Source: Henricia sp. BOLD:AAB3569 (Eukaryota; Echinodermata; Asteroidea; Spinulosida; Echinasteridae). Taken from it: a stretch of 64,000 nucleotides of DNA. The position numbers and the translations under genes were made by a program. The notes beneath the pieces are model-generated. The model had not been told where the DNA came from, did no database searches, and saw only the letters and a list, made by a program, of their open reading frames with translations. Position 1 is the first letter of the stretch, and each line of letters opens with the position of its first letter. Location: assembly GCA_037783545.1 (NCBI GenBank), contig JBBELK010000109.1, positions 372,001-436,000 on the forward strand, read 5' to 3'. Shown here piece after piece: positions 1 through 64,000 of this stretch.

Positions 1-1444
1 GATGGTGATCTGACAAATCGTTGTACTAAGGGAATAAGGTGTGGTTGGCTGGTCTTAAGGACCTCGGGTGGATTGCAATCAAACTTACTAACAGCGACGT
101 TGCTAGACAATTTTCAATTGGGAAGATGGGCGGGGCCGGGTGACACACCCGCACATCCCCCCTCAAGCGGGACCGTTTCTTACTAACAAGTCAGTGCACT
201 AAAATTATGTCATGCCACTTAAAACGTGCCACCCTCAGTGAGTTACTAATCAAAACTCACTTACACCGTGTTTACACTCTAACCGCCACAGACCCAGCAT
301 TTTTATTCCGACTGCAAAACTAAACATTTGCCGCGTTTACACTACACCTCGATTCGGCTTCAACTCACCTTCATAATTGAATTGTAAATGCAGCGCATGC
401 GTGAGCTGTTAGGTGTTGAGGCACTAGTACCAGATTGGTCAATTAAATGTACTACACGGCAGGCACCACCCCAAGGACACTCAAATTGCCGAATCTGTAT
501 TCGGGTAGGTTATCGACCTTGAAAATTGCGGAGTTCAACCACCGCAATTGCAGGGTTCAACTGAAAAAGGTGAATTAGACCCGGGTCTGATCCGCCTAAT
601 TTTTCAATTCACCTTTTTCATTTACACTTAGTGCTTGGCAGAGATCCCGCCAGAGATCCGCCAGGCCTTTTCATGGAGTCGTCAACCTCGCCTTGTATCA
701 GGTTCGTGTTCCTCGGGCAACGAACCCGCTCGTTAAGTGGGGTGTTGCCTGTACTCAGAACGGGAAATCGGGCCGCCTTGCCCCTTTTCCCTCACCGGTC
801 CAGGGACCCTTAGACGGCAAGATCCTTCAATTTTTGCAGTACCTTCAGTTAACATAGCCCCGCAATCCTAGCAGTTAGCAGAAATATTTGGCACAGACTT
901 TGCTTTGGCTCATCCCTCCGAACCAGGTTGGTATCCTGTTCTACCATCCACAACAATGTCCCTACTGCTAGCGGGCAGCATACATTCAAAATGGCGGCGC
1001 CCATGGTGGCAGTTTCCGGGATATTTATGTCGCACAAAAGTAGTTGCCGTCTACAGCTCAACAGGGGGACCATTGGCCCTCCACTTTTCAGTGTTATTTT
1101 TCGTTTCATTGCCTGCTGGTGAGCGGGTGAGCGCCCTCACGGGACAATTAACATGTGCCAACATAATACAATGTATTGTATTAATAGCGCCGTAGCATTG
1201 CCGATTTAGCCGTGGAGTTTTGATTCAAACCCCACACCCACCCTCTAGCGACGCCGCTGGAGAGGTATCCTGCTGATTCTCAAGTCTGTCTTCTCCACTC
1301 CGAACAAGTACATTCGACGAACAAAGCCTTATCGTCACCAAAAGAATTCAGAAATATATACAAGACCTTTCTTGTCTTTTGGCACACCCCACCATCCAGT
1401 GGTGTCGTCAACAATTACAAGATGGCTAAAGACAGTCATGGTAG
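1..1444. other. Non-coding flank with a small hairpin
   Basis: I see no convincing gene here. Short open frames at 631-1195 have no domain pattern and overlap one another. A 15-bp perfect inverted repeat pairs 562-576 with 606-620, leaving a 29-nt loop, and could be the core of an old miniature element. A CCCTCTAGCG word at about 1242 resembles the CTCF-like word repeated near 57-62 kb. The segment ends with GTAG (1441-1444), the left target duplication of Gypsy-1. Confidence 0.5.
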
Positions 1445-2654
1445 TGTGACCAAGCGACCTATAGAAGTTTAATTTCTGTGGTCGATTGTTCACGAACTTT
1501 AAAAGAATAGGGGTGCATATTTTAAATGTTTCAAAAATATTTCTCTCGGGAGTGAATTTAAAAAGAATACCTTAGCCGAGCGCTTTTCAAAAAGTAGGTG
1601 CCTGGCATAGTTGCGTTCGTTAGACCATGAGGGCGTCCTGTATCAGGAACGGGTCCCTTCCCATTCCTGCTCTCGCCGTCGCCTGAGAAAGATGTAGGCA
1701 GCAATTCATTTTGGTTCTCTGATTTGTCTGAGTTTGGCCTTTGGGTTTTCTACGTTACATTTCTGCCTTTGGCTGCCGAGTTCTCCTTGTATAATGGTTC
1801 ATGTTTAGACGACAGACGGTGTGCAGATTTGGCAGGATTCCTCTTGGTAAGAACGTATTTTATTATCGGTATACACATGTCGTGTATTATGTAGTTTCAC
1901 TTGTACGTAGTACATGTACATGCACATACTGTGTATGCTTTACGTGGTAAAAGTTTTATGAATTTCTGTATGGGGATTTTAATTTTGAAGTACATTCTCG
2001 TGTCAATTTATTATTAATCATACAATAACAAATACGATTGTGCACTTTTATAATAAATTTTTGGTGACAAATGCAGAAGTTTTAAAGCATTTCATGTGCA
2101 TTAAATTTTCTTCACAAAATATTTACTTATACAGTTGATGTTACACTAACTGCATGGAGTCATGGCTGGTGGCATTTTTCTAAACTGTTGCTCCAGCTAC
2201 AGTCTTAAGAGTGCTTGAGGTATGAAGTTTAGTTCAGTGAATATGTAATTGGAAATTGAAAGTGCAGAAATTGGAAACAATTTTGGGCCATACCTTGAAA
2301 TGTTTTATTTTAAATAATCGCCATAATACAATTTGAAACAGTAAGAGTTCATTTTCATTCAAGCATGCACTAGACCACTTGATAATTAATTTATATAAAT
2401 GAACTGATAGTACATGTATAATAATTAATGCTACAAAGTTTGTATTATACGTGTATTCATTATTTATTCTTTATTGCATTTCAGATCCCCCATCGCGATC
2501 TGGTAGCCTTGTTGTCATTGTTCATCTGATTGTAGTTTTTGCCTTGTAAATTTGTGAGTTGATTGGGCATATATGTATGTTTCAATAAACGGTAGTTGTC
2601 GGACCTGTATTTCCAAGCGAGTGTCCAGTTCATTTGTCGCTTCGCTCGGTTACA
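1445..2654 (+). repeat. Gypsy-1 5' LTR
   Basis: The LTR begins TGTGAC and ends GTTACA, near-perfect short inverted termini, and matches 9147-10356 base for base apart from one change I found. An AATAAA signal lies at 2584-2589, about 65 bases before the LTR end. A strong donor-like GTAAGA at 1848 and an acceptor-like pyrimidine tract ending TTTCAG at 2484 could define a 637-bp intron inside the LTR. Promoter and start site cannot be placed by eye. Confidence 0.95.
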
Positions 2655-2656
2655 CA

Positions 2657-2678
2657 TGGCGTAGTCGGCAGGGTTCGA
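2657..2678 (+). other. Gypsy-1 primer-binding site (tRNA-Ser)
   Basis: Two bases after the LTR, TGGCGTAGTCGGCAGG is the exact complement of the 3' end of metazoan tRNA-Ser (…CCTGCCGACTACG plus CCA). The next bases match with one mismatch. This marks where minus-strand cDNA synthesis starts. The tRNA assignment relies on my recall of the conserved tRNA-Ser acceptor sequence. Confidence 0.8.
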
Positions 2679-2796
2679 CAACTCAGGGGAATTAGAAATT
2701 GAAATACATACATGTGCAATACAATTAACAAGGCTACCAGAATTTATTCGCTGTCCTTTCATCTGACGGAACTGACTTTTAGTGACTGGAGCATGA

Positions 2797-2884
2797 GCTG
2801 ACGCGGATTCACCGGCTGACGCGGATTCACCGGCTGACGCGGATTCACCGGCTGACGCGGATTCACCGGCTGACGCGGATTCAC
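2797..2884 (+). repeat. 18-bp tandem repeat in Gypsy-1 leader
   Basis: About 4.9 copies of GCTGACGCGGATTCACCG sit between the primer site and gag. The copies look identical, which fits a recent expansion. Open frames across it on the minus strand simply follow the 18-bp (6-codon) period and are not taken as genes. The rest of the leader, up to 3420, shows nothing else I can name. Confidence 0.9.
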
Positions 2885-3420
2885 GTCCATTTGTGCTTGC
2901 CAGTATACTACCACAACAGAGGATACCGTCCAAGTCGAGCCATCAACCATGAAGGGGTACCTCGAGCATCAATTACAGTAATGTAAATGTTTTAATAATT
3001 TGCATTGGTATTATTGGTGAGAAGTGACAGGTTGACCATTGCCGTTTTTCCTAACACTATTGTGGATTTTAGAACGGAACCCAGTTTGAAATTAACGAAA
3101 ATTGTTCCGTAAACATTTGAGTGGTCCCGTGTGTTTTATGCACGAACTTAGATGCAGTGGTCAACTCCTCATTTCTTTCCAACTAATTTTGGCGTTAAAT
3201 ATTTTGGGTAGAATTTTATTCCCAGACCATCATTTTAGACATGTTTTGTATTTTGTGAGCTTACTTGCGTCGCTAGCAACTTAGCTTTGGGTTTGTCGGT
3301 TGCTTCAAACCATTGGCTCCTTGAAAATATTAGTGAAAGTTGATGGTCAGGAATTGAATTCTTACCAATAATTTTGTCAATTGTTGTTGGATTTGTATTT
3401 AACGATTTTTGGTGTTTAAT

Positions 3421-4446
3421 ATGGCTTCTAAGGAAGAGGTAGACGATTTACGTGCACATTTAGAAAAATTGACCATGGAATTAGAATCAGTTTCTGGATC
3501 GAAAAAGAAATCAAGTCCTGCTTACTTACTTATGCCGTCACAGAAGAAAATTAAGAGTTTTACGGGTAAAGAACAAGACATCACTTTAGAAGATTGGACT
3601 TGCGATATTATTGCCTCAATTGCATCTAGACCACTTGAAGAAGATGATAAAGTCCATTTTATGTTTCAACATCTTGAGGGCCCTGCTAGAGAAGAGGTTA
3701 AACTTCGCCCAGTAGAAGATCGTGATACTGGAGAAAAACTTTTGACGATTTTACATGAAGTTTTTGGTATTAAAGCAACAGGGGTGCAATTACAGCGACA
3801 GTTCTTTGAATGTAGGCAAAGGCCATCTGAATCACTTAGGGATTTCTCTCATCAACTCATGGAGACACTAAACAAAGTCCTTGTAAAATGTCCCCATCTG
3901 AACCACTCGAAGGGTAAATTGTTGTGTGATCAGTTTTCTGAAGGTGTTATCGACCAAGCCCTGAGGAAACACTTAAAGAAACAACTTCGTGATTGTCCCA
4001 GCATGTCCTTTCTTGAGCTGCGTCGAGAAGCTATTGAGTGGGCAGAGGAAGACGTCACTGATGTTAAGACCAAAGCGACTGTAAATGAGACCAAAGAAGT
4101 AACCAAACCTACCTCGGACCTTGTACAGATGAAGTCCTTGTTGGAAGATCAACGTCAAGTAATACGGGATCAGCGTGTTCAGATTGATCGTCTTCTTCAG
4201 GCTGTTCCAAAGAGTGCAGAAAGTACTACTGTTTCTTCGTCGTCTACCAAGCGTACAGGCACCAGTCTTCGACCTATATGGTATTGCGATTACTGTCGTC
4301 GGAAAGGCCATGTCATCTCTACTTGCTTCAAGAAACAACTGTCTGAGGCACAAGCTGAACTGGCAGATTATCGCAAAGCCGGAACTACTCGCAATACAGA
4401 AGATTGGCGTAAGGGTACAGGTCAAGCCCATGGAGCGTCAAACTAG
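3421..4446 (+). CDS. gag: Gypsy-1 Gag
   Basis: This 341-residue structural protein should form the virus-like particle and package element RNA. I start at the ATG at 3421; the frame opens slightly further upstream but without an ATG. A retrotransposon-gag-type helical region fills the first half (an LEDW-type motif near residue 57, a 'PAREEVKLRP' segment near residue 95). A single CCHC zinc knuckle, C-x2-C-x4-H-x4-C (CDYCRRKGHVISTC), lies near residue 290. The C-terminal 34 nt overlap the pol frame, which is -1 relative to gag. That suggests programmed -1 frameshifting or re-initiation, although no textbook slippery heptamer is visible. It is intact, with no stops. Confidence 0.93.
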   Translation: MASKEEVDDLRAHLEKLTMELESVSGSKKKSSPAYLLMPSQKKIKSFTGKEQDITLEDWTCDIIASIASRPLEEDDKVHFMFQHLEGPAREEVKLRPVEDRDTGEKLLTILHEVFGIKATGVQLQRQFFECRQRPSESLRDFSHQLMETLNKVLVKCPHLNHSKGKLLCDQFSEGVIDQALRKHLKKQLRDCPSMSFLELRREAIEWAEEDVTDVKTKATVNETKEVTKPTSDLVQMKSLLEDQRQVIRDQRVQIDRLLQAVPKSAESTTVSSSSTKRTGTSLRPIWYCDYCRRKGHVISTCFKKQLSEAQAELADYRKAGTTRNTEDWRKGTGQAHGASN

Positions 4447-4487
4447 TCCCTCCCACTGGTCGGAACCCAGAGGTGGGTAGGGTTAAT

Positions 4488-7400
4488 ATGGGTTCAGCCA
4501 ACACCGATAAGTCTAACCAGATAGGTCCTCGGGATCGTTTTGTTGGGGTTTCCCCAACACTGGAAGTGAAACTCGGAGGTGTTAATTTGCAGTGTCTTAT
4601 TGATACAGGGTCCATGGTTACAACAGTGACTGAAGAATTTTTCAGCCATTATCTCAAACCAGCTGGAGCTGATTTGTTCACCGAGGGACTTTGGTTGTCG
4701 TTGACCTGTGCATCTGGCTTGAACATCCCATACATTGGCTACCTAGAGCTTGACATTGAGGTACAAGGAGTCGTCTTGTTTAAAATGGGAGTAGTTGTTG
4801 TGAAAGATTCGGTTAACCCTGAGGTACGAGAGCAGAAGCGCTTAGTTCCTATGGTCTTGGGGATGAATGTTATATCACCAGCTATTGACAAGGGAGTCAA
4901 CATCATTTCAAGTATTGGTAACCAAAGAAGTAATTCTGCATCGGTGCATACAGTAGCCGACGACTCAGTTTTCATTCCTGCACAGTCATGGGTAACTGTC
5001 CAAGCGAGAAGTCGTGGTACTGGAACTCGATTTTCTGTTGTGGAACCTTTAAGGAATTCTCACAACCTTCGAGTTGGAGTCATGGTGGAGTCTACTTTAG
5101 TCGAGGTTATTTCTGGCCAGTCATTTCCGGTTAGAATGGTTAATTTTTCGACTGAGGGTGTAGTCATTCCCGGAAGGACTCCAATTGCCATTATGAGTGC
5201 TGTTCATTCAGTAAGGTCGGATGCTGCTCCAGAGGTTTTGTTCCAGCAAGTCTCTGTGAACGAGATCCAGGTATCTGTTTCCCGTTGCAAAACTGCTTCG
5301 ACTCCGGAGAGCAAAGACTGTCCTGCTGTTGACTTGTCAGAATTTGATGGTACTCCGGAACAGATGATTCAGATCAAGTCATTACTTCGCAAGCACCAAG
5401 ACATATTTGCTCAATCGAATTTAGATCTTGGGGAAACATCAACTGTCACTCATCGTATTGTCACTAAAACAGAAGAATCATCAACACAGCCTTATCGTCG
5501 TATACCGCCGAACCAGTTCAACGAGGTCAAGCAACACATTCGAGAACTTCTTCAGGTTGGGATCATATATGAAAGTCACAGTCCATACGCTGCTCCAATA
5601 GTCGTAGCTAAGAAGAAAGATGGCACCTTGCGTATGTGTGTTGATTATCGCAAGCTGAATGCCAACACTAAACGAGACGCCTTTCCATTGCCTCGTATTC
5701 TGGAATCCTTTGATGCCCCTATTGGTTCAAAGTTTTTTAGCACTTTGGATTTAGCCAGCGGTTATTATCAGATCAAGATGGATGAGCAAGATCGTAAGAA
5801 AACGGCCTTCACAACTCCCTTTGGCCTTTACGAATACAATAGAATGCCGTTTGGGTTGTGCGGAGCACCCGCCACCTTTCAGAGGCTTATGCAGAGATGT
5901 TTTGATGATTTGATTCTGCAGATGTTGTTGGTATATCTGGATGACATTCTTGTGTACTCTAAATCTTTTGGGGAACACATAAAACATCTTGACTTGGTGT
6001 TTAGTAGACTTAGGGCACATAACCTAAAGTTAAAACCCTCTAAATGTCATCTCTTTAAGAAACAGGTCTCATACTTGGGTCACATCCTCTCAGCAGAAGG
6101 GATTGCTACTGACGAAAGCAAGACGAAGGCAGTTACTGAATGGCCAGTCCCTCGAACGCTCAAGCAGTTGCGGACGTTCCTTGGATTCGCAAGTTACTAC
6201 AGGAGGTATGTCCCTGGATTTTCTAAGATAGCACGAATACTGTTTGCTTTGGTGGGAGAATGTCAGAAACGATCACCTGCCTACTTCCGCCAGAGATGGG
6301 ATGATGATTGTCAGCAGGCATTTGATCATCTAAAAAACAAGTTTGTGTCGATGCCAATCCTCGGATATGCAGACTTCACCAAGCCTTTTGTAGTGGAAGT
6401 GGATGCTAGCTTGGATGGACTGGGTGCTGTCCTTTCTCAAGAACAGGAAGGGAAGAGAAAAGTCATTGCTTATGCAAGCCGCACTCTTCGTCCGAATGAG
6501 AAGAACATGCAACGATACAGTTCTATGAAATTGGAGCTCTTGGCTGTCACCTGGGCCGTTACCGATAAATTTAAAGATTATCTTTATGGCAGCAGGTGCG
6601 AGATATGGACTGATAATAATGCACTTAGTCATTTGCAAACTGCACGACTAGATGCTACGGAGCAGAGATGGGTTGCCAAATTGAGTACCTTTGACTTCAA
6701 CTTGAAGTATCGGTCAGGACGTGAAAATGCCAACGCCGATGCTTTGTCACGCCAAGTGTCCAGAGACGATCAAGAGAAATGTTCAGACGACGATCTTCGA
6801 CATCTCTTACCTGTGACGTGTAGCAGTACACCTGTTCATCTACAGGCAGTTGGTACTTACGAGAATTCGGAGCTGGCTCCTGTGAGGAACTACCATGGAA
6901 TTTGTTCACAAGTCACAGTTTTTCCATCATACTCATTGAGCGAACTTCAGGAATTTCAACAGAAGGACCCTGTGATCAAAAGGTTCTTGGTGTATTTTAA
7001 GCAAGGCAGGATGCCTTTGCGGTCTGAAAGGAAGTCTGAGCCACACCATGTTCTGGTTCTCCTTCGACAACGAGATAAAATTGTAGAAGCTGATGGTGTC
7101 CTGTACAGAAGATGCATTATTCATGGAGTTGAGACAAGACAGCTTGTTCTTCCTGCCTGTCTGAAACCAAAGATTCTTTCGTCACTTCATGAGCAGAGTG
7201 GTCATCAGGGCGAAGAACGTACCTTCTCATTGGTACAACAAAGGTGCTATTGGCCAGGTGTATGGCGTGACGTGAAACAATGGGTACAACAATGTGAACG
7301 ATGTGCTGTGTCAAAACTACCCTCTCCCAAGCCTAAGAACCCTTTAGGGCATTTGATAGCTTCTCGTCCACTAGAAGTGATTGCAATTGATTTCACGTGT

Positions 7401-8789
7401 ATTGAACCTGCATCAGACCGTACAGAGAATGTACTTGTCATTACCGACATCTTTTCTAAATACACCATAGCAGTTCCGACTAAAGATCAAACTGCAGTAA
7501 CAACAGCTCGAGTTCTTGTGAATGAGTGGTTCGTGAAATTTGGAGTTCCTGAACGAATCCATTCTGACCAAGGCCGTCAATTTGAATCGGAGTTGATCTC
7601 ACAATTGTGTTCTTTGTACAATATTCGTAAGTCTAGAACAACAGCTTACCATGCTCAAGGGAATTCACAATGTGAACGCTTTAATAGAACAATGCATGAT
7701 TTACTTAGAACACTGACACAGAAACAGAAACGTCAGTGGCATAAACATTTAGGTGAACTTGTGTATTGCTATAACGCTACCATTCATCCAGCTACAGGAT
7801 TTTCCCCATTCTATTTGATGTTTGGCCGTGAACCCATCCTTCCGGTTGACATACTTCTCGGGAAACAGTACGATGCAGGTGAAGATTGGGTGAGCTTACA
7901 TAGACAACGCCTACAAGAGTCCTTTGAGATGGCTCAAAAGAAATTGGAGTCCACTGCCGAGTCACGTAAGGAAAGATATGACGCAAAAGCTAAACCATAC
8001 ACATTTAACATTGGAGATGTAGTTTACTTGAAACGACACCAATTTGCTGGGCGACATAAAATTCAAGATGCTTACTTACCTGATTTGTATTGTGTAGTTG
8101 GTCAGCCTGATTCAGGAAATTGTGTGTATTCTGTTAAGCTAGCAGATGGTTCTAGTAAGGTTAAGAATGTCCATTCTACCGAGCTGAAGCTTGTACCACC
8201 GAAAGATGTCAACACACATACTATCAGAAAAGAAACTAAGAAATCTGACCAAGATAACCAGGGTTCTGCTGTTGATTCAGTGGATGAAAGTAAACAACCT
8301 GCACAGAGTAATGTACAGAAAGATGACAGTAGTTCTGAGTCAGATCTAGAGATAATGGTGATTCCTGGTAATGACTCGCCTGTGAGAAGTACGTGTAACA
8401 TTAGACCAGTGAAGAGTCCATTGTGGCGTCGTAGACGCACTAAAAGAAAAACTGCTGGCAAACATGGTAATCCTTTCAAGTTACCTCGTTCTGCTGTTCG
8501 AGAACACCATGCACGTATACTTGACCCTTCAGAACATAGAGCCATAACTATTGAGTTAGGAATTGTCATATTTGCCATCATAAGTTTGTTTTGTGGGTAT
8601 CATGTAGCCAGTGGATTTCTAGGTGGATCACTGCATTATTTTGTTACTGGATTTTCTTTGTTAATGATACTTGTATTGCTTTTCCCTAATAGATGTAGAG
8701 AAGTAGTTGCGTTTGTGTGCCAATTACAGCCCTACATCGATTCGGTACCTGGCAAGGCAGAGCAGCATCCGTTGAAAACTTCAGTTTAA
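4488..8789 (+). CDS. pol: Gypsy-1 Pol polyprotein with C-terminal membrane segments
   Basis: The frame is open from 4413 and its first ATG is at 4488. Counting residues from codon 4473: an aspartic protease with LIDTGS (D44); reverse transcriptase with Y488-L-D-D; RNase H with VEVDAS (D644); an HHCC integrase zinc finger (H906, H911); and an integrase core with D973, D1032 and E1068, that is D-x35-E. A GPY/F-like module follows (IGDVVYLK region). The tail then has an acidic Ser/Asp-rich stretch, a basic RRRRTKRK patch and two hydrophobic segments near residues 1361-1381 and 1389-1409, unexpected for Pol. Synthesis probably needs a -1 shift out of gag in the 4413-4446 overlap. All catalytic residues are present and there are no breaks. 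Confidence 0.95.
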   Translation: MGSANTDKSNQIGPRDRFVGVSPTLEVKLGGVNLQCLIDTGSMVTTVTEEFFSHYLKPAGADLFTEGLWLSLTCASGLNIPYIGYLELDIEVQGVVLFKMGVVVVKDSVNPEVREQKRLVPMVLGMNVISPAIDKGVNIISSIGNQRSNSASVHTVADDSVFIPAQSWVTVQARSRGTGTRFSVVEPLRNSHNLRVGVMVESTLVEVISGQSFPVRMVNFSTEGVVIPGRTPIAIMSAVHSVRSDAAPEVLFQQVSVNEIQVSVSRCKTASTPESKDCPAVDLSEFDGTPEQMIQIKSLLRKHQDIFAQSNLDLGETSTVTHRIVTKTEESSTQPYRRIPPNQFNEVKQHIRELLQVGIIYESHSPYAAPIVVAKKKDGTLRMCVDYRKLNANTKRDAFPLPRILESFDAPIGSKFFSTLDLASGYYQIKMDEQDRKKTAFTTPFGLYEYNRMPFGLCGAPATFQRLMQRCFDDLILQMLLVYLDDILVYSKSFGEHIKHLDLVFSRLRAHNLKLKPSKCHLFKKQVSYLGHILSAEGIATDESKTKAVTEWPVPRTLKQLRTFLGFASYYRRYVPGFSKIARILFALVGECQKRSPAYFRQRWDDDCQQAFDHLKNKFVSMPILGYADFTKPFVVEVDASLDGLGAVLSQEQEGKRKVIAYASRTLRPNEKNMQRYSSMKLELLAVTWAVTDKFKDYLYGSRCEIWTDNNALSHLQTARLDATEQRWVAKLSTFDFNLKYRSGRENANADALSRQVSRDDQEKCSDDDLRHLLPVTCSSTPVHLQAVGTYENSELAPVRNYHGICSQVTVFPSYSLSELQEFQQKDPVIKRFLVYFKQGRMPLRSERKSEPHHVLVLLRQRDKIVEADGVLYRRCIIHGVETRQLVLPACLKPKILSSLHEQSGHQGEERTFSLVQQRCYWPGVWRDVKQWVQQCERCAVSKLPSPKPKNPLGHLIASRPLEVIAIDFTCIEPASDRTENVLVITDIFSKYTIAVPTKDQTAVTTARVLVNEWFVKFGVPERIHSDQGRQFESELISQLCSLYNIRKSRTTAYHAQGNSQCERFNRTMHDLLRTLTQKQKRQWHKHLGELVYCYNATIHPATGFSPFYLMFGREPILPVDILLGKQYDAGEDWVSLHRQRLQESFEMAQKKLESTAESRKERYDAKAKPYTFNIGDVVYLKRHQFAGRHKIQDAYLPDLYCVVGQPDSGNCVYSVKLADGSSKVKNVHSTELKLVPPKDVNTHTIRKETKKSDQDNQGSAVDSVDESKQPAQSNVQKDDSSSESDLEIMVIPGNDSPVRSTCNIRPVKSPLWRRRRTKRKTAGKHGNPFKLPRSAVREHHARILDPSEHRAITIELGIVIFAIISLFCGYHVASGFLGGSLHYFVTGFSLLMILVLLFPNRCREVVAFVCQLQPYIDSVPGKAEQHPLKTSV

Positions 8790-9146
8790 CTTCAGCGTTG
8801 GTAATAATCATTCAATTGTATTTGTTTGGACCAAGTCTTTTTATATGAAAACAACCATGAATAGGAACTTTTAGTTCAAATTTGGGGTTCTTGCCCCAAA
8901 CATGGAAAGATTGTTGATGACTTGTATATTTTTGGTCAAAATACATTTGAGATCTAACCCTGATGTAGTTCTGAGGTGATCAGCTGATGCAAAGGAATTG
9001 TAAATAGTGTAAAATAGTACAGACATCGCAAAATTTGGCAAGATGCAGTAAAGTATTTAAATCGTATTAAAATAGGTTCGGACACTACTAGTACTGATAT
9101 TAAATTATAAAGTATTTATTGCATAAATATTTTTCCTTGGGGTGTG
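8790..9146 (+). other. Gypsy-1 3' untranslated region
   Basis: A 357-bp AT-rich stretch between the pol stop and the 3' LTR. No ORF or env-like remnant is visible. Only a short CCTTGGGGTG run, a poor polypurine tract, precedes the LTR. Confidence 0.7.
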
Positions 9147-10356
9147 TGTGACCAAGCGACCTATAGAAGTTTAATTTCTGTGGTCGATTGTTCACGAACT
9201 TTAAAAGAATAGGGGTGCATATTTTAAATGTTTCAAAAATATTTCTCTCGGGAGTGAATTTAAAAAGAATACCTTAGCCGAGCGCTTTTCAAAAAGTAGG
9301 TGCCTGGCATAGTTGCGTTCGTTAGACCATGAGGGCGTCCTGTATCAGGAACGGGTCCCTTCCCATTCCTGCTCTCGCCGTCGCCTGAGAAAGATGTAGG
9401 CAGCAATTCATTTTGGTTCTCTGATTTGTCTGAGTTTGGCCTTTGGGTTTTCTACGTTACATTTCTGCCTTTGGCTGCCGAGTTCTCCTTGTATAATGGT
9501 TCATGTTTAGACGACAGACGGTGTGCAGATTTGGCAGGATTCCTCTTGGTAAGAACGTATTTTATTATCGGTATACACATGTCGTGTATTATGTAGTTTC
9601 ACTTGTACGTAGTACATGTACATGCACATACTGTGTATGCTTTACGTGGTAAAAGTTTTATGAATTTCTGTATGGGGATTTTAATTTTGAAGTACATTCT
9701 CGTGTCAATTTATTATTAATCATACAATAACAAATACGATTGTGCACTTTTATAATAAATTTTTGGTGACAAATGCAGAAGTTTTAAAGCATTTCATGTG
9801 CATTAAATTTTCTTCACAAAATATTTACTTATACAGTTGATGTTACACTAACTGCATGGAGTCATGGCTGGTGGCATTTTTCTAAACTGTTGCTCCAGCT
9901 ACAGTCTTAAGAGTGCTTGAGGTATGAAGTTTAGTTCAGTGAATATGTAATTGGAAATTGAAAGTGCAGAAATTGGAAACAATTTTGGGCCATACCTTGA
10001 AATGTTTTATTTTAAATAATCGCCATAATACAATTTGAAACAGTAAGAGTTTATTTTCATTCAAGCATGCACTAGACCACTTGATAATTAATTTATATAA
10101 ATGAACTGATAGTACATGTATAATAATTAATGCTACAAAGTTTGTATTATACGTGTATTCATTATTTATTCTTTATTGCATTTCAGATCCCCCATCGCGA
10201 TCTGGTAGCCTTGTTGTCATTGTTCATCTGATTGTAGTTTTTGCCTTGTAAATTTGTGAGTTGATTGGGCATATATGTATGTTTCAATAAACGGTAGTTG
10301 TCGGACCTGTATTTCCAAGCGAGTGTCCAGTTCATTTGTCGCTTCGCTCGGTTACA
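9147..10356 (+). repeat. Gypsy-1 3' LTR
   Basis: Same length and termini as the 5' LTR, with T at 10052 where the 5' copy has C. It is followed directly by GTAG (10357-10360), the right target duplication. The AATAAA at 10286-10291 would terminate element transcripts. Confidence 0.95.
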
Positions 10357-10429
10357 GTAGCGTCAGGGATAGATGCATCCCATTTCAAGGCACATTACAT
10401 GTGCAGCATATTTATTGACGGCAGCAACT

Positions 10430-10492
10430 ATAGTAACCTATTTGCACAACCGCCTTTGTTTCCGTCCGACTCCGGTATCTATAGGTTACTAT
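10430..10492. repeat. Hairpin with shared core, copy 1
   Basis: A 39-nt core (10442-10480, starting TTGCACAACCGCC and ending CCGGTATCT) is bracketed by a perfect 12-bp inverted repeat: ATAGTAACCTAT at 10430-10441 and its complement at 10481-10492. The same core recurs at 10783-10821 between entirely different arms. The right arm overlaps the start of the 65-bp repeat at 10487. Confidence 0.85.
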
Positions 10493-10551
10493 TGGCACAT
10501 TCGTCGACGTTGAGGGCAGCGTAGGAATCTACGCAGTCTCGAGTATACCAA
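10487..10551 (+). repeat. 65-bp inverted-repeat partner, left copy
   Basis: These 65 bases are the perfect reverse complement of 17237-17301, 6.7 kb away. The pair flanks the decayed recombinase retroelement and the minisatellite. They may be terminal repeats of that element, or a templated patch copied from the right locus during repair. Flanking sequence outside the 65 bases is unrelated. Confidence 0.85.
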
Positions 10552-10753
10552 TGTGGCAGGTGGGGAGTATTTGGACGAGAAGAAACGAGTCGGCAGAGGA
10601 CGGTACGGTTGTATGTCTCAACGGTGGTAAGATAATAGTTTGGCCTCGGCGGCCAGCTTCTGGTGAGTATTATTATATATATACTTTTTTTTCCCGCCCA
10701 CCCGACCTCCTTTCTCATTTTTGAGCTTTCCTCTGGCTTCGGTTTCTATGCTC

Positions 10754-10850
10754 AATCCATCTAACCCATATCTAAACCCTATTTGCACAACCGCCTTTGT
10801 TTCCGTCCGACTCCGGTATCTATAGGGTTTAGATATGGGTTAGATGGATT
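10754..10850. repeat. Hairpin with shared core, copy 2
   Basis: The same core as copy 1 (49 identical bases at 10778-10826 against 10437-10485) lies between a perfect 29-bp inverted repeat, 10754-10782 and 10822-10850. The arm sequence, containing CCATCTAACCCATATC, is unrelated to the copy-1 arms apart from the innermost bases. A fixed loop with locus-specific perfect stems is not how ordinary miniature transposons look. Confidence 0.85.
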
Positions 10851-10989
10851 TCGCCAAAACCTGCCCCCTTAGGCCGCCGAGAACCCCAAACCTGCCCAAA
10901 AACACCCCAATCCTTACCCAAACCTCAAACGAAAGCGGGAGACTGCCATGAGCATCTTTTTTGATGGATACCGGCGCATTATAAATTTT

Positions 10990-11013
10990 CATTATTATTA
11001 TTATTATTATTTA
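10990..11013 (+). repeat. (ATT)n microsatellite
   Basis: A short run of ATT units just downstream, in element orientation, of the decayed recombinase retroelement. It may mark its 3' end or be an independent microsatellite. Confidence 0.7.
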
Positions 11014-11299
11014 TAGAAAGGAAAGAAAAACTGGACTAGCTGTCTTGCTGCCTTTCTTTCATTCTATTTTCTTCTATTTTCTTTTTTCAAGCTGTCGCTG
11101 CCTATAAAATTGATTAAAAAACAAAATGGGTAGTTTTGTTAGTAGGTGATGGCATTTATAGACATCAGATGCATGTAGATGGCAGGAAAGCCACGCGGGC
11201 CCCGCGGCCCGAGTTCAGACGCCTATAGAATTGTCCGACGATATCTGCCATTGGACTTTGTTCAGCTGTGGAGACGGCGTCGCGTAATACCTGGACCGT

Positions 11300-12010
11300 G
11301 CTCTGACGCCTCATAACTCTCTCAACCTGGGTATATAGTGCTTGTACGTTTTCCGCGACGCCCATTGGCAGTGGTCCATCACCTGCTCCTCCGATGCATC
11401 CAGGAGCCGCAGTGTGGTTGCTACCCAGGCACGGCTGCTGTGCGCTCTCAAAAGCTGGTTTTCAGGATCGTCTGTTGGGGCAAAATAAATCTTCAGCCGT
11501 GAATTCGGTCCGTTAACAGGCGAAGGGTTTGTTTACGAGGACTTTGTGATTGGCCGCCAAGGGGCAACAGATCAACCAGACTTTGAACTGCGCCGACTGG
11601 ATCCATCTTTCCTTGGTCCTGCAACTTTGGAATCATTATCAATGATGAGTCACCCTCACTTACTGTCTTGCCAATAGTGTGGCTGAATAAAAAATCGTCT
11701 CCTTCGATCCTTGTTAGTTTTCAGGTTATGATTCTTCCTAGGTCACCAGCTCTGTCCCCGGCCCACCATAGGCAGAGGAAAAGGGGCCAAGTCTCGTTGT
11801 ACCACGTAGCGCTAGGGGAAAAGACCTTCGCCAAGTCTCCTGGATCGGTCAGTGATCTCTTTCCATCGACCATCGTAACTTATCAGAAAACATGGAATTG
11901 CCTGCTTTGGAGTAATGTGAGCCTGCTCCAGCTGCATTGCATTCATGTATCTACGAACTTGGTGAGAGATGCAAGGGTTTGCGAACTTTTATCCCACTCG
12001 CCAGACTTCG
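11300..12010 (-). pseudogene. Tyrosine recombinase remnant
   Basis: This would have been the integrase of the element, a DNA strand-transfer enzyme that works through a tyrosine nucleophile. Minus-strand translations in shifting frames give WWAGDRAGDLGR near 11731-11763 (first catalytic arginine box), then AHSSRAWVATTL near 11440 (H-x-x-R box), then HCQWASRKTYKHY near 11330-11380, which supplies the conserved His/Trp position and the tyrosine. The spacing of boxes fits a YR catalytic domain. At least two frame changes separate the boxes, so it is inactive. Identification rests on motif order only. Confidence 0.65.
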
Positions 12011-12379
12011 GTCCTACCGAATGAGTTAAAGTATGCCCTTATCTGCCCAACATAAGAGTCCACGGTGCATGCCGCTAATCTAAGCGGGCACCCACAAGAG
12101 CAGATCCCGTGCTTACCCAAATTTGTACACCCTAAGCCGTGAATCTGCGTGCGACCTTCCGAGTCACGATCGATCGAAAAGCATAGGATGTCAAGTGGTG
12201 TCGCTGACTCCAGATCCTCCCATTCAGTACAGCATCATTTGCTTTGATGCTTCCGCAGAAATCGGTCCAATGCTGCAAATGAGTCCGCTCTTTTGCACTT
12301 AAGAACTTAAATATCCTTGCGTATCCAACTTGTTTCCTAGTTTTGTCAGCCTGGTTGCCACACTGACCATCTTCAAAAA

Positions 12380-12400
12380 GGGGGGGGGGGGGGGGGGGGG
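12380..12400 (+). repeat. (G)21 homopolymer
   Basis: An uninterrupted run of 21 G, lying between the hydrolase and recombinase remnants. It could form a quadruplex or reflect a sequencing-length uncertainty. Confidence 0.9.
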
Positions 12401-12575
12401 TTGGGATAATTGAAGAAGAAATTTAGCATTGTATTGTAATTCCCGAGGGCAAGCCCGAAACGGATCTTAAAAACAGCCGCAGCCTGCGCTGAAGCTTAGA
12501 TATCCCATCATCGATAGGTGCACAATGTCCGCAAGATCCTGCTCCACGATGTAATCGTTCGAGAAAAACTCCCAG

Positions 12576-13049
12576 CTAGCATTCATGACAGACATCTTTC
12601 AATAATGAGTTGACTACGGCGAATGAGCGATTGATGCCCACCATCTTGGTTTGGCACACTGAGGAAAGAACAAATATGCATCTTGGGAATTTTTCCCTGA
12701 TCAGTTGGGCAACAGCGCGAAAAACCCCTACCACTTCAAGTACACCCTGCGAAGGGTCGGTCAATCGGCTGAAATCATTTATGCCTCCGCGCAGAACTGC
12801 CACCTCCGGCTGAAAAGAAGATACCACCAGATGTCTACATAACGGGGCCATTTGTGTGCCTCCGTTGGCTGACATTTGCACGCTCAATGCCCTGGGCCAG
12901 CCGAATCCTTTGAAACCTCTTGAGTCGGACACAAGGAGAACATGGTGACGCTTAGCGTAAGCGATATCCATTCGGGGGGTGACAATACCTAGGAAGTAGC
13001 ACTGGAAGGCCCAGAGCTCAAACCCCAGCTCTTCAAAAATTCGTGACAT
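12576..13049 (-). pseudogene. SGNH/GDSL-type hydrolase domain of the retroelement
   Basis: A 157-residue open frame. It shows LLVSDSRG near residue 39 (block I, the Ser of GDS-type enzymes, here DSR), then VLRGGINDF near residue 85 (block III, G-x-N-D), followed by a hydrophobic strand with FVLSSVC. A C-terminal Asp/His block is not evident before the stop, so the domain may be truncated or broken. Related hydrolases occur as accessory ORFs in Ngaro and CR1 retroelements; their role, probably lipid or ester hydrolysis, is unknown. The position between RNase H and recombinase supports its being part of the relic and not a host gene. Confidence 0.6.
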
Positions 13050-13216
13050 ATCCCGTAGAAGACGGGTATTCTAAAAAAAACCTGCTTGACCTGCCTCTGA
13101 CAGGCGAAAGGAAGAACTTGAGTGGAAACCCGTTCCTGCGCGCCGGGACATTTGACGAAAGTGCCATCAAGTCAAAGGTAAAACCTGTGGGACTACCAGA
13201 TGGGACCTAGGTCAAC

Positions 13217-14200
13217 TTGAGCGAAAAACCAAGGAGAGGGCAAAACAAAAAATTAAACTTCAACATCTTTGAAAGCGGTTTAGACCTAGCTCAGAGGCCA
13301 GTCCAAGCATCCACTACATTTCTGGAATCTCCAACCACATCCACCATCAAATTCCATAGCGAATCAAAGACTGAGAGCCACACACAATATAGGGCAAGGG
13401 CCTCCTTGCGACATATACCCGTGTGTGCCAAAATGTCTGCAGACCAGTAATCTCAGAAACTTACACTACCGTCTGGTAAGACTAGGGTACCGCCCTATTT
13501 ATAGCCAGATGCGTCTGCCGACAGTGCGATGCGACAGCAAGGTGGCGGCCTTGTCTCCAAGGGATCAGCTGCGAGAAGCTATCGACAAACCTCCAAAATA
13601 GAATCTCCTCCCGCACTTGTGGTGACAGAGGCGTAGGCAAGAGATCATCAAGTGTAGATATGAAGGAGGAGAATTCCCTCAGAAACAATGATGCAGCCGG
13701 AAACACCAGAGCAAAACTTTGGCCTTTGCCCACCAAACGTTGCATCTGCTTTTAGAGCATTTTATCCTCCCGCAAAATTGTCTCTCGTACCTCAGTGAAT
13801 GATACCATTTTATGCTCAGGAATCGAAAATTATAGGGTTTGGAGCAGATGCCGAACCCGAGATGCACCATGCTGTTCGATGGCTGCCGATGACTTTTCTT
13901 TAAGTTGCTGAACAAGCCGAGCTGTAACTGTATATGTAGCATACGACGTAAACGGCCCTTAGAGCTCTGATGTAGAAACCGTCCCCATGCATGTCCTGTC
14001 CACACCGCAATAAAACAAACACGACTGAAGTGTTTTAAACCTTCGTATACTTTGCCCTCCATCGCTGGGATGGCAATCACCAATGAAACGGTCGTCTATA
14101 TCCAGATTTCTGTATGTATACCTCTGTTCTTAAGCCATGCAGGAAGACAAATGTCAATTGATGAGTAAACCTATGCACTGTTTGTTTAAACCAAAGGAAA
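13217..14200 (-). pseudogene. Reverse transcriptase / RNase H remnant
   Basis: In shifting minus-strand frames I read an FGLN motif (about 14190), a GIHTEIWIDDR-like catalytic motif spanning two frames around 14091-14130, a thumb-like segment with HLGF (about 13860), a connector (13745-13482, VFPAASLFLREF and QLIPWRQGRH), and an RNase H stretch with KEALALY and VVVDSRNVVDAW near 13280-13400. This order fits YR-retroelement RT-RH. At least four frame changes make it non-functional. Confidence 0.65.
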
Positions 14201-14208
14201 GAGTGGTG

Positions 14209-14672
14209 TCAGTGAAGTAAATCTACCTGTAGTCTACCAGAGAGAACTTCAGGCGGGTTGGGTGTAAAAGGGACTGGCAAGCCACTTGGTTTGCCATTGA
14301 AAACTACCCACTGGTAGGTGCCTCGTTTCCGCTTCGCTGCGTGCGTAGCGATGGGATAACAAGATTGATCAAAATCTCTCTCACACAGATGACTCTCTAG
14401 CATTTTCAAATACCACTGGTGCTCAAATGTTTTTCCTTTACATCTTCGGCAAACAAAGGCTCGAACTCGTCCACGTATTCTCTAAACACAGACATCACGT
14501 AGACAACATTGCGATTATAGCTCGTCTTCATGCACGCTTGAGCAGCTGCAGGCGTCTTGGCTTGTGGACATCCATAGCCGACTTGGGCTGCATGTATGGA
14601 ACAAACCATCACATAATTCGTTGACGTGCTAACGGGGCCCGCCGTTCGACCTTTCATAAACGCACAAACCAC
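14209..14672 (-). other. Unassigned open frames upstream of the RT remnant
   Basis: Two overlapping minus-strand frames (14406-14672 and 14209-14409) read as one degraded coding stretch with several Cys and a THAAKRKRG patch. I do not recognise the family. It could be the 5' part of the Ngaro-like element or an unrelated fragment. AT-rich sequence (14678-14720) borders it. Confidence 0.3.
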
Positions 14673-14824
14673 AACACGTTTTATTTATTTATTTATTTTT
14701 TTAATTTTTAAATTATTTAAGGAAAACTTTGCGAACGGGGTACTTGAACCTTGGGATTCACAAAATGGCACAAGGAGGTGCCCCTGGACTACGTTAAAAT
14801 AAGCGTGCCAGCGAAGGCCCATCA

Positions 14825-15515
14825 ACATGGCATACAGAGGCCCGTCCTCTGCCAAGTACAGAGTACATATATGCGAAATAGAAGTACATTTGTACCATAA
14901 ACATGGCATCCAAGTACATTTGTACCATAAACATGGCATTCAGAGGCCCGTCCTCTGCCTAGCACAGAGTACATATCTGCGAAAAAGAAGTACATTGCAC
15001 CATAAACATAGCATTCAGAGGCCCGTCCTCTGCCAAGTACATTTGTACCATAAACATGGCATTCAGAGGCCCGTCCTCTGCCTAGCACATAGTATGATAT
15101 GCGAAATAGAAGTACATTGCACCATGAACATAGCATTCATCAGAGGCCCGTCCTCTGCCAAGTACATTTGTACCATAAACATAGCATTCAGAGGCCCGTC
15201 CTCTGCCAAGTACATTTGTACCATAAACATAGCATTCAGAGGACCGTCCTCTGCCGAGTACATTTTTACCATAAACATAGCATTCAGAGGCCCGTCCTCT
15301 GCCAAGTACATGTGTACCATAAACATAGCATTCAGAGGACCGTCCTCTGCCGAGTACATTTGTACCATAAACATAGCATTCAGAGGCCCGTCTTCTGCCA
15401 AGTACATTTGTACCATAAACATAGCATTCAGAGGCCCGTCCTCTGCCAAGTACATTGCACCATAAACATAGCATTCAGAGGCCCGTCCTCTGCCATGTAC
15501 ATTTGTAGCATAAAC
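14825..15515 (+). repeat. 48-bp minisatellite of paired small palindromes
   Basis: Twelve occurrences of a CAGAGG-CCCGT-CCTCTG palindrome (near 14835, 14941, 15016, 15064, 15141, 15189, 15237, 15285, 15333, 15381, 15429, 15476). From 15189 to 15429 the spacing is exactly 48 bp. Each full unit also holds GTACATTTGTAC, a second palindrome. The left part has longer units with an inserted ATATGCGAAATAGAAG-type segment. Because 48 is a multiple of 3, long open frames run through on both strands (16-residue repeats); I treat them as by-products, not proteins. Confidence 0.95.
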
Positions 15516-17174
15516 CCTATGAACAACTTGCGCGCATCTGCTCACTGAGCTCCGTGACCCTACGCTCAGCGCAGGAAAATGACACGGAAAACAGCCCCGC
15601 ACTGCGAACTTTTGTGAGTACATAAAAAGTACGTCTATGTTTCTCACCAACTCGCTACGCATTTCAAAGTACAGAGTATTACCTTTAGTTTGGTTATTTT
15701 AAAAAAAATATATGATGCACGGGGAAAAGGGGTTTTTTTTCACTCAAAGAACGGGTGTTAAACCTCAAAATCGGCAAAGTCAATGGAGGTCAACACGATT
15801 ACTTATCATTTTCCAGTGGGTTCTCTTTGTCCCACAGATTCAACTCGCACTTATGAATAAACTACATAACATTTCCGTCCCACTCATATAAGAATCATTT
15901 TGGGGAAAAGGGGAAAAATTGGCTTTTTTTGCTTCCAATCATAGAATGTCTCTCATCTAAGACCATGACCCGATTAAAATATGCACCGTGTTTCTATAGT
16001 CTGGCTTAACATATCCTCTTATAATCACGCGTATATTGGTAGGATGAACGGGGAACTAGATCAGGCCACGTATTCGTCTCGCCGAAACAGAAGCACGTTG
16101 GAAAGCTGTTCACTTTGTCCTCTTGATTGTTCGTTTTTCACCGATTCATCGCCTCAAAACTACATTTTTTTTAGTAAATGAATATGTCTTCTTACCATAC
16201 GTTTTCTGTTATTTTCGTAACATTCTCTGGATATCGGTAAAACGAGGCTTATAATTAGGCGCTTGCTGAGTTGTCTATGGCCTGGTAGGCATCCGCCTTT
16301 TCCTATAGGGAGCACAAAAAAGCAACAAAGGAAATTAAAATTTCGGAAACTGTTTGTGTAAACGCCTATTATCTAAAACATTTTCACCTGCCTATGCCTT
16401 CTCCGACCCACGCTGTACCTTGGCCGCCTAGCTCCATGAAAAGGCGGAGAAAAGCACTGTTTCGAAGACGCGTGTGTCAAACTGCCCTTAGCTTTTTTTT
16501 TTTGTTTTTTGTTTTTTAAATTGTTATAATGCGTACTTGTGCATGGTGGGCTTAGTAGCCCAAACTGAATTAAAGGGGTACAAAATATTTGGCTGTATAC
16601 CTTGTATACCTGTCGAATGGCTGGGCCCCCGTCGCCACACGGGTGATACCTACAAAATACGAGCCTGAGGCTACTAGGCCTAATTCGCCATATTTATGGG
16701 CCTGACAGATGTTTTACCAAAACTGAATAATATCTTATGACATATAAAGCATTCAAGCAATTCGTACCTCAACTAAGGCGTAAATCATGTCCATCTTCAG
16801 CACATTCAGCAAACGAGTACATGTAGTTGGAAGCTTGTCCGGTACATAAAACACGACGAGGCAGCATAACCCGCACACAGCATTGGCACTATAGCCTATA
16901 ATACACACGCAAGCCCAATGAGAGGTACATTGCTTAAGGCGCGCGAAAATTCAAAAGGAATTACTGGAGCGCGCTCTACCATTGTTGAGGAGCCAATTTG
17001 ACTATGTGCACAACGTATAGGCTCTATCCCAACGTAGTGCCAACCATGCGTGCGGTAAGTGTTTAAATGCCTCTAAATTACTCTGGTTACCTGATTTCGC
17101 CTTACAGAACATCCCAAACTCGACGCTAGGTAACACACCGCTGCACTTTCATTTTCCTCGAAATATATCAGCTA
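15516..17174. other. No recognisable gene
   Basis: Contains T-rich runs (about 15733 and 16493-16518) and scattered short open frames without domain patterns. I see no element boundaries or RNA gene in it. Confidence 0.5.
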
Positions 17175-17236
17175 ATGGATGATTATTTAAAACCATTAAT
17201 TATCCCGAGCGATCACACACACGTCCACCCGACGGG

Positions 17237-17301
17237 TTGGTATACTCGAGACTGCGTAGATTCCTACGCTGCCCTCAACGTCGACGAATGTGCCAATAGT
17301 A
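17237..17301 (-). repeat. 65-bp inverted-repeat partner, right copy
   Basis: Perfect reverse complement of 10487-10551. It lies inside overlapping open frames on both strands (17175-17600 plus, 17196-17444 minus), neither of which I recognise. The match stops sharply at both ends, so it is a copied segment and not a gradually diverged repeat. Confidence 0.85.
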
Positions 17302-17893
17302 GGTTTATCGTCGGCACAGACTTTCAGCAAAATCTGCAAGAAAGGAATTGCTTCCCAACAGTTTGGAAGTGCAGTCCTGGTTTCGGCAAAGCTTTGAACT
17401 ATACAATGCGAGTCTTGACGACGAGGACGAAATATAATTTCCAATTATGTAAAGGACTTACAGTATGGGGTACTTGCATGTACAAATCAATGTCAAAACA
17501 GAGGTGTGAATTAACACACCATCCACACCAGAACACAGTGCTAAACAATAAACATTGGTCATCATGGCAATTTGAAAATAAAAATTTGAGTGGTTTTTAA
17601 CAAGGTATTGTTGGTAAAAAATACATGACTTGCAAGCCACAAGTGTCAAGTCTGAGTGACCAAAATTATGACTAAAGACTCACTCGAATCAGCTTTGTAT
17701 TTCCTCCTAATTTTAATTAAGTACTGAAGAGAATACCAGTATCTTGTGCTACGGATCCATGCTTCTGAGAATATGTTTTGTGTTGAACCTACTTGTCACA
17801 AAATTGAACAACCAAATGTAGTATGAGAGAATATGGTCCTCATCAGAATTTAAAACAGATGTACATTCCTTTCGCAATGGTTTTCTCGCCCCT

Positions 17894-18079
17894 ACTAGTT
17901 CGTCCGCTTAACCACTGCTGAACCTAGCAAAACGTGAAGCGCGTGCGTGACGTCACCCAAGACTAAGGCTAAATAACACTTGCCATGATTGGCCAGATGA
18001 CATGTTTACTGTGTCAAGTGATAGAATCTGGTCAATCATGGCAAGTGTTATTCAGCCTTGGTCTTAGTGACGAACTAGT
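17894..18079. mobile_element. Hairpin miniature element
   Basis: Imperfect 40-bp arms at 17959-17998 and 18026-18065 (about two mismatches) plus outer matching ends ACTAGTTCGTC at 17894 and its complement at 18069-18079, with extra sequence in the left arm. It looks like a fold-back MITE. It sits just 3' of the ZC3HAV1/PARP12-like exon, probably in an intron. Confidence 0.7.
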
Positions 18080-18198
18080 GGTGCACAAAAACCACTGCGA
18101 AAGGAGTGTACAAAATATGAGGACTAAACAAGATAAAACTATGCAAGTGGGAAAAGTAGCAAACACTTTCATCGTAAAAATTAAACATTTCTTATCAC

Positions 18199-18391
18199 CT
18201 GCTCTGAGTACATGTACATTATCCATTTGTCCCTTTCATCTTGCCAGTACCAAATCCATTCCATGCTGAATGCCTTCTCCCAGTTGCTCTTTAAGATGCT
18301 TGAAGACGTTGTTAGACGACGGATGTGAATTTCTGAAGATGCCCGATGCATAGGAGTTTGATCAAAATACACATCCACTGATTCACACATA
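18199..18391 (-). CDS. ZC3HAV1/PARP12-like exon: pre-WWE segment and WWE start
   Basis: A 193-nt candidate exon. The acceptor is a T-rich tract ending TTTAG just before 18391, and the donor is CAG|GTGATAAG after 18199. The translation has IRRLTTSSS followed about 20 residues later by WIWYWQDERDKW, the first half of a WWE domain. WWE domains bind poly- or iso-ADP-ribose. The RRLST-like motif before W-x-WYW is typical of the ZC3HAV1/PARP12 group, to which antiviral RNA-binding proteins belong. The exon begins in phase 2 and ends in phase 0, and its start phase fits the donor of the exon at 18767-19021. Its paralogue at 37312-37531 has identical phases. No catalytic PARP exon was found. Confidence 0.6.
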
Positions 18392-18766
18392 CTAAATGCA
18401 AATAGATTACAAAAATCACAACAATTAATCAAGTCTGTTGTAAAATAAATGAAAAACAAAACAAAACAATACAAAAAAAATGCAAAAAAAACTCGGTGCC
18501 ATTCTGTTTTTATTTAAGGCAGAGGAAAAAGATGAACTTTTTTGTCCTTCTAATTTTTGACAATCACTACAAAGGAAAACAAATTATCATATACAATGTA
18601 ATCCAGGATTGTGACTTCATTTGCACAGTATCTTTGAGCACTTCTTAACTGAAATTTTAAAAAAAATTTGGCTGGTCCAGGAAAATGATTTCATGTACTG
18701 CATTCCACATCTACTTTTTTTTTGTATTTAACTTTTCAACAAATGTTTCACTATTAAAGTTCTTAC

Positions 18767-19021
18767 ATTGTTGGGCGAACGTGTACAACCTCAGTCTCAG
18801 GATCACAGAATGCTGTCTCCACAGCATCATTGCATGGTTTAGGAATGTTTTGCCACTCGTAGTCTGGAAACCTTGTGTCCAAGAACTGCCACTGATAAGG
18901 ACCCTTGAAGTGCCTCTTGTGGTTGTATTTATTGTCGTCATACTTGCAGATGCCTCTCAGAAAATACGGGCAAATGTAGATAATTTCCCTCTGGTTGTGA
19001 GGAGTGCGTGTTGACGGACTT
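18767..19021 (-). CDS. ZC3HAV1/PARP12-like exon: CCCH-type finger and WWE domain
   Basis: The minus strand encodes CPYFLRGICKY followed by an HKRHF end, a CCCH-like finger whose third Cys position reads as another residue. GPYQWQFL, EWQNIP and AFCDPETEV follow, which match the pattern of a WWE domain (Y-x-WQ … W-x-x-x … CDP) directly after a finger, as in ZC3HAV1/PARP12 proteins. The donor is GTAAGA immediately after 18767 (phase 2). The acceptor is one of several CAG triplets near 19021-19027, all giving the same phase. Joined to the exon at 18199-18391 the frame stays open. Frame and phases suggest a real host gene rather than a pseudogene, but upstream exons may have been displaced by Gypsy-2. 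Confidence 0.6.
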
Positions 19022-20150
19022 CTGCTGCTTGTGGAATGGGATGAGAGAAATATTGTATAGTTTTGGCAGTGAAAAACAGACTTGTTGGTGAAACATGTAG
19101 TTTAGTTCAACTGTGCATGCATTACACACTGGGGCCTCACTGCTCACAGGAATTTGTGGGTAACAATGGCTTTTTGTCACGGATGTCCTTGTGAATTTTC
19201 TGCCCTGAAAATTATCTGTACATTCTAATGCAGTTCTACAACAAACTCTATTCAACTTAACTAAACAAAGAATGAAAATTTTGCCAGATCAGGAGATGGA
19301 ACAACTGGACGTACAACTCTTAAGCTGAGCTGGGTTACGTGATTTGGGTTTCTGCGCCTACGTCATTGACCAGGCACCCAATATTTATCAATTTCAATCT
19401 GATATGAACGGCGGGCTTTGGAGAGTCCAACCACACAATAGTTTTTCATCTTCATACCGTTTTAAACAGCTAGAATCCCCCCGTCCACATTTTTAAAGTT
19501 TTTCTGTTTATCATGGAGGTGTATGTGTCTACAACACCATCACAACTTGTTTTTCACAAAAAATCGACAGGCTTTTGCTTAAAACGTAAAGCAGTTCCGA
19601 CCCTCTTCACCCGAAATTCTGAAACGCTCGAGGTCACTTGGTTTGTTTATCAACAGAGTTTTGACGTCATCCTGAGAAACATACAGAAGCAAAATGTTTA
19701 TCATGCCTGTTTTGTCCTTGTAATTCAAAATACAAACGTGAAAAACACTTCATGTAATATAACAACAATCTACTATTACCCGTTTTGTGAAAAAACGGTG
19801 AAATTGTGGCTCACAATGAAGCTCTTTTAAAGTAAATACTGGTGCATTGTGACGGGTGGTTTTGTCACGGAACGAACGGCATTCACAGCGGTCTGTGTAC
19901 AGCATGGAACGGTTCCCTGCGGGCCGTAGCCCCACATCGGCCGGTACAAGTTAGAATGAGCGACTCATTTTTCTCTCTTTTGGTAATATAGAAAAGAACA
20001 TTTTTCTGCTCTTTTTTTTCATAGTGTCTGGTAAAACATACAACCATGCAGCTACTGGGCATATCTCTGGTTTTTTGGACCAACAAAATTCTTCAAAAAA
20101 CACCATCTAACCATGGAGCTATAAAAGGAGACGGTTTTCCAAGTGCCAGA
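19022..20150. other. No recognisable gene
   Basis: Probably an intron or upstream flank of the minus-strand ZC3HAV1/PARP12-like gene. Short open frames here have no domain pattern. Confidence 0.4.
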
Positions 20151-20503
20151 TCTGGGGCATGGTAGCCAGAATAAGTCTGACCAAGGTCCTTGTGGTTTGG
20201 CTCTGCCAAGAAAGCTGGAGCCGAACCTGTCAGCGGCTCATAAAAGTTAGCCAGCTACCGGTGTGGCCCTTTTTAAGACAGCTCAAGTTTCCACCCCTTT
20301 CTTGCCCCCTGATTGGCTTATTTCCCCATAGATACAAGTTCTGCCAATCAGGTAGTTGAAAAAAGTAATTGCACTAGGATAGGCATTTTGGTCAGGTCAC
20401 TAACCTCGCCATGAAACGATTTTGCCTTTGGTGAGAAGACATGTCTTGGAGTTTCCGTTGTCCCCTAAGACAAGTTTTTGTGCAAGTTTGATCTTCAATT
20501 TAA
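20151..20503 (+). repeat. Gypsy-2 5' LTR, left part
   Basis: Homologous to 32831 onward in the 3' LTR, beginning TCTGGGGCATGG. It stops at TTAA (20500-20503), where the nested transposon enters, and resumes at 24919. The outermost 18 bp of the LTR are absent. Confidence 0.9.
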
Positions 20504-20938
20504 AGGGCCCCTGAAATGCTCGACCATCGGTTGTCTACTTTATTGTTAAATATTATCTATTTATAATATAAAACATGTTCCTTTGTGGAAAATGGTGCCC
20601 CAGTCCTAAAAAGTGTCTAATCTCAGATTTTAAGAAAACGCACCCCTGCGCTCGTTTCGTTGCTATGGCTTCAGCGGCCAAACAAGTGACGTACGTTTAG
20701 GAAAACAAAGCACAGTCGAGTTTAGTCTGGTTTCGGATACGTCGCGCCGCGGCCTCACTGACCGGGGCTGACTGGCTAATCCCCCATGCCACGCTAGCAA
20801 GCTTCGCGGTCTCGTCGCTGCCACACACGGCATGCACATCGCGTGGATTCTACTAGCCGTGTGTGCACAACGAGTCTGTGAGCGCGAGCGAGTGGCTGAA
20901 AAGCACCGAAATAAACGTCGCTCACGTCCGTGGAAATC

Positions 20939-22174
20939 ATGTCAAAAAGAAGTCGAACGGCAGATTATTTGCCGTCTTCATCCTCGGGAAAACGACGAGA
21001 GTGGAAACGATACCCCAATAGTTTAGATTCAGAAACTTCCGGATGAAATCGGCGGCGATTTCGAGTTACATGTAGGTGCCCGCCGCGCCCGTACATGCAT
21101 GTTCGAGCCGGTAAGAAATTATGACACGGACGATCTTCAGGCGGAGACAAAGATCAAGAAAATCGCCTCGAAAACAACAACTGGTAGGCCTACGAAATTT
21201 CATTATTCTTTACTTGTTGGAGTCCAATTTACAAACACAAATTTTGGTGGTAAACGGTGAAAATGGACGTTAAAAAATCGCCCCTTACTCGACAGACTCG
21301 CCACTGACTAACTCGCCCCAGCTAACTCGTCCCTCTATTCGAGGTGCATACATGTAGGCGGATACCGTATTCATTTTTATGTTAAGATAATATTTTTGAA
21401 AAGGAGTATTTTTCCTTCAAAATGACTTTATATCAAGTTACTAGGCTAGTAAAAAATTAGAAGCGGTGATAATACAGCTTTTTCACCTTTTAATTAAGCC
21501 AGTCTCATCATGTTTTGTACACATATTACGGTCAACCAGACAGGCTACCCATTTTGTTTCATGTACAATTAATACATGTACATGTATTCCAAAGGAAAGA
21601 TAACAACGTTTGCTTCATAATTTGTTTTATTATAGAAACCAAACACGTTTGCCACTTCTTACCAATGTAAATGCACCAGCAAAGTGTAAATTTAGTCTAA
21701 AAAAACATTTGTCTGTGTATATTGTAGGTGCACATGTGGACATTGCCAGGCAATGCCTACAGTTCAGGAAAGCCGGTGTTGCCAGGAAATTGGTGCTGTT
21801 CAGCAGATGACCGAGTCCTTCGTTCCTGCCATTGACTGCATCACCGATCATGCGGATTTTCAGCCTTCGTGCCTCAACAGAACTGTGCTGGATATTGCAT
21901 ATACGGGCTACCGAGACCAGTATGGTGGACGTCGAAGAAATTATGTCCCAGAGAACCAGTACAAATTTTAAAATATTTTGCATTTAGAAATTGTCTCGGA
22001 ATATTAACTAGAACCACATGCACATTGTACAAACAATTAGAATGAAAAATTGCCAAACAGAATTTGTGCGCAGTCACATGTACATGTAGTGATTATGGAA
22101 CAACATTATTTTGAAACTTACTGTAGATTTTACCTTTTTATTTTTTTTACAACAGGAAGTACCGCCATACTGGC
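20939..22174 (+). pseudogene. P2X7-C-terminal-like protein gene in the TTAA transposon
   Basis: Three candidate exons. Exon 1 (20939-21183) starts MSKRSRTADYL, changes frame near 21035, and carries RTCMFEPVRNYD before a GTAGGC donor. Exon 2 (21728-21958) is clean, with CTCGHCQAMPT, then CCQEI, CITDHADFQPSCL and YRDQYGG; this Cys-rich C-x-C-G-x-C … CC … C … C pattern is that of the zinc-binding P2X7 C-terminal (ballast-like) domain, widespread as a stand-alone domain in invertebrates. Its GTACAA donor and the AACAG acceptor at 22155 join in phase to give a KYRHT exon 3, cut off after about 19 nt by a MITE end. One frameshift and the MITE make it a pseudogene. Its location just inside the left terminal repeat suggests the transposon carried it. 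Confidence 0.6.
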
Positions 22175-22186
22175 GAGCCTGTGCCT
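22175..22186 (+). repeat. Solo right end of the hairpin MITE
   Basis: CGAGCCTGTGCC just before the TTAA at 22187 resembles the right terminus of the complete MITE next to it (22296-22308), as if two copies had been tandem and one had lost its body. Confidence 0.5.
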
Positions 22187-22190
22187 TTAA

Positions 22191-22308
22191 GGCAGAGGCT
22201 CGTCAGCAATGCACACACACGGGAAGTTCGTGCCACGAATAGCAGCTCCATGCTGTGTATTTCGTGGCACGAATTTGGTGCGCGAGCATTGCTGACGAGC
22301 CTGTGTCC
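22191..22308. mobile_element. 118-bp TTAA hairpin MITE, complete copy
   Basis: Nearly the whole element is a fold-back: GGCTCGTCAGCAATGC at the left pairs with GCATTGCTGACGAGCC at the right, and TTCGTGCCACGAA is inside. TTAA flanks it at 22187-22190 and 22309-22312. It lies within the 4.4-kb transposon and interrupts the P2X7-C-like gene. Confidence 0.85.
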
Positions 22309-22784
22309 TTAATACTGGGGTTTTTGTCAATGTATCATCCATCGAAATAATTTAAATAAAAATCATATTTTTCGTGCAGTTGGTGTTTTTTTCCTCATTT
22401 TGTATGGGTTAATAGCTACCCGTTAAATTATTTTAAATATATTATATATGCAAATTTTTTCACGACTGCTGAACATCATAGATTTTTAGTTCTCACTATA
22501 AACGGTAGTTATGACTGATTACGAGTATTTTATTTGAAGCATTGTAGATTCAACTTGAATTGGCTTGATATTACGTTTACAAGTAATGTCATTGTGCTAA
22601 GACAAATAGATTTTCCTAATGAGATGAAATGGGGCATGTCCGGGAATACATGTAGTTCAGTTTCATAAATAAAGTGTTCATTATGACTGGAATTTTATGG
22701 ACTATGGAGAAATCACTGAACATGAGTCAATCAAGATGCAAAACATTTACACTCATTCTAGGTGTTGACTGTGAATCACTAGAC

Positions 22785-23012
22785 CCCGTTCATGCACTTT
22801 AGCAATGGATGTTCTTTAGTCTTTATGACTACTAGTACTCCTTCTTTGGAGCCAACACTGTTTGCCTTGAAACTGCTCGAAAGGCTGGCTATTAGGTCTT
22901 CTTTGTTTGGAAATGGATGCTTGGAGGCAAGAGATGGTGGTGGCTTGACAAATTCTGCTTGCACTTGAAGTCGGCAACGTCGGATGTTTTCACCCAGCAA
23001 GGTCTTCACATA
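22785..23012 (-). pseudogene. Probable internal exon of the THAP-type gene
   Basis: An open minus-strand segment of about 75 residues (YVKTLLGENIRR … FPNKEDLIASLSSSF … VLVVIKTKEH). An acceptor-like CTCAG lies at its start, and it ends in a stop near 22780. It reads like real protein, without low complexity, and lies on the same strand as, and downstream of, the THAP exon, so I assign it tentatively to the transposon's protein. I do not recognise a catalytic DDE motif. Confidence 0.35.
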
Positions 23013-23090
23013 GTCTGAGTTTTCAATGAAAGGTAAAGTTCATGAATAAATAAATTTTAAGAGAAAAATGTAATGCACCTATCAATTGTA

Positions 23091-23412
23091 TGACGCACTA
23101 TACGACCCCCGGGAATGGTGCGTCACTTTACCGAGGTGCGGCACTTTCTCATGTACCATGACGTACCCCTGTGTCACAAAAGTGACGGACCTTTGCCACA
23201 CAATGACGGTACCCTCGGTCAATTTTGTGACGTACCATTGATTGATTCTGACGGACTAAGAGTTTTTGTTGTTCGTAAAATGATGTACACTGTGACGCAC
23301 CCAGGTAAAGTGACTGACATTGACGCACCCCTTCGTCAATTCTGTGACAGACCAAATTCTGCCGCTGACGTACCCTCCGTCACAAATGTGGTGGTAAATG
23401 ACGCACCTCTGA
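23091..23412 (+). repeat. Degenerate 21-24-bp repeat based on TGACGYACC
   Basis: TGACG-type words followed by a base and ACC or GACC recur at about 23091, 23159, 23183, 23204, 23228, 23249, 23293, 23321, 23345, 23366 and 23399, mostly 21-24 bp or a multiple apart. The open frames crossing it on both strands (VRHF, DVPL, DGPL repeats) follow from this periodicity. Confidence 0.7.
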
Positions 23413-23433
23413 CAGTTGCATAAATTCACAGTT

Positions 23434-23552
23434 GCAGAGGCTCGTCAGCAATGCGCGTGTGCCAAATTCGTGCCACAAACTATGCAGCTCCATAGCAAAG
23501 GCATGGAGCTGTGTATTTCATGGCACGAATTTGGCACGCACGCATTGTTGTC
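23434..23552. mobile_element. TTAA hairpin MITE, second, damaged copy
   Basis: The same family as 22191-22308, with GCAGAGGCTCGTCAGCAATGC at the left and matching GGCACGAATTTGGCACG arms. The right end is altered after GCATTG, and no clear TTAA pair flanks it. Confidence 0.75.
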
Positions 23553-24289
23553 GGATGTCATGGGAGTCGTCTTCTTACCAAATCTAGCTATTTCCTTGAC
23601 CGGTTTGACTGTGGCTTCCCCTCCTTTGAACTTTCATCATAGGCTTCAGTACCTAATATTGATGAAAAAAAACAGTTTGTCATTGCTTGCTATAAATTAT
23701 ATGTAGATCATTGTAACTGCACAAGATTAATTACTAGCTGTCAAATATTAATTTTGTTTTTTATATTTATTTATTATTGTGCTTCCGACTACATCAAGTA
23801 CATGTATGGGGTATTAAAACGATTGCAGTAATATACATGTACATGTACATGTAATAACATCATTCATATGAACTGCATGCACAACATACCCGAACATATA
23901 CCGACGGGACAACTCGACTCCCGACAACAAGCGTGTTTTTTTCGCCGTGAAAATGTTCCCAAAAATGCTTACTCAAACAAATTAGCAGTCACATTGGGGC
24001 CCCTGACTGTTCATTTTCCCAAAAAACAGCGTGTTTTGTTTGAAGGTTACACATTTTTGATGCCATGACTGTCCAAAAAACCAAGGCTTCACCACACACG
24101 CTTGACAGCCATGACACCGACAGTATATACAGCAGCGTGTGTTGGGCGAGTGCGTGACCGAATCTCGGCATGACCTGACCGGGCGATTCTGTCACACGTG
24201 CACGCTGCTGGTCTACGTGCTGCGTGCCTGGCCAGAATGCCTGAACGGTACGAGACTTACCCGAATTTTCTCCCGCTTCGCATACGCTC

Positions 24290-24598
24290 CTCTTTTTTCT
24301 TGTTTCTTCTGGATTTTCTTAGATGTTACAAATACACTAGGTGTCGCATCTGCGTTGAGTAATTGTTTGGTTTTCATGCCAAGTTTGGCTGTAAAACCGG
24401 TGTCGAAACACGACGGTCCAAGATGATCGCTGCAGATTGAGTACTCCGCCTACATGTAGGTCCGCTCCACTTTGCCCTCGTCTGTCTAACTTTCGGAGTC
24501 CAAATCTTCCGAAAGTGTGGGTCCGTGGGAAAACGGTGAAAACTCACATCATCCTGGTAAGTGTTGTTGCAACCAGCAGCAACGTCCCGAACAACCAT
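24290..24598 (-). pseudogene. THAP zinc-finger domain of a transposase-like protein
   Basis: Starting at the ATG at 24598 the minus strand reads AAGCNNTYQDDVSFHRFP, then RKIWTPKVRQTRAKWSGP. After a frame change near 24450 it reads YSICSDHLGPSCFD, then a DATPSVF end. This is the order of a THAP domain: C-x-C lead, HRFP-type motif, invariant W, C-S-D-H zinc ligands and a proline near the AVPTIF-like end. The first expected Cys is missing and the frame is broken, so it is dead. THAP domains bind DNA and occur at the N-terminus of P-element- and Kolobok-type transposases. It starts just inside the right terminal repeat and faces the plus-strand gene. Confidence 0.65.
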
Positions 24599-24922
24599 TT
24601 TAACTTACGTTAGATTTTTAATGGAAAAACAATCACGACTTCGAGACAACTTCGAGAAAAACGTAGCGTGGTATATGGACACATGCAGCGTGGGACAGAC
24701 CGGTCAGTGAGCTTTGTTTTCCTAAACGTACGTCACGATTATGCAAATATTTATGTTAATGACCAAGTCCACCCGGGGGCGGAGCCTTCCTCCCCCAACA
24801 CTTCAAACGTTGTTTAAACATAATTCCGCTCGTTAATAAAAGTCAAATATGATTAAATATTGCTTAATAAACAATACTCTATACATTTCAGCAATAAAAC
24901 AAGCATTTCAGAGACCCTTTAA

Positions 24923-26674
24923 GTCTTCTCACCCTTTCCATTGTGCTCTGCTGCTACAGGTAAGCTGCCATTTGTTATTGTATATTATAATTCTCAATGT
25001 ATCTACTCAAGTTAACTGCCTGATAAAACGAGATTAGTTGTCGGACATACCACTTTAGATTTTGTTCAAGCTAAACACACGAACAGTGTTTGATACGAAG
25101 CCGAAGTTATAAATAAGCTTTTATCTCAGGATACTCGAGTATTTGCATTGTTCTAATTGTTTATTTAGTTTAGAGTTTTAATAATTAAGATTCCGCTATA
25201 TTATTTCGGACACAGCGGCTCGTGTTTATTCAATCTAGAAGTGTGAACTTGCCGCCAACTGATGAAATATGTATTTTATTTGACATTTCATTCAAGTTGC
25301 CAGAATGTCCATTCACGCTTTCCTGTATTTTGACACTATAGATTTATTTTGGCCATGTACAGAGCGAGTTTACACATCCCTTTACACATGTAGTGCACCT
25401 TTAAGCGAGCGCATGCAGTGTACCTTTAATCGGTATCATTCCCCAAACAAACAGCTGGTTTTTAGCCTATCCCCATTAATTTACTCCTTCTGATTTTATT
25501 GCATACCCATGTGTTGCATGTGGGCCAATGTACCACAAGTTGGCCTTGATGGGCTCATCACCCACCCTGTTTGCCACTGACCATTAATCACTTAACTCCA
25601 GAACAAGTGGTCACTGTCCACTGTGAAATGTTGTTGCCATAGAGACATTCCCCAAAGTTATTCCTGGGTGGACATTTCGTTTGTTATTGATTATGACCCA
25701 GGGTGATTCCCGAATTGTGCATTGTTGTTGATGCACAAACTGTATTAGCGTTAAGATTTGTTTGGACTTTACTCGGCTAAATTTAATATTTTCTTTCGCG
25801 CACTTTTTATTTTAAATTAGTTTAGTTTCATTTATTTATAATCAAAATGGTGTTGACCCTAAGAAAGAAACGATTTTGGCTTTGGTGAGAAGACAGTCTC
25901 GGAGTTTCCGTTGTCCTCCAAGACAAGTTTTTGTGTCAGTTTTATCTTCAATTTAAGTCTTCTGACCCTTTCCATTGTGCTCTGCTGCTACAGCAAGCAC
26001 ATCCATCGTCCACAGGCATCGTTTTAGGGGAGATGACCCGGTTCGTCTCTTCGACTCCCCCTTTCCTATTCTACCTTGGGACCGTTGGACCTATCTTGAC
26101 TAGACGGCGACTTGTCCGGATCGGAGCCCAACCCGAGCCACACTTTCAGGTCAAGTTCAAGTCAAGATCAAGTCAAGTGCAGCTAAGCCAGTTTCTTTTG
26201 TTATTGTTTTCTGTTCAACCAATTACTGTATTGTTTGTTTCACTGAAGTTTACTCAACAATCCCCATGAATATTATTGTGTATTACGTTAGATCTCGGCT
26301 GTGACATGTTTTGATAACACATTGAATTGATTACATTTCGGCCCTTTTATTTTGTTCTTTGAGTTACCGGCTTGTGACTTTATTCAAATTTGCGATCCTT
26401 GATTTCTGAATTGACCGATTATCGTTTATTCTCATAATTACATGTTCATCCCGAGATCTCTTGTTGTGAGATCTTTTACGACGATTTGCCATTGTGTTTA
26501 ACTCCATTGTATTTCCTGTTGTTTTGATTGATGATAATAATAATTACCGTGAGTCAGAAGGATCAACACAAAATCAGCTCTCCGTCTGTTTTTCTTTATT
26601 GAGCACATTTCCTTTTAACACGAACCAGCCTGTCAGAGGATTACCCCAAAAATTAACCCGAGACAGGTGTGACA
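24923..26674 (+). repeat. Gypsy-2 5' LTR, right part
   Basis: Continues the LTR after the nested transposon and ends GTGTGACA. It includes a CTACAG|GTAAGC donor-like site near 24960, the second copy of an internal direct repeat ending CTACAGCAAG near 25995, and AT-rich sequence. Short ORFs inside it recur in the 3' LTR without codon conservation and are not genes. Confidence 0.9.
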
Positions 26675-26678
26675 AAAT

Positions 26679-26698
26679 TGGAGGCACCGCCCGGATTG
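26679..26698 (+). other. Gypsy-2 primer-binding site
   Basis: TGGAGGCACCGCCCGGATTG starts four bases after the LTR. Its complement ends CCTCCA and carries a T-arm-like AATCC, as a tRNA 3' end would. The isoacceptor is uncertain; a tRNA with U73, such as Cys, is possible. Confidence 0.6.
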
Positions 26699-27194
26699 TG
26701 CTCACTTTGTTTACATCTACCTTTCTATGTTTGATTTGCTTGTTGTGATTTCTTTGTTGATGTTTCTCGTTTTAATGAGGGAGATGCAAAAAAAACACTT
26801 TTAACGGAAGCAAATACACGAGTTGATCTTTCTTGATTTATTGCATTGAGTTGACACGCAATCATTGCTTGTTGTTTTCTGACCATTCCGTATTTTAAAC
26901 GCGTACAGGTTCTATTGCCCTTATAATGCGATTTCCCCCTTATGATAATGTGATTTTTCTTGCAACATTGCATTAATTTCCCTTGTCTTTGCGGTTTAAT
27001 TTGATTCCCGCTCTATATTGCATTGTTTTTTATTGTTGCATTTCGATTGCCCCATCTCCACTGTTGAGGTTTTGGCAGTTGGTTTTGGTTTTTTTTTTCC
27101 TCTTGGGATTTTTCGCATCATTGCGCACAGCGGTGTATATTATTGCATATTAGTTGTTGTGTTTCTTGCGCGCTGACCTGTAGCACTCAGCACA

Positions 27195-28232
27195 ATGGAA
27201 TTTCCCGATGCCCTGAAGGAATTTTTGTCATCACAAGGCAAGACATTAGATGATCTTAAAGAGTACCTGGCCCCAAAACCCATCCCCTCTTCTATTGATG
27301 ACTCCACGGTCGCGCACGTCGTAGACAAGTCTGCGACGAGATCCTACCGTCGACTCCGGCTCTTCTCCGGCCGAACCCCTACACCTGCCGGAGAGCTCGA
27401 CTATGAGAACTGGAGACACCTAGCCAGTCAAGTCATCAAAGACAGCACCGTCCCTGAGAAGGAACAGAAAAGCAGAATAACTGAGGCTCTTCTTCCCCCC
27501 GCACTAAACATCGTGTGGAGTGTCCCCCTAGAGGCCCCCGCCGAAGAATGCATCAATTCCCTTGAGCAGGTGTATGGATTGACGGCGGACGGGGACGAAC
27601 TGCTGACGCTTTTCCGGTGTGCCTACCAATCTGAGTCCGAAAAAGCATCGGAGTATCTCCTTCGTCTCCACACTTTGTTGACACGTGTTGTGGAGATGCA
27701 TGGCGTTGAAGAGTTTGAGACAGACCGTGTTCTGTGCAGTCAATTTCAACGAGGCTGTCTTTTCAATGACCCTCTCCTCAACACACTGCAGCTGAGGACT
27801 AGGAAATCCAACCCCCCGAAGATGTTAGAGCTCCTGCGGGAGGTTCGCACCTCGAAGAGAAGACGGATTGTCGGAAGGGCGCCAAATCTTCGTCAAAGCA
27901 AGTAGCCTCACTGGCCCAGACAACGACCTCTCCTATAGCTGCAGCGTACACAGAGGACATTACAAGAAGACGCGACGGGACGACCAGCGAAATTGATGAA
28001 CTACGTCAGACCGTTTGAGAAGGGAGCACAGTCTCACTGTCGGCCTGCTTCGGGAACCGCGGCTCGAACCCATCAGCGAGGTCCCATATTTTGTTATAAC
28101 TGTGGAGAGGATGGGCACAGGATGGACTTCTGCAGATCATCGTTGAATGCCGCCCTCGTTCAGCAAAAGATGACGGCACGGCAGCGACAATCCACACAGC
28201 AGAAGTCGGGAAACGGCAGCGGGCAGCTGTAA
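27195..28232 (+). pseudogene. gag: Gypsy-2 Gag, two frameshifts
   Basis: The first 236-residue segment (27195-27905) is gag-like, with a helical core containing YENWRHLA and a later LLTLFRCAYQSES region. A change of frame near 27855 is followed by a Ser/Thr-rich stretch, and a second change near 28012 brings back the zinc knuckle at about 28098-28139, CYNCGEDGHRMDFC (C-x2-C-x4-H-x4-C). With two breaks no normal Gag can be made. Its GC content is clearly higher than that of Gypsy-1 gag, so the two elements are not close relatives. Confidence 0.85.
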
Positions 28233-28261
28233 AGGACCCGACACGCGCCCCGGACCATACG

Positions 28262-31200
28262 ATGGGTCCAGTAGACAGTACAAGTGCTGCGACGCAGTAT
28301 CAAGGCTCTCCTTCAGAAGGAACCAATCCGGTTCCCAATGGTGTCGTAGGTGAACAACCTATTACTCCGGTGTTCATCGACGGCCACGTAGCTACGTGTC
28401 TCCTTGATACTGGGTCGCGAGTCACTTGTATCTCAGCAGGCTTCTACTCTAAGCATCTCTCTCATCGCCAGTTACAGCCGTTGTCTCGTCTTTCAGCAAT
28501 AGGTGCGGCTGGTCAACCAGTGCCATACGACGGTTTCGTCGAGTTAAACCTCAAGTTTCCCGCCTCTTCTGCTGGGACGCAGAAGGAGGTGACAACTCTG
28601 GCTCTGGTATGTCCGGACTGGCATAGTAATGGCGATGTCCCCCTGTTGTTGGGCACAAACACCAGCACCGTTCGGGAGATGTTCCGTGCATGCAAAGAGA
28701 AGGGTGGAAAGAAGTTCATCGGAAGGCTCTCCGTCGACAACGCGTGGGCGAGGGTGTACAGGAACATCTCCTCTCCATCACCTGCTGGTAGTTTAGGACC
28801 AGTTAGGAGTGTAAAATACTTTGAGTTGAACAGCTGCAGTCCTCCAAGCTCCCGGAGGGCATCAAAGTTAGGAGCATCCTGGTACAGCTGCCTGCCCAAA
28901 TGAAGGCAAAGACGACGCTGCTTGTTGTCAACTCCTCCCCTCACCGTGTGACAGTTTCCGCACGTTGCTGGCTTGCGGCAGCATTTAGCATAGAAGAGAT
29001 GTCACGTGTTCCCGGCGCCGAGTCCACATCCCAGTCCCATTCAAAGTCCAAAGGTAATCAGTCGACATCCCCTATTGAGTTCGACTTCAATGATTCACCT
29101 CTTTCCGAACGAGAAGTTGAGCGCCTCACCAGACGATTCCATGCCTACAGCGATGTATTTGCTAAGAACGACTTGGACATTGGTTGCGCCCCATCGATGA
29201 AGCACAAGATTCGCTTTACGGACGAGACTCCCTTCAGAGAGAACTGTCGTCACATACCTCCATCAGATTATGCGGATGCCAAACAACACTTGAATGAGCT
29301 ACGGGACAAGGGCATTATCCAAGACTCGGAAAGTCAATTCGCGTCACCGATCGTTCTCGTCTGTAAGAAGAATGGTGCTCTCAGGTTATGTATAGATTAC
29401 CGCAAGCTCAATTCCCGGACTGTACGAGATCAGTACAGCATCCCCAAGATAGAGGACATCCTGCACACGATGAATGGAGCCCGTTGGTTTTTGTGTCTCG
29501 ACCTCAAGTCGGGGTACTATCAAATCGAGTTAGCGGAAGAAGACAAGTATAAGACGGCACTCTGGTGTCCCCTGGGATTTTACAAGTTTAATCGTATGCC
29601 TCAGGGGATTACCAACGCTCCCGCCACCTTCCAGCATCTCATGGAAAAGTGCATGGGTGATCTGCATCAGACTGAGGTCTTTGTTTACCTCGACGACATC
29701 GTGGTTTTCTCTCAGACGGCGGCTGAGCATGAAGAACGGCTTTTCCGGGTTCTCAACCGTCTTCGTCGTTTTGGTCTGAAGCTGAGCCCAACGAAGTGCA
29801 AGCTTTTTCAGTCGTCAGTGAAGTGTCTTGGCCACGTTATATCTGCCGAGGGCGTGAGCACTGACCCGTCGAAGATCGAAGCTGTGAAATCGTGGCCCAC
29901 CTCAACCACAGCAAGGGAGTTGAAGTCCTTCCTTGGGTATGCCGGGTACTATCGGCGGTTCGTCGAAGGCTACTCGACGATTGCGAAGACACTGAACGAC
30001 CTGACAGCTGGTTGTGATTTCACAAAGCGACGACACCACGTGACAGCCGATGGCAAGAAGAAGAAGAAGAAACAGTACAGCGTCCGGTCTCCGAACGAGC
30101 CATTTGGTGACAGGTGGACACCAGCTTGCCAAGAGTCCTTCGATACCATTGTCCAGCGCTTGACCTCAGCACCTGTCCTTAGGTTTGTCAATTACGAGAA
30201 ACCCTTTCTTCTTCACACTGACGCCAGTGGGACAGGTTTAGGAGCAGCACTCTACCAGGAGGATGCAGACGGCAAGCCGCCCGTCGTGGGTTATCCAAGA
30301 GCGAGCTGAATTACCCAGCATACAAGTGGAAGTTCTTGGCTCTAAAGTGGGCAGTCAAGGAGAAATTTCACGACTACTTGTATGGTGGGTCGTTCACAGT
30401 CCTCACAGACAACAACCCGCTGACGTACGTGCCACCGGTCACCGATGGTTGGCCGCCCTGGCCAATTATGACTTCGTTATCAAATATCGGCCGGGCAAAA
30501 GCAACGCAGATGCTGACGGTCTTTTAAGGCGGCCCCAGCCAACTCCCGCTGTGGACGACGAGTCAGTGGAGACGATGCAGAATATTTCCCGACTCCGTGA
30601 GCGGATGGAAGACAACCGGGAAGGCATCTGTAGTAGAGACGTCTTCCAGGCTATATGTCAGGGCAGAAATGTCCAAGTGCTAGGGTCTGCCCAGACCACA
30701 GCCAGTCGAGATGATGACAATCCAGCCCTTGTTGAGAGCTTCACAGATTCCCCCGAGTGCGTGCCCCCCGACTTTCTCTTCTTCGCTGGGCCAACCTGCG
30801 TTGCCAACGACGAGTCAGGAAGGATGGAGGCAACTTCAGGGCGAAGATATTGCTGTACGTGAAGTTATACGGTGCATCAGAGACGGCACGAACCCACGAG
30901 GCGACGAGAGAGCACGTCTACCGAGAGAGACGCAACTCCTCCTTCGCCATTGGGACAAGTTGTTTATCAGAGACGGCGTACTCTACCGGAAGAATACCTC
31001 AAGTAGTGGCCTCGGATTAGAGCAGCTTGTCGTTCCAGAGAGCCGTCGATCCGAAGCTTTGCGAGGTATCCATGATGATGTTGGCCATCTTGGGTATGAA
31101 CGCACTCTGGACCTCGCCCGCTCCCGCTTCTTCTGGCCCAATATGGCACCCGATGTTGAGAAGAAGTGCCAGACGTGTGCACGCTGTGTCCGCCGAAAGC

Positions 31201-32750
31201 GCCGAGCCGTGAGATCAGCACCACTGGTGTCGATCCAGACTACAGCACCCATGCAACTTGTCTGCATCGACTTTCCGAGTCTCGAAGCTGATGACGCGAA
31301 CACCAAGGACGTCCTTGCGGTGACGGACCATTACACCCGTTACGCACAAGCGTTTCCCACCAAAAATCAGACCTCTCGGACGGTAGCCAAGGTGCTCTGG
31401 GAAAACTACTTTATACATTATGGATTCCCAGAGCGCCTACACTCCGATCAAGGGCGAGATTTCGAGTCCCGACTTATACGAGACCTGTGTGCCATCTCCG
31501 GCATCAAAAAGACGAGGACGACGCCGTACCATCCTCAAGGGAACGGGCAGTGTGAGCGTTTCAACCAGACACTCCTGAACATGCTCGGGACCCTTGAGGA
31601 AGATCAGAAGAAGAAGTGGCGGCTCCACGTCGGTCCATTAGTGCACGCCTATAATTGCACCAAGCATACGTCCACTGGCATGTCCCCGTACTTTTTGATG
31701 TTCGGCAGGGAGCATCGGCTCCTCATCGACATTACCTTCGGGTTACCCGGTCACCAAGGCGAAGCTGACCATGAAAAGTATGCCACCGACCTAAAAGAGA
31801 GGCTGCGACGAGCGCACGAGCTTGCGTCAGCCGCCATGCAAGACTTGGCGCGGAAGAACAAGTCCCGTCACGACAGGAAAGTACGGGATAACGCGCTAGA
31901 TGAGGGCGACCGGGTGCTCGTAAAGAATGTCGGCCTGAGGGGTAAACACAAGCTGACTGATCGCATCAGTCCCGACATGTCAGTCTATGAAGTACGCCCA
32001 GTTGAAGGAGAAGGCCCAACGAAAGTTCTCCACCGCAACATGCTACTGCCATGCAGATTCCTGGCCCCTGATGACCAGTTAACCGTGAAAGACCGTCCAC
32101 AGCCCAAGCCTCGCCGTAAAAGGCCCGTGCGACGACCGTTAGTTGAGCCCAAGGATGACATGGCAGATGCCCTGGACTCGGATGTCTCCGATGAATATTT
32201 CTACGCCCTGCGTCCGACACCAGTACCCCGAAAGACAACACTTGTGTGCCTAAAAAACCCCGTGCCAGCTTCGCGGTTACTTGCTCCTCTCAACCCAGAT
32301 TCTCCTGATTTTACTCCCACAAATCTGTCTGCGTCACCTGCACCGCTCGTCACATAACCTGCGGCTCTTGAGAGTGACGAGTCCTCGACAGATGCCCAAA
32401 CAGACGCCCCAATTGAAGGGATGCCCGAAACGAAGGACGTCAAACAGACCGATGAAGGGACAAGTAATTCAATTGATGATACCACCCAAAGTTCTTCTTC
32501 TGATCAGTCTCTTTCAGAAGTTCCTTCCGCGGAAGATCAGCCGGTACAGACCTCACATGAACCTCTCATTCCTTCGCAAGATGACGACAGTGCGACAGAG
32601 CCTTCTGAGCCAAACGTCGCCACGAGACCAGTGCGGAATCGCAGACCACCTCAGTACTACGGGGTTGAGGCGACAAAAGCGAAACTCCTCGAGCAGCATA
32701 TAGCAATGCAGCAAGGAACCCTGGAAGTCCTTTGCGGAATGCAGCTGTAG
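28262..32750 (+). pseudogene. pol: Gypsy-2 Pol, several frameshifts and a stop
   Basis: Domains in order: aspartic protease (LLDTGS, Asp codon at 28406) in 28262-28903; a -1 change at 28900; reverse transcriptase with YLDD near 29685-29697; RNase H split at about 30305 and 30430 (HTDASG near 30220, LTDNNPLTY near 30410); another change near 30830; integrase in 30711-32357 with an HHCC finger (GHLGYERTL; CQTCARC), the first Asp near 31268, HSDQGRDFES near 31443 and GQCERF near 31550. A TAA at 32355 interrupts the Ser/Asp-rich tail, which continues in frame to 32750 with a RRPPQYYG motif. Catalytic residues persist but the gene cannot work. Confidence 0.9.
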
Positions 32751-32812
32751 ACACACCGCTTGTCGATGGACGTGAAGCATGTCGAGGACGCCATGATTTT
32801 AGAAGGGGAGAA

Positions 32813-34884
32813 TGTCAGAACCTGTTACCATCTGGGGCATGGTAGCCAGAATAAGTCTGACCAAGGTCCTTGTGGTTTGGCTCTGCCAAGAAAGCTGGAG
32901 CCGAACCTGTCAGCGGCTCATAAAAGTTAGCCAGCTACCGGTGTGGCCTTTTCTTGCCCCCTGATTGGCTTATCTCCCCATAGATACAAGTTCTGCCAAT
33001 CAGGTAGTTGAACAAAGTAATTGCAGTGCATATTGCTAGGATAGGCATTTTGGTCAGGTCACTCACCTCGCCATGAAACGATTTTGCCTTTGGTGAGAAG
33101 ACAGTCTTGGAGTTTCCGTTGTCCTCTAAGACAAGTTTTTGTGCAAGTTTGATCTTCAATTTAAGTCTTCTCGCCCTCTCCATTGTGCTCTGCTGCTACA
33201 GGTAAGCTGCCATTTTCATTGTATATTATAATTCTCAATGTATCTACTCAAGTTAACTGCCTGAGAAAACGAGATTAGTTGTCGGACATACCACAGATTT
33301 TGTTCGAGCTAAACACACGAACAGTGTTTGATACGAAGCCGAAGTTATAATTTTTATCTCAGGATACTCGAGTATTTGCATTGTTCTAATTGTTAAATTA
33401 GTTTAGAGTTTTAATAATTAAGATTCCGCTATATTGTTTCGGATACAGCGGCTCGTGTTTATTCAATCTAGAAGTGTGAACTTGCCGCCAACTGATGAAA
33501 TATGTATTTTATTTGACATTTCATTCAAGTTGCCAGAATGTCCATTCACGCTTTCCTGTATTTTGACACTATATTTATTTTGGCCATGTACAAAGCGAGT
33601 TTACACATCCCTTTATACATGTAGTGCACCTTTCAGCGAGCGCATGCAGTGTACCTTTAATCGATATCATTCCCCAAACAAACAGCTGGTTTTTAGCCTA
33701 TCCCCGTTAATTTACTCCTTCTGATTTTATTGCATACCCATGTGTTGCATGTGGGCCAATGTACCACAAGTTGGCCTTGATGAGCTCACCCACCCTGTTT
33801 GCCACTGACCATTAATCACTTAACTCCAGAACAAGTGGTCACTGTCCACTGTGAAATGTTGTTGCCATAGAGACATTCCCCAAAGTTGTTCCTGGGTGGA
33901 CATTTTGTTTGTTATTGATTATGACCCAGGGTGATTCCCGAATTGTGCATTGTTGTTGATGCACAAACTGTATTAGCGTTAAGATTTGTTTGGACTTTGG
34001 CTAAATTTAATATTTTCTTTCGCGCACTTTTTACGTTAAATTAGTTTAGTTTCATTTATTTATAATCAAAATGGTGTTGACTCTAAGAAAGAAACGATTT
34101 TGCCTTTGGTGAGAAGACAGTCTCGGAGTTTCCGTTGTCCTCCAAGACAAGTTTTTGTGCCAGTTTTATCTTCAATTTAAGTCTTCTCACCCTTCCCATT
34201 GTGCTCTGCTGCTACAGCAAGCACATCCATCGTCCACAGGCATCGTTTTAGGGGAGACGACCCGGTTCGTCTCCTCAACTCCCCCTTCCATATTCTACCT
34301 TGGGACCGTTGGACCTATCTTGACTAGACGGCGACTTGTCCGGATCGGAGCCCAACCCGAGCCACACTTTCAAGTCAAGTTCAAGTCAAGATCAAGTCAA
34401 GTGCAGCTAAGCCAGTTTCTTTTGTTATTGTTTAACCAATTACTGTATTGTTTGTTTCACTGAAGTTTACTCCACGATCCCCATGAATATTATTGTGCAT
34501 TACGTTAGATCTCGGCTGCGACATGTTTTGATAACGCATTGAATTGATTACATTTCGGCCCTTTCATTTTGTTCTTTGAATCACCGGCTTGTGACTTTAT
34601 TCAAATTTGCGTTCCTTGATTTCTGAATTGACCGATTATCGTTGATTCTCATAATTACATGTTCATCTCGAGATCTATCGTTGTGAGATCTTTTACGACG
34701 ATTTGCCATTGTGTTTAACTCCATTGTATTTCCTGTTGTTTTGATTGATGATAATAATAATTACCGTGAGTCAGAAGGATCAACACAAAATCAGCTCTCT
34801 TTTTCTTTATTGAGCACATTTACTTAAACACGAACCAGCCTGTCAGAGGATTACCCCAAAAATTAACCCGAGACAGGTGTGACA
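32813..34884 (+). repeat. Gypsy-2 3' LTR
   Basis: 2072 bp, TGTCA at the start and TGACA at the end, preceded by the polypurine tract AGAAGGGGAGAA (32801-32812). A 127-bp segment occurs twice inside it, at 33075-33201 and 34091-34217. The first copy runs into GTAAGC, a donor; the second ends in a pyrimidine-rich CTGCTACAG, an acceptor. A 1016-bp intron between them is therefore possible. Confidence 0.92.
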
Positions 34885-36003
34885 CACGTTTTTTGCGTGT
34901 AAACGTATAGAGCTAACAATCGTGTTGACTTCTGTTTCTCAGGATTGCATCACGGGGTCACGCGCATATCATGAATACCTAATAAGCGTTTCAGAAATCG
35001 CGAAAATCTCATTTTTGAAAATCGCACTTTTGCTTGTAATTTATCCACTTAAAACCGACAATAAAAAAATAATAAAAATCCACGTCGGCAAGAGGGATGT
35101 TTGGACTATCGAAAAAAAAGCCTAAATGCTGGATTTTCGTCAAGGGGGATTCTTCCTCTTTAAGTTTTCTCAAGTCATGAGCTTTCGATTGATGCATATT
35201 CATGTTTCAAACTGTGTCTACTTTAATAATGTACAGTGCCCGACACTTTCCATCAAAAGAGGGCAGAGCATAAGAGGGTTTTCAGAGCATAATCTTGCAA
35301 CTCCATGCTGTAAGATATACCACACATTTGCTCTATATTGCAATACCAAATACCATGGTAATTTCAACACGTTATACCGTGATCTCTCAATGTAATATAA
35401 CACCCAAGCCAAGAACACATACTTTTTTCTAACACTGAATATCCCAAGTGAGGATACAATAAATTCTAGTCAGGACAATACAATACCCTTTTCGTTGAGC
35501 TTTCTGAAGCGGATTGTATTTTCTCGGCCTTCGCGACACTCGCTGTACATAAACCCGACCATCGATGTAGCATTTTTGTTGCATTAGAGCAAAATCGAGG
35601 TGACATTTCTCCAGTCGTGTGGTGACCTCAAAATTAGGTGATCCTCTCTGGTTTTTGTAGCTTAGAAACTTTTTTTCGATTTCAAGGCTACTTGTGATGG
35701 AACCATCTTCATTAGATGTCTGTTGGAAAAGAGAACAATGACAATGACAAACCACTATAGCTGCCAATTGTCCCACATTAAAAAATATATATATATCTCA
35801 AATAATTCCAGATTTATTTGTCTGATTGTTCATTGGCAATCTGGAAGCAGTTTCAAAAGTGTCAGTGTCGGTATTCGGTATTCATCTGCAAAATACAGAA
35901 GAGTTGGTATGCAGCTATGCTAATACCCCTTCGAATCCTTGGATGGCCAGCAATGAACTACATGTACTCTCATCATGGCGAAGACAGAATATACATGTAT
36001 AGC
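34885..36003. other. No recognisable gene
   Basis: AT-rich, with only short unrelated open frames. No element boundary is seen after the Gypsy-2 LTR. Confidence 0.45.
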
Positions 36004-36345
36004 CCACTGTGGAGTACAATGTAACCGCATCCTGGAGGATTTTGCAGGGTTGAGGTACTACAGTCCACTGTGTAGTAACTGCATCCTCCAATACACTCCA
36101 GCTGGAGGACTTTGGAGTGTGTGGCTAGCTACGTTGAACTACCCTCAGAGAGCAAGAGTTAAGGTACTGTTAAGGTACATGTACCACAGACCACTGTGGG
36201 GTAACTGCATCCACCAATACACTCCAGCTGGAGGATTTTTGAGTGTGGCTGACCTGCATTGACTACCCTCAGAGAGCAAGGGTTATTAAAGATAATACAG
36301 TCCGCTGTGGAGTAACTGCATCCTCCAATACACTCCAGCTGGAAG
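36004..36345 (+). repeat. Tandem repeat of about 110-130 bp
   Basis: Three clear copies and one partial copy of a unit containing CCACTGTGGAGTAACTGCATCC and CAATACACTCCAGCTGGAGG (starting near 36004, 36062, 36187 and 36298). CCTCAGAGAGCAAG joins the second to third and third to fourth. The CCAGCTGG part is itself palindromic. Confidence 0.85.
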
Positions 36346-36423
36346 ATTTTGGCCCCTAAAATCTAAAATTAGTTTGCTTTATTAAAATGGGTTTCAGTCA
36401 AGAACTGCATTACATGTGTATTA

Positions 36424-37056
36424 CAATAGACCGATCCAGTAAGCTCAGCCCATTTTGGAATTGACCAATCACAGCCCCAGGATGAGATCACAAAAAAGTG
36501 GATCTCCATTTTGGTGACCCGAATCCTCAATTTTGTGCACAGAGATATGGCAAATTGAAGCACGAGAGACGCAAAAACACAATAAACATCATTTTTATCA
36601 GCACCCAGGACCCTAGCCGTTTTTAAACAGATTATTTAAGACTGCATGGCCAAACCTACTTTTAATCCGCTCATAAATACCCTGTTGTGTAAATCAGTAA
36701 AACTCACAAAAATTAGCTTGTCATTTTGCCATGTTTTGTATTCACTTACCTACACCGCGTTCGTACATGTATGTGAACTGCTAGCTGTGCGTCTAGTTGT
36801 TTTTGTTCGATCGCACGCGTAACACGTAAAGCAAGTACGTTGTACGCGCATGCACACGTCCGGATACTTGTCACAGTGCACATTTTGCTTTCGGGAGCGT
36901 GCAGTTTCTGTGTGCATGTGCCATACGCGCTGACCAGGGCGCGGCCGCGAGCCAGGCTCAAAAGTGTTCACGTGACTGCATGCACACGTGCCTCGCACGT
37001 GTGCCGTGTTACTAGGTAATTGCTAAATGGGCGGAGCTTACTGGATTGGTCTATTG
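36424..37056. mobile_element. 633-bp element with 32-bp terminal inverted repeats
   Basis: CAATAGACCGATCCAGTAAG at the left and its complement, with two mismatches over 32 bp, at 37025-37056. The interior has CACGTG/ACACGT-rich sequence and no transposase. Target duplication is unclear. It is a non-autonomous DNA transposon, family not recognised. Confidence 0.8.
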
Positions 37057-37311
37057 ACAGGTGTTGTGCTATTCTTGCTGTTGACATGCAATTTTCACTA
37101 TTAACCCATTTTTGAATAAGCAATTTTTTTCTTTCTGCTAAACAGATTTATAAAATTGAACATAACAGAAATGTGGTCTATATGTTACTGGTAGCAAAAT
37201 GGGATTCAAAAACTAAAACCAGTGACACATGAGTAGACACTCCAGGTGAAGTAAGGAAAACCTTTACAGGTTTCCCCTAAGAATCATGGTGGTAAAACCA
37301 AACTTTCTTAC

Positions 37312-37531
37312 TGGATATTCTATCCAGTTATAATTATCATCGTCCAACCAATACCAGATCCAGTGGGTACTGTGTTCTTGAAACCATTCCAAAGTCTGCA
37401 GGAGTGATGATAACGTGGACAGTCGCCTGACTTCTAACGTTTGACGATCCCTACGTGTACAACTGGATGTGGGAAACTCCTCCACTCCGAATGTCAGCTT
37501 GATCACATCCGAGAAAATCTCATTTTCATCA
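37312..37531 (-). CDS. ZC3HAV1/PARP12-like exon, second paralogue
   Basis: A 220-nt candidate exon with acceptor GTCATACAG before 37531 and donor CCA|GTAAGA after 37312. It encodes LEVRRLSTLSS and, about 20 residues on, HWIWYWLDDDNYNW, the same order as the exon at 18199-18391. Both exons begin in phase 2 and end in phase 0, which argues for common descent and for real coding. They could be neighbouring duplicated genes or repeated modules of one long gene now split by Gypsy-2. The matching finger/WWE exon is not visible upstream, so this copy may be incomplete. Confidence 0.55.
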
Positions 37532-38086
37532 CTGTATGACACAAATGAAACATATAACAAAGGTCAAATTTAACCAACTGTAACCAGGCCAACTTATTTG
37601 TCTGGTCACGGTACACGTAATTTTAATAGCTCTGCCATCTGCATGTTTGGGGTGCCACTGTGTGCAATTGTTCCTTGAAATTTCTGGAATTCTTTTGTGA
37701 GGAATGGTTGCATTCAGTGGGTCCCCTGGCAGCAGGTGGCAAGAGCTACATTCTTTTACTTTTGTATTTTGGCATACATGTACTTGGGATTCCAGGTGCT
37801 CAGTCTGTGTTCCTACCGGTATTTAAGGGAGTGCTGGCCAGGTTTGGTCAGTTCTTCTGTTCTGACTGCTGGTGGAGCACAGGCTGTCACCACGTACATG
37901 TACGTGCATGAGCCGTGGTGCTGCCTGGCACTGTCAGTATTCGTCTGTTGTTGTTTTGGTCCTAATTGTGACTATTTAAAATTTTAATCTTTTTTGTGTG
38001 CATTTGTCTAAGCTACCCCGTTTCCTTATTTATTGTACCGCTTGGTTACACAACGGATCCTGTATTTGTCGCAGGTAAAGCCCGGT

Positions 38087-38467
38087 GCAAACGGGAGGCT
38101 AAAAACACGAAACACGTTTTTCTCATGACTTTCATATTCGTCTGTGTTACCGCGAAACAAACCGTGCTGCAGGTTTCGCAAAACATGTTTATCTTAACAG
38201 GTGTTTCGGCCTATCGTTTGTGTTACTTGTTTCGATTCTGGAGAAACAACGGCTTAGCGATTTATTGTCGCAGCTGGCGGCGCTGTATTTATTTTGGTGG
38301 GATTTCTGTTTTCCGTTTGTAGGATGGATACACGCAAAACGGGGGGGGGGAGGGGGGGGGGGAGGGGGGGGGGGGGGGGGGAGGGGGGGGGGGGGGGGGA
38401 GGGGGGGGGGGGGGGGGGGGGTGGTAAACGTTTTTGTTTCGTGTTTCGTTTTTTTGCCTCCCGTTTG
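38087..38467. mobile_element. Inverted-repeat element carrying a long G tract
   Basis: GCAAACGGGAGGC (38087-38099) and its complement (38455-38467) bound a 381-bp segment. Just inside both ends lie CGAAACACG or GTTTCGTGTTTCG words, and further GTTTCG/CGAAAC words recur in the interior. There is no ORF beyond frames forced by the G run. It is probably a non-autonomous element; the target duplication is not clear. Confidence 0.65.
38341..38421 (+). repeat. 81-nt G tract interrupted by single A residues
   Basis: Only five A residues interrupt the G's. It could fold into several tandem quadruplexes. Glycine- or proline-rich open frames across it are artefacts of composition. Confidence 0.9.
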
Positions 38468-38755
38468 CTTAAAGACAGTATATACATGTACATTATTGTA
38501 AACTGTTACAAATCCCCCTGTGTGATTGAAGATATGCATGATTAAAACCAACCTGAGCAAAAACCAGCTCCGTACTTCGTCTAACTTTTGAGAAAACGGT
38601 CAAAAAAGGGTTTGCAGTTATTTTGCCCCAAAACCATTTCGCCCTGAACCACGGCCTGTGCACGAAGTGGTTTTGGGGCGATGTAGTATTTGGGAAGAAA
38701 TGGCACTCGGGCGAAATGATTTTGGGGCGAATTAAATTTCCATCTCATGAGACGA

Positions 38756-38855
38756 AAACTAATTGTTTTACTCATTTCTCAAAGACTATAGCACTTCAGA
38801 CAAAACCATTTTAGGGGAAGTTTTCTACGGTCATCATGTTTATATTGTGTAAGTT
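38756..38855 (+). repeat. Interspersed repeat shared with 55970-56070
   Basis: About 100 bp (ATTGTTTTACTCATT, TAGCACTTCAGACAAAACCATTT and TTTATATTGTGTAAGTT) recur near 55970-56070 with scattered changes. Family unknown. Confidence 0.75.
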
Positions 38856-39035
38856 AGGCGTAAATCTGTGAACATTTCTGATTTTCGAGATACCAATTAT
38901 GTATACTGCCTTTAAGGCCATCGCTACGGCAGGGCATCAGACAGCATAAAAAATGGGAGGAAAACCTGTGGAAAGAAATGCTGAACATGCACTTACTTCT
39001 TTCCTGAAGTACCCTATAGTAAATGAGACCGAAAT

Positions 39036-39082
39036 CCCGACGGGATCCCAACCGGGATCCCGGTTCCTTACCGGGATCCCAA
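39036..39082 (+). repeat. CGGGATCCC short repeats
   Basis: Three or four copies of the palindromic word CGGGATCCC(A/G) in under 50 bp. No known function is inferred. Confidence 0.7.
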
Positions 39083-39292
39083 CTGTAGTCACGAAAAAGA
39101 TGGTCTAGTATTTAGCCCTTAAATTGCATTAAATTGAAACTTTTCCCTTAAACTTAGGTAAAAATTTATTCCTTTTATTGTTAAGTGCAGTCAGAAAAAA
39201 AACCTTTTAAACAAAATAACATTTTTAAGACGGCCCCTGAAACATGGCTACATGTAAGCTAGTGCACAGTGCAGAATTAAGCCCATGTTTAA

Positions 39293-40089
39293 AGGGACAC
39301 GCCGGCTTTGTTGGGCTCAAAATAAACCCATACATGATTCTGAAAGTCTTTCCGAAATAAACTGAAAAAATCCCACAAATTTGCCGTTTTTTAGCATTTT
39401 TCAAAAAATCAAGGTCACATGATTTTTTGGAACCAGATTCTGGTTCCAATAAATCACGTGGTCTTGGAGTTAGTTTTATTTCCAGCCGTAGAAAACAGTG
39501 CAAGTTCCTTTGGTCATTCGTGGTTGGTGAAAAATAATGTCCTATACCGGTATGAACATACATGTACATCCGTATATTAAAGTCTATACCGTATTTTCCA
39601 ATTTGTACACAAATCTGCCAACAGATTTCATAAGAAGGGTTTCTGGGTGTTGATATGGACGAGAGAATCTCTCAGTTTTTAACGTCTTCGCTTCGCCGCG
39701 ATAAATAATATTCGAAGAAAAAAAGCTAACTATTGGCGCTAAAGACACCAACAGGTTGCGTTCGAGTCACTTCCTCGAGTCAGCGCTGACCCGAGGGATA
39801 TAATGCAATGTGTGATGAGTCAGGGAAAACAAGGAAACAAGGTTATAAACACGTGTCGATCCATATCGAACGCCACCTTTAACAAACACGTACATGATAC
39901 ATAATACATCGCGACGGCTAGTAAAGCGTTACATAGCCCAACATTTGTCTCTAATTTTGTTAATTTTAAACATTTCTAGTTAATTACATGACATTTTGAT
40001 AATTGTTTTCTTCACAACGACCATCGAAAAATTATTGTCAAGGATGCTTGATCGCTACATTAGTGTAAACAGTAAGCCGGTGTGTTTCT
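39293..40089. mobile_element. 797-bp TTAA element
   Basis: The ends are AGGGACACGCCGGCTT and the complement with three transitions, flanked by TTAA at 39289-39292 and 40090-40093. There is no transposase ORF. The AGGG-type end and TTAA target match the logic of the nested element at 20504, so both could have used a related transposase. Confidence 0.8.
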
Positions 40090-41298
40090 TTAAGGGGCCC
40101 TATATACACAATGGAATCTTTCACTCCACCAGGTAACGTGGATAAAATTTATACAACTATGTTAAAGGGGAAGTTGCAATATCCCTGTAATTTAAGGGAA
40201 AAAATGTTCATAGTGGTTCATATACACTTGTTATCCTGGACTGGTTATAGTTTTGAAAAGACTGAGAACCCGTCTATTGTCTGGTGCCCTATTTCAACTA
40301 ATTTAATACATGCTTGTATACAGCCAGAACCAGACTATTAATTGTCCATACTTCAAATTTTGATGAAGCATAGCCGAAGTATGTCATCTGAAAATTGATC
40401 ATCATTACCTCACCAGGAGTATTTAGGTAATACTTGTGATAATTGCACAAAACTGAAAGTATGGAGTGAATTTTGTGGCCGTTTGCTCAAACTGCATCCT
40501 GGGAATCCTTTGTTTCTTGTGTAGCAAAATCACATTGGCTTGATTATAATGCTTTGCACACACAATGTACATGTACACTAAGGCTTAGTACAATTAGCAG
40601 ATGGTCCTTTTTTGCTTGAGGGGGTCGTCCGCAGAAGGCCCCAAGAATGGCCAACTTCCAATGCTGGAACGGAGTACGCAAAAAGGCGGGATCAACTGGT
40701 CTTTTAAGGCACAAGTGATCGGCCGTCAGGCCTAGACAGACACAGCCTCAACCGACTACTCAGTGGTTAAGAGCAGTACTTCGGGAAACCGGGTCTCCTT
40801 AGCCGAAACGGCTCCTCTTGAGACTGCCAATATGCAATGTAGTCCTTTGGAAGTTGTTGATTGAGATTCGATAAAGGTGGTCTAGTCAGAAGTACAACAT
40901 AGCGTTTATGGTCTGTATGCAAACGCTGAATCAAAATGTACATAATTTATTGCCACCTGCCGAAAAAAAAACAAACCCAGGAATTTGTTTTGTACCAGTA
41001 TACAAATGCATAGTTCCGACCTGTCAATCAAGCCGGACCCGCCGACCAATCACAACAGAGCTAGCAGACAGCGCCCACATAGGTAAAAGTGCATTGCATC
41101 ATGAACAATCACGCGATTTACAGTTTGTACACGTTGTATGCACCAGTAACCGGGTGAATTTTGGTTTCAATGTCGGGCGATTCGCTGTTCAAAGGTAGGA
41201 AAGCGCATTTTTATGAAGATACATGTATGTCATCCCTGCATTACTAGCCCTTCGCTCAGTATGTGCTACGGTAACCGTCGACCCTAAAACATAAATAC

Positions 41299-41368
41299 CT
41301 TTAAGTTTTCTCCAATGAATCTGTGCTTTCCATGCCGAGTCCCGTTGCTTTGTACGTTGTGTCGCCAT
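41299..41368 (-). CDS. Weak candidate first exon
   Basis: An ATG at 41368 opens a 70-nt coding stretch (MATQRTKQRDSAWKAQ…) that ends at an AAAG|GTATTT donor. Basic composition and position upstream of the minus-strand exon at 37.5 kb would fit a gene start, but nothing ties them together. The surrounding 40094-42900 region otherwise shows only AT-rich and (ATTT)n sequence. Confidence 0.15.
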
Positions 41369-42479
41369 TTTTTTTGCAATGGCTTGTGAGCACATATAGC
41401 AACAGTATCTAAGGGGCGGAGTTAACTGGACAATCTCGGAACTATGCATTAAACAGCCACAATTAACACCATAATTACAAAAACTTCCATTTATAATGAC
41501 AAAATCACAATTAGTTTACTCTTTCATTTGCATACCTGGACTTAGACTCGCATCTGAAAGGTGATTGGGCGTGGCATAAAGAGTGGGAAATATGAAAAGC
41601 GCAGACGCAAGAAAAAGCACACAGCGATAGGGACAGATTCGGTTGTTACATATACATTGTACATTAGTGTACATTTATACATGTATATATATCGCATGTT
41701 TGCAATATGTATACATGTGTCTGTTTTCAATACTAGAGAGACCTTTTACCTCAGGATTATATATCTGTACAATGTCATTCATCCTTTCTCAAACAAAAGA
41801 AATATCTTAAGAAAGGTATGTTGTTGCACTATATTTGTTGCTTAAGTTACAACCGACTCCATGAAACATGCGATGTGTTTGGGGCACCAACATTGAATTA
41901 TTTCCGTAAACAGATTTATAGAAGTATTTCCCATTCCTAGCTCAACTTTGTTTATTTAGCATCACAGTTTTAGCCAGCTTCACATTGAATTAACTTATTT
42001 ATTGACACAAACATATGCATATTTATTTATTTATTTATTTATTTAAATTTACATGTAATTTGTATTTATTTTTTCTCCTTTTAATAGAGTATTTGTTTCA
42101 ATTGTTATCTGTAAGTTAGTTTATTTTTTCATGATACCTGTAAATGGCAGATCTCTGCTGTTGGATATCAAAATAAATAAATAAATACTTTTTACTTTTC
42201 AAAGGAAGCCTTTATTGATCCTTGTTAAAGACAATTTTTACATAGAAAAGTTATATGTATATATATATATAAATAAAAGAATGGTAACAGTTTTGTTTTT
42301 GTTTTGAACAAACACGTAATAGTATATTGATTATTTAACAAGATTTGAAGCGATTTTTGTTCTTCTTTGTTGTCGGGCAAAAACCGAAAAGATAATACAT
42401 GTACATGTAAACCAAACAAACAAATTTAGATAGTGATTTTAATTTAGAAATAAATCTAAGAATGTACGATGGTCAGGGG

Positions 42480-42949
42480 GAAAAGGACAAAAGGAGGGTA
42501 AAGGGAGAGGTGTCAGGGAAACCTGGGAAAACGTGAGCGCACTGTTGCTCACCCCAGGGTTCCCAAGGAAGGGGACCACAACAGAGCTGGCGGTGAACAG
42601 CGTCACCACGCCTCGCAATGAAGCGACAGGCTACCAGCCCTGGTGGCCCGCAGGGGAGGGAAGGGAGGGGAGATACATGTACATCAAATCAACCATGTCA
42701 TCTTATCAAGAGTGTAACTAAAGAGAGCGTTATTAATGGACCATTTGTGGAGAAATTGGGGAATTGATTGATTAAGCTTATGATAATTAAAATCCAGAAT
42801 AATTTTGTTTTTAAGCCGATAAGTCCATACAACGAGAGGATCCGAGGGGTTGCAGGTACGATATAACCAATATATTATGTTTTTCAGAGAGATAATTATA
42901 AAATTTGCCAGGCGGACGGCTCCTTTGTCACGACTCTGGGCGTACGGTA
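42480..42949 (-). other. Probable LINE 3' untranslated region
   Basis: Sequence after the ORF2 stop on the minus strand, including a GC-rich patch (42520-42670) unlike the AT-rich flank. No clear poly-A tail or target duplication could be placed. Confidence 0.35.
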
Positions 42950-45900
42950 TCAGAGTCCAATATATGTCAAAGTTGATAGTGAGGCTTGGCAGAAGACGAC
43001 TGATAAGAGTGTGTAGAAGACGAAGGGTGGGCTGTATGGACGGACACGTGATGAAGAGGTGAGTAATCGTGCCCCTCTCGTCGCACCACGCACAGCTGGA
43101 AGATATATTCGGGTTGAGATGATGAAGGACCGGAAGTGAAGGTGTAGAACGTTGTGGGGAAGTTTAAACTGTACATCTCCTTCTTTTTTGGACGTCAGCG
43201 ACGTGTAGACTGCCCTCCATGGTATATTATGGGAAGGCGAGAAAAAACCAAGTCTATGCCACGGTGTTAAAGTAGTAGGCGGTAGATCGTTGATGTTTCG
43301 GTTGAAGGCATTGTAGAGTGACTTTGAGGGAGATGCGAGAGCATCTGTGTCCGTGTTGATAAGAACTTGGCCAGGAGAAGGAGGGTGCAGAGGAATGTCA
43401 CTGAGAGAGACTGGAAAAAGAAGTCCGTTATCGGGGTTGAAGATTGTGGAGAATGTTGATGATATGGCGTGGTGCAGGCGAGAGAGGTCTTTCTCCAGCA
43501 GACGAGCGGAAAAAGGGCGAGAAAACGTTGAAGACAGGTGAAGACAGTTAGCAGAAAGCCACTCTCCGGTGTCGAGGTTGATGAGATCTTTGATGAGTTT
43601 GATGTCACTGGCCCAGAGTCGGCCTGCGAAGACCGCGCCGCCTGGTAAAGCATCGATAAGAGGTGGGTACTTTAAGGGGAAGTTGATGACATGGTTGAAT
43701 GAGTCCGGAGGTGTTTCGATTTGAGCTCCGAGGATCATCCAGGCACGCAGTACCTCACCATAGAAAACAGTTAGACTTGTAAACAATTTGGGTTCGAGGG
43801 GAAGTAAAAAGAGTTGATAACCGAGGTCGTAGTGTTTGTACAGGCGCAGGTAAGAATCCATCATAGAGTAACAGAGGTGCGAATTGAATTGGAAGTAACG
43901 TTGGAGGAGTTTGAACTTGAAAGTGAGGCTGCGTGCCCGGAGACAAGCTAGACCAAGCCCACCTTTATCACAAGTTTGGTACAAAGTTTGTTTTTTAAGG
44001 AGATGACGTTTATTGGACCAGACGAAGTCGACAAGCAAATCTTGAAGTTCGCCAAGGATAGTATCAGGGCAGGAGAGAACTGGAAGGGAATGAAAAACTT
44101 TGGAAGCGGCAACTTGATTGGCAATGAGGATTTTACCTTTAAATGACAGGGTGGAGGAGAGGGGTCTCCATCGGGAGAGTGTTCTAGTCAGTTTTTCTTT
44201 GCATTTTTCCCAGTTTTGTTTGTTATAGTTATTACTGTTACCAAGGTGAACTCCAAGAAACACGAGACCTTGGTTATTCCATTAAAAGTTAAGTGGCTTG
44301 TCGCTTCGTCCGGTCCAAGAACCGGCCCATAAACCCTGGGATTTTCGTAGTTTAGACTTGCAGCAGAGGATTTGCTGAAGAGACTGTACACTCTTTTAAT
44401 GGTTTCAAACCCCGAATCGGAGGTGACAAAAATAGTAATATCATCTGCATAGGCCGATACCGAGCAATATTTTTCCGAGTGGGGCACGAGGAAACTTTCC
44501 CCCTGTAATTCATTTCTAAGGCGATTTAAGAAAGGTTCAATTGCAAGCGAGTACAGCAGCCCCGAGAGAGGGCAGCCCTGTCGAATACCTTTTTCGAAGG
44601 CAAAGGGTGCGGTCAAAGAGCCGCACACCTTAATGTGGCTCTTTGCGCCGCTGTACAAAAGATTGAGAAACAGTAAGAAGTTGTCCCCGAAACCCATGGC
44701 TCTCATTGTATTAAAAAGGTAGGCGTGGTCAACATTGTCGAACGCTTTGCGCTGATCAAGGTTGACCACGCCAAGAGGAATATCATTAACATTACAACAA
44801 TTAATAACATCGCGAATTAAATTTAAGTTATCATAAATCGTGCGTCCAGGAACGCAATACGACTGGTCTTCAATAATTATATTACCAATAAATTGTTTCA
44901 GTCTGTTGGCAAGCAGCTTGGCAAAAATCTTGTAATCGGTGTTGAGGAGGGAGACAGGACGCCAATTAGAAATATCGTTAAGGTCACCTTTTTTCGGTAT
45001 AAGAGTTATAACTGCTTTGAGAAAGGAGCGGGGAAGGGAACCGAGTGGCCAGAATGAAATAAAAAAATTCGGAAGTGAGACCGTCAAAACCGGGCGTTTT
45101 ATTTTTACCAAGCTGCTTGACAGCACAGTCCAATTCCTCAGGACGCAGAGGCATATTAAGGTCCTCCGCATCCTGAGGGGTTAAGCTAGAAATATCAGAC
45201 AAAAGAGGCCCGAGGGCGCTCTCGTCAGTATGAACGCGACTATAAAGATCGGCATAGAAATCGCGACAGTGTGCTTTTATTTCATCAGGGTTTTCTGTAA
45301 TTGAGCCTTCAGGAAGGCGGATACTAGAGAGAGTTTTGGATTGGGAGTGGTTTTTTTCAAGGTTGAAGAAGTAAGTCGAACTGGTGTCTGTTTCATTGAG
45401 ATGTTTAAAGCGAGATCTGACGAGAGCGCCCTGAGCTTGTTTTTTAAGAAGAAGATTTAGCTCATTACGCTGTTCATCAAGAACTTTTTTAGTTTTAGGA
45501 GTAATGTCTGGCGCAGACTGAAGTTCTTGGATGTGAGAATTTATGCGAGAGAAGGTTGAGCGTTTTTCTTGTGCAATTTTCGAACTATAGGTTTGGGTTA
45601 TAGTTTTAATTTGGGCCTTGCCCAAATCCCACCACTTGCATAAGCTATCGAATAGGGGTTTTTCATTTTGCCATTGGGACCAGAAGATGTGAATAATTTC
45701 GCGGTAATTCTGATCGTCAAGAAGAGAGTTATTAAAATGCCAGTAGGCGCTCCCTCTATGCTGAGGGGAAGGGAGTTTTAAGCAAAGTTGGACAGCAGAG
45801 TGGTCCGATAAAGAACAGGGAAGAATTTTACAGGTACGAGTGGTGGGTAAGATATGTAAAAACGGTCAAGTCTAACTTGGGAGTAACGATCAGAAGCAAA

Positions 45901-46530
45901 GGGCTTTTTTCGCATCCAGGTGAACGTTTTTGTGGTAGGGTTAAATCTGCGCCAGACATCACACAGGTTGAGTTTATTAATACAATTTTTGAGAGCCAAT
46001 GCGATTCGGGGACGATGTTCGGTCGGCCTATCCGCCCGATCCATGAGAGGATCAAGCGTGCAGTTAAAGTCACCTCCGACGAGAAAAGCGCCCTCGGCTT
46101 GCTGGCCACAGTGGGAAGCAAACTTTTCAAAGGAAATTAAGGCAGTGTTGTTGTCCTGGGGAACAAGAAAATTGTAGATCATAAATACTGAATTATTGTG
46201 TTTCACTTGGGTAAAGATGATGTGGCCAGCAACAATAACACTGGAAGCCACAATGTTAATATTCTTTCGGATTAAAGTGGTGACCCCTGTGCCGGGGTTG
46301 GTCCCAGGGGCACAAGTAGGGGTGTAATTTAGCCAATTTTTCCAGCACAAACTTTTTTCAGTTAGAGTGTAAGTTTCTTGTAGCATAATGATATCGGGTT
46401 TAGGAGAAGTATTGAACATGTATTGGTAGAGAGTGGCATTGCGCGTGAGATCAGCACAGCCTCCAGTGTTAAGAGTGACTACCGAGAGCGCCATAACCAA
46501 TGAAAGAAGAGTGTACAGTCTATCCATCAT
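42950..46530 (-). pseudogene. Tx1/L1-like LINE ORF2, three frameshifts
   Basis: ORF2 of a non-LTR retrotransposon. The N-terminal apurinic-type endonuclease (46530-45778) shows MLQETY, GGDFNCTLDPLMDR and RLDRFYIS. After a frame change near 45840 comes a linker (45625-45060) ending KTPGFDGLTSEF. A second change leads into the reverse transcriptase (45171-44280) with NWRPVSLLN, DQRKAFDNVDH, GIRQGCPLSGLLY and YADDITIF. A third near 44275 leads into the C-terminal region to 42950. Motif wording and an ORF1 with a zinc knuckle favour the L1/Tx1 group. Three breaks make it inactive. Confidence 0.9.
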
Positions 46531-46541
46531 GAATGTTGGAA

Positions 46542-48631
46542 TTAAGATTCAAGTTTCTTAACTAGTTTACGAATCCTATGCTGCAAGTTGTAGGGCACCA
46601 AGGAACTACTCTGCAAGGGCCTCAGTTGTTGTACGAGGCCCTGAATATCCTTGGTGAAGGTCTGGGCGACGGACTTGGGGTTTCTTTGTGACAGAAATTT
46701 GAGCATTTGTGACTCGTTTAGGGGACCGGGCATGATAGGAAGCGCTATTTGGGATGATTCTTCATCAGATGTTGGTTGTGAACCATCCCAGATAGAGGAG
46801 TCGGTGTCTGATGGTGCAACTGTGGTATTCGGCGAGATAGGGGTAGGAGTGGACGCGGCGTGACGGGGGTTAGGCCGTCGGTGGGATCTTGGGGCAGGGA
46901 TGAGGGGAGGGACGGGGCTAGGGGCGGGGCTAGGGGCAGGGCTTGGGGCAAGGGTGGGGGCGGGGCTTGGGGCGGAGGTGGGGTTGGGGCCATGGGTGGA
47001 GGCGGTGCTTTGGCCAGGGGTAGTGTTTGGGCCCGGGGCAGGACTTGGTTCAGGGGCGGGGCTTGGGCCAGGAGCGGGGGCGGGGCTTGGGCCAGGAGCG
47101 GGGGCGGGGCTAGTGACAGGGGTAGAGTAGGGGGTAGCAGAGTGATGAGAACTAGAGGGGGAGGGCTGAGTGTCCAGGTCCATGTCTTTCGGAGAGTCAT
47201 CAAGAGTGTCGTGGTTGAGGGCTTGCGAGAGGGTCGGGGTCTGGGGTTTGGGGGGTTGGGCCTTTTTCCTTAGTTTGCGTTGGGGCTGTGGAGATATGAG
47301 GGGTACTAGGTGGGGTCCGTCATCTTCAGGTTTCTGGGGCGAGAGTTTACGTTTAATGACGGCCTCTGTGAAAAGCCTAGTGAGAGGAGGGGGAGTGCCG
47401 AAAATGAACTGTGGGTTGTCACGGGCAGGGGACTTGAGGACTGTCTTCGCCCATGAGGACCCGGACGAGGCACCGGCGACAGACCCCACCCCAGCAGGAC
47501 CACCGGCCCCACTCGCAGCTGGAGTTGAAGCCGCGACCGACCGACCGGCAGGGGCCGAAGGTCCAGCAGAGATAGTGCCAGTCCCCGAGGGGCCCGCCGC
47601 AGGAGTCCCCAAGTGCTTAGGGGGGCGGGGCTTAGGGACAGCAGAAGTTCCGTGTTTAAATTCTTCCTGCCACGAAGTGGGGTATACATGTAGGGGGTAG
47701 TGTGTTGGGATGGGGCAATCCTAGTGGGTCCGGCTAGTGGGGTGGTATTAGGGGGTCCCGCGGAGGGTGGGGCGGTCGTGGGGGATCCTGCTGTAGGTGG
47801 GGCGGCGGAGGGGTTGGACTTCTTTGGAGGGTGTTTGGGGTCAGATTTCTTACTGTGGATGAAGACAGGTGGAGGGTTGAGTGGGTTGATCGGTTGCTGT
47901 GGTTCATCATTGTCGCTTGCATCGCCATCGTCGTTGTCGCTGTCCTTTAATTGTCGCTGGGTGGGGGGCGGGGCTTCTTACAGGAGCGGCTGATATGGCC
48001 AAACTCACCGCAGTTGAAACAGCGCACCGACTCCGTGGACAGGAAGACACGATAGTTGATACCAGAGAAGGATAAATTAATGTGACCGGGGAGAGTGACG
48101 TTGGGTTTGACTAAGATTTGGACGGGGCGACGAAATGACATGATATGGGACAGTTGTTTGTTCTTAAATCCAAGAGGTATGGGCCGGATTGGAGATACAA
48201 CTTTACAACAACTGGATATGTTGTGGAGAAGGATAGAGTTGGGTATTTCAGGATAAACGTTTGACAATGTTAGGCGGGTAGTAGGTTGGACAAGTGGGCT
48301 GAGTTCCAGAAAGGAGTTGCCGTGGGTAAAACCCAGCGAAACGGCATCGGCTACCTCCTCTCTGGAACCCAGGTACAGCGATACGGTTATTGGAAATCCT
48401 GCTGGCAGAAGAGACATGAATATGGCCAGGCATACATTTGTGGAATTCCTGCATATATGTTTCAATGGACACATTGTCCGCAACTCGGAAAGAAGCACCA
48501 TTCTTCCTGGTGACGCCAACAAAGGGCTCGTCAAGCAGACAAGAATTGAAAGCCACAGGCGTCACGGTTGGCCGACCCACCGTGGCAGGCCGACCCACCG
48601 CGACGCCCGAAGGGCCTGCCTGACTGGCCAT
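46542..48631 (-). pseudogene. Tx1/L1-like LINE ORF1, frameshifted
   Basis: The RNA-binding ORF1 protein of the same LINE. It begins MASQAGPSG at 48631, changes frame near 48370, continues to a CCHC knuckle CFNCGEFGHISRSC (near 47980-48020), then through another break into a very Pro/Ala/Ser-rich tail with (P-x-P)n repeats (47612-46542) ending LVKKLES. The stop lies only 11 bp before the ORF2 ATG, so translation was probably coupled. The GC-rich tail makes long open frames on the opposite strand; they are not genes. Confidence 0.8.
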
Positions 48632-49838
48632 GGCGGCCAGCCCGACAACGAACACAACACAAACTAAACGAAAAATACACATAAAATACACGAAAATTAC
48701 AGATATTTACACGGTGGGCTTGGTCTAGGGGGAACTATATACAATAAGCTACAAGATTATATACAAAACAGGGACCTTACCAGGTCAAAACGCGAGAAGA
48801 TAGGCCTTACACGGGAGCTCGAGAGAAACACGTCCGTCCTCGGCATGAATAAATAAATAAATAAAGTTATCTCCGTAAGATATTTCTTTTGTTTTGAGAG
48901 AAGATAGCTGGCTTTGCACAGAGTTACATGTATGACCCTGGTGAAAAAGTCTCTCCAGTATTGAAACCAGACTATAGGAGTAGAGTCGATGGTCCTTTGA
49001 TTTTATGGTTGAGGTCGATGCCCATGCCGAAGGCGTACCCGTCAGCCCCATTAGAGGAGTTTTTGGTACATTTTCCTGAAATTGACAGCATACATGGTAT
49101 TTTACCCCAACTATACTTACATGTATGTAGACTGAATAATTCTGTGTTCTTGCTTCCAACAGTCTGCTGAATGCTGCCAAGCTTTATCAGATTTATTGAA
49201 GGTTCAAAACTTGTCTTACAATATAATTCTCAACTAAAAACGAAATGAAATTCTACATGTACTACATCATCCTCTTGCAACAGTGCCCTTTAACGCACTC
49301 CCTAACTCCTGCGTACAGTGGCCCTGTTAAAAAAGGCCCCATTTCGCGGTGGGACTAGCGACATAAATCTTGTCGCCTCTGCTGGACCATTAGGACGCTT
49401 GCAGTGCATTGCAGCACGATTGCAGGCATTCAAATGTAACGCGCGCAGATTGTAAACACCGTGCATGCATGTGATGTACTCGGTAATGCTGGATGTTGTC
49501 CGCGTCGGCGATTGGCTGCTATTTAAAGCATACTGGGGAATCCGTTCCATTACATTCGTCAGCATGCATCCCTGTTATTAATGTGAAAAACTGCGGAGTA
49601 AATAAGGTTCGTCGTTTGAAAGTTTGGTAGGAATGGGACAGTCATAAGGAACGGAACCCAATACAATTTCTGGAAAGTATAGAAATTGTTTATATACGAC
49701 GTCATAACATGACCGAATTGATTAAATTACATCAAAATGACTCGGGCGTGAGTTGGCTTAAGACAACAGCCGGCTCGCTCCACAGATTTGCGTGTATTTC
49801 CTCAGGGTATTGTTACGTCGCTTTGCAGAGTGGAAATT
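48632..49838. other. LINE 5' region and unassigned sequence
   Basis: The first few hundred bases upstream of ORF1 are probably the LINE 5' UTR, with an (AATA)n run at 48847-48862. An open plus-strand frame at 48928-49170 (PLEEFLVHFPEIDSI) is unassigned. The rest holds nothing I can name. Confidence 0.35.
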
Positions 49839-50010
49839 CTCCCAAATCTTATGGGATTTTCTATTCTATATAAGAAAATACTCACCTCCGATACCTACAA
49901 ATGCATTCCTATGCGCATGCGCACCAACATTCGCTGAATACAACAAAAGACCATTACGTCACCACCACACCGCACGTCCCGCGAAAACAGAGAATACTCT
50001 CCCCTTTTTT
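49839..50010. repeat. DIRS inverted terminal repeat, left
   Basis: Pairs with 54312-54461. The inner ends (CGGGACGTGCGGTGTGG region) are near-identical, while the outer 50 bases differ, as usual for the two DIRS termini. Confidence 0.88.
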
Positions 50011-50050
50011 CCATCTTAAAATGTTTAAGCTCAAGGATATTGGGTGGGAA

Positions 50051-50150
50051 GGTATCGGAGGTGAGTATTTTCTTATATAGAATAGAAAATTCCAGAAGAT
50101 TTGGGAGATTCTATTACAGAAAATACGTCACCTCCGATACCTACAAATGC
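50051..50150. repeat. DIRS internal complementary region
   Basis: Two halves meet near 50108. The first matches the inverted left outer end (GTGAGTATTTTCTTATATAG) and the second the inverted right outer end (TTCTATTACAGAAAATACG). It records the end-to-end junction of the element. Confidence 0.9.
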
Positions 50151-50283
50151 AGATTAGCACCGAAAACTGAACAAGGGAGGGAAGGAACATGCAGTGTGGT
50201 GTCCAGAGGTCTTACCAGTGACTAATTGAACATAATCAAAAGTGATAGTCAAGACATACCCGTATGAGATGTCACGAACCGGT

Positions 50284-51010
50284 TTAGGTTGATGAACTGA
50301 CTGCTGAACGGGATCTCTGGGTTGATGACCGTGCAGCTGACTTCAGGACCTGTCTGCCCTCAGTTTGCAAAACATCATTCAGGTAGCATGATGTAAACGT
50401 TGAGGGATTTTTCCAACATGCTGCTTGCATGATTTCGGAAATGGCCACACCTTGAAAGAGAGCCCATGATGTTGACATGCTGCGGGTCTGGTGTGCTTTT
50501 ACTGAAGCCCGATGTGTATACATCTCGTCTGGCTTGCTCTCTGCTTTATTTATTGCCTGAGGTGCATAGCGAGCCTCGTGTGGCAAGTGAGCCGGTTTGA
50601 CAGCCTGAGGTGCATAGCAACACTCGTTTGGCTTGTTTGAATCTTCCTGAACACGGCTCATACGGTGTGGGCTTCTGGAGGTCTGGGCAGGTCCTGTTCG
50701 GTTTGTGTCATCTAATGACCTTGCACCTGTACCTGTATGGGAAGAGGGGAGAGAAATAACGGCTTCAACGATCCACCTCCCCAAGATTTGTTACAGATGC
50801 AAGAGTGGGATTGACAGCCTCTCTGGTACACCATTTGATGTAGTGTTGGAGGCGGTTATCGTAAGTTCGTTTAGTTGAGGGTCGTCTGCTCTTGGCTGCC
50901 AAATTTGCAGCGTCTGTAGAAAGGCCTGCCGTTCTAAGGTACAACTTGATAGCATCCAGGCACAGAGATGGAGGCTCCTTGGATCTGGGTGCAGTATCTT
51001 CGACTTGGGT
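50284..51010 (-). pseudogene. DIRS tyrosine recombinase with core deletion
   Basis: The N-terminal part (51010-50775) shows RRPSTKRTYDNRLQHYIKWC, the SAM-like DNA-binding start. At about 50775 it jumps, in a new frame, to GRWIVEAVISL, a segment that normally lies over 100 residues later, so the part with the first catalytic Arg is gone. The end retains HQTRS (H-x-x-R), QAACW and the tyrosine in FTSCYLNDV. Between them is an unusual insertion with two to three imperfect repeats of a YAPQA… unit. Without the first Arg it cannot recombine DNA. Confidence 0.8.
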
Positions 51011-52783
51011 TGGAAGAGGAGGTCTGGACGGTCTGGTAGGGCGATTGGGCGATGGTTGAGTAGGTCCAGAATTCGAGGAAACCATGGTTGTCTTGGCCAA
51101 AAAGGTGCTATTAGAATAATCTTGCATTTCTCTTGCTGGATTTTTGTTAGAATCCGAGACACTAGAGAGATTGGGGGAAAGGCATATCCGAGGATTCCTT
51201 TCCAGCTGAAGCTCAGAGCATCCGTCTCCCAGGCCAGAGGGTGCTTGTGACGTGAGCAGAAAGTTGGCAACTGATTGTTCAGGTGGGATGCGAACAGATC
51301 TATGTGGGATGCGAACAGATCTATGTGGGGAGTTCCCAGGATGTTGAATACATGTTGAACTGTGGAATGATGAAGGGTCCACTCTGTCGGAAGAGCTCGA
51401 CCTCGTGACAGTGCGTCGGCAATGGTGTTGCTCTTTACCCCCAGATGACTCGACTGGATGGAAATCTGTCGAGGAATGCACCAACTGAGGAGTTGCCATG
51501 TGAGCATACAAAGGGAAGGAGAGTGAGTCCCTCCTTGGCGATTCAGGTAAGACACAACTGTGGAATTGTCTGATTTCACATGTATCACCTGGCCTACAAG
51601 CCTGCTTTCTGCCATGTATAAAGCTTTGCAAACAGCAATGAGTTCTAAATGATTGATGTGGAGGAGACGCTCCGAGTTGGACCATACTCCCGTAAGGTAG
51701 AGGTCGTCCAGATGAGCACCCCATCCTTGTGTAGAGGCATCTGTCGTGATCGTAATTGAAGGAGGTGGTCTAGGAAAGATTGTGCCGCACAATAGATTCC
51801 ACCAGCGAAGATGGGATTTTATCAAAGGATTCAAAGGCACCATCTTTGAGATAGGATCCCTCCTTGGTCGGTAGTGATGGAGGAGATGAAGCTGGATAGG
51901 GCGCATGTGCATTCTGCACCATGGAACTATCCCGGATAGGCTTGCCATAAATCCCAAGAGGCGTAACCATGCTCGGGCTGAAAGCAAATTGGATGCTAGG
52001 AATATCTTGACGCATTCCTCCAGAGTTGTACAACGGTCTAAGGAGGGAGTAGCTTTCCCTGTTACCATGTTCAGGGTTGCCCCTAAGAAGTTGGGGGTTT
52101 GCGTGGGAATCGGAGATGACTTCAGCCGGTTGATAGGCTGTTGTTGATATGGCTTGGAGTGCTTCTGATTGAGAAGGAGCCACAATGAGCCAGTCGTCCA
52201 GATAAACGTACAGACGTATGTGCTGTCTGCGTAGTGCTGCAGCTAGAACCTTGGTTATTCTGGTGAATACCTGTGGTGCTGTTGACAGTCCAAATGGGAG
52301 GCATCGAAACTGGTATGTTGTGCCTCGGTAAATGAATTGCAGGAACTTCTGATGTTCCTTGTGAATGGGGACATGGAGGTAAGCGTCCTTCAGGTCCAAA
52401 GATGTTGCCCACCAGCAGAGAGGAACAGACTGGAGGATTGTGGCCAAGGTTTCCATACGAAAATGTTTTGGGCGAATGAAGGCGATGAGAGGCCTGAGAT
52501 TGATAATTGGGCGCCAACCACTCGGTTTCTTTGGAGTAAGGAAAAACACTGATAAACCCCAGGGTTGAGGGCGGCCATAGGTCCTACTGCTGCCAGAAGA
52601 CGACGGAGTTGGGGGTCTTGAAGAGTGACGTCGAAAATCAATCCTCTCCTCCGTCTTCAGTCGCTTCGCCTCTTTTAGCATGACTTCTTCAAATTTGTTG
52701 TTGAATAAGTCAGGGCCAGACAATGGAAGTTGTTCCATCTCTTCTCTTGATCCCAGCGAAGGCCAGAAGATGTTGTCTAGCAC
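51010..52783 (-). pseudogene. DIRS reverse transcriptase / RNase H
   Basis: The RT frame (52783 down to about 52170) has KPSGWRPIINLRPL, SLDLKDAYLHVPI, FGLSTAPQVFT and YLDDWLI. A frame change near 52160 leads to RNase H with TTDASTQGWGAHL, NHLELIAV, VKSDNSTVVSYLN and IADALSRG, then the typical APFWPRQPWFP connector. A 21-bp unit is duplicated in frame at 51283-51324, repeating HIDLFAS. RT and RNase H residues are present, but the frameshift blocks a single protein. Confidence 0.88.
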
Positions 52784-52828
52784 CAGGGATCGACGTAAGG
52801 ATGAGATAAGCGCCGAACCAGCTGCGAA

Positions 52829-54294
52829 CTATCGAAGAGAGGAGGCTAAACAGTCATCAAGAAACTTGAACATGACTGGGAGAAGGTCCGGTTCTACTAT
52901 GTTAGGATCTTCTGAGGTTCGGGCCAACACGTCAGAGAGGAGGAGGGAGAAACTCGACACTTTAGCTCCATGACGTAAACGGTGGTCCAACTTCTCAAGG
53001 GAGTTGTTGATGCCGTTGATTTGCTTGTCTTGGAATATGCGTTTCTTAGGAAGCGAGCCTGGCTTCCCTGAGCGCAGCTTATCTTTAACTTGCGTTGAAA
53101 TATTCGGCACTGAAAAGAAATGCCGAGTGTCTTCATCATTAGTTTTGAAGAGAGAATACTCCTGACGAGGGATTCTTGATGATTTCTTCAAAACTTGGGC
53201 AATGTCAGCACAGAAACTGTCCACAGGTATTGTGCATTTGGGCAATGAAGCGCCTGTCGAGGAATCCCTACGAAAGGACGGTCGAGAGATTTCCACTGGC
53301 GAGGGAGGAGGAAACTGTAAGGTCCGACTAACTTCCGGGATTATCAATTTGCCTCGTTGGAACATGGAGGTGGTACCGTATTCAAAATCCAGGTCAGAAG
53401 AGCTAGACGCAGGCGAGTGTGCATACATGTATGCCTGGTCACGATGGATCGGGACCGATGTCTGGGGGATCGGGACCGATGTCTGGAGGATCGTGATTGA
53501 TGTTCCAAGTCTCTATCATGTAGTGAACGATGTGAAGGCTGAGCTGGAACTATGTTGTCACGTTCTCTGGAACAGGAAATGTATGACGAAATCGGATTAT
53601 GACGGCTGCCTGTCTGCCAGTCTCGAGGAAAATTACATGACCTTGCGTCGGAATAAATCATGTGATGAGAGTTCCGATATGTTGGTTGAAAAGATGAGGT
53701 GTAGAAACGTGGATCATGTGGATAATATGAAGATCCAGAGGGGCGAGAATCTGGTCCGAATGCAGGTATTTGAGTTTCGCCTGGTGTAAGGTGGACGAAC
53801 GTCACGTCAGGCTCGGTGCTCGATGGGATATACGAGGCCAGAGGCACATTCCCTGAAGCTCCGCCAAGTCCGCTGGATGTTGTGGTCAGATTACTCGGAA
53901 CAGAGCAGGAACTAGGCTTGGTATTTACACCGGAAGACATCAGAAAATGTCCCGTAACTATCGGTAATGTCCCGGTAGGATTAGCGGTCGACTGTGCCGC
54001 GTTGCCTTGCTTGGAGTGCTCGTCCTGCCACGCTTCGAAAATCTTCCACTGTTCGGTTGACCACGAAGAACATATTCCACATGGATTTTCTCTTGAACAC
54101 AGTCTGCAACGGTGGCACGAAAAGTGTATATCAAAGTCCAAAGGACATAAAGGTCCACTGCAAGATCGGCATCTAGTCTTCCTGAAGGACTTTCGTTTTG
54201 ATTTAGACGACTCCATTGCAGAGGTGTCGGAAATACACGGTCTATAGCCTTCGTTGTAACATCGGAACGGAACTGTTTTGGAATACGTGTGCAC
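52829..54294 (-). pseudogene. DIRS Gag-like protein
   Basis: The N-terminal frame (54294-53344) starts near the right terminal repeat and has a Cys-rich cluster, CRSCSGPLCP … CHRCRLC … CGIC, likely zinc-binding, then Ser- and Arg-rich stretches. Near 53430 the frame changes to 53428-52829, with a Pro/Ser region and a helical C-terminal part ending LDDCLASSLR. Gag of DIRS elements is poorly conserved, so this call rests mainly on position and the Cys cluster. Confidence 0.7.
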
Positions 54295-54311
54295 TCGGTG
54301 CAGCGCGCTGG

Positions 54312-54461
54312 AAAAAAGGGGAGAGTATTCTCTGTTTTCGCGGGACGTGCGGTGTGGTGGTGACGTAATGGTCTTTTGTTGTATTCAGCGAATTTTGGTG
54401 CGCATGCGCATAGGAATGCATTTGTAGGTATCGGAGGTGACGTATTTTCTGTAATAGAATC
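54312..54461. repeat. DIRS inverted terminal repeat, right
   Basis: Contains the minus-strand promoter side of the element. The outer limit is inferred from the internal complementary region, just after GTAATAGAAT. Confidence 0.88.
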
Positions 54462-56092
54462 CCTGAGATCTCAGGATGGTACTATACATGTACAAGTACT
54501 ACATGTAATACATGTAATACGATGCAGGTGTATACATATACATGTACACAGGTTGTTCTTGAATACGCTGGACTGACTGAAAACAGATTTAAAGGAGGTT
54601 GTTCAGATTTTTCCAGAAAATGGATTTTGTTCTAACCTACAGTGTGTAGTTTAACAATAATATAAAATTGGAGAAAAAAATACTATCAATTGGAGAAAAA
54701 AAACCCAGGAAATTTGCAATTTAAAAGTTGGTGTAATTACTGCACAGCTTTATATAGAACATACAACATATTGGTTGTAGTCTGAGAGCCCACAATGATT
54801 TAATTAGAGTTTTGCGCACAAAAGGTTTGGTGTCGGTGGCTAGCTGGGGGTGTCTATCATTCAGAACGGCCATTCTTAAGTGTCTCATCCCATGTGTTTG
54901 GGAGGGGGGACCGCTCACAGTACCCCAAAAAGTGACTTTTAATTATTAGAGTTTCGCGCACAAGCACCATTCTAGCAGGAATGCATACGTGTACATGTAG
55001 TATTCGATGAGCTGATCAATTACTAACTTAAGAATGACATATCCCGTGCATTCCATGCTTAAGAACAACTCAAAGGGCGGTGTTACGGTTTGCGCATGCG
55101 CAGAATATACATTATACATGTATACGCACCGTGTGAGTACAGTGCGCTTGTTCTCCCAAACAATCGTGGACGTTTTAGGGAGGTCTAACAAAGAGAACAA
55201 TATCGTCCGCGATTGGCAAGCGAACGTCCGCTCCTGTACAAAACCAACGAGAGTAAGAAAAAATAGACTATGTCCAAACAAAAGAGGAACAAAAGGACGT
55301 CCGCGATTGGAGGTCGATTCACACCTGTATGCGCGCTATGCATGTGTAGCGTTGTTCTGTTCATGCACCTATTGTTTCCTACACCTGAACACCACCCCCT
55401 CGTGCTACCTAACCCTTGTGTGGGGATTTGGTCACGTGTTTCATGTCTTGGGGGTTTTTAAACATTAAAATCAAATTATCTTTGGTACGGAGCAAATCGC
55501 GAATGTTTTAGGTTATTTTTGTCTCCTAAAATAATTGTTCCTTCTCTGGGTTGGGGAATTTGTCACCAATCTCCATGTCTAGATGTGGTGTGGCGCCAGG
55601 GGTGGGGGATCAATTTATAGTTTCATCAATGGTTTTTACTTCAATTTATGTTCGTGTACAATACCGACAGACGGAGACGGAGGAGCTACATGTAAGGGCC
55701 ATAGTGCATGACAAGGAAGCTTTCCGATCTCAAGAACCTGAACATCTCGGCGGCGACGTGCAAAAACCTCTTGCGAGAACCATTTAGGAGCTGTAACTTT
55801 GCCAGTGATTAATTAATACATATGTTTAAGGTTATAATTTTGACGCAACCTTTATTTTTTATTGATAAACAGAATAAGTATGCCGTTTTCGGACAAAACA
55901 AACTCATTTCTCAAAATGAAGAATTCACAATGTTTCAAATTTGCAAAATTAATTTACCTCTCATTAGCAAAATTAATTGTTTTACTCATTCCTCAAAGTA
56001 TAGCACTTCAGACAAAACCATTTCAGGGGAAGTCTGCTACCATCGTCTTGTTTATATTGTGTAAGTTTTTTCCGAGTTATAATCATGTGGGG
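54462..56092. other. No recognisable gene
   Basis: Mostly AT-rich sequence with TACATGT words. It includes the second copy (55970-56070) of the interspersed repeat also at 38756-38855. Confidence 0.45.
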
Positions 56093-56430
56093 TACCGTAC
56101 GTGGCCGAGTGGTTTGTGTCATTGACTCGCAATCATGGGTGAAAACTTGGGGTTGCTGGTTCGAATCTGTGCCCTTGGGCAAGGCACTCAACACCACTTG
56201 CTCCATCCTTCGGAAGGGATGTAAAGCCATTGGTCCAGTGTGTTAGGTGATGGTAACGCACTCTAAAGATCCCAGAGCATTATTTCGTGAAGAGCAAGGG
56301 GATTTCCAGGTGTCTCTGGCCATTTCTAATTATAATTCTTCATGGGTTTCCTCACGCTTGCGAGTGACAGTGCAGTGGGCACTATTGAGGAACAAGTACT
56401 TGGTATGAATACCAGAAAGAAATAATGTGT
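56093..56430 (+). mobile_element. tRNA-derived SINE
   Basis: The head carries an RNA polymerase III A box (GTGGCCGAGTGG at about 56101) and B box (GGTTCGAATCT at about 56158), spaced as in tRNA genes of the Leu/Ser type, but the cloverleaf is degenerate. The body has CCCTTGGGCAAGGCACT, a word I know from many metazoan SINE tails. The 3' end is not sharply defined. Confidence 0.7.
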
Positions 56431-56662
56431 TCTACCTTTAATTATTGTTTCTAAGTTTTTGTGCAAATATATAAACATGAAAAAAGGGTTGGTCTAACTA
56501 TTTCAAGTTTCGTCTCCGTCCATCGGTATTGCACACAAAGAAGTTGCAGCATACCGTAATTTTCGGAATATAAGCCGCCCGGCTTATTAGCCGCACCATT
56601 TTGTCGGCCACAGATCGATCACAAAGAACTGCCGCCGTAAGTGTCTCACCGCGGGCCGCGCG

Positions 56663-56682
56663 CGCGCGCGCGCGACCACGCA
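56663..56682 (+). repeat. (CG)n run
   Basis: An alternating CG stretch of about 9 units. It could take the Z-DNA form. It lies in a GC-rich island within AT-rich sequence next to an ATAAGCCGC-type repeat. Confidence 0.85.
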
Positions 56683-56857
56683 CTGCAGTTGTCACAGCTC
56701 TGTCGGCGCGGCATGTCGCCTCAAAGAGAGCTTTGTGCTCCAGGTTGTTTTGATGACAGCACACTCAAGAGAAAACCTTATCGGAAAAGGCGTTAGCCCA
56801 CATATTTATAATAAGTTATAGCAAGGTGCAATGCACTCAAAGTAGGCTAATTTTGTT

Positions 56858-57000
56858 GGCTTTCCGCACTCCTGAAAAAAGTCCTTGTTTCTGTTCTGAT
56901 TTTTTTTTTTTTGGCTTTCCGCACTCCTGCGGAAAGTCCTTGTTTTTGTTCTGTTTTTGGCTTTCCGCACTCCTGCGGAAAGCCTTTGAAACTGTTCTTA
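56858..57000 (+). repeat. CTTTCCGCA hairpin array, first locus
   Basis: Three units of GGCTTTCCGCACTCCTG(CGG)AAAG separated by T-rich GTCCTTGTTTTTGTTCTG. In two of them (56915-56936, 56961-56982) CTTTCCGCA and TGCGGAAAG form a perfect 9-bp stem with a CTCC loop. Confidence 0.9.
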
Positions 57001-57009
57001 TTTTTTTTT

Positions 57010-58820
57010 TTTTCATCTTCTAACCCGGAAGTACCATTAACAATGCACATAAACCGTTCGGCTCACTTTTTCAATATGTTCCTCAATTCTGATAACAATG
57101 AAACTTGGTATGAATAAAGATCATATTGTAAGGACGGTCCTAAAACAAATACGTCATTATGACGTCATCAGGTGTCGGGTTAAAGGGGCATGAAATTTAA
57201 TGTTTTCCATATTCAAAAATTCATAAAAAATCAACCGTTTGACCTACGATCTTGATTCCTTCGGCATATACGATCACTGATAATTGTCTTTGAGATGCCC
57301 ACATGCCTTGACCTTTGACCTCATTCCCTATTGGTCAAACAGACTTTGCCTTGTAGTTTGAAAGTGTTAAGGGGTAGAGGGATGTGGTAAACTGTGTTAT
57401 GGGGTTCAACAAGGGTAGGCTATCCAAAAAATGTGGCGTTGACCTTTGACCTTGCTCACTTCCGGTCAAAACCGGTCAAAACCGGAAGTGCCCCCTAGTT
57501 TAAAAATGGTCAGAGGTATTGAGACGGAATCAACGGTGTTAGTGTCACAGCCCATCAGGCTTTCCAAAAATAAAAGTTATTACGTCATCGTACGTAATAG
57601 CGCCCTCTAGCGACAAGATTAACATTCTTCAAAACGTATTTTAAACAGATGTCTGTGGGGAAGTTTTTCTAAAAATGGTCAAACTTGGTATATAACAAGA
57701 CCTTGGGTCAGTACACATGCCTGTGGTGTCATACTTCGATGACGTCATCAAGTGGACTTTTACATGCATTTGAATTGTAAAGCTTTGATGACCTATATTC
57801 GCAGAACCCAACATCGGATACAAATAAAACTTCACAGGTTTGTTGTCTGTGGTTAGCTTAGTGACATGTTGTAATGACGTCATGATGACGTCATCGTGCG
57901 TCAAATTACAATGCATTGAACATTAAAGGTACGAATTTTCAATAATCAATAAAAAATCAGCACTTTAACATATGACCCTAATTATTGCGGTAACAGTCAC
58001 AGCTAGCAATGATCTAAGTTTCGTACACAGACAATACCTTTGATTTTGTTGACTTCCGGTAGAAACCGGAAGTTCACGTAAATTAACGTAATTGTTGAAA
58101 ATGGTAAACGATGCAGGAATCGGGTTTGTAGTATTAGTGTCCAGGGTGAATGGGCTTTATAAAAATGTAAGTGATGACGTCATCACTTGGAAGGGCGCCC
58201 TCTAGCGACAAAGTTAAAAATGTCAAAATATTTACTTCTATGGCTACGTTTGTGCAAATTAGCTCAATATTAGTGATTGTAGAGCTAAATAAGCGCCAAA
58301 CAACTTTGTATGGTCAAAACTTTAGTGACGTCATCGATCATTTAAATGTGGGGCATTAAAGGTAACATTCAGTGTTTTTTTAACTTGACTAATTTGCTTG
58401 CTTTTGGAGTATTGATGAAGTTCATTTTTCCTAGGTATGTTGCCTGCTACGATATCTGTGACATATAAAACTATTATCACGATGACGTCATCAAGTGTCA
58501 TATTACAATAAATTGAAAATTTATGGTTGAAATATTAAAAAAACAATACAAAATCAGCACTTTAACATGTGACCCTAACTCTTGCAGTAACACTCACAGC
58601 TAACCGAGATCTAAGTTTCGTGCACAAACCATGACCTTTGATTTTGTTCACTTCCGGTATAAACCGGAAGTAGACAAAAATTGACATATATTTGGAAAGT
58701 GGTAAGTAATGCAGGGATGGAATCGATGGTGTCAATGTCCAGGGTGAATATTTTACCCCTCCTTTTGGGTTTAGTAATGTGCAAAGCATAAAATATTGGC
58801 CTAAAATCAAGCATTGCCAG
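57010..58820 (+). repeat. Composite repeat rich in transcription-factor-like words
   Basis: The region shares a ~200-bp block (ATCAACCGTTTGACCTACG, CTTGATTCCTTCG) with 62620-62800 and looser similarity with 60650-61990. It contains seven perfect TGACGTCA words (57160, 57740, 57875, 57886, 58175, 58326, 58483), two TGACCTTTGACC words (57309, 57440), ACTTCCGGT…ACCGGAAGT palindromes (about 57470, 58050, 58650) and GCGCCCTCTAGCG (57600, 58195). No ORF of substance. Confidence 0.8.
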
Positions 58821-59136
58821 GATTTTATTTAACCGTCTTCAAAAGAAATATAATAACGAAATTGGCCTCCTTTGCCAAACTTAATTTGAAATTATACTCA
58901 AAATGTGCCACTCCTAGTATCCGTCAAAGCTATGCACTCGCGTTTTGCTACCGTGAAAGTGATATAGCGCCCTCATAGTTATGTAAGAGAGCCCATTCAT
59001 AAATCTGGTAATATCATGAATAATTCATTGCGCGCGCAAGTCTCTCGCGAGCTGATTGGCTCACGGAGAGGCATGACTTGGAATTAAGTAGTGCTGATGA
59101 TGGAGCTGTCGTCGCTTCCAAATCTCCCCTAAAATG

Positions 59137-59676
59137 CAGCCATTCCCGCTAAATCACCCGTCCGAGGGTAAGTTGTCCATCTCCACAAAGTTTGTGGATG
59201 TGATTGTTTATATTGATTAGCTAAGATTCTGATGATTTATCTTACAAATTTGAGTGAAACTTTGTTGGGAAAATATTTGGTTGTCGTTTGTCTAAACTCA
59301 CACGTGTAGCGTAAATTACAGTACATTGGCTAGCCGCACAGAACGCGCACAGTGAATAGTTTCGCATGCACTATCATGTGTACTACTGCTGACCTGTGAC
59401 CACTTGTCATGTATGTATACGTGTATTTACGCTCTGACACTGTCTGAAATACTGTGCTACGTGCGTGCTGTTTCAGCAACAAAATAAGTAAATATGGATT
59501 ATAATTTATTTGATGACTTTATCTTGTAAACCCTTCAGAATTTTAGAGCAATGTATATATACATTCACCCACAGGGAAATTCAGCATGATGTAGCAGTAG
59601 CTTGCACACAGCACCTGCACACAACACCCATAGGCTACTTCAATACTTGCACAACATTTGCCGAGGCTGGTGCTGG
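59137..59676 (+). other. Candidate spliced 5' exons, weak
   Basis: A GC-rich patch with a reverse CCAAT (GATTGG at 59053) precedes a short ATG frame that ends at GG|GTAAGT (59168). A second candidate exon, 59575-59676, lies between CCCACAG and GG|GTGAGT, and an acceptor TTTTTAG lies at 59815. The reading frame does not continue through the join, so if transcribed these would be non-coding or 5' UTR exons. Confidence 0.2.
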
Positions 59677-60649
59677 GTGAGTCTGTATACTTGAATTTCT
59701 AATTGTATTGCATTATACATGTATCTCGGCTACATTATTGTATTACTATCAGTTTATTTACAATTATTGACAAAGTGACTTACCAAACGTCATATGTTTT
59801 TTGTTGTATTTTTAGGTGTTTTTTTATCACAAATTGACGACAAGAGAGCTTTGATCTGGAAATAATGGAGTATTCGTGTCCAATCAACTGGGAGTCACCC
59901 TGAGAGGTAGCTAACCTCACTCCTCCTTCTGGAACAACCCCATAATGAACAACGGATTGACAACTGACAAGACCCCGTCAACCACCCCTCAACATTACAG
60001 TTATATAGCTAAAGACATAGCGCACTGCTTTGCAGTACGTGTGTACATTATCGTACTTGTTGTAAGTTGCGCGTACATATGCAGTGCACGTTCCATTTAA
60101 AAAAAACATGTTTGACTGGTGTTACGTGACCATGCGAAAGCATTAACGCAGCGAACTGTTCAACCATTGTAAAATACACCGAATTTGCCAAAAGATTGTT
60201 TAACCAAAGAGCAGTCGGTAATATAGAATATTTCAAGTTATTTCAGTCTGATTTAATAAGTTAAATCCTTACAAATATGCCTTAGTTTGACCGTTCTCTA
60301 TGCGAGCAAACTTAGCAGAAATTTTTACCGTAGGTGTCCGTTCTGTCTGTCTGTTTAGAATTTGCAAAGGGAAATAAAACGTGCTTTTAAACTGAGTTTC
60401 CAGAATAAACTTTTTAAACATTTAATTTATAACGGCATGTGACATTATGACAAACAGTACTAATTTTACAGTAAAAGTGCAAACACTGAAAATTGCCATA
60501 TTTTCAACTCTAAACAAATCTTTTCTCAATCGAAGAAGGCTTCGGTACTATTTCCATAATGTACATGTTATTTTGTTCCACTTTCTTTACAATCGACCAT
60601 TGCTAATGCTTGTACCTGTGTTTAGATTTACAGTCACAGCTGACCAAGA

Positions 60650-61990
60650 TCTAAATTTCCTTTAATTTTCATCACTTCCACTAGAAACCCGAAGTGCACT
60701 TAAATTGACCTTTTTTTATTTTTATTGTACAACATCCACCGATCGGACGAAATGGCATTCACAAAATGTAAATTACGTCATCACTTGGAAGGGCGCCCTC
60801 TAGCGACGAAGTTCGAAAAGTTCTGAAATCATGTTCTCAGGCAAAGTTTATGTAAAATAGCTAATCATATATGATTATAGACCATGTTGACCACCAAACA
60901 TGTTTGTGTAGTCAAAACATACATGACGTAATCTTTCCTTAAAGGGCCAAGCATTTCAACAATTATATATATATCTATTTTAAAATCAACAAATTGGTGT
61001 GCTTCTTTACCTGTGATCAAAGTGACAGTCCGTGGTTTTCCAAGATTTGCAAACATTACTATCGTGACCTTTGACCCTAAACATCGGTAAACTTTATGCG
61101 GAAAAGCTTTGTGTTTATTTATAAACACAATACCTCTAGTTTTTTTTGCTTTTTTTATTCTTCTCCCAAAACCCCATAGACAAAGCGCATGGTCTTTCGG
61201 CCTGGCAAAATGGTCACTTGCAAAGCTCGGATCATCATCAAACTTGGTCACAACAATCACCTCATAGTGAAGTACTGCACAAATGTGTTTACATCTTGAT
61301 GACGTCATCAGGTGTCAGATTACAAGCATTTGAAATATATGGCCTTCAATATTTTAAAATCTGTAAAAATTCAACCGTTTGAGATAAAAACTTTATTTCT
61401 TCGGCAATGGTCATGACTATCCAAGGTCTAAATTTCATACACAGACATTGACCTTGAATCTTGCTTCCTATTGGTCGAAAACGAGGCTGCCCTGTCATTT
61501 AAAACTGGTAGCAGATACCGAGATCGGGTCAAAAGTGTTAGTCTCGGGACCCCTTGGGCATCAAAAAAATACCAAAAGTTAGATCGTCACACGAAAGAGC
61601 GCCCTCTAGCGGCAAGTTGAAAAATGGCCAAAACGCATTTTGAAGAGATGTCTGTGGCGAAGTTTTTGCAAATGGGCCCAAAATTGGTGCATATGTTCAC
61701 TGAGGGTCAGTGAGCAAGTCCATACCTTTAAAAGTTTAAAGACGTCACCAGAGGTCAAATTACACTCGGTAGAACATGCGTTCTTCTAACGGTTATATCT
61801 AGAGAACGAAAAGGCAGATGGGGATCAAACCTTGTGTTTTAGGTTTGTTGTGACTTGTTCTAATGCATATTGTCAGCAATATTGTCTTGTGGCTTCACGA
61901 TGATGTCATCAAATAAGCGCGTTTGTGCAGCAAACATTAGCTAAGGTCGTTTACTTCCTCCATTGGTCGTATGACCTTGAAACCTAGCAG
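60650..61990 (+). repeat. Composite repeat, second diverged copy
   Basis: The same vocabulary as 57010-58820: GCGCCCTCTAGCG at 60793 and 61599, TGACGTCA at 61300, TGACCTTTGACC at 61065, and TCAACCGTTTGA at about 61371. Overall similarity is patchy. Confidence 0.7.
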
Positions 61991-62228
61991 GTGCCTGGAC
62001 CTGCTCATTAACATGTAACATACCAAGTTACATTAGTATGACATGCATGATTTGTTGATATATTATGAATTGATGAATCTTGTCACTGTGCATGTACATG
62101 TACGGTATGCATTTACATTGTACAAAGTGTAGATGTAGTATTATACAGCATGCTATTTTACATGCATACAAACATACAAAGAAAAGCGGAAAGCCATATG
62201 CTCTGTTATCAACAGACATACCTCTAGA

Positions 62229-62430
62229 TGGCTTTCCGCACTCCTGCGGAAAGTGCTTGTTTTTGTTCTGATTGTTTTTGGTTTTTTTTGGCTTTTGCAG
62301 CAGCTTCTGCGGAAAGCCTTTGTTTCTGTTCTGATTTTACTTTTTTTTGGCTTTCCGCACTCCTTCGAAAAGTCCTTGTTTTTGTTCTGATTTTTTATTT
62401 TTTTGGCTTTCCGCAGCAGCTTCTGCGGAA
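62229..62430 (+). repeat. CTTTCCGCA hairpin array, second locus
   Basis: Four units, the first with the same 9-bp stem (62232-62253) and the last with a 10-bp stem CTTTCCGCAG/CTGCGGAAAG (about 62407-62432). As at 56.9 kb it stands directly before a composite-repeat block, so the two form one larger repeat unit. Confidence 0.88.
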
Positions 62431-62584
62431 AGCCTTTGTTTCTGTTCTCATTTTTTTTCTTTTTTCTTTTTTTTCTTCTTTTCCTTCTTCCACTTTTTTC
62501 GCACGCTATTTCGGGCACTTGCACATTCATGATTGACTTCAAACTTCACATGGACATTGGTCACTATGTGAAGTTGTGCACAGT

Positions 62585-62770
62585 ACTAATGACGTCATCA
62601 TGACGTCATCACGTGTCAGATTAAAGGGGCATGAAGTTTTATCAATTAAATATTCAAAAATCATTAAAAAAATCAACCGTTTGACCTACGATCTTGATTC
62701 CTTCGCCATATACGATGACTAACAAGGGTCTTTGAGATGCGCACACCCCTTGACCTTGGACCTCGTTTCC
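62585..62770 (+). repeat. Composite repeat, third copy, leading into the satellite
   Basis: Closely matches 57155-57340, including TTAAAGGGGCATGAA, ATCAACCGTTTGACCTACG and a CRE pair at 62590 and 62601. The 130-bp satellite begins where this block reaches the CTATTGGTC segment. Confidence 0.85.
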
Positions 62771-64000
62771 TATTGGTCAAACAGATTTGAAAGTGGTACA
62801 AGATATCTGGATGTGGTCAACTGTATTACACTTCGACCTAGGGTGGTGTATCCAAAAAATATGGTCGTGACCTTTGACCTCGTTTCTTATTGGTCTAACA
62901 GATTTTGCCTTGCCATTTGAAAGTGGTACAAGATATCTGCATGTGGTCAACTGTATTACACTTCGACCTAGGGTGGTGTATCCAAAAAATATGGTCGCAA
63001 CCTTTGACCTCGTTTCCTATTGGTCTAACAGATTTTGCCTTGCCATTTGAAAGTGGTACAAGATATCTGCATGTGGTCAACTGTATTACACTTCAACCTA
63101 GGGTGGTGTATCAAAAAAAATATGGTCGTGACCTTTGACCTCGTTTCCTATTGGTCTAACAGATTTTGCCTTGCCATTTGAAAGTGGTACAAGATATCTG
63201 CATGTGGTCAACTGTATTACACTTCGACCTAGGGTGGTGTATCCAAAAAATAAGGTCGTGACCTTTGACCTCGTTTCCTATTGGTCTAACAGCTTTTGCC
63301 TTGCCATTTGAAAGTGGTACAAGATATCTGCATGTGGTCAACTGTATGACACTTCGACCTAGGGTGGTGTATCCAAAAAATAAGGTCGTGACCTTTGACC
63401 TCGTTTCCTATTGGTCTAACAGATTTTGCCTTGCCATTTGAAAGTGGTACAAGATATCTGCATGTGGTCAACTGTATTACACTCGACCTAGGGTGGTGTA
63501 TCCAAAGAATATGGTCGTGACCTTTGACCTGTGACCTCGTTTCCTATTGGTCTAACAGATTTTGCCTTGCCATTTGAAAGTGGTACAAGATATCTGCATG
63601 TGGTCAACTGTATTACACTTCGACCTAGGGTGGTGTATCCAAAAAATATGGTCGTGACCTTTGACCTCGTTTCCTATTGGTCTAACAGATTTTGCCTTGC
63701 CATTTGAAAGTGGTACAAGATATCTGCATGTGGTCAACTGTATTACACTTCGACCTAGGGTGGTGTATCCAAAAAATATGGTCGTGACCTTTGACCTCGT
63801 TTCCTATTGGTCTAACAGAATTTGCCTTTCCATTTGAAAGTGGTACAAGATATCTGCATGTGGTCAACTGTATTACACTTCGACCTAGGGTGGTGTATCC
63901 AAAGAATATGGTCGTGACCTTTGACCTTTGACCTCGTTTCCTATTAGTCTAACAGATTTTGCCTTGCCATTTGAAAGTGGTACAAGATATCTGCATGTGG
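62771..64000 (+). repeat. 130-bp satellite array, open at window end
   Basis: About ten units. The GCATGTGGTCAACTGTATTA mark recurs near 62811, 62941, 63071, 63202, 63332, 63462, 63598, 63728, 63858 and 63994, that is every 130-131 bp, with 136 where the TGACCT box is extended. Units are near-identical. Most carry TGACCTTTGACCT, a perfect DR1-type pair of nuclear-receptor half-sites, and CTATTGGTC, a reverse CCAAT. The minus-strand 61-residue open frames repeat with the array and are not counted as genes. Confidence 0.95.

Follow-up and report, generated by a model that had tools for sequence, protein, structure and literature searches.

Within a 64,000-nucleotide stretch of genomic DNA from the sea star Henricia sp. 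(the whole of the DNA analysed, called the window below) lies a transposon with inverted ends, a duplicated TTAA target site and the remnants of two protein genes in convergent order; a sister copy of its insertion site stands empty in the same window. The features are as follows.

20500..20503, no strand: left copy of the TTAA target site; the flanks, once joined through one TTAA, align with the empty site at 33161-33164
20504..24918, no strand: the transposon, 4,415 bp, with ends 5'-AG ... CT-3'
20504..20520, plus strand: left terminal inverted repeat, 15/17 identical to the right end
20686..20714, plus strand: left subterminal inverted repeat, with a perfect 26-nt core at 20686-20711; the tip is 182 bp away
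20939..21200, plus strand: possible first KolX exon or exons, with an ATG at 20939 and a stop at 21044-21046; not among the matches of the KolX profile
21696..21968, plus strand: KolX / P2X7-C ballast remnant, a 91-aa open frame with the exon probably starting at 21728; profile E = 2.3e-25
22782..23039, minus strand: 86-aa open frame that matches no Pfam family
24330..24598, minus strand: THAP domain remnant in two frames, from an ATG at 24598 to a DATPSVF box; PF05485
24708..24736, minus strand: right subterminal inverted repeat; the tip is 182 bp away
24902..24918, minus strand: right terminal inverted repeat, 17 bp
24919..24922, no strand: right copy of the TTAA target site
33161..33164, no strand: the one TTAA at the empty site, where the sister LTR (32830-34884) is uninterrupted

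Comparison of the window with itself showed that the transposon sits in one LTR of a retrotransposon. The interrupted LTR consists of the left flank (20150-20503) and the right flank up to 26674, and its partner is the LTR at 32830-34884. Both LTRs are ~2.1 kb long and they are 2.5% different; between them lie several separate pol frames encoding reverse transcriptase, RNase H and integrase domains, from the order of which we take the retrotransposon to be of the Gypsy type. Joined through a single TTAA, the left and right flanks align with the DNA from 32830 onward at 94% identity over 1364 alignment columns, and the junction is crossed without a break. An earlier note, made from the letters of this DNA, had described exact TTAA duplications, and these are confirmed, with copies at 20500-20503 and 24919-24922 and only one at the empty sister site. 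The empty site itself is new relative to that note, which would have been refuted by exons continuing past the TTAA borders as a host gene. They do not, and the DNA outside is that of the LTR. A P element does not fit, since target-site duplications of P elements are 8 bp long and the empty site shows the 4-bp TTAA duplication.

The two LTRs of a retrotransposon are identical to each other at the time of insertion. Since only one LTR of this pair is interrupted, the transposon arrived after the retrotransposon. With the transposon and one TTAA removed, 51 of 2045 aligned sites differ between the LTRs (Kimura distance 0.025), and there are 12 gap events. The target lies inside a 127-bp stretch that is present twice per LTR. 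Three of these direct repeats are uninterrupted (25867-25993, 33075-33201 and 34091-34217), and the fourth, which starts at 20413, is split by the transposon. The bases TGTCAGAACCTGTTACC just before 32830 are absent from the left LTR.

A repeat finder returned terminal arms of 21 nt that include the TTAA (20500-20520 and 24902-24922, 90% identical) and subterminal arms of 29 nt (20686-20714 and 24708-24736, 97% identical) with a perfect core of 26 nt. Among all pairs of TTAA sites 60-8000 bp apart (338 sites in the window), the two that bound this element are the sole pair with inverted ends of at least 15/17; block-shuffled windows gave no such pair in 19 of 20 cases and one pair in the remaining case. 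The 26-mer occurs at two places only in the window, even with up to 3 mismatches allowed (mean of 0.00 in 100 shuffles), and it begins 186 nt in from the start of the TTAA, on the left and right alike. Thus, the inverted ends and the perfect 26-bp subterminal repeat that had been noticed earlier both hold, the former as 17-bp arms and the latter as a core placed 182 bp from both ends. The DNA between tip and repeat showed no local similarity above chance between the left and right sides (score 16; mean 17.5 and maximum 31 in 500 shuffles). A blastn search of the element against the remainder of the window found no second copy, the one match being 24 nt long (E = 0.006).

The identity of the left gene was approached with a constructed KolX-like seed, which led to 254 real proteins, 120 of which were used to build a profile. 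Among these 120 of 254 relatives listed, 119 carry PF20478, and the named relatives among them come from sea cucumbers, bivalves, corals, fish and others. When searched against the 2024 ORFs of the window, the profile matched the frame at 21696-21968 with E = 2.3e-25, the next ORF reaching 0.57. This frame scored 86 bits, and across 20 shuffled windows no top-scoring ORF exceeded 12.5. The profile search settled the identity of the left remnant as P2X7-C-like, as the earlier note had proposed. Of the zinc site, the exon retains CxCxxC, CC and the C that follows. It ends at QYKF, where the relatives continue with (T)AYRQF...PSC; because the frame stops before this half of the domain, the exon is truncated.

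Other searches with the left remnant gave little. The 91-aa frame alone had no Pfam match up to E = 1; with the neighbouring pieces X-joined, P2RX7_C was the sole Pfam match up to E = 10, at 13.7 bits and hence below the cut-off of 23.5. Direct comparison with human P2X7 gave a weak score of 51, which was reached in 4 of 5000 shuffles and tied by another of 1276 window ORFs. The lone exon found nothing in the protein collection and chance matches only among PDB sequences. Foldseek/VIA matches besides P2X7 (haloacid dehalogenases, a thermolysin fragment and others) were at noise level and were set aside as uninformative on the function of KolX. KolX-bearing loci were also sought by pattern, and 0 of 70 matches in viral contigs and 0 of 34 in genome contigs were confirmed. 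Upstream, an FEP motif near 21102, in a frame other than that of the ATG at 20939, bears a weak similarity to the PYxFEP box in the KolX consensus, by which 20939..21200 might possibly hold the first KolX exon or exons. Two similar hairpin-forming repeats of ~120 bp each lie within the transposon (22186-22312 and 23434-23553), and their 20-nt end has no other occurrence in the window with up to 3 mismatches. The first of them has TTAA at its borders; it may represent a nested MITE by which the KolX gene is interrupted at its end.

On the right, the minus-strand frame at 24377-24604 carries the opening half of a THAP domain (PF05485, with E = 3e-06 and a score above the cut-off), and the next frame carries SICSDHLGPSCFD...ADATPSVF. 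X-joined, the two frames match profile positions 2-87 of 87 with E = 2.7e-12. Here, too, the remnant is what the first reading had taken it for, a THAP domain that runs on the minus strand from 24598 down to 24330; the HMM searches that the same reading had suggested for the joined exon sets thus succeeded for THAP and stayed below the cut-off for P2RX7_C. The frame changes inside the domain, so the THAP gene is broken. Its DATPSVF box is AVPTIF-like. Pfam recognised neither a DDE core nor a piggyBac transposase in the 18 distinct stretches scanned (ten at E <= 1 and ten at E <= 10, two of them in both sets), taken from 96 ORFs of at least 30 aa, in a scan that included no Kolobok DDE profile. 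Besides THAP, it returned only sub-threshold, chance-like matches (L31, Tertiapin, DurB-like and Nterm_IS4). A homologue search with the pieces of the THAP gene gave 214 candidates, none at E <= 0.001. The 86-aa frame at 22782..23039 may be the final exon of the gene for the transposase.

The KolX frame (21696-21968, plus strand) and the THAP domain (24598-24330, minus strand) start inside each end and face each other, in agreement with the earlier description. THAP domains occur in host proteins too, and the P2X7-C domain is also found in a host protein, P2X7; the remnants might thus come from host genes, one THAP and one P2X7-like, captured as cargo within a large TTAA element. We regard this as very improbable, given that each remnant begins within a few hundred bp of an end and points inward, that the DNA outside is an LTR with an empty sister copy, and that THAP and KolX have both been described as parts of Kolobok transposons (PMC9587614, PMC6004289).

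Kol0 Kolobok transposons are reported to encode a DDE transposase and KolX, a protein with the fold of the P2X7 ballast that resembles residues 476-595 of human P2X7; P2X7 is reported to have originated when a P2X4-like gene fused with KolX (PMC9587614). Usual features of Kolobok transposases are a DDE domain, an H2CH motif and a THAP domain with an AVPTIF box at its C-terminus (PMC6004289). Since Kolobok transposases usually carry it, the THAP domain here is most likely the part of the transposase that binds DNA, at its N-terminus, and this suits it better than the role of a second accessory gene that it had been given (PMC6004289). The other suggestion, of a Kolobok-like TTAA transposon with the P2X7-C-like protein as a partner, appears to be right and had already been published (PMC9587614). 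The pairing of THAP with P2X7-C, thought to be undescribed, is in print across two papers: PMC9587614 has no occurrence of THAP, and PMC6004289 none of KolX. Ballast domains outside vertebrates, not within a P2X architecture, have also been described (PMC7016195), in a text with 0 occurrences of "transpos".

The element is very probably a degraded, non-autonomous DNA transposon of the Kol0 type of Kolobok, in which the THAP domain is broken, KolX is truncated and no DDE core was recognised. Kolobok membership rests on the ends, THAP and KolX rather than on a transposase tree: (i) the termini are 5'-RR / YY-3' (AG on the left, CT on the right), (ii) the target-site duplication is a 4-bp TTAA and (iii) a THAP DNA-binding domain is present (PF05485). 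For Kol0 membership, we rely on the profile match to a KolX protein with the P2X7 ballast domain, from an exon that is truncated and below the Pfam cut-off. A non-autonomous element of the piggyBac type that carries a KolX-like gene by chance would have the TTAA duplication in common, and piggyBac families with a KolX-like protein have been reported (PMC9587614). Such an element would, however, have termini other than RR/YY, and the AG...CT ends found here are the Kolobok signature that is set apart from piggyBac (PMC9587614), and the THAP domain fits Kolobok (PMC6004289), which makes a piggyBac origin very improbable.

As a probable Kol0-type Kolobok, the element is like the type Kolobok-1_XT in its TTAA duplications, RR/YY ends and two genes including KolX, and unlike it in being broken, only 4.4 kb long and without a recognised DDE core (PMC9587614). 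The full-length Xenopus XKol elements share the AG ends, TTAA, THAP and the AVPTIF box (here DATPSVF) but are 6.8-13.9 kb long, compared with 4.4 kb here, and their tip sequences differ (PMC6004289, Table 5). The zinc cysteine domain of the present KolX is common to the C-terminal ballast of P2X7 and to Nanor (PMC7016195, PMC9587614); those two are host proteins, read as domesticated KolX (PMC9587614), whereas here the domain is still the remnant of a transposon gene. The available portions of PMC9587614 yielded no mention of symmetrical subterminal repeats for Kol0, and no paper that combines "Kolobok" with "subterminal inverted repeat" was found in an open library.

The equal spacing of these repeats suggests a second recognition site. 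We tentatively propose, with a confidence that falls somewhat short of even, a Kolobok family with bipartite ends, in which a 17-bp tip is accompanied by a subterminal inverted repeat of 26-29 bp placed precisely 182 bp from either end of the element, with unrelated DNA between tip and repeat; by analogy with P elements, the repeat would be used by the transposase as its THAP binding site. In intact relatives, a THAP-DDE transposase would be read from one end, would recognise the ends of the element (tips and subterminal repeats, on our reading), excise it and paste it into TTAA, a cut-and-paste mode expected from the family. The second gene would encode the zinc-binding KolX, whose domain would later have been captured as the C-terminal ballast of P2X7. 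The role of KolX is the least certain point; we favour a co-factor of the transposase, with zinc-dependent binding in the transposition complex, though with a confidence clearly below even.

An intact relative probably mobilised the present copy in trans and so would have moved it into the one retrotransposon LTR. We infer this because it has no recognised catalytic core and lacks half of KolX, yet is located in a fairly young LTR. The element appears internally deleted. We rejected the argument that the frameshifts alone prove the copy dead on arrival: with the LTRs differing at 51/2045 sites and by 12 gaps, some of the exon mutations may have arisen after the insertion. The absence of half of KolX and of a DDE core speaks more strongly for it.

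The locus thus provides a well-bounded independent example, complete with an empty site nearby in the window, for the claim in print that the P2X7 ballast belongs to Kolobok transposons, and its symmetrical subterminal repeats are a concrete candidate for a transposase binding site. If the bipartite reading of the ends is true, they could be dissected in a system whose partner protein yielded the P2X7 ballast. Apart from the KolX example and the subterminal repeats, this is an ordinary dead transposon copy.

Other repetitive elements occupy further parts of the same window. A second LTR retrotransposon at 1444-10356 has 1211-bp repeats that are 99.9% identical, an uninterrupted pol frame of 1458 aa and a gag-like frame of 347 aa (Pfam PNMA, E 1.8e-09), and is probably a very young insertion. 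At 42950-48561 on the minus strand, a reverse transcriptase frame (44191-45180; RVT_1, E 1.3e-33) is accompanied by neighbouring frames and by a proline-rich frame upstream, and we take this region to resemble a non-LTR retrotransposon. Broken frames at 50765-53512, also on the minus strand, include one that was scanned (50794-52242) and that has weak RNase H matches below the Pfam cut-offs; presumably, they resemble a DIRS-type retrotransposon. Finally, a tandem array of units of ~130 bp covers 62747-64000 and extends past the end of the window.
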